Below are positions 1-40,915 of a stretch of DNA of 40,915 nt, in pieces; the stretch's first letter is position 1; every line of letters begins with the position of its first letter. A program made the position numbers and the translations under genes. A model generated the notes under the pieces. The model searched no databases. It saw only the letters and a program-made list of their open reading frames with translations, and was not told the DNA's origin. Source of the DNA: an uncultured cyanobacterium (GTDB lineage: Bacteria; Cyanobacteriota; Cyanobacteriia; Cyanobacteriales; FACHB-T130); the NCBI GenBank assembly GCA_936920195.1, contig CAKZHE010000259.1, positions 1 to 40,915 of the forward strand, in the 5' to 3' direction.

Positions 1-26
1 TTGTGGCTAGCTAGATTTAAGTAAAG

Positions 27-64
27 CCGTCCTGAGCTTCGCTAAAGGACGGGGTTTCTAACCC
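27..64. repeat. Double hairpin upstream of folD
   Basis: Two inverted repeats sit back to back. CCGTCCT at 27-33 pairs with AGGACGG at 46-52, and GGGTT at 52-56 pairs with AACCC at 60-64, followed by a short T-rich stretch. It could be the terminator of a gene left of the window or a copy of a dispersed palindromic repeat. It ends ten bases before the folD start codon, so it may also lie in the folD leader. Confidence 0.5.
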
Positions 65-73
65 ATTTTTCTG

Positions 74-958
74 ATGACTTCTAGAACGGCTCAGATTATC
101 GACGGTAAAGCTCTGGCGGATAAAATTCAGTCCCAATTGGTAGGGCGCATTCAAGAATTACAGGCCAAAATTGGTCGTCCTCCAGGACTGGCGGTATTGA
201 TGGTGGGCGATAACCCGGCTAGTGCGGCCTATGTCAGTGGCAAAGAAAAAGCCTGTACAAAAGTGGGCATAGCCTCCTTTGGCAAACATTTTCCCACCGA
301 AACCACCCAAGCCGAATTAGCCCAGGAGATTGAATCCCTTAACCAAGATGAACGGGTAGATGGCATTTTAATTCAATTGCCCCTTCCTCCCCATCTCGAT
401 GCCCAAGCCCTGCTATATCAAATTCATCCTGACAAAGATGCCGATGGACTGCATCCAGTCAACTTGGGGCGATTGGTGCGGGGAGAACCAGGTTTGCGGA
501 GTTGTACTCCCGCTGGAGTGATGCAACTACTGGCAGAATATCAGATTCCCATCCAAGGTCAACAAGCCGTGGTAGTTGGACGGAGCATTTTAGTAGGCAA
601 ACCCATTGCCTTGATGTTACTAGCCGCCGATGCTACCGTGACCATAGCCCACTCGCGATCGCAAGACCTCCCTGCCATTACCCGTACTGCCGACATTCTG
701 ATTGCTGCCGTCGGCAAACCGCAATTTATCACCGCTGAGATGGTCAAACCAGGAGCAGTAGTGATTGACGTAGGCATCAATCGCATCACCACTGCCGAAG
801 GAAAAAGCCGCTTAGTGGGAGATGTGGACTTTGAATCGGTAAAAAATATAGCTCAGTTTATTACTCCCGTTCCCAAAGGCGTTGGACCAATGACCGTCAG
901 CATTCTACTGGAAAATACGGTTTGGAGCTATGCTCAAAAAGGGATGAAAAAGTCTTAA
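74..958 (+). CDS. folD: Bifunctional methylenetetrahydrofolate dehydrogenase/cyclohydrolase FolD
   Basis: FolD interconverts 5,10-methylene-, 5,10-methenyl- and 10-formyl-tetrahydrofolate with NADP in the cytosol, supplying one-carbon units. The 294-residue length is typical of the family. The catalytic lysine lies in YVSGK (Lys57), the substrate loop [13 protein letters not shown] is intact, the Rossmann motif GRSILVGKP is present, and the C-terminal [12 protein letters not shown] is conserved. The chosen start gives the usual N-terminus ([15 protein letters not shown]). No clear Shine-Dalgarno sequence precedes it, which is common in cyanobacteria. crtE follows on the same strand after about 155 bases. 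Confidence 0.97.
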
Positions 959-1002
959 ATGTTACCAAGTGCGATCGCCATATCCGAACCTAGAGGCAGT
1001 AA

Positions 1003-1046
1003 ACCAGGATACCCTGGTCTGTCACCAAAGCCACCTAGAATGGGTG
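1003..1046. other. Paired small hairpins between folD and crtE
   Basis: ACCAGG at 1003-1008 pairs perfectly with CCTGGT at 1013-1018 across a 4-base loop. CACC at 1032-1035 pairs with GGTG at 1043-1046. Neither stem is followed by a T-run, so a standard terminator is unlikely. They could form structure in the crtE leader or be remnants of a repeat. Confidence 0.3.
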
Positions 1047-1114
1047 AGGGCGCATCCAAACTTCCAGCTAGTAACTTTTATCCCAGTACAATCGACCCGG
1101 AAAAATAGCACAAT

Positions 1115-2035
1115 ATGACCAGTTCCCCGGAGCCAACGCCCTCACCCAACTTTGACCTCAATGCCTACCTTGCCAAAAAACAGTTACTGGTAGAAGCTGC
1201 CCTAGAAAAATCCCTACCCGTTGTCTATCCAGAAACAATTTATGAATCCATGCGCTATTCCCTATTAGCGGGAGGGAAGCGCCTGCGCCCAATTCTGTGT
1301 ATTGCTAGTTGCGAACTAATGGGCGGAACCTTAGAAATGGCAATGCCTACTGCTTGCGCGGTAGAAATGCTGCACACTATGTCCCTAATTCACGACGACT
1401 TGCCAGCGATGGACAACGACGACTATCGTCGGGGGAAACTAACTAACCACAAAGTCTTTGGAGAAGATATCGCGATTTTAGCAGGGGATGGCTTGCTCGC
1501 CTATGCCTTTGAGTTTATTATCGAGCAGACTAAAAATGTTCCCCCAGAAAGGATATTAAAAGTTGTGGCTCGGTTAGCCCGAGTCATGGGAGCGGCAGGT
1601 TTAGTAGGCGGTCAAGTAGTAGATTTAGAATCAGAAGGCAAGCCAGATATCTCTCTGGAAACCTTAAACTTTATTCATACTCACAAAACTGGCGTACTGC
1701 TAGAAGGTTGCGTCATTTCCGGCGCTACCCTCGCCGGAGCATCAGATGATGATTTGAACCGCTTGTCTCGCTATGCCCAAAATATGGGTTTAGCATTTCA
1801 AATTGCCGATGACATCTTGGATATTACAGCTACCAAAGAAGCCCTAGGCAAAACAGCGGGGAAAGACGTGCAAGCCCAAAAAGCCACCTATCCCCGGATA
1901 TGGGGTTTAAAAGAATCTCAACAACAAGCTCGACAATTAATTGACTCAGCCAAAGCTGAACTAGCAGGCTTTCCCCAACAGGCAGCCGATCCACTCCTAG
2001 CGATCGCTGATTATATGATCAACCGCACCCACTAG
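1115..2035 (+). CDS. crtE: Geranylgeranyl diphosphate synthase CrtE
   Basis: This trans-prenyl diphosphate synthase adds isopentenyl diphosphate to allylic diphosphates to make the C20 precursor of carotenoids, the phytol tail of chlorophyll, and quinones. The first aspartate-rich motif is DDLPAMD (Asp94, Asp95, Asp100) and the second is DDILD (232-236). GGKRLRP near residues 53-59 is the diphosphate-binding segment. The 306-residue length is normal for cyanobacterial CrtE. The divergent-PAP2 gene begins 11 bases after the stop, so the two are probably co-transcribed, an order common in cyanobacteria. Confidence 0.95.
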
Positions 2036-2046
2036 AGTAAAAAACC

Positions 2047-2502
2047 ATGCAGGACTTTGGACAAATTTTAGAAAACCAGGCACTGCTGGTTGCCCTCTTT
2101 GCCTGTCTCGTAGCACAGGTGACAAAGCTTTTTGTCGAGCTAATCAAAAATAAAAAAGTGAACGTGCGATCGCTTTTCACTACCGGGGGGATGCCTAGCG
2201 CCCATTCTGCCCTAGTTACCGCCTTAGCTGCCAGTGTCGGGCAAACTGTAGGCTGGGCTAGTGCCGAGTTTGCGATCGCGACCATTTTTGCCATTATTGT
2301 CATGTACGATGCCGCTGGTGTCCGCCAAGCCGCAGGCAAACAGGCTCGCATTCTTAACCAAATGATTGATGAATTATTTCAAGAAGACTCCAAATTCAGC
2401 GAAGATCGTCTCAAAGAATTACTCGGACATACTCCTGTGCAAGTCATTGTTGGCTCCATCCTAGGAATTGCCATCTCTTGGATTGCTTGTCGAGCCTATT
2501 AA
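2047..2502 (+). CDS. Divergent PAP2 family membrane protein
   Basis: This 151-residue membrane protein belongs to the divergent PAP2 (YuiD/DUF212) family, a relative of acid phosphatases acting on lipid phosphates. The family motif GGMPSAHSA lies near residues 47-55 and resembles the phosphatase PSGH signature. Hydrophobic segments fall near residues 10-30, 75-95 and 133-148. The start lies 11 bases behind crtE, suggesting an operon and perhaps a role on prenyl phosphates, although that substrate is only inferred from position. Confidence 0.88.
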   Translation: MQDFGQILENQALLVALFACLVAQVTKLFVELIKNKKVNVRSLFTTGGMPSAHSALVTALAASVGQTVGWASAEFAIATIFAIIVMYDAAGVRQAAGKQARILNQMIDELFQEDSKFSEDRLKELLGHTPVQVIVGSILGIAISWIACRAY

Positions 2503-2590
2503 AATCTAATCTCATCAACCCATCTACAACATTTTTGAGTACAGTAGAGATAATCCCTGCACTACTGCCGTTAGGCTCAAAAAAATACCT

Positions 2591-3781
2591 ATGAGTTTAT
2601 CTGGAAAACAACTAATTACCTATCTCTCTTTGCTGGCTATTGGCGGTGGTGCAGGATTGGCGGGGAGCAATTATCTCAAAATCCCCCAAAGCACCGCCAC
2701 TGGAAGCTCGAACCCTACCCCACAGGAGCAGCAAACCTTATCCCCAGTATCGACAAACGCCACTCCCCAAAATCTTAATTTTATTGCCGAGGCGGTGGAA
2801 AAAGTTGGTCCGGCAGTCGTTAGGATTGACTCGGCGCGGAAAGTGGCGCAAGATCCTGATACTACCAATCCCTTCTTTCGGAAATTTTTTGGCGATGAAG
2901 CCCCCAAACGAGAAGAACGAGTGGAACGGGGAACTGGTTCTGGATTTATTCTGAGTGCCGATGGACGGTTGCTAACTAATGCTCATGTAGTGGCTGGTAC
3001 TGATATAGTTAAAGTTACCCTCAAAGATGGACGGGTCTTTCAAGGTAAAGTTTTGGGAGTCGATCCGATTACTGACGTGGCAGCAATTAAAATTGAGGCC
3101 AGCGGGTTGCCTACGGTACAGTTAGGCAAGACTGATAAACTGATTCCGGGACAATGGGCGATCGCTATCGGCAATCCCCTCGGTTTAGATAATACTGTGA
3201 CTGTAGGCATTATTAGTGCCACGGGACGCACCAGTTCCCAAATTGGGATTTCCGATAAACGGGTAAGTTTTATCCAAACCGATGCTGCTATTAATCCTGG
3301 TAATTCTGGCGGACCATTATTAAATGCGCGAGGCGAAGTCATTGGCATTAATACTGCCATTCGCGCTGATGCTCAAGGCTTGGGATTTGCCATTCCCATT
3401 GAAACTGCCGAACGGATTGGTACGCAACTTTTTGCTAAAGGTAGAGTTGAGCATCCCTATTTGGGAATTCAAATGGTTAATCTCAGCGCCGAACTCAAAG
3501 CTGATATTAATAAAGACCCAAATCCGAAGTTTAAAGTAGCGGTAGATAAGGGCGTATTAATAGTCCGGGTAGTCAAAGGTTCTCCCGCTGAGAAAGCTGG
3601 TTTTCGCCCTGGAGATGCCATTCAAAAAGTTGGCGATAAATTTGTCAAAACGGCAGCAGAAGTGCAGCAGCAGGTAGAATCAACCTCAGTTGGGGCAGTT
3701 TTAAAGGTGGAAGTGAATCGCAATGGTCAAAGTCAAATTATTGAAGTGACAACGGCAGCTTTTCCAGCCCAACAGGGATAA
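2591..3781 (+). CDS. Trypsin-like serine protease of the HtrA/Deg family (HhoA/HhoB/HtrA type)
   Basis: This is a Deg/HtrA protease for quality control of damaged proteins outside the cytoplasm. Residues 1-30 form an N-terminal hydrophobic anchor or signal. The chymotrypsin-fold domain carries the triad His132 (TNAHVV), Asp162 (DPITDVA) and Ser239 (GNSGGPL). A single PDZ domain occupies roughly residues 290-390, including the segment SPAEKAGFRPGDAI. The 396-residue length matches cyanobacterial HhoA/HhoB/HtrA. Which paralogue it is cannot be settled without a tree. It runs towards pyrF, with only 29 bases between the two stop codons. Confidence 0.94.
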   Translation: MSLSGKQLITYLSLLAIGGGAGLAGSNYLKIPQSTATGSSNPTPQEQQTLSPVSTNATPQNLNFIAEAVEKVGPAVVRIDSARKVAQDPDTTNPFFRKFFGDEAPKREERVERGTGSGFILSADGRLLTNAHVVAGTDIVKVTLKDGRVFQGKVLGVDPITDVAAIKIEASGLPTVQLGKTDKLIPGQWAIAIGNPLGLDNTVTVGIISATGRTSSQIGISDKRVSFIQTDAAINPGNSGGPLLNARGEVIGINTAIRADAQGLGFAIPIETAERIGTQLFAKGRVEHPYLGIQMVNLSAELKADINKDPNPKFKVAVDKGVLIVRVVKGSPAEKAGFRPGDAIQKVGDKFVKTAAEVQQQVESTSVGAVLKVEVNRNGQSQIIEVTTAAFPAQQG

Positions 3782-3810
3782 CTTGTCAGGTATTTGCAAA
3801 TTTTAGCATC

Positions 3811-4524
3811 CTAATTTGCTAATTCTACACCAATACGTTCCCAAGCGGCAACCGGATTGGGATCGGCAGTAATCGGACGACCAATGACGAGATAATTTGC
3901 TCCAGATGCGATCGCTTCCCTCGGAGACATCATCCGTTTTTGATCGCCTGCTGCCGCCCAGGAGGGGCGAACGCCGGGGCAAACTAACAAGAACTCATCC
4001 CCACAGGTTTGTCGCAATTGCGCGGCTTCCTGGGGCGAACAGACTGCTCCTGGCAAGCCCGATTCCTGAGCTAGTAAAGCCATTTCCAGAGTGTATTCTG
4101 GTAATTCCACAGGAATTTTTAAATCAAAGGCTAAATCCCGCGATGTCAGGCTGGTAAGCAAAGTGATGGCAATCAACTTTGGTGGCGGATATCCGGCTTG
4201 ATTAGCACCTTCCACAGCGGCAGTTTGGGAAGCTTGCAAAGCATTTCTTCCGGCAGTGGCGTGAACGGTAAGTAAATCGACTCCAAAACCAGCGGCAACC
4301 CGACAAGCACCTGCCATGGTATTGGGAATGTCGTGCAGTTTCAAATCCAAAAAAATCCGCTTTTGACGTTCTTTGAGGATGGTTAAAATTTCTGCACCTT
4401 GACTGACAAATAGCTCTAAACCAACTTTCCAAAAAGCAACTTCGGGCAGGAGATCGAGAAGAGCGATCGCTGCGGCTTTCGTTGGCACATCTAGAGGCAC
4501 AATAACTCGATCTGTGACTGCCAA
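3811..4524 (-). CDS. pyrF: Orotidine 5'-phosphate decarboxylase PyrF
   Basis: PyrF decarboxylates orotidine monophosphate to UMP, the last step of pyrimidine synthesis de novo. The signature [10 protein letters not shown] contains the catalytic Asp60-Lys62-Asp65 array. The N-terminal [11 protein letters not shown] strand carries another substrate-binding aspartate. The C-terminal phosphate-gripping region reads [14 protein letters not shown]. The 237-residue length is standard. The gene for a 136-residue coiled-coil protein lies just upstream on the same strand, 21-31 bases away, so the two may share a transcript. Confidence 0.96.
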
Positions 4525-4545
4525 TTTAATTATTTTCCTCCCTGT

Positions 4546-4956
4546 TTAACTACCTTGACAATATTTATTGATATCGCCGACTAATTTAGTCTTTTTCTGA
4601 TTTTCATCATTACCTGCTTGGATCGTTTTGGTAATATCTTGGGTGATTTTCCGGATCTTCACCACCCCATCTGGAGCCTTGGGATCGACAGTCGCGATCG
4701 CCGCCACATTTGTTCCCAAGTTACTCAATTCTTGATTGAGTTTGCTGGCTGAAACCGCGTAGCTATCTCGGTAGGTAATTAGTTCTTTGTCAGCTAGTTT
4801 AACATCTTTGACCTCTTGATTAATTGCTTGCAAGTCCTTAACTAGAGCATCTACCGTCTGTTTATACTTATCAACCATTCCTTTGAGAGCATTGCGATCG
4901 CTTGGTTTAGAACTTTTGAAACTGTCTAAATCCTTTTCGTATTTTTTATGCGCCAT
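4546..4956 (-). CDS. Uncharacterised lysine-rich helical protein
   Basis: No family was recognised. The 136 residues are charged and almost entirely helix-forming, with lysine/aspartate-rich heptad-like stretches, suggesting a coiled coil. The C-terminus holds one cysteine (KYCQGS). No signal peptide or membrane segment is visible. The ATG at 4956 is preferred over the TTG just before it. There is no clear ribosome binding site, and the gene begins only about 35 bases from a perfect 23-bp inverted repeat. An original N-terminus, perhaps with a secretion signal, may therefore have been lost; this is inference. It lies in tandem with pyrF. Confidence 0.7.
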   Translation of the reverse strand: MAHKKYEKDLDSFKSSKPSDRNALKGMVDKYKQTVDALVKDLQAINQEVKDVKLADKELITYRDSYAVSASKLNQELSNLGTNVAAIATVDPKAPDGVVKIRKITQDITKTIQAGNDENQKKTKLVGDINKYCQGS

Positions 4957-4992
4957 CAAAACAGAGCGCAGCCAACTATAATGATACTATAT

Positions 4993-5050
4993 GGTTGGTA
5001 GTTGGGCTTTAGCCCCAATCTCAGAGAGGGCTAAAGCCCAACTACCAACC
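4993..5050. repeat. Palindromic repeat family A, copy 1
   Basis: The arms at 4993-5015 and 5028-5050 are perfect 23-bp inverted repeats around a 12-base loop. The core GTTGGGCTTTAGCCC is shared with three other intergenic copies in the window. Its right end touches the stop codon of the minus-strand gene at 5050-6963, so it sits in that gene's 3' untranslated region and just upstream of the small helical protein gene. Confidence 0.9.
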
Positions 5051-6963
5051 TATTGCCTATTTCCTATTCTTCTCAACCAGCGCCAAATCAGCAAGATTAT
5101 TTCTTCCAACCATAACATGAGCCGATCCAAAGAGGAGAGAATTTTCTCTAAGGGATGTTTAACATATCCGGCGGAAGTGGCTGGAGTTTCAATCGATTCT
5201 AATTCCTCAGAGAAATGATTGGCAGCGATCGCCGGTTGAAGAGGAGCAGTTTTTTGAGTTGATGGTAAAGCCGCTAGTGCTGCTGGTATTTTAGCCGAAG
5301 AACGCTTTTTCTTGGGAAATTTGCGCGACGGAATGGCGGTTCTTTGAGAACTTGGCAAACCACTCACAACGCGGCTAATCGCCGCATAAAAACTATTTTC
5401 CGGTAAGTTAGGCGTACTAGCCGGAGCGAGCGGCGCTGGATTACTGCTACTGGGAGTTTCTTCGGAGGGTTTAAAACTGCCAAATAACCGCTCCCAACTC
5501 AACCAAGGTTGGGCTGGTGGTAAAGTTACTGAAGGTTGATTTAAACTACTGGCTGGAAGATCAGTTACATTGCTCTCAGGTAAGATCCCATCGGGATTAT
5601 TTGCGAATGTTTGATGGCGTTTGCGAGTAAAATACTCAATAGCCCGTTGAATCAGCGCCGGAATGTTGAAAGATGCTGGTTGAGTAATGTCAGTTTCAGC
5701 CGTGGATGACGGCAACTGTGCTGGGTTGGGAGCAATGCCACCTGTGGCTAAAGCCATTGAGGAACTGCTGGGTAAAACTAAGCGATCGCTGATAGTATTA
5801 CCTGGTAACGGCATAGCATCAACCACGGGATTTTCTTCTCCTGGTAGTGGTTGTTGGCGATTGCCAAAAAAGTAGTTAATTGCCCTAGCAATTAAAGCCC
5901 GAATTTTCTCCCCACTACCCACCGCCGGAGTTTCTGCCGAATCTGCCGAAGACACCCAACCAAACTGATTTTGCCACTGCTGGAGAATTTCCTGCGTGCG
6001 GTGGGAAAATTCCTCACCTACATTTAACTGACGCTTTTCCAACTCCGCCACAGTGCAATCGAGAAAAGCTAGTTGATCTAGAATCAATGCCGAGATGTGG
6101 CTCAAATTATCTTCATCTAAGGGGGCAACCGTAGCAGAGGCTAATTGCCGCCTCGTCATGGTAGATTCTTGGAAGAGATTAGTCGCGATCGCCACTGTAC
6201 TACTTTGCATCCAAGCCATACCTTGCCAAAATAACCGGATGGGCAACCAGAGATGCGATCGCTCTTTAGGCAACTTTAATTTATTGGCAATCCCTTGTTG
6301 GGCAACCTGTGCCAATCGCCATTGTCGCCAATAATCCGCCAACTCCCAAATTAACCGTTGTTGCAACCGCCGTTGTTGTTCTGGTGTCAGAATATCCAAA
6401 ATTTCATTCTCTGTCGTCACCAGCACCAAAGTGCGAGATGAGAGCAAACTGGCAACTCCTTGCACCACTAGAGCGCATTTTAAAATTGGGTTACTTTCCG
6501 TGGTGGTTAATTCTTCCCCAGGCAAGGCGGCAACGGTAACTGGCGCAGGCTCAGTTACCGTTGACAGACAAGTAACAATCCAAAACTTTAAATCCCCCGT
6601 CAACGCAGGTTTTGTCGCCGACTCCCCTCCCAAAGAGGGCAATACATTAACCGCTTGCGCCTCTAATTGCCAAGAATCAATTTCTGCCAAAACCTGCTGA
6701 ATCGGTTGTTCGGCTGGGGGTAAACTTGGTTCTGACAACTTACTAGCAGGCAGTGGCGATAATACTTTTCCCACCGTTTCCGCTGCTTGGGCGATCGCCA
6801 ATCGTCCCGCCTGCACCAACAAGTATGCTGGGTAAAGTAGAATTTGCGCTCCCCAGATAGTTGTCATCTTGATCTGTCGCCAGACGCGATCGTACTGTGC
6901 GCTCAACCGGATAGATTGACGATTGAGATAATTGAATAATCTACTTTGATAAGGAGAAGACAT
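5050..6963 (-). CDS. Large uncharacterised protein with an internal repeated motif
   Basis: The family was not recognised. The 637-residue reading from ATG at 6963 (MSSPYQSRLFN) is preferred; the frame extends 19 codons further upstream without a convincing start. A hydrophobic patch near residues 35-60 (WGAQILLYPAYLLVQAG) may be a membrane-associated helix, and another tryptophan/leucine-rich stretch lies at the C-terminus (LMLWLEEIILLIWRWLRRI). A motif of the form ALIxRAIxYFxxxRxQ occurs twice, near residues 356 and 436. Regions between are proline/serine-rich and probably disordered. Two membrane-contact ends around a flexible middle suggest a scaffold or envelope protein, but function is unknown. 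A family A repeat lies immediately after the stop. Confidence 0.8.
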   Translation of the reverse strand: MSSPYQSRLFNYLNRQSIRLSAQYDRVWRQIKMTTIWGAQILLYPAYLLVQAGRLAIAQAAETVGKVLSPLPASKLSEPSLPPAEQPIQQVLAEIDSWQLEAQAVNVLPSLGGESATKPALTGDLKFWIVTCLSTVTEPAPVTVAALPGEELTTTESNPILKCALVVQGVASLLSSRTLVLVTTENEILDILTPEQQRRLQQRLIWELADYWRQWRLAQVAQQGIANKLKLPKERSHLWLPIRLFWQGMAWMQSSTVAIATNLFQESTMTRRQLASATVAPLDEDNLSHISALILDQLAFLDCTVAELEKRQLNVGEEFSHRTQEILQQWQNQFGWVSSADSAETPAVGSGEKIRALIARAINYFFGNRQQPLPGEENPVVDAMPLPGNTISDRLVLPSSSSMALATGGIAPNPAQLPSSTAETDITQPASFNIPALIQRAIEYFTRKRHQTFANNPDGILPESNVTDLPASSLNQPSVTLPPAQPWLSWERLFGSFKPSEETPSSSNPAPLAPASTPNLPENSFYAAISRVVSGLPSSQRTAIPSRKFPKKKRSSAKIPAALAALPSTQKTAPLQPAIAANHFSEELESIETPATSAGYVKHPLEKILSSLDRLMLWLEEIILLIWRWLRRIGNRQ

Positions 6964-7122
6964 AGAAATCCGGGGAAAGCAGTATCTATACTTAGCAAGA
7001 ATTCTTAAGGCTAGCGCCAATTCTCTTCCCTGATTGTGCCATAGTCTAGTCCCATTCCCTCAATTTAGGATTGTAGGCTAGCGATCGCTGCCCTATGATC
7101 TGAGAAAAGCAATGATTTGGCA

Positions 7123-7521
7123 ATGATCTCACTCAAAACTAGAGTTTTCCAACTGGGCGCTATCTTGACAATTGGCGGATTGACTGCTTGCCAATTGTTT
7201 AATCGCAATGTGCCAATCACAAAAATTGGGGATATCCAAAAGAATTGGCAAGGCTACTCTGAAGTTTATCTGCAAGGGAAGACAGGCGATCGCGCTCCCT
7301 TTGTCGGTAGTGGTGCCTATGAATTACAAGATGCCACGGGCAAAATTTGGGTAGTTACTACCCAACCTTTGCCTCAGCCAGGAGAACGGGTGTTGTTGAA
7401 GGGGCAGGTACAGTATAAAAATATTTCGGCTGGCGGTAAAGAGGTGGGAGAGGTTTATATTCAAGAACGGGAGCAACTAGAGCGCCAGCCAGTTGAAAAA
7501 ACGCCTGATGCGGGAAAATAA
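7123..7521 (+). CDS. Small exported lipoprotein, uncharacterised
   Basis: The start is placed at ATG 7123 (MISLKTRVFQLG) rather than the TTG six bases earlier. Residues 1-24 form a signal peptide ending in the lipobox LTAC, so the mature protein should be lipid-anchored at the cysteine. The remaining residues, including YLQGKTGDRAPFVGSGAYELQDATGKIWVVT, read like a small OB-fold/beta-barrel domain; that is inferred from the pattern. The NUDIX gene begins 5 bases after the stop, indicating co-transcription. Confidence 0.82.
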   Translation: MISLKTRVFQLGAILTIGGLTACQLFNRNVPITKIGDIQKNWQGYSEVYLQGKTGDRAPFVGSGAYELQDATGKIWVVTTQPLPQPGERVLLKGQVQYKNISAGGKEVGEVYIQEREQLERQPVEKTPDAGK

Positions 7522-7526
7522 TCATT

Positions 7527-7964
7527 ATGACTAAAAAAACTGAAGTAGCGATCGCCATCCTCTATCGTCATGGTAAATATCTTTTGCAACTGCGAGACAA
7601 TCTCCCCAATATTTCCTTTCCTGGTTTTTGGGGCTTTTTTGGCGGACATTTAGAAGCGGGGGAATCACCGGAAATTGCTTTGCAGCGGGAATTAATGGAG
7701 GAAATTAGTTATCCCCTATCAGCAGCGAATTTTTTTGCCCATTATGCTGATGAAAGGGTACTGCGGCACGTTTTTTATGCTCCTCTACAAGTTGAATTAG
7801 ATCAATTGATATTATTAGAGGGTTGGGATATGGATTTCTTCACTCCAGAACAAATTCGTCAGCGCGATCGCTATTCTACCAAAGCGGGAGAAGCTCGTCC
7901 GATCAGTCCCCTACACCAAAAGATTTTATTGGATTTCATCGATCAAAAAATAGTCAATCATTAA
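7527..7964 (+). CDS. NUDIX hydrolase
   Basis: NUDIX enzymes cleave a nucleoside diphosphate linked to another moiety, often for sanitising oxidised or surplus nucleotides. The NUDIX box is visible near residues 39-60 as GGHLEAGESPEIALQRELMEE, giving GX5EX7REUXEE with the metal-binding glutamates intact. The length of 145 residues is ordinary. The substrate cannot be predicted from the motif. It is translated directly behind the lipoprotein gene, and a family A hairpin followed by six Ts lies just downstream and may end the transcript. Confidence 0.93.
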   Translation: MTKKTEVAIAILYRHGKYLLQLRDNLPNISFPGFWGFFGGHLEAGESPEIALQRELMEEISYPLSAANFFAHYADERVLRHVFYAPLQVELDQLILLEGWDMDFFTPEQIRQRDRYSTKAGEARPISPLHQKILLDFIDQKIVNH

Positions 7965-7975
7965 CTCTAAAAACA

Positions 7976-8033
7976 AAGTTTTTAGTTGGGCTTTAGCCCT
8001 TCCGGATTGGGGCTAAAGCCCAACTACAAACTT
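7976..8033. repeat. Palindromic repeat family A, copy 2 (possible terminator)
   Basis: The arms at 7976-7999 and 8010-8033 are 24-bp inverted repeats with one mismatch, and TTTTTT follows at the right end. It belongs to the same family as the copies near 4993, 9857 and 31593. Its position 12 bases after the NUDIX stop and its T-run make it a plausible Rho-independent terminator on the plus strand. Confidence 0.88.
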
Positions 8034-8071
8034 TTTTATGACTACCTACTTATTCCATATTTTGAGGTGAA

Positions 8072-9787
8072 ATGAATCAGGCATCTCAGTTTATTGGTTA
8101 TTGGAGCAGAAGCCATCAACCAGAGTTGGCAGCAACCTGGAATAAGTTGTTGAAGACTAGATCGTTACAACCCTACATACCATCAGAAAATTATGGGATT
8201 TGGGGACTAGGATTTACAGGTAAAAATACCATTGTCCAAGAATTAGTTAATCGCCAGGAAATAATTGTTAATTTCTCAGCTTCGGGGTTGACAGATGCCC
8301 CGGAAGCCTGGGTAAAAATTGCCGTTGAAAGCTTAACTTTAGGTAGAGAACCTTTTGGGCGATCGCCTTTATATTGGACTGAGGAAAAAGGGATAATTTG
8401 GTTTGCTTCTCGGTGGCAATTATTATTATCAATTGTTCCCGATTGGCAAATTAGTCTTCCGGCAGTTTATGCCTATAGTTGTTTTTCCTATGTTCCCACT
8501 CCTCTAACGCCGGGAGAAGAAATTTTTGCTGTGCCAGCGGGAACGGAAATTAGTTGGCAAGGAAAGGCACTTTTACCAACATCTCAACAATGGCATCAGT
8601 GGCAAGAAGCGCCGGAATTGATCGGATCGGAAAAAGACGCAATTTTCAACTTACAAATTTTATTAAAAAATGCTATTCAAAAACAAATTAGCGATCTTTC
8701 TTGCCAACCTGTAGGTGTATTCCTTTCCGGCGGCATTGATTCTTCGATTGTCGCCGCTTTATTAGTCCAAGCTGGTGTGAAAGTCAAAGCCTATGCCTTG
8801 GATTTTACAGCGGTTTTAAAAAACCAGCAATTATCAGAATTACCCTATGCCCAACAGGTAGCAGATTTTCTGCAAATTCCCCTCATAATTGTAGCTGTAA
8901 CTCCCGCCAAAATTCGCAGGGCGATCGCTCTGACTGCGGAAGCTTTAGATTTACCCTTTGGTGACGGAGCTACCATCCCCTTATTTTTACTTTCCCAAGT
9001 TGCTAGTCAGGAAGTAGAGGTAATTTTTAACGGCGAACATGGCGATCAATTATTTGCCGGATGGACAAATAAACCGCTGATTGCCGCTAGTATTTATCAT
9101 GGCAATTCACCTCCAAGCGATTTTTATCAAGATTATCTGAAGACATTTCATGCTCTTTATGGATATGAAGCCCAAATCTATCAACCGCGAGTTTATCAAC
9201 AAATCGAAAATCTTCATCCCCAAGACTGGTTTCAAACCGCTTTAGATCCTACTTTTTCCACTCATTTGCTTTCTCGACTGCGACGGGCAAGTTTGATGCT
9301 GAAAGGGGCGCAAAATATCCAGCCTAGAGCCAATAATATCGCTTTGTCTCAGGGATTGTCAGTGCGATCGCCTTTTTGCGATTTGCCTTTAGCAGAATGG
9401 ACATTTCAATTAGCAGGGGAATTATGTTTGCAAGGAGTTTGCGAAAAATACATTCTCAAACGTGCGGTAGAATCTTGGTTGCCCCCAACAGTAGTTTGGC
9501 GAGAAAAACAAGGCATGGCAATTCCAATTACTGCATTATGTTTAAATTCCTTGCATGACCAGATTAAGTTTTGGTTAAATCCTAGAAAACTAAATCAACA
9601 AGGTATTTGGCAGCCGAAGATTGCCGAGCAAGTAATTAATGGCGACTTCGGGGGGCAGATTCGCGGCGGCAGAGTGGGTAGAATTTTATGGTTATTAATG
9701 ATGTGGCAGGCTTGGCAGTCAACCGCCTTGGGAAAAAATCGCCAACCTGATTTAATTGACTTTTTCTGGGATTTCTTTCACCGTTAG
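8072..9787 (+). CDS. Asparagine-synthase-like ATP-dependent amidotransferase lacking the N-terminal cysteine
   Basis: The protein has the two-part layout of class B asparagine synthetase: an Ntn-hydrolase-like N-terminal half (about 1-170) and an ATP-pyrophosphatase half. The ATP loop SGGIDSS is at residues 219-225 and a GEHGD motif at 321-325 stands where GEGGD is usual. The residue after the initiator methionine is Asn, not the catalytic Cys2 that glutamine hydrolysis needs, so the N-terminal half is probably not a working glutaminase. It may use free ammonia or another amine, as beta-lactam synthetase and other specialised relatives do. A tandem LL/RR-rich helical region follows. A second member of the family lies on the minus strand at 16447-18147. 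Confidence 0.88.
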   Translation: MNQASQFIGYWSRSHQPELAATWNKLLKTRSLQPYIPSENYGIWGLGFTGKNTIVQELVNRQEIIVNFSASGLTDAPEAWVKIAVESLTLGREPFGRSPLYWTEEKGIIWFASRWQLLLSIVPDWQISLPAVYAYSCFSYVPTPLTPGEEIFAVPAGTEISWQGKALLPTSQQWHQWQEAPELIGSEKDAIFNLQILLKNAIQKQISDLSCQPVGVFLSGGIDSSIVAALLVQAGVKVKAYALDFTAVLKNQQLSELPYAQQVADFLQIPLIIVAVTPAKIRRAIALTAEALDLPFGDGATIPLFLLSQVASQEVEVIFNGEHGDQLFAGWTNKPLIAASIYHGNSPPSDFYQDYLKTFHALYGYEAQIYQPRVYQQIENLHPQDWFQTALDPTFSTHLLSRLRRASLMLKGAQNIQPRANNIALSQGLSVRSPFCDLPLAEWTFQLAGELCLQGVCEKYILKRAVESWLPPTVVWREKQGMAIPITALCLNSLHDQIKFWLNPRKLNQQGIWQPKIAEQVINGDFGGQIRGGRVGRILWLLMMWQAWQSTALGKNRQPDLIDFFWDFFHR

Positions 9788-9856
9788 TAGACACCAATAT
9801 CTAAATTGCAGTAAAATCATATCTAAATTATAATTTACCCAAATCTTCAATTAAAC

Positions 9857-9915
9857 GAAGTTTGTAGTTGGGCTTTAGCCCTAATCCGGAGGGCTGAAGC
9901 CCAACTACGAACTTT
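9857..9915. repeat. Palindromic repeat family A, copy 3
   Basis: The arms at 9857-9881 and 9891-9915 share the GTAGTTGGGCTTTAGCCC core, with G-T wobble positions in the stem. The loop TAATCCGGA is the exact reverse complement of the loop in the copy at 31593-31647, so these two copies are inserted in opposite orientations. Confidence 0.88.
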
Positions 9916-9948
9916 CTCCATAAAACTTTCTAGCTAAACCAGAAAATT

Positions 9949-10530
9949 ATGAACTCAAACAACTTGCAAATTCCCAAGGAAGTCCGCCAAAAGATAGATC
10001 GAGAACTGCAACCAGGGGAGTCGATTAGATGGGTAGAGCAACCTGTAGCACGGATGTTTACCTTAGCCTCTCTACCAGTTCTTTTCTTCGCTATTCCCTG
10101 GACAAGTTTTGCCATCTTTTGGATATGCGGCGCATCGGGTTTTAAAGTGCCGGATTTCAGCCGAGGGATACAACCTGAACATCTGTTTCCACTTTTTGGT
10201 GTTCCTTTCGTTCTGATTGGTTTGGGAATGTTGTCTAGTCCTTTTTGGGCATGGCAAGCCGCCCGAAAAACAGTTTATTTAATTACTAATAAAAGAGCAA
10301 TTCTGATTCAAAGTGGGGTATCTACGACGATCAGAAGTTACACGCCAGCGCAAATTAATCATACATATCGCAAGGAGGGAAGAAACGGCATAGGTGATGT
10401 GATTATTGCGGTTAGAAAATGGAAAGACAGCGACGGCGATCAAATGACGGAGGAAATAGGCTTTATCGGGATTCGGAATCCCCAGGAGGTTGAAAAAATG
10501 TTGAAGAATTTGGCAGAAACTGGTTTTTAA
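9949..10530 (+). CDS. PH-domain membrane protein
   Basis: This 193-residue protein has two hydrophobic segments, near residues 38-60 and 80-105, followed by a soluble C-terminal part beginning at RKTVYLITNKRAIL. That segment is the start of a bacterial pleckstrin-homology (bPH2/YdbS-like) domain, whose strands YLITNKRAI and IRSYTPAQI are recognisable. Family members are membrane-bound and of uncertain role. It is flanked by repeats on both sides and is not obviously part of an operon. Confidence 0.78.
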   Translation: MNSNNLQIPKEVRQKIDRELQPGESIRWVEQPVARMFTLASLPVLFFAIPWTSFAIFWICGASGFKVPDFSRGIQPEHLFPLFGVPFVLIGLGMLSSPFWAWQAARKTVYLITNKRAILIQSGVSTTIRSYTPAQINHTYRKEGRNGIGDVIIAVRKWKDSDGDQMTEEIGFIGIRNPQEVEKMLKNLAETGF

Positions 10531-10544
10531 AAAGTTAAATTGGG

Positions 10545-10600
10545 GCGATAGCGCTAGCGCGCACGCAGGGCTTCGCGGGGGGATTGCCCCTACGGAAGTG
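10545..10600. repeat. GC-rich palindromic repeat
   Basis: The stretch contains GGGGCGATAGCGCTAGCGCG and, after a short gap, GGGGGATTGCCCCTACG. The outer GGGGC and GCCCC can pair. It stands out against the AT-rich surroundings and resembles dispersed cyanobacterial intergenic repeats. No coding potential is visible. Confidence 0.55.
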
Positions 10601-10630
10601 CATCGACTCATGCAGACGCGCTATATAATT

Positions 10631-10770
10631 GTAGGTTGGGTTGCGCGACAGCAAAACCCAACAAACCACCGCTCAATTCAAAATTATCAATTCAAAGTTA
10701 AAAATTGTTTTTTGAATTTTGAATTTTGAACTTCAATGTTAGGTTTCCACTGTCGTTTCAACCCAACCTA
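10631..10770. repeat. Repeat family C, copy 1 (MITE-like, imperfect terminal inverted repeats)
   Basis: The left end (GTAGGTTGGGTTGCGCGACA and onward) is an imperfect inverted match of the right end (CACTGTCGTTTCAACCCAAC and onward), about 34 bp on each side, enclosing an AT-rich interior of about 75 bp. The same two ends occur in the opposite order at 16341-16421. It has no reading frame, consistent with a non-autonomous miniature element. The 368 bases from 10531 to 10898 consist almost wholly of this and two other repeats. Confidence 0.8.
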
Positions 10771-10789
10771 AGTGTATTGCCAGTATCTA

Positions 10790-10865
10790 GTAGGGTGCGT
10801 TAGCGTCAGCGTAACGCACCGCGTACCAGTTAACGGTGCGTTACGCTATCGCTAACGCACCCTAC
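10790..10865. repeat. Repeat family B, copy 1
   Basis: This 76-bp element folds into one long hairpin. GTAGGGTGCGTTAGCG pairs with CGCTAACGCACCCTAC at the far end, and an inner AGCGTAACGCACCG arm pairs with CGGTGCGTTACGCT, with a small internal bulge. A copy at 40840-40915 differs at only two positions. Confidence 0.9.
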
Positions 10866-10898
10866 TACTCATTTATTTAACGTATACAAAAAAGCAAA

Positions 10899-12134
10899 AT
10901 GGAAAACCTAAAATCTGTGCAATCACTAACTAAGACTTTGCCAGTAGTGCCTTTTTCCGAGGAAATGGCACAGGAATTATTAGCAATTTATGGTTCTCCT
11001 GTTTACGTTTACCAAAGCCAGAAAATTCAAGATACAATTCAACAGATTACCAACGCTTTGATTTATCCCCAAACTCGGCTTTGCTTTGCCAGCGTGACTA
11101 ATGGGAATGTGGCTTTATTGCAAATTTTTCAACAAGCCGGATGGGGATTGCACTCCAATACGCCAGGAGATGTTTATTTAGGATTGAAGGCAGGTTTTAA
11201 CCCCAAGCAAATTGTTTATAGTGGCAGCAATTTGAGTCGGGCAGAAATGGAGCAGATGCTGGATTGGCAGGTAGGAAATTTTAATTTAGATAGTCTGGCT
11301 CAACTAGAATTATTAGGTGATGTTTGGCAAAATTGTAATTCTGATTTTACGCCTTTATTGGGCTTGCGGTTGAATTTACCAGAAATTACTGGAGATAGTC
11401 GAATTGGCGTTCATCCGGCAGAATTTCCCCAAGCGATCGCTCTGGCACAATCAGCTAAGTTAAAATTAAGCGGTTTGCATTTCTATCGCGGTACGGGTAC
11501 AAATGCTACCACTGCTTTCACCCAAGTAATTGATCCCATTATTCGCACTGCCCAAAAACTTCCGGATTGGGAATATCTAGATTTTGGTGGCGGTTTTGGC
11601 TACCCTTACCGCATGGAAGGGGTAGCTTTTGATTGGGTATTGTTTGGCAATGAACTAAACCAGAAATTGAGCAGTTTAGAAAGGCAAGTTAACTTGATTA
11701 TAGAACCGGGGCGAGCCGCGATCGCCAGCGCTGCTCTTCTATTAGCTAAAGTTATTTCGGTAAAATGGCAGGAAGAGAAACAAATTATTGGTACTGATAC
11801 CAGTATTGCTAATTTAGCCGTATTATCGGTACATGGCGGCTACCGAGAAATTGTGAGTTGGCAAAATTCATCAGATGCCAAATCCCATTTAACTGATGTT
11901 TGCGGCAATACCACCTATTCCCGCGACTACCTGGGGAAAAACTGTCAATTGCCAGCTTTACAAATTGGCGATATAATTGGGATTTTAGATGTGGGAGCCT
12001 ACGGCTATGCCATGTCTTCGCATTTTTTACATCGTCCTCGCCCTGCCGAAGTATTATTAACAAATCATCAACATCGCTTGATCCGTCAGCGGGAAGATTA
12101 CAGCGCATTACTGCAAAATCAAGTTTGGGAATGA
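10899..12134 (+). CDS. Diaminopimelate/ornithine-decarboxylase-fold protein without the PLP lysine
   Basis: The 411 residues align with group IV PLP-dependent decarboxylases such as LysA: a TIM-barrel N-terminal part, phosphate-binding GGG at 230-232, EPGR at 269-272, a CGNT segment at 335-338 and GAYGYAMSS at 366-374. The cofactor-binding motif, normally YAVKAN, reads FASVTN at 63-68, so Val66 replaces the Schiff-base lysine. The usual HxxIGS reads HFYRGTG. The protein may therefore not be a conventional PLP enzyme, or may be a binding protein or pseudoenzyme. The codons are unambiguous and the rest of the fold is conserved, arguing against simple decay. The next gene starts 10 bases later, suggesting a functional pair. 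Confidence 0.85.
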   Translation: MENLKSVQSLTKTLPVVPFSEEMAQELLAIYGSPVYVYQSQKIQDTIQQITNALIYPQTRLCFASVTNGNVALLQIFQQAGWGLHSNTPGDVYLGLKAGFNPKQIVYSGSNLSRAEMEQMLDWQVGNFNLDSLAQLELLGDVWQNCNSDFTPLLGLRLNLPEITGDSRIGVHPAEFPQAIALAQSAKLKLSGLHFYRGTGTNATTAFTQVIDPIIRTAQKLPDWEYLDFGGGFGYPYRMEGVAFDWVLFGNELNQKLSSLERQVNLIIEPGRAAIASAALLLAKVISVKWQEEKQIIGTDTSIANLAVLSVHGGYREIVSWQNSSDAKSHLTDVCGNTTYSRDYLGKNCQLPALQIGDIIGILDVGAYGYAMSSHFLHRPRPAEVLLTNHQHRLIRQREDYSALLQNQVWE

Positions 12135-12144
12135 GAGGGGAATT

Positions 12145-13224
12145 ATGGGTATAAAGTGTATTAGGTGTAATACTGATAATACCGCAAGCGATCGCCGATC
12201 TCATGCTGGACGCTGTAAAAACTGCGGTCATTCGTTTGTGTTTGAATTAACTACTATTAATGGCAGACGAATTACTGATAAATATTTTGCTGGTTGCCTC
12301 GCTACTATTTCTAGTCAAGATACGCTGTATTTTACTGAAAGTCAATTTTTCTACTTTCTGCAAAAACGCCTAGGTAAAGTTAAAAATGCTAAGTTTAATC
12401 TGATTTTTCCGGGAGTGATGCTAACTTTGATCGGAGGAATAACCATTCCAGATGCGATCTTACGGTTATGTGCCGTAATTTTAGGAATAGTTCTAATTTT
12501 GTTGGGTTTTAATTCTACTGGAGGGGAATTAGATGCCTTAAGTCAAGAACAGTTTAAGGATTTAATGCGCTGTTGGCAAAAAGTTAATCCCATCCCCAAA
12601 ATGCTCCCTAAAGTTACGGCTGAACTAAAACCAGTTGAAATAAATTCGGAAATTTTAGCCTATAGTTTTGATAAAGCGGTAATTTGTGATAACGATGCGA
12701 TCGCGCAAATGTTAATCGCCAATAACTTTCACTTTGAAAACAACTGCGCCATCCTCAGTATAAATGGTTATCCCCAGGGAATTTTTGGCTCGGTGATGCA
12801 GATGTTACGCCGCAATCCGGATTTAAAAGTTTATGCTCTGCACGATGCTAGTCCGGATGGGATTAAGTTACCCTATCTATTACAAACTAGCAATGATTGG
12901 TTTGCCAATGATAGCGCCACAGTTTATCAATTGGGAATGCTCCCCCGCCAAGTAATTAAAAACCGCAAGTTGCCAGTCCAAGTTTCTGCAAATTATACTC
13001 TGAAAGCGCAACAACTCCCCCCAGAAGTTCGGCAAAGTTTATCAACTACGGAATTAAAGTGGTTAGAAGAGGGAAAATTTCTAGAATTGGAATCCTTTAG
13101 TCCTCGGAAAATTATCCAAATTCTCAATCAAGGCATGGCGAGAAGTCAAAATACTCCTGCTGACAGCTTAGTGGAAATTGATGGCGATCGCTACTACGTC
13201 GATCAAACATTTAGCTTCGGCTAA
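12145..13224 (+). CDS. Zinc-ribbon, membrane-anchored protein with a Toprim-like C-terminal domain
   Basis: The family is not recognised by name. Residues 1-30 hold a zinc ribbon with two CxxC pairs (Cys5, Cys8, Cys24, Cys27). Two hydrophobic segments follow near residues 84-102 and 104-122. The C-terminal part contains ILSINGYPQGIFG (near 203-215) and YALHDASPDGI (230-240), spaced and shaped like the Toprim core of topoisomerase VI A/Spo11-type proteins, with DxSPxG standing where DxDPxG is usual. This domain call is inference from the motif. It starts 10 bases behind the decarboxylase-fold gene, so the two are probably co-expressed. Confidence 0.75.
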   Translation: MGIKCIRCNTDNTASDRRSHAGRCKNCGHSFVFELTTINGRRITDKYFAGCLATISSQDTLYFTESQFFYFLQKRLGKVKNAKFNLIFPGVMLTLIGGITIPDAILRLCAVILGIVLILLGFNSTGGELDALSQEQFKDLMRCWQKVNPIPKMLPKVTAELKPVEINSEILAYSFDKAVICDNDAIAQMLIANNFHFENNCAILSINGYPQGIFGSVMQMLRRNPDLKVYALHDASPDGIKLPYLLQTSNDWFANDSATVYQLGMLPRQVIKNRKLPVQVSANYTLKAQQLPPEVRQSLSTTELKWLEEGKFLELESFSPRKIIQILNQGMARSQNTPADSLVEIDGDRYYVDQTFSFG

Positions 13225-13422
13225 AATCGGCTTTTAGGTAAACTCACCCTAATTTAAGTAAATTTTCTTTAAGTACTGCCAGAAATGAATTTAGATCCCG
13301 ATCTTATTATGCTAGTCTTAAAACCACATTCAAATCCTCAACTTAACTGAGGTAAATCAAATTCGGCGCAAACGTATTTGACATAAGTCCTGAGCATTAT
13401 TCAGCTAACTTAGGGGATAAAC

Positions 13423-16188
13423 ATGACGGAGCCTTCAAAGACAGAAGCCAACCAGTTTAATGGAAGAGTCATTCCATCCAACTGGGATTTCCAAAACACC
13501 ATCACCGACGTATCAGGTTCTCATGAAGTCTGGTATCCAGCGTCCCAAGATGATGTTGCCACTGCGATTAAGCTTTCTAAGAACCAAAAAACATTTGTTC
13601 GAAGTGGCAAACAGGTGGTAAGACAAGATGAAGTGGATGGGTCAAACGGAGTTGTTATCAATCTCAGCGAATTAGTAAACGTCACCATCAACGGGAACAA
13701 GGTGGTAGTAGAGGCGGGAGCGACAGCCGAAGATATAATAAAGCACCTCATCGATCGCCGTTTGGCACTACCGCTTTCCGACGATCCGCTCAAGAGCATT
13801 GCCTCAAATGTAATGAATGAGAGCGTCTCATACCTAACACGTAGTCTAGGGTCGCTTACAGGCTATATTTCGGAAATCAAAGCAGTGAAGCCAGATGGAA
13901 CACCGATCGCAGTTCCAATCAGCACAGATCAACCCTACGCAGGAGAATCATGGTTGGCTCTGTGCCAAGAGTCTAGAGCTATCATCACTCAAGTCACATT
14001 TGAGGCAGTGCCAGCTCAGAGCCTTTGGATGCAGCGATTCTCCTTCCCATATACTGGTTATGACGAGTTTCTTCGCCTCGCCCAAGGCTTATTTTTAGAG
14101 TCACATATACCAGAGAATTGCGACCTGGTGTTGGATCTCTATAGTGGCTCATACCTAATGCCAATCGTGAGTATCACTGCTCTGGGAGTTGCAGAAGAGG
14201 GAAAATCAGAGCTAGAGAGACTTATCGCCGGAGTTGTCTCCAACCTTCCTTCTGTCGCCGCAGTTATCTTCGAGCTTCCTTCTGGCCGCGCACGTCAAAT
14301 ATTGGCTGGGTCTGACGTCCTCGAAGCTATTGCAGGCAGCGGTCAAGGAGCAGGTCTAGATCCGACCATTGATTCTCAGAGGCTCCAGAGAATCGAAGCT
14401 GCTCCCGGGAATTGGGCGAACTTTATCGTCGAGTACGTTAACTATATCCACAGCGGAGTATCCTATCGTGAGAACGGAGAGGGCAAACTCCACCCAGACC
14501 TCCAGATATCAGCTCGTCTGCAAATAAACCGAGATAATGCTCTTGAGGTCACTGGTTATGCCTACACTCCAAAACGGATAGAGTCCACATTGGCAGCATC
14601 TGCTCGTATAGACACACCACTTCACGAAGGTGTTCCTCTAACTCCATCCCTGACCTCACGTGAACTTTCAAGACCCATACCAAATTTTAAAGGTGACGTT
14701 TACCAACCAAATGATCCGGGCTACCTCTCTAAGGCCAAGGTCTACGCAACTACATCGTACCCAGCGGAAAATTTGACACCCTTAATGGTGGCTTACCCAC
14801 GGGACGCAGAGGACATTGCGGCAGCCATCGCGTTTGCCAGATCGGAAAATTTGCATATTGTGGCTAGAAGCGGCGGTCATCAATACTCTGGAAAGTCTTC
14901 GGGAGGCAGCAAAACGATTGTGCTTAGTATGGATGCGTTTAACCACCTAAGCATCTCTGGGAATATCGCTGAGGTCGGCCCAGCGGTTCAACTGACGCAG
15001 CTCGCGGCTGAATTCAAGAAAAAGAAGATCACAATCCCCCACGGTGAGTGCCCGATGGTGGCCATCGGCGGTCATGCTCAAACTGGAGGGTATGGTCATC
15101 TTGTCCGTAACTTTGGTTTAGCCCTTGACTATGTTGAGGCATTCGACATTGTATTGGCAAAAGATGGAAATCTTCGTACGGTTACTCGTCCAGTAGGTTC
15201 TTCCTCCTCTTCGGATGAAGAGAACCTTGACCGAGAGATATTCTGGGGTGTGTTAGGTGGAAATGCTGGTTCGTTTGGCATCGTGACCAGCTACAAGTTC
15301 AAATGTATTCAGGATACCAATTGCCCAAATTCCTACGGATATACTGCACTCAGGAAGTATAGAAAGAGTCGCTTTCAGAAACTGATGAAGCTGGTTCAGT
15401 CATGGTCGAAAGACATCAAAGCTGGGACACTAACAGCAGATTTTGATTTTATGATGACCGTAAAATCAACAGACAAAATCCAATTCTTCCCGGTACTGTT
15501 GGTTGAAGCAGTATACGGAAATCTACCTGTTGTAAACAAAGGTGTTATCGAAGATGGGAGGTTGAAATCAATCGATGAGGCGGTTTTGTTTGAGCAAAGT
15601 TGGTGGGAGAATTTTCTACGCCGCGAATACGGTAAGAGATCGCTGCCAGATTTGTCAGATTCGTTCGTGCGTCGCCATCCAGCTACAACCCATGATGGAC
15701 GTGAATTTGAATATCCATACAAAAAGCGGATCAACTGTACCACAAACGCGTTGACCGACGATTTTATTCAGCAGTTTGTAGACATGATCGATAAGGTGGT
15801 TATGAAAACGGAAGGCGTAAAGCTCATCTTTCAAATGTTGATGGGCGGTGGTGCTTATCAGAATACGAAGGGTAAGAATGTAACATCAATCTCTCATAGA
15901 GATTACGTTTTCTGCTTTGTATTCGATCTCTTCTACCGGGAGGGCTTCGAGCAAATTGCCGTAATATTACAGAAAGATATGCAGAAGGTGATTGATGAAC
16001 ACTTCAGCGGCAATCAAGAACTACGGGTTTTCTGGGGTTCCTTTGGGGATACAGATATTAGCAAGAAGGAGATCAGACAGATGTACTACGACAGTGAAGA
16101 GCAGTACGCACGACTGCAACAACTCAAACAAAAAGTAGACCCCAACGACATCTTTCATACAACGTTGACTGTCCAACTGCCAGGGTAA
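13423..16188 (+). CDS. Fused double FAD-binding oxidoreductase (VAO/berberine-bridge type)
   Basis: This 921-residue protein carries two FAD-binding type 4 units. The first (about residues 1-250) is degenerate: where the flavin-linking RSGGH is expected it reads RSGKQV. The second (about 440-640) has RSGGHQYSG with His486 and GECPMVAIGGH with Cys543, the pair used for bicovalent FAD attachment in berberine-bridge enzymes. The C-terminal YYDSEEQYARLQQLKQKVDP is a BBE-type end. Most bacterial relatives have one unit and about 450-550 residues, so the length suggests a fusion. A good ribosome-binding site (AGGGGAT near 13412) precedes the ATG. No GCGATCGC was found in its 2.8 kb, unlike its neighbours, which suggests acquisition. 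The substrate is unknown; sugars and alkaloid-like aromatics are typical for the family. Confidence 0.88.
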   Translation: MTEPSKTEANQFNGRVIPSNWDFQNTITDVSGSHEVWYPASQDDVATAIKLSKNQKTFVRSGKQVVRQDEVDGSNGVVINLSELVNVTINGNKVVVEAGATAEDIIKHLIDRRLALPLSDDPLKSIASNVMNESVSYLTRSLGSLTGYISEIKAVKPDGTPIAVPISTDQPYAGESWLALCQESRAIITQVTFEAVPAQSLWMQRFSFPYTGYDEFLRLAQGLFLESHIPENCDLVLDLYSGSYLMPIVSITALGVAEEGKSELERLIAGVVSNLPSVAAVIFELPSGRARQILAGSDVLEAIAGSGQGAGLDPTIDSQRLQRIEAAPGNWANFIVEYVNYIHSGVSYRENGEGKLHPDLQISARLQINRDNALEVTGYAYTPKRIESTLAASARIDTPLHEGVPLTPSLTSRELSRPIPNFKGDVYQPNDPGYLSKAKVYATTSYPAENLTPLMVAYPRDAEDIAAAIAFARSENLHIVARSGGHQYSGKSSGGSKTIVLSMDAFNHLSISGNIAEVGPAVQLTQLAAEFKKKKITIPHGECPMVAIGGHAQTGGYGHLVRNFGLALDYVEAFDIVLAKDGNLRTVTRPVGSSSSSDEENLDREIFWGVLGGNAGSFGIVTSYKFKCIQDTNCPNSYGYTALRKYRKSRFQKLMKLVQSWSKDIKAGTLTADFDFMMTVKSTDKIQFFPVLLVEAVYGNLPVVNKGVIEDGRLKSIDEAVLFEQSWWENFLRREYGKRSLPDLSDSFVRRHPATTHDGREFEYPYKKRINCTTNALTDDFIQQFVDMIDKVVMKTEGVKLIFQMLMGGGAYQNTKGKNVTSISHRDYVFCFVFDLFYREGFEQIAVILQKDMQKVIDEHFSGNQELRVFWGSFGDTDISKKEIRQMYYDSEEQYARLQQLKQKVDPNDIFHTTLTVQLPG

Positions 16189-16204
16189 ACGCATACTTGA
16201 CCAG

Positions 16205-16291
16205 GACTTACGCAGTGCCTCTAGATTTAGTAGGGGCGAATGGCATTCGCCCCCCCATCTATAGCGTATAGATTAAAGATTTGCGTAAGTC
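16205..16291. repeat. Palindromic element with GACTTACGCA ends
   Basis: GACTTACGCA at 16205-16214 pairs with TGCGTAAGTC at 16282-16291. Nested inside, GGGGCGAATG at 16233-16242 and CATTCGCCCC at 16244-16253 form a perfect 10-bp palindrome around one base. It is a small non-coding element directly after the flavin oxidoreductase gene. Confidence 0.75.
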
Positions 16292-16340
16292 TTGTTGATC
16301 TTGTCTTTAAAAAGTGGGCGATCGCTCCAGCTAAAATATC

Positions 16341-16421
16341 GTAGGTTGTGTTGAAACGACAATGGAAACCCAACATTTACCAGTATTTTGTTGGGTTTTG
16401 CTGTCGCGCAACCCAACCTAC
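16341..16421. repeat. Repeat family C, copy 2 (inverted and shorter)
   Basis: The left end GTAGGTTGTGTTGAAACGAC and the right end GCTGTCGCGCAACCCAACCT correspond to the reversed ends of the copy at 10631-10770. Its interior is only about 14 bases long, compared with about 75 in the other copy. It lies just before the 3' end of the minus-strand asparagine-synthase-like gene and could also act as a transcription-ending hairpin. Confidence 0.8.
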
Positions 16422-16446
16422 GATTATAATCAAGTTATTAATTATT

Positions 16447-18147
16447 TCATTCTTTAGATGGTTTTTGATTTGCTTGCAGCCAAATTTCTAAAGTGACTAA
16501 CAACCATAATAACACTCCATAACGCGACCACAATTGCCCGCGATATTCTAACCATTCCTTAATTACAGCTTGATTTAGATAGGGCGCGATCGCCGCTTTC
16601 CTATTTAACAACAAATCTTGGGCTTTTTGTCGCCAAATTGTCCGAAACCATTGCTGCATGTGCATTACCATGCCACTTTTCGGACGATTTAAAATTGCCT
16701 CTGGTAGCAAGTCTGCCACCGCTTGCTTTAAAACTGCCTTTTCTGTCACCCCTGCCAATTTATACTCTGGGGGAATCTGCATACTCAATTCTACAATCCG
16801 GCGATCGAATAACGGCGATCGCCCCTGCAACCCCGCCGCCTGAGTAAAATTACTGACTTTGGTTAGGATGTAGTCTGCCCCTTTAAACTTGATATTGACT
16901 GCCATCAGTCGATTCAGATAGGTTGACTCAGCGGCAGTTAAATCAGCGGCAAAAAAATAGGGTTGTTCTCGCACCGCCTCCCAAATCTCCGGTTTCAGCA
17001 ACCGCTGTAAATCGGGAAAGCATTTTTTGAAGGAAGTCAAATAAGCCGTCACCGGATCGACTTGTTCCTGAACCCGACTATAGATAGTATTGAGGAGCAT
17101 AGGCTGATTTTTCGGTCCACCAAAACAAGGATCTCCCCCTTCCCCATTCAAGGTAACGCCGACTAACTCCTGTGCCAACTTACCCACCAACAGGTTTGGC
17201 ACTGTCAATCCCTCGCCGATAGGATCGTCCAAATGCGCGATCGCCTCTGGCAATAATTCCCAAAGTTGCTGTAAACTAACTTCTAAAATGTGGTGTTCCG
17301 TGTGGCAATGGGCGGCTACTAAGTTGGCAAAGTCCAATTCGTGGGGATATTCCAATCCAAAATGAATCGAATATGTATGCACGGGATGGCGGTGCAACTT
17401 AGCAGCCAACGCCGTAATACTACTGGAATCAATCCCCCCAGATAAAAAGACTCCCACAGGTTGATCCTGGGGCAAGTATTCTTGAACTACTGCCTCTAAT
17501 TGCGATCGCAGTTTCTCCCCATGCCAAATCAAAGATTTTTCCGGATGGCGAATATCCTCTTTTACTTGCCAATAACTTTGCGGCGGCTGCTGTGGAAATT
17601 GCCAAATCTTCCCCGGCGCTAACTCCCGCACATCTTGCCAGAGAGTTCTTTCTCCCGGCACAAAGGCGCAGCAGAGATAATCTCGCAACGCCACCAAATC
17701 TAATTCTCCGGTGCGATAAGGCGCTAAAGTCCTCATTCGTGGGGCAATCCAGCCTGTTTCCCCCCGATGGATATAATATAAGGTGCGGCAACCCACGCGA
17801 TCGCGAATTAAAGATAATTCTCGCCGATCTCGATCCCAAATGGCGATCGCCCACATTCCCTCTAATAGCTCTAACGCTCCTACTCCGGATTTTTCCCATA
17901 GCCGCGCTACCAGTTGGCAATCCGATACCGCCACCTCCGCATTAATTCCTAAGTACGCTATTAAGCGATCGCGGTTGCTTAACCAAATATCTCCCACTAC
18001 TACGAATTTTTGCTGAGGACTAAAGGTTGGTTCTGTCAAAGCGATCGCTATTTGCTCGTCTTGCCAAGTCACTCCGGTAACTAATGGCAACGACGAAACT
18101 CCCCAAACTATATACCAATCGGGCTTTACCGTCGCTGCCGACTGCAT
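16447..18147 (-). CDS. Second asparagine-synthase-like enzyme lacking the N-terminal cysteine
   Basis: This belongs to the same family as the gene at 8072-9787. From ATG at 18147 it is 566 residues; a TTG at 18189 would add 14, but the ATG has GGGGAG close upstream. The N-terminal Ntn-hydrolase-like half keeps GDIWLSNRDRL and the RDRVGCRTLYY segment. The ATP loop SGGIDSS is at 236-242 and a normal GEGGD follows, with Asp and Pro-Cys-Phe-Gly-Gly after it. The residue after Met is Gln, so the usual glutaminase nucleophile is missing. It probably adenylates a carboxylate and joins it to an amine or ammonia. Whether the product is asparagine is uncertain. It faces away from the ammonia-lyase operon across the 880-base leader. 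Confidence 0.87.
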   Translation of the reverse strand: MQSAATVKPDWYIVWGVSSLPLVTGVTWQDEQIAIALTEPTFSPQQKFVVVGDIWLSNRDRLIAYLGINAEVAVSDCQLVARLWEKSGVGALELLEGMWAIAIWDRDRRELSLIRDRVGCRTLYYIHRGETGWIAPRMRTLAPYRTGELDLVALRDYLCCAFVPGERTLWQDVRELAPGKIWQFPQQPPQSYWQVKEDIRHPEKSLIWHGEKLRSQLEAVVQEYLPQDQPVGVFLSGGIDSSSITALAAKLHRHPVHTYSIHFGLEYPHELDFANLVAAHCHTEHHILEVSLQQLWELLPEAIAHLDDPIGEGLTVPNLLVGKLAQELVGVTLNGEGGDPCFGGPKNQPMLLNTIYSRVQEQVDPVTAYLTSFKKCFPDLQRLLKPEIWEAVREQPYFFAADLTAAESTYLNRLMAVNIKFKGADYILTKVSNFTQAAGLQGRSPLFDRRIVELSMQIPPEYKLAGVTEKAVLKQAVADLLPEAILNRPKSGMVMHMQQWFRTIWRQKAQDLLLNRKAAIAPYLNQAVIKEWLEYRGQLWSRYGVLLWLLVTLEIWLQANQKPSKE

Positions 18148-18435
18148 CCCCCTCCCCTGTAGCGGAAAAATCCCGACAGTTGCTGCCAAAATAAAAACAA
18201 TTGTTTCAATAGCTTCTAGTTATCAATCTATAGTTTTTTCTGCCCAGACAATTCCTACATATCTTATTGCTTCGTTTTTGTCAAGAAAATTAATTTAGGC
18301 AGTTTAGGGAGCGATCGCTTGCCAAATCAATAAAAATTTATTATTATCTTTACTCGGATGGTAAATTATGATACGTTGATCTAGCAAATGCAAAGGGGGG
18401 TTCAACTACGATGCCAAAAATGAACTATTAGTAAA

Positions 18436-18583
18436 ACCAATATTTCAGATCGGACAAGTTCTCGGACTCTGCCTTTTCTGCTTTTGGTGGTTGCGCCTAG
18501 TCTCCCAGGCAACCGTTACTCCAAGGAAAACCGCCCATGAGCGGGGAATAACTTGACCAAAAGCTGGTTTTTTCTGGATTGGT
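18436..18583 (+). ncRNA. Candidate rod-shaped structured RNA (possibly 6S-like)
   Basis: Several nested complementary segments could fold into a rod. ACCAAT (18436-18441) and CAGA (18446-18449) pair with TCTG and ATTGGT near 18573-18583. GGACAAGTT (18452-18460) pairs with AACTTGACC (18550-18558) with one mismatch. TTTTC and TTGG (18474-18487) pair with CCAA and GGAAAA (18521-18530). GGTTGC (18489-18494) pairs with GCAACC (18509-18514), and CCGC (18531-18534) can form a side hairpin with GCGG (18541-18544). The rod architecture of about 150 bases resembles 6S RNA, but that identity is from structure and impression only. It could instead be a leader RNA of the ammonia-lyase operon. Confidence 0.45.
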
Positions 18584-18800
18584 AAAGACTATGTATAGTT
18601 TTCGTAAAGTAGCGCCAATCAGAAAAAAGATCCTGTATTATTACTGAGGCAGCAAAAAAGCCGAGAGACTAACCATCTACTCAGCCCTAAAGTATCTTTC
18701 AACTTGCGATCGCAGGTTATCACCAATTCCTGCTATTTCTAAGACCGTTCTGAATCTAAAAAGATTGATTTTCAAAGCTAGCAGAATTTTGCTAACTACT

Positions 18801-18820
18801 ACCTATATTGCCGTATAGGT
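18801..18820. promoter_or_regulatory. Palindromic operator candidate, site 1
   Basis: ACCTATA at 18801-18807 and TATAGGT at 18814-18820 are perfect 7-bp inverted arms around TTGCCG. The same CTATA-TTGCCG-TATAG sequence recurs 62 bp downstream, close to six helical turns. Two identical palindromes on one DNA face upstream of an operon suggest cooperative binding of a dimeric regulator. Confidence 0.55.
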
Positions 18821-18863
18821 AAAACTTGCAGTTCCTTGGTTGTTGTTCTTTTCTCGTCCTTTG

Positions 18864-18881
18864 TCTATATTGCCGTATAGA
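18864..18881. promoter_or_regulatory. Palindromic operator candidate, site 2
   Basis: TCTATA at 18864-18869 and TATAGA at 18876-18881 flank the same TTGCCG spacer as site 1. The spacer is conserved although it is not itself symmetric, which suggests duplication of a functional site. It lies 188 bases before the ammonia-lyase start codon. Confidence 0.55.
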
Positions 18882-19024
18882 TAAGCTACCGAGATCGGAA
18901 AAACACCACAAACTTGCTTTTGTTAATCAATCAGATTTCTAATCATCACCAACCCGCATCTAAATGCTTGAAGGTAATCGAATTATACCTTTCATTACCA
19001 TAGCAAGCAATTAGTGGCGGCGAC

Positions 19025-19040
19025 GGTGATCTCGATCACA
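19025..19040. promoter_or_regulatory. CRP/SyCRP1-type binding site upstream of the ammonia-lyase gene
   Basis: The 16-mer GGTGATCTCGATCACA matches the CRP-family consensus TGTGA-N6-TCACA at nine of ten defined positions. The inner arms GTGATC (19026-19031) and GATCAC (19034-19039) are a perfect inverted repeat. It lies 30 bases before the ATG at 19070, followed by a ribosome-binding site GAGGTG at 19056-19061. Cyanobacterial SyCRP1 binds this sequence type in response to cAMP. So close to the start codon it would more likely repress or affect a promoter just upstream. The transcription start is unknown. Confidence 0.6.
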
Positions 19041-19069
19041 TTGACCTAGATTTTTGAGGTGATTGAATC

Positions 19070-20767
19070 ATGACTGCACGCTTAATGCCACCAATCTCCG
19101 GACTATCGCCTGCCATTACCGCTGAAACTAAGGAGATCGTAGTTCTCGGTAATAATCCCCTCACCATTGACGATGTATTTCAGGTAGCGCGAAACGGTAG
19201 AAAAATCAAATTAACCGAGCAAGACCGAGTTTGGCAAAGAATTCAGGCATCCTGCGACTATATTAGCGATGCCGTGGCATCCGGCAAACCAATTTATGGA
19301 GTGACTACAGGCTTCGGGGGGATGGCAGATACCGAGATTTCTGCTCAAGAAGCGGCTGACTTGCAAAACAACTTAATTTGGTTTCTGAAATCGGGAGCCG
19401 GAGCTAGATTACCCATTGCTGATGTTCGCGCTGCGATGCTACTGCGAATTAACTCCCATTTGCAAGGAGCATCGGGATTGCGGCGAGAACTAATTGAACG
19501 GATGGCAATATTTCTGAATGCTGGGGTTACGCCCCACGTTTATGAATTTGGTTCCATTGGGGCGAGCGGCGACTTAGTACCCTTAGCGCATATTACTGGA
19601 GCGCTAATTGGTTTAGATCAAAGCTTCACCGTAGACTTTAACGGTGAAGAAATGAATGCCATTCAAGCCTTAGAAAAATTGGCCTTACCTAGAATTAATC
19701 TCCGTCCCAAAGAAGGGTTAGCCATGACCAATGGCACTTCAGTTATGACCGGAATTGCTGCCAATTGCGTCCGGGATTCTCAAGTTTTACTAGCTTTAGC
19801 GATGGGCGTTCATGCCCTGGCAATTCAAGGTTTAGCCGGAACCAATCAATCTTTTCATCCTTTTATTCACGCTCTCAAACCCCATTATGGTCAGCGGTGG
19901 GCGGCTGACCGAATGGTGAAATTACTGGCCGGTTCTTGCTTGAGCCGCGACGAATTAGATGGGAACAGTCATATTTGGAATCATGGCTTAATTCAGGATC
20001 GTTATTCTCTCCGGTGTTTGCCCCAATATCTCGGTCCAATTGTCGAAGGGATAGAAGAAATTGCCCAACAAATTGCCATTGAATTAAACTCTGTCACCGA
20101 CAATCCATTAATTGATGTGGATAATCAGGCCAGTTATCACTGCGGTAACTTTTTGGGGCAGTATGTTGGCACAGGCATGGATCGCTTGCGCTATCTTTTA
20201 GGTCTATTAGCCAAACATATTGATGTTCAAATCGCCCTGTTAGTTGCCCCAGAATTTAATAATGGCTTGCCCCCTTCCTTGGTAGGAAATCCGGCGCGGA
20301 AAGTCAACATGGGTCTGAAGGGATTGCAAATTGCGGGGAATTCGATTATGCCCCTGCTCACCTTCTATGGAAATTCGATTGCCGACCGATTTCCTACCCA
20401 TGCCGAGCAGTTTAATCAAAATATCAATAGTCAAGGTTTTGCGGCAGCTAATTTAACTCGGCAATCAGTCCAAACCTTTCAACAATATATGGCGATCGCC
20501 TTAATATTTGGAGTCCAAGCCGTGGACTTGCGGACTCAGGCGATCGCTGGTCACTACGATGCCAGAGAATGCCTATCTACAGGCACTTTGGCCTTATATG
20601 AAGCCGTGAAAAAAGTAGTCGGCAAACCTATTTCTATCGATCGCCCCTACATCTGGAACGATCACGAGCAATCTTTGAACCAACACATTGCTTTAATTGC
20701 GGCTGATATCGCCAAGGAAGGTCAAATCGTGCAAGCGGTGCAAGAGACTTTGGTAAGTTTAAAATAA
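19070..20767 (+). CDS. Phenylalanine ammonia-lyase (MIO family)
   Basis: The enzyme removes ammonia from phenylalanine to give trans-cinnamate using the self-made MIO cofactor. The 565 residues closely resemble cyanobacterial PALs such as those of Anabaena and Nostoc, which are about 567 residues. The MIO triad Ala165-Ser166-Gly167 is in GSIGASGDLVP, the catalytic Tyr76 is in YGVTTGFGG, and NGTSVMTG and FNQNINSQG are intact. The substrate switch region reads FLKSGAG (Phe105-Leu106), the phenylalanine-type pair, not the His-Leu of tyrosine lyases. An aminomutase role cannot be excluded by sequence alone. It leads a run of genes to 25710 ending at a terminator. Confidence 0.9.
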   Translation: MTARLMPPISGLSPAITAETKEIVVLGNNPLTIDDVFQVARNGRKIKLTEQDRVWQRIQASCDYISDAVASGKPIYGVTTGFGGMADTEISAQEAADLQNNLIWFLKSGAGARLPIADVRAAMLLRINSHLQGASGLRRELIERMAIFLNAGVTPHVYEFGSIGASGDLVPLAHITGALIGLDQSFTVDFNGEEMNAIQALEKLALPRINLRPKEGLAMTNGTSVMTGIAANCVRDSQVLLALAMGVHALAIQGLAGTNQSFHPFIHALKPHYGQRWAADRMVKLLAGSCLSRDELDGNSHIWNHGLIQDRYSLRCLPQYLGPIVEGIEEIAQQIAIELNSVTDNPLIDVDNQASYHCGNFLGQYVGTGMDRLRYLLGLLAKHIDVQIALLVAPEFNNGLPPSLVGNPARKVNMGLKGLQIAGNSIMPLLTFYGNSIADRFPTHAEQFNQNINSQGFAAANLTRQSVQTFQQYMAIALIFGVQAVDLRTQAIAGHYDARECLSTGTLALYEAVKKVVGKPISIDRPYIWNDHEQSLNQHIALIAADIAKEGQIVQAVQETLVSLK

Positions 20768-20845
20768 CCTACTTGCCGATTTGTTCAGTATTAACTGCCT
20801 AGAAATTTATCTTTAGGCTGCCCATCTTTCCCCTCTAGAATTGCC

Positions 20846-21181
20846 ATGACTGCTAACAACATTGATTTAAATCGCTCTTTATTCAGCTTCCCAATTACTG
20901 AAGTTAGTGCTGATTTAGGGCGACTATTTCAATCCTTGAAAATTACTGCTAGCCAATGTGTCAAAATTTTTTTGAGCCAACCGATTGACTGGCAAAAATT
21001 CTCCTGGTATAATCACCCAGGAAATAGCCAACTTCCCCTTGAAGACAATAGCGATCGCTACACGGCAAGCTTCAAGTCAAGTTGGCTTTCATCAGTGAAG
21101 ATTACCACCGCCCAATGTATCAAGATTCTCCAAGTAAATGCGATCTACTGGCGGCAAGCTTGCCCCTGGATCGTTCGCTAG
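20846..21181 (+). CDS. Small protein with an internally duplicated motif
   Basis: No known family was recognised. The 111 residues contain two related segments: LKITASQCVKIF followed by DWQKFSW (about residues 31-54), and VKITTAQCIKIL followed by YWRQACPW (about 84-108). At the DNA level the matching codons differ mostly at third positions (AAA/AAG, ATT/ATT, ACT/ACC, CAA/CAA, GTC/ATC), which supports protein-level selection and a real gene. No signal peptide or membrane helix is evident. It sits between the ammonia-lyase and ligase genes in the same direction. It may be a small accessory or binding protein of the pathway; function unknown. Confidence 0.65.
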   Translation: MTANNIDLNRSLFSFPITEVSADLGRLFQSLKITASQCVKIFLSQPIDWQKFSWYNHPGNSQLPLEDNSDRYTASFKSSWLSSVKITTAQCIKILQVNAIYWRQACPWIVR

Positions 21182-21254
21182 CTTTTCGGAATTAGTAGGC
21201 GCGGGCTTGGCGCGGATTTCAAATGCCAAGCCGTTTATTTTCGATTGTCATACC

Positions 21255-22745
21255 ATGAATATTGCCCAAAACATTGAGCGCGGTCGGCGCTTCTTTCCTG
21301 AAAAACCTGCCCTAATTTTTGCAGACCAATCTTTAAGCTATCAAGAACTAGATCGGCAGACCAATCGGGCAGCAAATAGTTTGCGGCAATTGGGGATAAA
21401 TAGGGGCGATCGCGTAGCCTTATTTCTGCCCAACATTCCCGAATTTGCCATCAGCTATTTAGCAGTTCAAAAAATTGGCGCAGTGGCAGTTTCCATCAAT
21501 GTGATGCTCAAACCAGGAGAAATCAAATTCATCCTCAAAGACTGCCAAGCCAAAGCAATTATTACCACTGCCGAACTCAGTCCCCAAGTACCAGATAGCG
21601 AAGTTCCCGAACTCCAGCACTTACTAATTATTCCTGGGACAACCCAAACTAGCACTAATTTAGGCGAACTGATGGCACTGGCTGCCGATGAAGCCCAAGC
21701 TATATCTATGGAAAGCCACGAACCAGCGGCAATCCTCTACACCTCTGGCACAACAGGTTTTCCCAAAGGAGCTACCCTTTCCCACGGCAACATCATCTCC
21801 AATATGTACTCGGTAAACCGCTGTACCAAGATGAATCCCGAAGATCGGCTGTTACTGTTTTTGCCCCTGTTTCACTGCTTTGGACAAAACTTTGTTCTCA
21901 ACAGCGGTTTGAATGCTTGTGCCACCATCGTTTTACAGCAGCGCTTTGAAATTAGTGCCGTTTTAGAAACCATTGAGCGCGATCGCATTACCATGTTCTT
22001 TGGCGTGCCAACCGTCTTCAAACACCTATTAGAACTGCACCCAGAAGAATGGACTTGCAGTTCCCTGCGCTACTACTTTTCCGCCGCTGCTCCCATGCCA
22101 CCGGAAGTCCCCCAACAATGGCTATCCCGATATGGAGCCATCATTCACGAAGGTTACGGACTCACCGAAACATCACCCTTTGCTAGCTATAACCACGAAT
22201 TTAAATATCAGTTCGGCTCCATTGGAATGCCCATCGACAACGTAGAAATGAAAATTGTCGATTTAGACGGCAGCGAAACTCCCATCGGGAAAATTGGTGA
22301 AATTATCGTCCGCGGTCCCAACGTCATGCTCGGTTATTGGAATCGTCCCCAGGAAACTGCCCAAGTCATCAAAAACGGCTGGTTTTATACCGGAGATCTG
22401 GGGCGGATGGATAAAGACGGCTACTTTTATATCGTTGACCGCTTGAAAGATATGATCAACGTTTCCGGCTTCAAAGTTTATCCCAGCGAAGTTGAGCGCA
22501 TCATCGCCAAACATCCCGCCGTCGCCGAAGTAGCCGTTTATGGAGTCGCAGACCAACTCAAAGGCGAAATCGTCAAAGCCAATATCAAGCTCAAATCTGG
22601 TGTAGTTATGAGCCAGAAAGAGATCATTAACTTCTGCATCCAAAACATCGCCACCTATAAAATTCCCCGCGACATCAATTTTGTCGAATCCATTCCCAAA
22701 AATGCCACGGGCAAAGTATTGAAACGCTCTCTGCGAGAACAATAA
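21255..22745 (+). CDS. AMP-forming acyl-CoA/4-coumarate-CoA ligase-like enzyme
   Basis: This ANL-superfamily enzyme activates a carboxylate as an acyl-AMP and transfers it to CoA or a carrier protein. The frame opens earlier, but ATG at 21255 (MNIAQNIERG) gives the standard start, at 496 residues. The P-loop YTSGTTGFPKG begins at residue 162, YGLTETSP is the adenylate motif, GWFYTGDLG holds the hinge-region aspartate, and the C-terminal NATGKVLKRSLRE carries the catalytic lysine. Length and motifs fit 4-coumarate-CoA ligase as well as fatty acyl-CoA ligases. Its location behind a PAL gene favours cinnamate or a derivative as substrate, but this is inference. Confidence 0.9.
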   Translation: MNIAQNIERGRRFFPEKPALIFADQSLSYQELDRQTNRAANSLRQLGINRGDRVALFLPNIPEFAISYLAVQKIGAVAVSINVMLKPGEIKFILKDCQAKAIITTAELSPQVPDSEVPELQHLLIIPGTTQTSTNLGELMALAADEAQAISMESHEPAAILYTSGTTGFPKGATLSHGNIISNMYSVNRCTKMNPEDRLLLFLPLFHCFGQNFVLNSGLNACATIVLQQRFEISAVLETIERDRITMFFGVPTVFKHLLELHPEEWTCSSLRYYFSAAAPMPPEVPQQWLSRYGAIIHEGYGLTETSPFASYNHEFKYQFGSIGMPIDNVEMKIVDLDGSETPIGKIGEIIVRGPNVMLGYWNRPQETAQVIKNGWFYTGDLGRMDKDGYFYIVDRLKDMINVSGFKVYPSEVERIIAKHPAVAEVAVYGVADQLKGEIVKANIKLKSGVVMSQKEIINFCIQNIATYKIPRDINFVESIPKNATGKVLKRSLREQ

Positions 22746-22807
22746 TCTCCTCCCCTTCTGCCCATTTCCAACTCAAACCACCAACATTTCACCTTTCCGA
22801 GAAAATC

Positions 22808-24571
22808 ATGGTACGCACCTTAAATAAATCTGTCCCCACCGAGAAAGCTTTTCCTAACCCCAAATTATTACCCATAGCTTACCCACCAACCCCCACCATC
22901 TCAGTTGCTGACACCATCGTTCAGATGCTAGAAAATATGGGAGTGCGGTTTGCCTTTGGGGTATCAGGAGGCGCGATCTCTCCAGTTTGGGCAGCACTAG
23001 AATCTAGTCAGATTAACGTGCTACACTTTCGTCATGAAGCTGGAGCCGTATTTGCTGCCATTGAAGCTTCTTTAATTAGCGGCGATCCAGTAGCCATCTT
23101 TACTACTGCCGGACCGGGAATCACCAATGCCTTAACCGGACTATTAGCTGCCCGATGGGAAGAAGCCAAAGTTATTTTCCTCTCTCCTGCTACCTCGGCT
23201 CCCCAACGAGGTAAATGGGCTTTTCAAGAAACCAGTAACTATACCATGCCTCTCTTGGGACTGTATTCCTCTGGAGCCTTATTTCATTACGCCACTACCC
23301 TAGAATCTGCGGATGAACTACCAGAAGTATCTCGCCGCCTTGCTCAGGGCATAGCCCGACCAAACGGTTTTATCGCCCATATTAGTATTCCTACTGACCT
23401 CCAGAGCCGCAACAGCACCCTCCCTTTACCAACAGTAAAATTTGCCCAAACTTTGGCAACTGCTAGTGAAAAAGCGATCGCCCACTGTGCTAATTTACTC
23501 GCCACAGGCTCCTTTGCCATCTGGATAGGATTTGGAGCGCGTCATAGTTCTAGAGCCATTCGCCAATTAGCAGAGCGAACGGGGGCTGCCGTCATCTGTT
23601 CCCCCCGTGGCAAAGGCATTTTCCCCGAAGATCATCCCCAATTTGTCGGCGTAACAGGTTTTGGCGGACATACCTCAGTCTTGGCATATATGCAGGTGCA
23701 GCAACCGGAGCGGATTCTAGTTTTAGGCACTCGCCTGGGAGAATTCACCTCCTTTTGGAATCCTGCCATGATCCCCAAGCGCGGATTTATTCATGTTGAT
23801 ATCGATCCCGAAGTACCAGGTGCAGCCTATCCCGATGCCGAAACCTTTGGTATTCAATCTGATGTGGGTATATTTCTCAAAACTCTCCTCAAACACTTTC
23901 CCAAAACCGTCAAGCGATCGCCCTCAGTCAAATTATCTCCCCACGAAGGTATTGACCTTAGTCCCCAACCAGGTTTAGTCCGACCAGAATTTTTAATGGC
24001 AGCTATTCAACAAGCGATCGTCGAAAATAGCGATGCCCCCATCATTACCGAAGCTGGTAACTCCTTTGCATGGGGCAATCACCACCTCAGATTTAGCCAA
24101 CCCCATCGCTATCGAGTTAGCACCGGATTTGGATCGATGGGTCATGCTGCCACAGGCGTTTTGGGGACAGCCTTAGCCAAAAACGGCAAAGCAGTTGCCA
24201 TCCTGGGTGATGGAGCCATGCTCATGAACAACGAAGTTAGCACCGCCGTTAAATACAAAATTCCCGCCGTCTGGATTGTTCTCAACGATGCCCATTACAA
24301 TATGTGCGCCCAAGGTATGTCTGCCCTCGGCTTCAAAGAGGTCGATACCACCATTCCCCCAGCAGATTTTGTGCTGATTGCTCGCGGCATGGGTGCTGAC
24401 GGCATCTGCGTTGAAAAAGAATCCGATCTTCAGATGGCACTAGAAAAAGCTCTGTCATCAACTGTCCCCTTTGTTGTCGATGTCGCCATCGATCCCAGCC
24501 AACCCGCTCCCTGTGGCAGTCGCATCCAGAGTTTAATCGCCCAAGGCGCTACCGAATTAAAAGGAGTTTAA
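22808..24571 (+). CDS. Thiamine-diphosphate-dependent enzyme, acetolactate-synthase-like
   Basis: The 587 residues follow the three-domain plan of ThDP enzymes: an N-terminal PYR domain with catalytic Glu77 (RHEAGA), a central domain with IGFGARHSS and VLGTRLGEF, and a C-terminal PP domain with the cofactor motif GDG at 467-469 and Asn493. Family members catalyse decarboxylation or carboligation of 2-oxo acids and aldehydes, as in acetolactate synthase, benzaldehyde lyase and the scytonemin enzyme ScyA. The substrate is not readable. In this operon a phenylpropanoid or pyruvate-like donor is plausible. The KASIII-like gene begins three bases later with its own AAGGAG. Confidence 0.9.
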   Translation: MVRTLNKSVPTEKAFPNPKLLPIAYPPTPTISVADTIVQMLENMGVRFAFGVSGGAISPVWAALESSQINVLHFRHEAGAVFAAIEASLISGDPVAIFTTAGPGITNALTGLLAARWEEAKVIFLSPATSAPQRGKWAFQETSNYTMPLLGLYSSGALFHYATTLESADELPEVSRRLAQGIARPNGFIAHISIPTDLQSRNSTLPLPTVKFAQTLATASEKAIAHCANLLATGSFAIWIGFGARHSSRAIRQLAERTGAAVICSPRGKGIFPEDHPQFVGVTGFGGHTSVLAYMQVQQPERILVLGTRLGEFTSFWNPAMIPKRGFIHVDIDPEVPGAAYPDAETFGIQSDVGIFLKTLLKHFPKTVKRSPSVKLSPHEGIDLSPQPGLVRPEFLMAAIQQAIVENSDAPIITEAGNSFAWGNHHLRFSQPHRYRVSTGFGSMGHAATGVLGTALAKNGKAVAILGDGAMLMNNEVSTAVKYKIPAVWIVLNDAHYNMCAQGMSALGFKEVDTTIPPADFVLIARGMGADGICVEKESDLQMALEKALSSTVPFVVDVAIDPSQPAPCGSRIQSLIAQGATELKGV

Positions 24572-24573
24572 TC

Positions 24574-25710
24574 ATGAGCCATCAACCCGTAGGCATTCGT
24601 TCCCTTGCCGTCAGCTTTCCCCGCACCGTTAGAACTAACGATTATTGGCGGCAAAATCATCCAGAATTAATTGCTCAGGCAGAACAAAAAAGTTTATCAA
24701 AAGCTTTTTCGATTGTCGAATCAAACTCAAATATTCCATCTGATGACCTTTGGTCGCAGGAAATGATCCCTTACCTGTCTGACCCCTTTCGCGGCACGGT
24801 TGAAAGACGGGTATTAGCTCCAGGTGAGTCCTCCCTAGACATAGAATATCAAGCAGCCAAAGAAGCTCTAGATGCCATCAAACTCGATCCTGAAGAGATA
24901 GATTTGATGCTGGTTGCCTCTATGTTTCCTGAAGAAATAGCCCCTGGCAATGCTTCCTTCCTTTCCGGTCGATTAGGTCTTCGAGGAGCGGCATGGAATA
25001 TAGAGTCAACCTGTACCAGTGCTATAGTTGCCTTCCAAACTGCTTGTGCTTTAATTCGGGCAGGAGAATATCGCCATGTACTTGTGGTAACATCAACTAC
25101 ATTTTCTCGCTTTGTAGATGAAAGTGATACGTTGTCATTTTTAACTGGTGATGGAGCAGGGGCATTTGTAGTTAGTTCCCTGGAAACAAACCAAGGAATC
25201 CTAGGGACAAAGATTATTCATACTGCCGAAACCTGTGGGGCTTTTTTCAATGAACTCACGACCGATACTAAAGGCAATCCCCGGATGGTAATTCGAGCAG
25301 GTGAAAGTGCTAACAAAATGTTCCGCAATACATTTGTTGAATCCTGCCGTATCTGCTGCGATGCCGCACTTAAAGCCGCTGGAATCACCATTAAGCAGAT
25401 TGACTTTTTGATCTCGAATACGAATACCGCTTGGTATTCAGATGTTTACAGACAAGCTTTGGGGATTGAGAAAGAACGCACAATTAACCTTAATTCTCAA
25501 TACGCCAATATTGGCTCAACATCTCCAATTGCCAATCTTTATCATGCTGCCCAAAAGGGGAAAATTCGCGAGAACGATCTGGTCTTGATCTACACCTTTG
25601 GGGCAACAGGTACTGCTGGAGCAACTGTTATGCGTTGGGGCGATGTGGCTTTAGGTTCCACTCCTGCCACCGCAGAAAATCCCACAAAAGCGATGGCAGG
25701 AGCGCTATGA
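24574..25710 (+). CDS. KASIII (FabH-like) thiolase-fold enzyme with altered active site
   Basis: The 378 residues fit the FabH/KASIII branch of the thiolase superfamily, with ESTCTSA carrying the nucleophile Cys147 and YANIGSTSP supplying Asn312. The position of the catalytic histidine, normally in PHQANxR, reads SNTNTAW, so Asn282 replaces His. Loss of the histidine argues against ordinary decarboxylative condensation and favours acyl transfer or a different condensation, as in some FabH-like acyltransferases. The end TFGATGTAGATVMRWGD is family-typical. A strong Shine-Dalgarno AAGGAG at 24561-24566 overlaps the previous gene's end. It is the last gene of the operon, with a terminator at 25758-25791. 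Confidence 0.9.
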   Translation: MSHQPVGIRSLAVSFPRTVRTNDYWRQNHPELIAQAEQKSLSKAFSIVESNSNIPSDDLWSQEMIPYLSDPFRGTVERRVLAPGESSLDIEYQAAKEALDAIKLDPEEIDLMLVASMFPEEIAPGNASFLSGRLGLRGAAWNIESTCTSAIVAFQTACALIRAGEYRHVLVVTSTTFSRFVDESDTLSFLTGDGAGAFVVSSLETNQGILGTKIIHTAETCGAFFNELTTDTKGNPRMVIRAGESANKMFRNTFVESCRICCDAALKAAGITIKQIDFLISNTNTAWYSDVYRQALGIEKERTINLNSQYANIGSTSPIANLYHAAQKGKIRENDLVLIYTFGATGTAGATVMRWGDVALGSTPATAENPTKAMAGAL

Positions 25711-25757
25711 TAGCGGTAAAATTTTAAATATAGCGATCGCTAAAAATAGATCTTTTT

Positions 25758-25792
25758 ACTGTCCTAATTTACATATTAGGACAGTAATTTTT
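25758..25792 (+). terminator. Rho-independent terminator of the ammonia-lyase operon
   Basis: ACTGTCCTAAT (25758-25768) and ATTAGGACAGT (25775-25785) are perfect 11-bp arms with a 6-base loop TTACAT. AATTTTTTA follows immediately. It is 48 bases after the KASIII-like stop. Confidence 0.9.
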
Positions 25793-25914
25793 TATATAAA
25801 TTAATTTCAATTAAACATTTTTTTATATTTTATGTATCTATTAATACAGCAATAAAATCGTAAATCTTTATAATTTGTAGAAATCCTTCATCAGTAAATG
25901 CAATTGTGAATGGA

Positions 25915-25968
25915 GAATTTCATAACCTCAGCTTATGAAATTCTTATAAAAAAATGCTATACTATAAT
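25915..25968 (+). promoter_or_regulatory. Promoter region with a perfect palindrome upstream of the HstK-type kinase
   Basis: GAATTTCATAA at 25915-25925 and TTATGAAATTC at 25933-25943 are perfect 11-bp arms around a 7-base loop. Downstream, TGCTATACT at 25955-25963 is an extended -10 element and TATAAT begins at 25963. The palindrome covers the -35 region, so a dimeric regulator there would control transcription of the kinase whose ATG is at 26029. No terminator T-run follows the stem. Confidence 0.55.
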
Positions 25969-26028
25969 TATTCAGGGTTGCTCTAACTCAAAAAATTGTC
26001 GCCGCATAAAGTATACAAAGGATATGCA

Positions 26029-29000
26029 ATGAATACTGAGTTTTCTGGATGCCAAATTATTAAACTGCTTCATGAAGGTCGCAAAACTGTCATTTATCGC
26101 GGTTTAAGAGAAGCAGAGCCAACTTCGGTAATTATTAAAACTCTCAAGGCCGAATATCCTACTATCGAAGAAATTACTCGCTTAAAACATGAATATCAAA
26201 TCCTGCAAACCTTAGATATACCAGGAATTGTTAAGCCTTATGAACTAACAGACTATCAGCATGGTTTAGCACTAATATTAGAAGATTTTGCCGGAGAATC
26301 TCTCAAGCAATTTATTGACGCTCAAAAAATCTCATTAATTAATTTCCTAGAAATTGGCATTTTTTTAGCCCAAACGTTAGGAGAACTCCATCGCACTCAA
26401 ATTATTCATAAAGATATTAAGCCTCAGAATATTCTCATTAACTCAGAAACAGGGGAAGTTAAACTGATTGATTTTAGTATTGCTACCCGCCTAGAAAAAG
26501 AAAGTCCAGGGATTAGCAGCCCTAATTTGCTAGAAGGTACTTTAGCCTATATGTCTCCAGAACAAACTGGACGGATGAATCGTTTTATCGACTATCGCAC
26601 TGATTTTTACTCTTTGGGAGTCACTTTTTATGAAATCCTGGCAGGTCAGTTACCATTTCAGAATTTTACAGATCCGATGGAGCTAGTCCACTGCCACATT
26701 GCCAAAAGTCCAGTTCCATTAAGTAAAATAAATTCAGAAATACCTGATTCTATCTCATCAATTGTGATGAAGTTGTTGGCAAAGAATGCTGAAGAGAGAT
26801 ACCAAAGTGCATTAGGAATCAAAGCTGATTTAGAGGAATGCTTAAGGCAATTACAATCATCCCATCAAATAGGTAAATTTGTTTTAGGGAAACTTGATAA
26901 ATCTGGTCAATTTGTCATTCCCCAAAAACTTTATGGCAGAGAAGCAGAAGTGGCTGAATTAATGGCAGCCTTTGAACGCATCAGCTTGGGAACAAGTGAA
27001 ATCATGCTGGTTAGCGGCTATTCAGGCATTGGCAAAACTTGTTTAATCAATGAAATTCATAAACCGATAGTCCGTCAACGGGGACATTTTATTGCGGGTA
27101 AGTTCGATCAATTTAAGCGCAATATTCCTTATGCCGCATTAATTCAAGCTTTTTCGGAATTAATCCGGCAGCTTTTAACTGAAAATTCTGAAAAAATAGA
27201 ATTTTGGAAACAGGAAATTGAAACTGCCTTAGAGCAAAATGGTAAAGTAATTACTGATGTTATTTCCGAAGTGGAGTTGATCGTGGGTTCTCAACCAGAA
27301 GTGCCACAGTTAGGATCAACAGAAGCCCAAAATCGCTTTAACCGAGTCTTTAAACAGTTTATTCATATATTTGCCAAGCCAGAACACCCATTAGTGATTT
27401 TTTTGGATGACTTGCAGTGGGCTGATTCTGCTTCTCTGAAATTAATTCAATTGCTGACCACCGATCCCGACAGCAAATATTTACTCTTGATAGGGGCATA
27501 TCGGGATAATGAAGTTAGTCCAACTCATCCTACCATTTTGGTTTTAGAAGAAATTAAAAAGGCTGGAGCAGTTATTAAGAATATTGTGCTTCGTCCTTTA
27601 GATATTAGCAATGTTAGTCAATTAGTGGCAGATACTCTGAATGAAACCGAAAGATCTAAGCTGTTATCGGAATTGCTTTTTAATAAAACCCAAGGCAATC
27701 CATTTTTCTTGACTCAATTATTTAAGACACTTAACTTTGAAAATTTATTGAATTTTGACTTTTTTGAGGGGCGGTGGCTGTGGGACATAGAACAAATTCA
27801 AGCTTTAGGCATTATTGATTACAATGTTGTCGATCTGGTAGCCAGAAATATTCTAAAATTGCCAGAAAAAACCCAACAAGTATTAAAATTAGCTGCTTGT
27901 ATTGGCGATCGCTTTAATTTGGAAGTCATAGCTATTGTTAACGAAAAATCATTATTAGCCTCAGCTGATGATTTGTGGCCTGCTTTGCAGGCAGGGTTAA
28001 TTCTTCCCTTAAATAATAACTACAAAATACCTTTAGTTTTTGATTCGGAAAAGCAAGATAGTTTTAATTTTGATAATTCCACAATTACTTACAAATTTCT
28101 CCACGACCGCGTTCAACAAGCGGCCTATTCTTTAATTCCGCAAGAAGACAAAAAAATCACCCATTTAAAAATAGGTCAGTTATTGCTGAAAAAAACATCG
28201 CAATATGCTCTCGAAGAAAACATTTTTGACATTGTTAATCAACTAAATATCGGGGTCGAATTAATTACGGAACAAGCAGAAAGAGAAAAGCTAGCTAATT
28301 TAAATTTGCAAGCAGGAAAAAAAGCCAAATCTGCTACAGCCTATGAAGCTGCATCAAAGTATTTAACTATAGGAATAGAACTTCTGCCGCAACAAAGCTG
28401 GCATAATTACTATCAATTAACCTGGAATCTTTATGTGGAAGCACTGGAAACAGCATACCTAAATATTGATTTTGAAAAAGGAAAATATCTATCTGAAATT
28501 ATCCTGCAAGAATCTAGAACTTTACTGGAAAAGATCAAAGTATATGAGTTAAAAATTCCTTTTTATTGTTCGCAAGATCAAATGCAGCAAGCTTTAAGCA
28601 CTGGTATAGAAGTATTAGAGATGCTAGGAGTTTCTTTACCAAAAAAACCAAATAAACTCCTCGTTGTCAGGGAGCTAATTCGTAAAAACTGGATGATGAG
28701 AAATAAACGCATTGAAGACTTAGCTAATCTTCCAGCAATGACTGACCCCTATAAACTGGCATCAATGAGAATTTTGATGAATATAATTCCTGCTACTTTC
28801 AATGCAAATCCTATTATGTTTCCACTATGTATATTTAAAATGATGAAGCTTTGTCTTAAATATGGAAATTCACCTTTGGCTCCCTATGCTTATGTATCAT
28901 ATAGTATGATTGCCTGTGGAGTGCTAGGTGAAATTAATTCTGGATACAAATTTGGAAATCTAGCATTAGAACTATTGGGTAGATCTAATTCTAAAGAACT

Positions 29001-31575
29001 AAACTCCAAAGTCCATCTTTGTTTTTATAATTTTGTAAAACACTGGAAAGATCCTTTAAAGGAAGCAAGGAGTTCTTTTATTGAAGCTTACCAAATTGGG
29101 GTAGAAAATGGAGATATAGAATATGCTTGCTATAATATTTTTGCATTGGCACTAAATTTATTTTGGAGCGGTGAATCATTAGAATATATTAACAAAGCCC
29201 AGAATCAATATTGGAATGCAGCGCAAAAATACAAACAAGAACTTACCGCCAGTTTGATCAATACATGGGAGCAAATAACACATAATATTTTAAATTACTC
29301 TGAAAATAAATGTGATTTGAAATATAATGGCTTTGATGAAGAAAAAGTATTGCTAGTATTGAAAAAAAAGAATAATCAGGTAGGAATTGCTTCTATTTAC
29401 TTAATCAAGCTGATCTTGAACTATTTGTTTAAAAATCACCAATATGCTGTTGAAAATGCCAAATTAGTAGAAGAATATCAAGCTGGACTGAGTGGAACTA
29501 TATTAAGTGCGGGATATATTTTCTACTATTCTTTAGCTCTTTTAGCTCACTATTCTAGTGTGGAAAAGAAGCAACAAAAAAAATACTTAAACCAAGTTGT
29601 ATCCCATCAAAAACAAATGCAGAAGTGGGCTACCCATGCCGCCTGTAACTTTCAACACAAATACGATCTAGTTGAAGCTGAAAAGGGGCGCGTTTTAAAA
29701 CAAGATGCCAAAGCCATCGATTTTTACGATCGCGCCATTCAAGGAGCTAAAATCAACGGGTATATTCAAGAAGAAGCACTAGCCAATGAACTAGCAGCAG
29801 AATTCTATTTGTCTCGCGGCAGAGACAAAATTGCTAAAACCTATATGACAGAAGCTTATTATTGCTATATTCGCTGGGGTGCTAAAGCTAAAGTTAGAGA
29901 TCTAGATGAAAGATATCCCAACTTGATTTCTCGAACTATCATCCAAGAATCTGAAAATATTAACATTACTCGCACAACATCAACTTCAACTTCAACTTCA
30001 AGTAAAGAATCGCAAATTTTAGATCTCACTACAGTTATTAAAGCCTCCCTAGCTTTATCGGGAGAGATTTTGATTGGCAATCTTCTTGATAAACTATTAA
30101 AAATATCGATTGAAAATGCTGGCGCTCAAAAAGGCTTATTCATTTCTAAATCTGATAATAAATGGATTGTTGAAGCTGAGGCAACTGTTGAAGAAAATGA
30201 AGTTAAAGTGTCTCATACCGCAACTTCCGCTGGCAGTGTCAATTTGCCAATATCCTTGTTAAATTATGTGGAAAGAACTAGAAAAAGTTCGGTTTTAGAC
30301 AATGCGAAGGAAGTAGAAATTTTTGCAAACGATCCCTACATTTTAGCTAATCAAACAAAATCTGTTTTGTGTTCGCCAATTATTCACCAAGGTAAATTAA
30401 CTGGAATTCTTTATTTGGAAAACAATTTAATTATCGGTGCATTTACCTCCGATAGATTGAATATTTTAAATCTCTTAACGTCTCAAATCTCAATTTCCAT
30501 TGAAAACGCTCGTCTCTATACCAATTTACAAAGCTATTCTCAAAGACTAGAAAATAAGTCTCAGGAATTGGAAGCCAAATCTCAGGAGTTGGAAATTAAA
30601 AATGCTGCTTTGCAAGCATCAGAATTGCGAGAGCGAGAAAAGGCAGAAGCTTTAGAACGATCTTTACATGAGTTACAACAAACTCAAGCTCAATTGGTAC
30701 AAACCGAAAAAATTTCTTCTTTGGGGCAGTTGGTGGCTGGGGTAGCCCATGAAGTGAATAACCCGGTGAGTTTCATTTCTGGGAATTTACATTATGCGAC
30801 GCAGTATGTCGAGGATTTACTGGGGTTGGTGCAACTTTATCAGCAACACTATCCCGAACCAAATCCAGAAATTGCCGAGGAAATTGAGGCGATTGAGTTG
30901 GATTATCTGGTAGAAGATTTGCCAAAAATGCTTTCTTCTATGAATTTGGGAACAGAACGGATTCGGGAAATTATGCAGTCGTTGCGGAATTTTTCGCGGG
31001 TTGATGACGCGCAGGCTAAACCTGCGGATATCCATGCGGGTTTGGATAGTACGCTGATGATTTTGCACCATCGCTTAAAGGCGAATGCGGTACGCCCAGC
31101 CGTGGAATTGATCAAGGAATATGGTCAATTGCCGCTGGTGGAATGCTATCCTGGTCAGCTAAATCAGGTATTTATGAATTTAATTGCTAATGCGATTGAT
31201 GCGTTTGATGAGTTTAATCGCGGTAAGACTTTTGCTGAAATTGAACGCCAGCCAAATATGATTCGGATTCGGACGGAAGTTAGTCAAGGTGCTAGTAACG
31301 ATCATTCTACAGGTAGCAGGGCGATTATCCGCATTGCTGATAATGGTCACGGAATGTCAGCGGATACGCTGTCTAAGTTATTTCAACCTTTCTTTACAAC
31401 TAAACCTGTCGGCAAGGGTACGGGTTTAGGGCTGTCAATTAGTTACAAAATTGTAGTGGAAAAACACCACGGCAGTTTGCGCTGTACTTCTACCCCCGGA
31501 GAAGGAACGGAGTTTATAATTGAAATTCCGATTCTGCAATCCCAGGAAGTTAGCGAAGTAGCAGTAGAAAATTAA
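26029..31575 (+). CDS. HstK-type Ser/Thr kinase, AAA ATPase, GAF and histidine kinase sensor
   Basis: This giant multidomain sensor (about 1848 residues from ATG 26029, with GGAT upstream) follows the HstK plan known in cyanobacteria. Residues 1-280 are a Ser/Thr kinase: Lys37, catalytic loop HKDIKPQN (127-134) and LIDFS (148-150), where DFS replaces DFG. An AAA ATPase domain follows, with Walker A SGYSGIGKT (329-337) and Walker B IFLDDLQWAD. A long helical repeat region comes next, then a GAF domain near residues 1340-1480. A coiled-coil linker (LENKSQELEAKSQELE) leads to a histidine kinase with H-box GVAHEVNNP (about 1570), N-box NAIDAF and G-boxes DNGHGM and GKGTGLGLS. It is probably cytosolic, as no membrane segment is apparent. 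It may sense nutrient or stress signals; the ligand is unknown. Confidence 0.9.
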   Translation: MNTEFSGCQIIKLLHEGRKTVIYRGLREAEPTSVIIKTLKAEYPTIEEITRLKHEYQILQTLDIPGIVKPYELTDYQHGLALILEDFAGESLKQFIDAQKISLINFLEIGIFLAQTLGELHRTQIIHKDIKPQNILINSETGEVKLIDFSIATRLEKESPGISSPNLLEGTLAYMSPEQTGRMNRFIDYRTDFYSLGVTFYEILAGQLPFQNFTDPMELVHCHIAKSPVPLSKINSEIPDSISSIVMKLLAKNAEERYQSALGIKADLEECLRQLQSSHQIGKFVLGKLDKSGQFVIPQKLYGREAEVAELMAAFERISLGTSEIMLVSGYSGIGKTCLINEIHKPIVRQRGHFIAGKFDQFKRNIPYAALIQAFSELIRQLLTENSEKIEFWKQEIETALEQNGKVITDVISEVELIVGSQPEVPQLGSTEAQNRFNRVFKQFIHIFAKPEHPLVIFLDDLQWADSASLKLIQLLTTDPDSKYLLLIGAYRDNEVSPTHPTILVLEEIKKAGAVIKNIVLRPLDISNVSQLVADTLNETERSKLLSELLFNKTQGNPFFLTQLFKTLNFENLLNFDFFEGRWLWDIEQIQALGIIDYNVVDLVARNILKLPEKTQQVLKLAACIGDRFNLEVIAIVNEKSLLASADDLWPALQAGLILPLNNNYKIPLVFDSEKQDSFNFDNSTITYKFLHDRVQQAAYSLIPQEDKKITHLKIGQLLLKKTSQYALEENIFDIVNQLNIGVELITEQAEREKLANLNLQAGKKAKSATAYEAASKYLTIGIELLPQQSWHNYYQLTWNLYVEALETAYLNIDFEKGKYLSEIILQESRTLLEKIKVYELKIPFYCSQDQMQQALSTGIEVLEMLGVSLPKKPNKLLVVRELIRKNWMMRNKRIEDLANLPAMTDPYKLASMRILMNIIPATFNANPIMFPLCIFKMMKLCLKYGNSPLAPYAYVSYSMIACGVLGEINSGYKFGNLALELLGRSNSKELNSKVHLCFYNFVKHWKDPLKEARSSFIEAYQIGVENGDIEYACYNIFALALNLFWSGESLEYINKAQNQYWNAAQKYKQELTASLINTWEQITHNILNYSENKCDLKYNGFDEEKVLLVLKKKNNQVGIASIYLIKLILNYLFKNHQYAVENAKLVEEYQAGLSGTILSAGYIFYYSLALLAHYSSVEKKQQKKYLNQVVSHQKQMQKWATHAACNFQHKYDLVEAEKGRVLKQDAKAIDFYDRAIQGAKINGYIQEEALANELAAEFYLSRGRDKIAKTYMTEAYYCYIRWGAKAKVRDLDERYPNLISRTIIQESENINITRTTSTSTSTSSKESQILDLTTVIKASLALSGEILIGNLLDKLLKISIENAGAQKGLFISKSDNKWIVEAEATVEENEVKVSHTATSAGSVNLPISLLNYVERTRKSSVLDNAKEVEIFANDPYILANQTKSVLCSPIIHQGKLTGILYLENNLIIGAFTSDRLNILNLLTSQISISIENARLYTNLQSYSQRLENKSQELEAKSQELEIKNAALQASELREREKAEALERSLHELQQTQAQLVQTEKISSLGQLVAGVAHEVNNPVSFISGNLHYATQYVEDLLGLVQLYQQHYPEPNPEIAEEIEAIELDYLVEDLPKMLSSMNLGTERIREIMQSLRNFSRVDDAQAKPADIHAGLDSTLMILHHRLKANAVRPAVELIKEYGQLPLVECYPGQLNQVFMNLIANAIDAFDEFNRGKTFAEIERQPNMIRIRTEVSQGASNDHSTGSRAIIRIADNGHGMSADTLSKLFQPFFTTKPVGKGTGLGLSISYKIVVEKHHGSLRCTSTPGEGTEFIIEIPILQSQEVSEVAVEN

Positions 31576-31592
31576 AATAAAAAATCAAAGGT

Positions 31593-31647
31593 AGTTTGTA
31601 GTTGGGCTTCAGCCCTCCGGATTAGGGCTGAAGCCCAACTACGAACT
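31593..31647. repeat. Palindromic repeat family A, copy 4
   Basis: The arms at 31593-31615 and 31625-31647 share the GTAGTTGGGCTTCAGCCC core. The loop TCCGGATTA is the reverse complement of that in copy 3. The repeat lies 18 bases after the kinase stop and 33 bases before the next gene, so it may end or attenuate kinase transcription. Confidence 0.88.
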
Positions 31648-31679
31648 TTGATGTTTCTTGGGTAGCTGGTTCACGGATA

Positions 31680-32333
31680 ATGACGATCATTGTGATGAAA
31701 CCGAAGTTAACATGGGTTTTGATGGCAATTGTGGCTGGTGCTGGGCTGGTGGTGGGTTGTGGGGGAGAAAAATTGGCAACTTTTGTCAATGCTCCGGATA
31801 ACTTGCCAGAAGTTTTGGCACGCAATTATACCAATTTTTCTTTTCAGTATCCCCGAAATTGGTCAGTCGATCCTGAAACGGGACAAGCGGATGCGAAGAA
31901 TTTTGTCAAAGTTGTGCGGATACTGGATGGGGGGGAAGCGGGAAAGTTCACTTTAGAAAACTTGGCGGTGGGTTGGTTTCCTCAGTTGAATCCGGTGGAA
32001 GATAAGGAGCCGCAGTTAAAGAGGTTTGCCCAAAGATTTAGCGAGCAGGTGAAACCGAATTTCCCAGAGTATCAGAAAATATCGGAAGGTAAAACGAAGA
32101 TTGGGGATTATGAAGGTTATGAATTTAGATTTACCAGTGTTAGCCGGAGTACGGCGAAGGGGGATATCCAGATTTGGGGGCGAGTGGTGTTTTTGCCGAG
32201 GAGCGATACCAGCGGACAAGGGGTTATCCTAATTATGCTGGCTTCGTCGCTCGCTTCGGAACTCAAAGGCGTGGAAGATGTCGGAGAAAAAGGAGAACTG
32301 CCTATTATCCTCAAGTCGTTTCGCTGGAAGTAA
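31680..32333 (+). CDS. Exported lipoprotein with PsbP/DUF1795-like domain (tandem copy 1)
   Basis: The protein has a signal peptide and a lipobox LVVGC at about residue 27, so it is predicted to be lipid-anchored outside the membrane. A second possible start at ATG 31695 (MKPKLTW) would give a cleaner signal peptide. The mature part begins with YTNFSFQYPRNWSVDPETG, the opening of PsbP- or DUF1795-like folds, and ends with ELPIILKSFRWK. A paralogue starts three bases after the stop. Role unknown; PsbP relatives associate with thylakoid lumen complexes, but membership is only suggested. Confidence 0.82.
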   Translation: MTIIVMKPKLTWVLMAIVAGAGLVVGCGGEKLATFVNAPDNLPEVLARNYTNFSFQYPRNWSVDPETGQADAKNFVKVVRILDGGEAGKFTLENLAVGWFPQLNPVEDKEPQLKRFAQRFSEQVKPNFPEYQKISEGKTKIGDYEGYEFRFTSVSRSTAKGDIQIWGRVVFLPRSDTSGQGVILIMLASSLASELKGVEDVGEKGELPIILKSFRWK

Positions 32334-32336
32334 GTT

Positions 32337-33017
32337 ATGTCAATTAATGTAGCCCGTTTGTTTATTCTGGGTACTGCTGCTTGGGGTTTGGGGGTTTTTC
32401 TCCCTCATCTGCCTGCAAGCAGTCAACCCACCAGTTGGCAAGCTGCTGCCAGTAGTAAGTCGTTTGTCAATTCTCGCGCCCAACTTACGGGGGATTTGGC
32501 AGACAACTATAGCGATTTTTCTTTTCAGTATCCGGGAAATTGGCGTTTAGATCCGGTTGCCGGAAAACCGGGGGCGAAAAACTTTGTCAAAGTTGAACGG
32601 ATAATGGAGGATGAAAGAGGGCGTTTTACCCAAGAAAACTTGGCGGTAGGGTGGTTTACTGGGGTAAATGAATCGGGAGAAGGGCGGGAAAAGAAGTTTA
32701 AGGAGTTAGTCAAGATTTTTGATGACCAACTTAAACCGAATTTTCCGGAATACCAGAAAGTGAGCGAAGGAAAAACGACAATTCGTGCCTATGAGGGGTA
32801 TGAATTAAAGTTTAGCAGTTTTGTGAAAGGGACTCGCAAAGGAGATGTTTATTTGTGGGGCAGGGTGGTATTTTTGCCGAATAATGATACTAGCGGTAAA
32901 GGGGTAATTTTGATTATGCTGACTTCTTCCCTGGCTCCGGAAATTAAAGGGGTAGCTGATATTGGCGTGAAGGGAGAATTGCCAGTAATTTTGAATTCGT
33001 TTAAATTAGGTTTGTGA
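32337..33017 (+). CDS. Exported PsbP/DUF1795-like protein (tandem copy 2)
   Basis: This paralogue of the preceding gene shares YSDFSFQYPGNWRLDP, NFVKVERI, ENLAVGWF, KPNFPEYQKVSEGKT and GRVVFLP. The N-terminus is a signal peptide (VARLFILGTAAWGLGVFLP) with no lipobox cysteine, so this copy is probably secreted to the periplasm or lumen while its partner is lipid-anchored. It is translated three bases behind copy 1, and murT begins three bases after its stop, so all lie in one transcript. Confidence 0.83.
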   Translation: MSINVARLFILGTAAWGLGVFLPHLPASSQPTSWQAAASSKSFVNSRAQLTGDLADNYSDFSFQYPGNWRLDPVAGKPGAKNFVKVERIMEDERGRFTQENLAVGWFTGVNESGEGREKKFKELVKIFDDQLKPNFPEYQKVSEGKTTIRAYEGYELKFSSFVKGTRKGDVYLWGRVVFLPNNDTSGKGVILIMLTSSLAPEIKGVADIGVKGELPVILNSFKLGL

Positions 33018-33020
33018 GCA

Positions 33021-34367
33021 GTGGCAATTAAAATCCAATGGGCAGATAGACTGCGACTAAGTTTAGCAGTTTTGGCGGCAAATACGATTGCGGCAATGGT
33101 GCGAGTGTTGCGGCTGGGAGCGGCGAGCGTGCTGCCGGGTACGATTGCCAGTCGCATTCATCCCCGCGCTCTAGCTTTACTGGCTAGTCAAGCTCAGGGT
33201 GGGGTGGTGTTGATTGTGGGTACTAATGGGAAAACGACGACTTCGGCGCTGCTGAAAACGATTTTGGAGCGGCAAGAGTGGCGGGTGGCGCACAATGCGG
33301 CGGGGGCTAATTTGGAAAATGGCTTAATTACGGCGCTGCTGGCAAATACCAGTTTTACGGGTAAGTTAAACGCAGATAGTATCATTTTGGAAGTGGATGA
33401 AAATGTTTTGCCGAAGGTGCTGCCGCAGATTCAGCCGCAATATATTTTGGCTTTGAATTTGTTCCGCGATCAATTGGATAGATACGGGGAGGTGGATATT
33501 ATTAGTCAGCGCTGGCAAAAGGCGATCGCACCTCTCCCGGCTGCGACTACAATTATTTTAAATGCGGACGATCCTACTCTGGGCTATTTAGGACAAAAAT
33601 TAACTCAAAAGGTGGTATTTTTTGGGTTGAATGAACCAGAAAACTATTTAGATGAAATCCCCCATGCGGTAGATTCCATCTATTGTCCGAGTTGCGGTCA
33701 TCCTTTAACTTATCAAGGGGTTTATTTATCCCATTTGGGAGATTTTCATTGTCCCAGTTGCGGGTTTAAAAGGGGCGATTTAGCGGTTAATAGTAGCGAA
33801 TGGCCTCAAATTCTAATTGGCTTGTATAACAAATATAATACTTTGGCGGCAGGATTAACTGCCTTGGAAATGGGGATTGCCAAGCCGATTATTTTGGAGG
33901 CGATTAAAAATTTCCAAGCGGCTTTTGGACGGGCGGAGGAATTAGAAGTTGCGGGGAAAAAAGTCCGAATTATGTTGGCAAAAAATCCGGTGGGGATGAA
34001 TGAAACTATCCGAACCGTGAATGAAATTAATCGCGATCGCCCTTCTCCCACCACTTTAATGATTTTAAACGATCGCACGCCGGATGGCACAGATGTCTCG
34101 TGGATTTGGGATGTGGATACGGAGAAATTAGCAGCCAAGGGCGGCACAATTGTAGTTAGTGGCGATCGCGTGTACGATCTAGCCCTGCGCTTAAATTATA
34201 GTCAACAACCGGAGCATCCCTTCCAACTAATTGTAAAGGAAGAATTATCCGAAGCGATCGCCACTGCTCTAGAATATACCCCCCCCGGACAAACCCTACA
34301 CATTTTACCGACATATTCCGCCATGCTAGAAGTACGCGGCTTGCTCTCCGGCAGACAAATTCTCTAG
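33021..34367 (+). CDS. murT: Lipid II isoglutaminyl synthase ligase subunit MurT
   Basis: MurT is the Mur-ligase-like subunit that, with GatD, amidates the D-glutamate of lipid II. It starts at GTG 33021, three bases after the previous stop. The P-loop GTNGKTTT is at 67-74. A four-cysteine zinc ribbon is inserted near residues 221-247 (CPSCGHP and CPSCGF). The C-terminal DUF1727-type domain includes GTDVSWIWDVD, where MurT's catalytic aspartate is found. The 448-residue length fits the family. gatD follows, separated by 76 bases that contain short CTTTGCG repeats. Translational linkage to the two tandem exported proteins is unusual. Confidence 0.94.
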   Translation: MAIKIQWADRLRLSLAVLAANTIAAMVRVLRLGAASVLPGTIASRIHPRALALLASQAQGGVVLIVGTNGKTTTSALLKTILERQEWRVAHNAAGANLENGLITALLANTSFTGKLNADSIILEVDENVLPKVLPQIQPQYILALNLFRDQLDRYGEVDIISQRWQKAIAPLPAATTIILNADDPTLGYLGQKLTQKVVFFGLNEPENYLDEIPHAVDSIYCPSCGHPLTYQGVYLSHLGDFHCPSCGFKRGDLAVNSSEWPQILIGLYNKYNTLAAGLTALEMGIAKPIILEAIKNFQAAFGRAEELEVAGKKVRIMLAKNPVGMNETIRTVNEINRDRPSPTTLMILNDRTPDGTDVSWIWDVDTEKLAAKGGTIVVSGDRVYDLALRLNYSQQPEHPFQLIVKEELSEAIATALEYTPPGQTLHILPTYSAMLEVRGLLSGRQIL

Positions 34368-34377
34368 CCAAAAGTGC

Positions 34378-34430
34378 CAGAATCGCCTTTGCGATCTTTG
34401 CGCTGCCTTTGCGCCCTTTGCGTTAAAAAA
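34378..34430. repeat. Degenerate CTTTGCG tandem repeat
   Basis: Four copies of CTTTGCG with variants (CTTTGCGATCTTTGCGCTGC and onward) occur in the murT-gatD gap. It resembles short dispersed cyanobacterial sequences. No stem or promoter can be assigned. Confidence 0.5.
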
Positions 34431-34443
34431 ATCTTTCTCCACC

Positions 34444-35241
34444 ATGAATCCCGAAAAACCACAATTAACCATTGGTTGGCTCTATCCTACCTTAATGAGT
34501 ACCTACGGCGATCGCGGTAATGTCATTTGTCTGCAACAACGCGCTCAATGGCGCGGCATAGAAGTGGCTGTTATCCCCCTAGATCAAACCGCCTCAACAG
34601 CCGCTTTTGAAAATATCGATCTTTTAGTTGGTGGGGGAGCGCAGGATAGACAGCAAGAAATAGTCATGCGCGACTTGCGGGGAGCCAAAGCCGAAGCCAT
34701 TCGTCACCAGATTGCCGGAGGTACGCCGGGGGTATTTACCTGCGGCGCACCGCAACTTTTAGGACATTATTATGAACCAGCGTTGGGGCAGAGAATTGAA
34801 GGATTAGGATTATTTGATTTTGTTAGCAAACATCCTGGTCCCGATGCTCGCCGCTGCATTGGCAATGTGGTATTTCAACTCACAGCCTCTCGTTTGGCAG
34901 CCGATTTAACCAAAACTTTGGGACAACCCCCGATAATTATTGGTTTTGAAAATCACGGAGGGAGAACCTATTTAGGGGAAGTAGAAGCTTTAGGTAAAGT
35001 CATCAAAGGCTATGGTAATAATGGGGAAGATGGGATGGAAGGAGCATTTTATGGGAATGCGATCGCTACCTATTCCCACGGGCCAATCTTGCCCAAAAAT
35101 CCCTTTTTAGCTGACTGGTTAATTCAAACTGCCCTAACTCAGAAATATCAACAATCAATTACGCTCTCTCCCCTAGATGATACTCTGGCAATGCAAGCTA
35201 GAACCGCCATGTTTAAGCGTTTGGGATTTGATGGGAAGTAA
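34444..35241 (+). CDS. gatD: Lipid II isoglutaminyl synthase glutaminase subunit GatD
   Basis: GatD supplies ammonia from glutamine to MurT. The class I glutaminase-like domain carries the nucleophile Cys100 (GVFTCGAPQLLG) and His212 (YSHGPILPKNP). GFENHGGRTYLGE is also a family feature. The 265-residue length is close to known GatD (about 243-260). A truncated copy of codons 120-141 lies at 36069-36134. The gene ends near a short palindrome and converges with the minus-strand gene at 35339-35722. Confidence 0.93.
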   Translation: MNPEKPQLTIGWLYPTLMSTYGDRGNVICLQQRAQWRGIEVAVIPLDQTASTAAFENIDLLVGGGAQDRQQEIVMRDLRGAKAEAIRHQIAGGTPGVFTCGAPQLLGHYYEPALGQRIEGLGLFDFVSKHPGPDARRCIGNVVFQLTASRLAADLTKTLGQPPIIIGFENHGGRTYLGEVEALGKVIKGYGNNGEDGMEGAFYGNAIATYSHGPILPKNPFLADWLIQTALTQKYQQSITLSPLDDTLAMQARTAMFKRLGFDGK

Positions 35242-35247
35242 AGAAAA

Positions 35248-35297
35248 TAGGACTTAGGCAAATTTACTATTTAAACAGCAAATTGCTATAAGTCCTA
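35248..35297. terminator. Inverted repeat between convergent genes (possible bidirectional terminator)
   Basis: TAGGACTTA at 35248-35256 pairs with TAAGTCCTA at 35289-35297 around an AT-rich interior. It lies between the converging gatD and the minus-strand gene at 35339-35722. The outer arms resemble the GGACTTA ends of the element at 16205-16291. Confidence 0.45.
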
Positions 35298-35338
35298 CGT
35301 CTGAACAACGAAAGCTCAAAAAGCTATCGGACTATGGT

Positions 35339-35722
35339 TCAAAATTTACCTGTAACAACGTTGGTCTTCTTTTGGACTTTTATCTGTGTGTACAGGTTTG
35401 TGAGCTTAAGCAACCCGTACACTTCGTCCTTAAAAAACAAGTCCTCGTCTAGGAGACCAAGGCCGAGAGTTGCCTGAAATTGGTAATTCTCCGAAGAAGT
35501 TGGGGTAGCATCTGGAAAAAATTTGCTCCCATAATTAAAAATGCAGTCATCTGTTATCACGTCGTCTGCCCACAAGGAGCAATCAAGGCGAAATTTCAAG
35601 CCTTCCTTCATTTCTTTCATTTCATAGGGGGAGAAAGATACCGTACAGTCCACGGTACATAACGCTGTTCCGTTAGCAGGAGTTTTTGAAATAGTCAATT
35701 TTGCCTTCGTAATACTTGCCAT
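35339..35722 (-). CDS. Small uncharacterised beta-rich protein
   Basis: The 127 residues are predicted mainly as beta strands (ITKAKLTISKTPANGT, CTVDCTVSFSPYEM, FRLDCSLWADD), without signal peptide or membrane helix. A good Shine-Dalgarno (AAGGAAAG about 10 bases before ATG) supports the start. No family was recognised; the pattern of a KAKLTISK start, an acidic middle and a QATLGLGLLDED segment looks like a secreted or structural beta-sandwich protein of unknown purpose. It lies alone in an AT-rich stretch together with a gatD fragment, consistent with a recently rearranged accessory locus. Confidence 0.75.
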   Translation of the reverse strand: MASITKAKLTISKTPANGTALCTVDCTVSFSPYEMKEMKEGLKFRLDCSLWADDVITDDCIFNYGSKFFPDATPTSSENYQFQATLGLGLLDEDLFFKDEVYGLLKLTNLYTQIKVQKKTNVVTGKF

Positions 35723-36068
35723 TGTTTTCTTTCCTTATCATATCAAAGCCGACAACTTCAGACTAACAACTGTTATAAGAATTGTCATCCTAAAACCTAT
35801 ATAAATAATATATGCTTGATTATTAGCGCAGACTTAATCTCAAACCATTGTTTAAATTCGTTTTTATCATAATTTATATAAATTAATCAGCAAAAATTAT
35901 TATAGTTTTATTTATCTTTGCCAAAACTTAGCCAACTGGCACAATTAATAAGCCTGAATAGGCCAGATCAGAACTCATACGCTCTCAATCTTGCAAGATT
36001 TTTTGTTTGACGCACAATACATCAGTGCGTCATATACCTAAACCATATTGACTATAGATGTTTCTTAT
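35723..36068. other. AT-rich non-coding stretch
   Basis: This stretch contains no credible reading frame. It is AT-rich, with runs such as ATATAAATAATATAT, and presumably holds the promoter of the minus-strand gene at 35339-35722. Nothing else could be identified. Confidence 0.6.
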
Positions 36069-36134
36069 GGATTAGGATTATTTGATTTTGTCAGCAAACA
36101 TCTTAGTCCCGATGCTCGCTGCTGCATTGGCAAT
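36069..36134 (+). pseudogene. Decayed 66-bp fragment of gatD
   Basis: The bases match 34801-34866 of gatD at 62 of 66 positions. The four differences are all transitions; in frame, one is silent and three change Pro to Leu, Gly to Ser and Arg to Cys. The homology begins and ends abruptly, so it is a short insertion or a remnant of a larger duplication, 1.3 kb downstream of the parent. It has no start codon or continuation. Confidence 0.9.
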
Positions 36135-36155
36135 ATCGCGCTGCGATCATTTCTT

Positions 36156-36212
36156 AGTGTCTTAGTGTCTTGGTGGTTTAACAGATATTCACCGCGAAGA
36201 CACTAAGACACT
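36156..36212. repeat. Palindromic repeat of AGTGTCTT units after hemB
   Basis: AGTGTCTTAGTGTCTTGGTG at 36156-36175 is an inverted match, with mismatches, of ACCGCGAAGACACTAAGACA at 36191-36210. It lies eight bases after the hemB stop on the minus strand. It resembles dispersed GTGTCTTAGTGTCTT-type repeats and may also act as a terminator. Confidence 0.7.
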
Positions 36213-36219
36213 TTTGAAT

Positions 36220-37197
36220 TTACAGCCAGCGAGCCGCATCTTTGGCATGATAGGTGAGAATTAAATCTGCACCTGCGCGCTTAAAACCTGTCAAAGTTTC
36301 CAAAACTACCCGCTGCTCGTCAATCCAACCATTCAACGCTGCTGCCTTCACCATGGCATATTCTCCCGAAACGTTGTAAGCGGCGACGGGGAGATTAGAA
36401 GCTTGCTTCACTTGCCAAATAATATCCATGTAGGCTAAAGCTGGCTTCACCATCAACATATCTGCTCCCTCAGCAATATCTAGCTCCACCTCTTTGATGG
36501 CTTCCCGGGAATTGCCGGGGTCCATTTGATAGGTGCGGCGATCGCCAAATTGCGGCGATGACTCGGCAGCATCCCGAAATGGACCATAATAAGCAGAAGC
36601 GTATTTGGCGGCGTAGGAGAGAATCGGGGTATCTTCGTAACCAGCAGCATCTAAAGCAGTTCGGATGGCTTGGACAAATCCATCCATCATTCCCGAAGGG
36701 GCAATGATATCGGCTCCGGCATTAGCTTGGGCGATCGCCGTCTTTTTCAGCAATTCCAGGGTAGGATCGTTTAATACCCGTCCAGTCAAATCTCCGGTTT
36801 GGAGATAGCCACAGTGTCCGTGGGCAGTATATTCGCACAAGCAAGTATCTGCGATCGCAATCAAGTCCGGAACAGCTTGCTTCACTGCTTCTATAGCTTT
36901 TTGGACAATCCCGCAATCGTGCCAAGCATCCGTCGCGTCAGCGTCTTTGGTTTCGGGAATGCCAAACAAAATAATTGCGGGAATGCCTAAATCGTAAACT
37001 TCCTTGGCTTCTTCAACGATTTTGTCTACTGATAACTGGTAGACTCCCGGCATGGATTTAACTTCTTTAGCGATCGCTGAACCTGGTACTGCAAATAAAG
37101 GATAGATCAAATCGCTGGTAGTAAGCACAGTTTCCCGCACCATCCGGCGCAACTGAGGGTGAGTGCGGAGGCGGCGGGGGCGATGAATTGGGAACAT
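36220..37197 (-). CDS. hemB: Delta-aminolevulinic acid dehydratase (porphobilinogen synthase) HemB
   Basis: HemB joins two 5-aminolevulinate molecules into porphobilinogen for haem, chlorophyll and bilin synthesis. The Schiff-base lysines are Lys198 ([16 protein letters not shown]) and Lys251 ([10 protein letters not shown]). The metal site reads [14 protein letters not shown] with Cys119, Cys121 and Cys129, the zinc-type cysteine triad rather than the aspartate-rich magnesium type of plants. The 325-residue length is normal. It is oriented away from the 315-base gap at 37198-37512, where its promoter presumably lies. Confidence 0.97.
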
Positions 37198-37411
37198 AGT
37201 AGGGAATGGGGAATTACCCTTAAAGCAAGTTTGTCAAGATTTTAGATCTCAAGTTTTTAGTTTAATACTTCCTTCTGCCCCAAGTTTAGCGATCGCTGTA
37301 ACGTTCTGTTAAGCAAACAGCACCTAGACTTGATTTAAGAGCTGGCAGATTATTGAACTGGCATTTAATTCTTTTGGCCATCTCCCCTACTCATCCCAAT
37401 TCAACAAAAAA
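37198..37411. promoter_or_regulatory. Non-coding leader between hemB and the small lipoprotein gene
   Basis: No reading frame is supported. A HIP1 site GCGATCGC lies near 37290. The interval presumably contains the hemB promoter, but no confident -10/-35 pair could be assigned. Confidence 0.35.
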
Positions 37412-37452
37412 CGGAAGTAGTCACATTATTTCGCTAAATGTGGAGACTTCCG
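37412..37452 (-). terminator. Rho-independent terminator of the small lipoprotein gene
   Basis: CGGAAGT (37412-37418) pairs with ACTTCCG (37446-37452), and CACATT (37422-37427) pairs with AATGTG (37437-37442). On the minus strand the stem is followed by TTTTTTG. It lies about 60 bases after the minus-strand lipoprotein stop. Confidence 0.85.
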
Positions 37453-37512
37453 CTTTTGAATAACAAGGATTTTAACGATTCCTTATCCAGAACTCAGGTT
37501 AATTCTTAGAGA

Positions 37513-37761
37513 TTATTTCTTAGCTGGAGCTTTAGGAGATTCTGAAGCCTTAGCTTTAGGAGATTCTGAAGCCTTAGCTTTAGGAGATTCTGAAGTCTTA
37601 GCTTTAGGAGATTCTGGAGCCATTTTGGGAGATTCTGAAGCTGTAGGCTTGCTAGATTTGCTAGCTTCTGGAGGCTTTGGTTCTTCTTGAGAGCAAGCAG
37701 TAGCCAATCCTAGGCTGAGGAGTGAAGCGATCGCTAGAGTAGCAATTTTTTTGAGGTTCAT
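37513..37761 (-). CDS. Small lipoprotein with SESPKAK tandem repeats
   Basis: The 82 residues begin with a signal peptide (MNLKKIATLAIASLLSLGLATAC) with lipobox ATAC, so the mature protein is lipid-anchored. The remaining 60 residues are Lys/Pro/Ser/Glu-rich, consisting of SESPKAKA/T repeats encoded by a perfect 24-bp tandem array at about 37537-37608. It is unlikely to fold. The array probably changes length by slippage. It lies in a single transcription unit, ending in the terminator at 37412-37452. Function unknown; a surface or cell-wall spacer is one possibility. Confidence 0.85.
   Translation of the reverse strand: MNLKKIATLAIASLLSLGLATACSQEEPKPPEASKSSKPTASESPKMAPESPKAKTSESPKAKASESPKAKASESPKAPAKK
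37526..37621. repeat. 24-bp tandem repeat inside the lipoprotein gene
   Basis: Units AGATTCTGAAGCCTTAGCTT plus TAGG begin at 37537, 37561 and 37585, the third with one change, flanked by partial copies. Each unit encodes eight residues in frame, so copy-number changes keep the reading frame. Confidence 0.9.
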
Positions 37762-37911
37762 AAAAGTATTTTTCTACCAGTGTTGAAGGTAAACCAGAGC
37801 TTTGTCTGGGATACTCTTAATTAACTCCCATCAAGCTGAGTTTTTGCTGAATGCCAGGTTGGGAGTTGCTGAGAACTGAAAAAAGGCGCAAAGCCAGATA
37901 TAAAATGTCCT

Positions 37912-38391
37912 CTAAGGGCGAATTAGCTCAAAAAAACCATCATCTAGTTCATAACCGAGCATTTTTGCCATGGATTGCAGCCGGGATTTTCTGGGGATGC
38001 CTGTTTTGTGCATCCAGTCTGCCATCACAAAGATCTTTTGCATGACAAAAATTTCTAAAGCTTCGGGATTGTACTGAATGCCTTCTTTGCGGCTAAATTG
38101 GTGCGGCACTAGCATTGCCGTGTAGCGAGCTAGTTCTCCGGATTGCCAATCGAGTAAAAATGGTATCCAGGGATAGGTGGTATCTAGCCGAATAAACCAT
38201 AGACGGATTTCGGGAATCTCGGAAAGTTCGCGAGGGTCTTCTGGCTCGCGAGGATAGTCAATAATAAAGCGTAACTGCTGTTCCTGGGAAGCGATCGCTT
38301 TTTCTGCCAACAGTTTCTCAACCACTGTTTGCACCGGAGTCAAGTCTAGTTGATCGAAACAATCTACATTCAGATCGATGGTAATGGTCAT
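37912..38391 (-). CDS. CRR6-like NDH-1 (NdhI) maturation factor
   Basis: The sequence fits the chlororespiratory reduction 6 (CRR6/DUF1817) family, needed for assembly of the NdhI subunit of NDH-1 in plants and cyanobacteria. Recognisable segments are IDYPREPEDPRELSEIPEIRLWFIRLD, YPWIPFLLDW, YTAMLVPHQFSR, EGIQYNPEALEIFVMQKIF and YELDDGFFELI. The start is placed at ATG 38391 (MTITIDLNVD, 159 residues); the frame extends a further 12 codons upstream. It is a soluble cytosolic protein. The identification is by memory of conserved segments, not by alignment. Confidence 0.8.
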   Translation of the reverse strand: MTITIDLNVDCFDQLDLTPVQTVVEKLLAEKAIASQEQQLRFIIDYPREPEDPRELSEIPEIRLWFIRLDTTYPWIPFLLDWQSGELARYTAMLVPHQFSRKEGIQYNPEALEIFVMQKIFVMADWMHKTGIPRKSRLQSMAKMLGYELDDGFFELIRP

Positions 38392-38569
38392 GGGGGAGTT
38401 TTCCTGCATCAGTCCCAATTGTCTCAAGCGATCGCCCCATTTTCAAGTGACGACTCCCGGCACTGATGCTTAGGCATACAGTACCTGTGCAGAATTAATT
38501 ACACAGCTAATGTAGGATAGCACAAGGTTTTCGGCTACCTAAAATGGGAAATTAATTTTGCCTACCTAC

Positions 38570-40501
38570 TTAAATCGCCTCTGTCTGGGGTTCGGCGGAC
38601 ATTTCCTCCCGCACCGCCAACAGAATTGGCACTTCTTCCACCTCTGGTAACTTCTCAATCGTCATTGGCGAAGAAGGACTAGCTCCAGACAAGCGCTTGA
38701 GTAGATTCGGTTTGGGGTTATGGAGCAAATAAATAATTTGGTCGCCTAGCTGCCAATCTTCCGTAGTTGAAACCACATATAGACGATCTTCCCGTTCTCG
38801 CAACAGCGGCACCAATTCCCCAGTCCGCATTAAAGCTTGTAAATGCGCCTGTTGTAAAGACAATCCTGGTTCCTTCAAAACAGTTTTCCCTAACTTTACT
38901 TGACCATCACCCAGGTACTGATTCCAATTTTTGATTGGGAATTGGGTCATAAATGCCTGACTCACTTTAGAATTATTAGTAGCAGGGCTAGATTGGGGGT
39001 CGCGGGGAAAAACGGCGATCGCTCTGGGAGGATGAAATTCCTCAATTGCCCTTTGTGCCAGGACTAAATTTACCTCCCCGTTACTCGTCATTGCCAAAAA
39101 CGTTCCCGTTGAAGCTAACCCCGCCTCTTCCAGCACATCTGTATCTAACCCGCTACTGAGAAATACCCGAAAATTTTCCTGTTCTGCCAATCGACAAGCT
39201 TCGGCATCCGTATCAATTAGCACCACGGACTCCCCCCGTTCTTGAAATAACCGAGCAATCAGCAGACTGAGGGGATTGCAGCCAATAATTACTACCCCTG
39301 TCGCTTCGTGGGAAGTAATTTGCAGCCAATTGGCTACCCAACTCGCCGTCAGTCCTTGGAAAAATACTGTCATAGCAATGGTCAAGAAAACCAGAGCTTT
39401 AATTGCATCGCCGCCATTAATCCCGCGCTGGGTAAGCAAAATCGCAAACAAAGAAGCTACAGAAGCCGAAACAATCCCCCTAGGCGCAATCCAGCACAGA
39501 AATAGCTTTTGCCGCCAATTCAAGTCGCTATTCCAAGTACATAACCAAATATTGACAGGGCGAACTACCAGCATTAACGCCAAAATTGTATAAACGCTGC
39601 CCCAACCCAAGGCAAAAATACTGGCAATTGATAAATCCGCCGATAGCAGAATAAATAGTACCGAAATACAAAGAACAGTTAATTGTCCTTTGAAGCGGCG
39701 CAATAACCTTTCTTCTGGCACTGCCGAGGCGCGCATGACAATTCCCGCCATCACAGTAGCCATTAACCCAGATTCGCTGCGAATAGTTTGGGCTAAACCA
39801 AAGGAACCCCACAAACCCGCTAATACCACTAAATTTTTTAAGTCTTCCGAAAGAAACTTGGCGCGTTTGAGAATCCACCCCAACAACCAACCGCTAGTTA
39901 TCCCAATCGCGCCACCGATACCCAAGCGCAAAATCAAGCCAAAAAAGGCGGCAATCGGGTCAGTATTGGGATTTAAGATCGTGTCTAGCACCACAACGGC
40001 GAGAATTGCCCCTACAGGGTCAATTAAAACTCCTTCTCCCTCTAGTAAGGTGGCAACTTGCCTATCTACCTTGACGTGTTTGAGCAGGGGACTAATAACC
40101 GTTGGGCCTGTAACCACAATTAAGGAAGCATAGAGAAAAGCCAAAGGCCAAGGAAATTCCCCCAACCAGTGCGCCGCCATCCCCCCACCAATCAAAGTTA
40201 CTAGCGTGCCGAGGGTAACTAGATTGCGAAGGCTACCGGAAACTCGGTCAAGTTCCCGCAATTCTAGGTTTAAACCACCCTCAAACAGGATTACTGCTAC
40301 TGAAAGGGCAACAATCGTTTCTAGTCCTACACCTAGTTGTTGGGGATGGAGCCAGCCAATCCCATCATGTCCCAGCAAAACGCCAAACAGGAGGAGAAAG
40401 ACAATACTGGGAACTTTGAGGAATTCGGCTAGCACCTGGGCGCTAATGCCTGCAAGGACAGTGACGACTATTTGCAGGGTCAGTTCAAAGGATGCTTCCA
40501 T
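38570..40501 (-). CDS. Cation:proton antiporter with C-terminal RCK (TrkA-N/TrkA-C) domains
   Basis: The N-terminal 390 residues carry 11-13 hydrophobic segments of the CPA (NhaP/KefB-like) type, with GPTVISPLLKH and GEGVLIDPVGAILAV as family features, the latter holding the conserved aspartate. A soluble part follows: a TrkA-N nucleotide-binding domain starting GVVIIGCNPLSLLIARLF and a TrkA-C-like end (LVPLLREREDRLYVVSTTEDW). The 643-residue length fits. It probably exchanges Na+ or K+ for protons at the inner membrane and is gated by nucleotides; ion choice is not readable. Confidence 0.93.
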   Translation of the reverse strand: MEASFELTLQIVVTVLAGISAQVLAEFLKVPSIVFLLLFGVLLGHDGIGWLHPQQLGVGLETIVALSVAVILFEGGLNLELRELDRVSGSLRNLVTLGTLVTLIGGGMAAHWLGEFPWPLAFLYASLIVVTGPTVISPLLKHVKVDRQVATLLEGEGVLIDPVGAILAVVVLDTILNPNTDPIAAFFGLILRLGIGGAIGITSGWLLGWILKRAKFLSEDLKNLVVLAGLWGSFGLAQTIRSESGLMATVMAGIVMRASAVPEERLLRRFKGQLTVLCISVLFILLSADLSIASIFALGWGSVYTILALMLVVRPVNIWLCTWNSDLNWRQKLFLCWIAPRGIVSASVASLFAILLTQRGINGGDAIKALVFLTIAMTVFFQGLTASWVANWLQITSHEATGVVIIGCNPLSLLIARLFQERGESVVLIDTDAEACRLAEQENFRVFLSSGLDTDVLEEAGLASTGTFLAMTSNGEVNLVLAQRAIEEFHPPRAIAVFPRDPQSSPATNNSKVSQAFMTQFPIKNWNQYLGDGQVKLGKTVLKEPGLSLQQAHLQALMRTGELVPLLREREDRLYVVSTTEDWQLGDQIIYLLHNPKPNLLKRLSGASPSSPMTIEKLPEVEEVPILLAVREEMSAEPQTEAI

Positions 40502-40839
40502 GAGGGAGATTTTGAAAAAAGTGCGGTCAAAATCTTTGGTAAAGTTTCTAAAATCTAAGCCATAGTGAAATCTGGGATCGGCCTAGACTAACCTGATGAC
40601 AGTGAGAGGATAGGCTTCTCAAACTTTAGCATTGAGCGGGCATGATGAGTTAGCTTTTATTCTTTTGAACTGAAAATAATCTTTTTTAATATCAATCAGC
40701 TAACTCAATCCTCTAATTATCTATCCAATGATGGAGGATAAATTGAACCGTCTAAATCAACCAATCGATGATGAAATAGAATTGTTCTTTTCTATATAAA
40801 CTGGTTAAACTGATTCCACTGGTTCCCAGCCAGTAGCCA
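40502..40839. other. Non-coding region upstream of the antiporter
   Basis: About 340 bases with no supported reading frame. The promoter of the minus-strand antiporter should lie here. AT-rich, with no recognisable riboswitch or clear -10/-35 pair. Confidence 0.4.
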
Positions 40840-40915
40840 GTAGGGTGCGTTAGCGGCAGCGTAACGCACCGCCTACCAGTTAACGGTGCGTTACGCTATC
40901 GCTAACGCACCCTAC
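40840..40915. repeat. Repeat family B, copy 2
   Basis: This 76-bp hairpin element matches copy 1 at 10790-10865 in all but two positions, in the same orientation. It ends exactly at the window's last base, so its right flank is unseen. Confidence 0.9.

Follow-up and report, generated by a model that had tools for sequence, protein, structure and literature searches.

A putative furanolide biosynthesis operon of the cyanobacterin/maculalactone type, with a small gene and a kinase gene beside its core, in an uncultured cyanobacterium

The window analyzed here (the whole 40,915-nucleotide stretch of contig CAKZHE010000259.1) holds a block of five same-strand genes for a phenylalanine ammonia-lyase (PAL), a small protein, a CoA ligase, a ThDP enzyme and a KASIII-like enzyme (Table 1). 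An earlier note on this DNA had placed the block at 19070-25710; its coordinates match the open reading frame list, and the families it named agree with Pfam and NCBIfam. The compact layout it described is borne out as well. The genes are separated by gaps of 78, 73, 62 and 2 nt, the block contains a single forward-strand terminator-like match, a weak stem of 5 pairs in the PAL gene, and the hairpin with its T run that follows the last gene lies near the position first proposed for it (25758-25792). Since terminator-like matches as a whole are no commoner in the window than in shuffles (7 vs. 8.7), the call at this position rests on the one strong stem. A promoter-like match (11/12) occurs at 20985-21013, inside the small ORF; such matches, too, are no commoner than in shuffles. 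Rfam and tRNA scans of the window returned no matches. Upstream of the block lie a gene (13423-16188) whose 921-aa product has a berberine-bridge-like C-terminus and two FAD-binding oxidase stretches and, adjoining it on the opposite strand, an asparagine-synthase-like gene (16447-18189). Both were considered as members of the pathway and rejected, as related loci have no counterparts of them.

Table 1. Genes and signals of the block and its downstream flank (positions in the window)
Feature	Position	Strand	Remarks
PAL (proposed CybB/MacB role)	19070..20767	+	565 aa; Pfam PF00221, E 3e-145
Small protein	20846..21181	+	111 aa; orthologues between PAL and ligase elsewhere
Aryl-propenoate CoA ligase (proposed CybC/MacC role)	21255..22745	+	496 aa from likely start; AMP-binding domains
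Candidate ThDP acyloin synthase (proposed CybE/MacE role), probably ScyA-related	22808..24571	+	587 aa; NF035927 974 bits
Furanolide synthase candidate (proposed CybF/MacF role), KASIII family	24574..25710	+	378 aa; Pfam ACP_syn_III
Intrinsic terminator-like hairpin	25756..25787	+	13 pairs, then TTTTTT
Ser/Thr kinase-AAA-GAF-histidine kinase	25996..31575	+	1859 aa; Pfam

The small protein matches nothing in Pfam or NCBIfam. It contains two copies of the motif T-x-x-Q-C-[VI]-[KQ]-I-...-W, and an AlphaFold model (two sequences) was mostly helical and of too low a quality (pLDDT 56) to be used in a fold search. An orthologue in Lyngbya sp. CCAP 1446/10 likewise lies between PAL and ligase genes (phmmer E 4e-8). 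Searched with a profile, 386 cyanobacterial genomes gave five matches, four of which, the window's included, occupy this same position, the fifth being weak and carrying a stop inside; 62 genomes from the same family as the Lyngbya genome yielded nine matches, all of them between PAL and ligase and with a KASIII gene beyond. Three orthologues compared in frame give dN/dS values of 0.29-0.44, a bias that the +1 frame does not show. Conserved position, profile search and dN/dS together rule out a chance ORF: with this constraint in frame and a position kept in nine other genomes, we take the ORF to be a real gene. The ligase ORF (21138-22745) opens at 21138; however, its alignable part begins near the ATG at 21255, and with this as the likely start the two genes do not overlap.

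The lyase has the MIO residues Ala-Ser-Gly and the selectivity pair Phe105-Leu106 (residue table), both as in characterized cyanobacterial PALs, a combination that marks it as a PAL rather than a TAL. It aligns over nearly its full length with the solved PALs of Nostoc punctiforme (NpPAL) and Anabaena (AvPAL) and shares their WFLK pocket. The lyases of related loci fall into two types, Phe-Leu (PAL-like) and Tyr-His, WYHK replacing WFLK in many of them; the Tyr-His pair may mark a tyrosine-type lyase. The ligase is 58-69% identical to the ligases of other PAL loci.

On NF035927, the ScyA-related family, the ThDP enzyme falls below the cut-off of 1000 bits, whereas its counterparts in related PAL loci reach 1004-1022; on NF035923 (ScyA) it reaches 888.8 bits, short of the equivalog cut-off of 1020. 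The tree places it with the PAL-linked enzymes, at a support of only 82/75 and on a long branch. Because of this branch and a score just under the NF035927 cut-off, its choice of keto acids may differ. Housekeeping enzymes aside, its closest relatives with solved structures are BbmA and CsmA, the latter a CybE homologue (PMC12395478).

The KASIII-like enzyme lacks the catalytic triad of FabH: it has Cys147-Asn282-Asn312, whereas the genome's own FabH has Cys-His-Asn (triad column analysis). Cys-Asn-Asn is found in 18 of 20 PAL-linked KASIII rows; since KASIII genes adjoining NRPS/PKS genes carry it too, it is a family trait and no proof of furanolide synthesis. The enzyme is 52-68% identical to the counterpart in other four-gene loci, and in the KASIII tree it is sister to that of locus L028 (support 98/94), among PAL-linked, ThDP-bearing loci. 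The same genome has one other close KASIII relative, 55% identical and with a C-terminal carrier-like extension (L117 12062-13564; G000:C279); as this paralogue belongs to an NRPS/PKS cluster, an arrangement with parallels in other genomes, it was rejected as evidence of a second furanolide cluster. In the window's family, five further genomes lacked the KASIII, and plasmid records yielded KASIII relatives only at or below 56%. One PAL locus, L088, has two adjoining KASIII genes (10001-12400), the second with His at the triad position.

Maculalactone and cyanobacterin, an algicide, belong to the furanolides, which are aromatic lactones. On the cyanobacterin route, CybB provides coumarate, CybC its CoA ester and CybE an acyloin acid made from two α-keto acids; CybF then joins the ester and the acyloin acid in an O-acylation followed by a step of the Morita-Baylis-Hillman type and a hydride shift (PMC13288894, PMC12395478). 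This core recurs in the mac cluster of Nodularia sp. NIES-3585, whose macBCEF genes were enough by themselves for maculalactones to form in E. coli (PMC13288894). The core has thus been demonstrated by experiment for both compounds. All four core (BCEF) genes, for lyase, CoA ligase, ThDP enzyme and KASIII-like enzyme, occur together in the window, and the block is, with high probability, a putative furanolide operon of the cyb/mac type. The gene set, its order, homology and key residues are what we observe, and each reaction is read from homology. PAL would convert phenylalanine to trans-cinnamate, which the ligase would activate to cinnamoyl-CoA; the ThDP enzyme would decarboxylate one α-keto acid and add it to a second, giving an α-hydroxy-β-keto acid; and the KASIII-like furanolide synthase would O-acylate this acid with cinnamoyl-CoA and close the butenolide ring through a Morita-Baylis-Hillman-like step and a hydride shift. 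The predicted product is a γ-alkylidene butenolide with an α-benzyl group (maculalactone B or deoxyenhygrolide-like), its β and γ groups not being predictable.

The earlier note had envisioned that phenylalanine-derived cinnamoyl-CoA is joined to another group by the ThDP and KASIII enzymes together. The outline fits the furanolide route, but the part given to the ThDP enzyme does not, since in the described pathway this enzyme joins two α-keto acids and it is the KASIII-like enzyme that fuses the acyloin acid with the aryl-propenoyl-CoA (PMC13288894, PMC12395478), so that the ThDP step would not act on the cinnamoyl unit. Nor can one maintain, as the note did, that no cyanobacterial pathway with this set has been described. 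The cyb and mac clusters, already tied to known metabolites, a finding the note itself had named as fatal to its view, have the same lyase, ligase, ThDP and KASIII-like set at their core. What is gained is a place for a so far unassigned operon in a pathway that was solved recently, along with a testable product prediction.

The window has the core enzymes of cyb, ncl and mac, and its link to these clusters runs through gene content and Nostoc sp. 'Peltigera membranacea cyanobiont' 210A. The cyb cluster (Tolypothrix sp. PCC 9009) shares the core functions B, C, E and F; unlike the window, it has a halogenase and other tailoring genes, and CybB acts on tyrosine to supply a coumaroyl unit, whereas the window lyase has the Phe-Leu pocket of PALs. 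The mac cluster combines PAL, CoA ligase, ThDP enzyme and furanolide synthase with cinnamoyl-CoA as the α unit. Beside its core lie genes for DAHP synthase, chorismate mutase and tyrosinase, among others, none of which adjoins the core in the window; what the window has instead is the small gene after PAL and the kinase gene farther downstream. A nostoclide-like cluster was reported for Nostoc 210A, where homology to the producer of cyanobacterin had revealed it (PMC5987646). Locus L039 of this strain has the gene order of the window, with identities of 71% for PAL, 63% for the ligase, 65% for the ThDP enzyme and 63% for KASIII. A second KASIII relative (56%) lies on another contig of that genome, so that it is the presence of all four genes in L039 by which this locus is equated with the published cluster. 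In contrast to the window, L039 has a lyase with the Tyr-His pair (WYHK), lacks the small protein and the kinase, and has genes for a P450, a multicopper oxidase, chorismate mutase, prephenate dehydrogenase-like and PEP-CTERM proteins nearby.

A scan of the collection yielded 80 loci with a KASIII relative. PAL, ligase, ThDP and KASIII genes stand in that order on one strand in 18 of the 80, all of them named cyanobacterial loci and L039 among them. Five of these 18 (L028, L036, L040, L047 and L088) have no gene inserted among the four; the remaining ones have a P450, a methyltransferase or another ORF between core genes. Two further loci carry ligase, ThDP and KASIII genes on stretches showing no PAL. 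In L036 and L120, DAHP synthase, chorismate mutase and tyrosinase adjoin the core, matching the content described for mac.

Particularly intriguing were nine loci of the Microcoleaceae (L041, L138, L139, L181, L182, L183, L184, L185 and L186) in which PAL, small protein, ligase and KASIII occur together. Their genomes, eight of which are at least 90% complete, all lack a CybE-like ThDP enzyme, the best identity to that of the window being only 25-29%. At position 282 their KASIII has Tyr in seven cases, Phe in one and Asn in one, an Okeania. An SDR gene adjoins KASIII in five loci, and a large kinase follows it in seven, on the opposite strand in two; in the remaining two the stretch read ends near KASIII, with no kinase visible on it. 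The window thus shares with these loci the small protein in the same place and a corresponding kinase, and its PAL and ligase are nearest to theirs by path; it departs from them in having the ThDP enzyme, and in having Asn where they mostly have Tyr or Phe at the KASIII His position. We know of no product of these ThDP-less loci. In the furanolide and Microcoleus literature, with subscription papers mostly outside the search, we found no description of them.

The individual genes differ in the history they suggest. A single clade of the window with three small-protein loci is not rejected for PAL (p 0.34), and the ligase tree unites them weakly (61/65); for KASIII, the window does not group with these three loci (one-clade test, p 7e-7). 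The simplest reading would be that the window is a mosaic, in which a furanolide ThDP-KASIII pair came to lie within a small-protein PAL locus. Alternatively, KASIII might have evolved fast in the other lineage after loss of the ThDP gene, a possibility kept alive by Argonema (L047), whose KASIII is of the other clade although the ThDP gene is present.

The ThDP-less loci also bear on the possibility that the product of the window is no furanolide, with the KASIII-like enzyme joining cinnamoyl-CoA to some other partner and the ThDP product being used differently. The partner must indeed differ in the nine Microcoleaceae loci, which have the same small protein and no CybE-like ThDP enzyme in the genome, and it is to members of this group that the window PAL and ligase are nearest by path. 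However, the window ThDP gene lies 2 nt from the KASIII gene, the KASIII itself groups with the furanolide type rather than with the three small-protein loci, and its residue 282 is Asn, not Tyr or Phe, all of which makes a non-furanolide product improbable. Family names and scores inspire other analogies. If KASIII were to elongate cinnamoyl-CoA with malonyl units, a fatty-acid or stilbene-like product would result, in keeping with its family membership and with the NCBIfam name of the ligase, a long-chain fatty-acid CoA ligase. Yet Asn in place of the FabH His argues against an ordinary malonyl-ACP condensation, among solved structures the ligase comes closest to a feruloyl-CoA synthetase, and CybC, under the same fatty-acid ligase annotation, makes coumaroyl-CoA (PMC12395478); we consider such a product very improbable. 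The match of the ThDP enzyme to ScyA (889 bits on NF035923) could similarly evoke a scytonemin-type reaction on indole and hydroxyphenyl pyruvates. This score is far under the ScyA cut-off, and also under the ScyA-related score of 974, and the ThDP enzymes of furanolide-type loci give the same pattern; the scytonemin pathway was rejected on these NCBIfam scores and is hardly credible. Scytonemin clusters, to our knowledge, lack PAL, ligase and KASIII genes.

Within the furanolide assignment, the small gene and the downstream kinase gene are lineage-specific additions to the core and make the window a distinct variant of the furanolide-type cluster. The kinase is probably an associated gene with a transcript of its own. 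Genomes have 19-30 such kinases each; in three of three other genomes, with 19-20 of them apiece, the best match to the window kinase is the one beside the KASIII gene, so that association by chance is disfavored. The sister type of locus exposed here, with the same lyase, ligase, KASIII-like enzyme and small protein, no acyloin-forming enzyme and an altered KASIII site, allows one to ask how furanolide synthase came by its unusual chemistry and what the ThDP-less loci make. It is tempting to speculate, as one joint and rather doubtful proposal, that the small protein is a dedicated working part in a family of PAL/CoA-ligase/KASIII loci equipped with a sensor kinase of their own, that in Microcoleaceae these loci make a new, non-furanolide class of cinnamoyl products with no ThDP enzyme, and that the window, as a natural hybrid, acquired a furanolide ThDP-KASIII pair and yields a furanolide for whose formation or regulation the small protein is needed. 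Pairs of adjacent ThDP and KASIII genes are also widespread on stretches carrying neither PAL nor ligase (L052-L107, about 40 loci, e.g. L121 and L122), and we know of no product for these PAL-less loci. In the two that were read closely, a GDSL lipase gene comes next and a gene for a WD40-repeat protein lies beyond.
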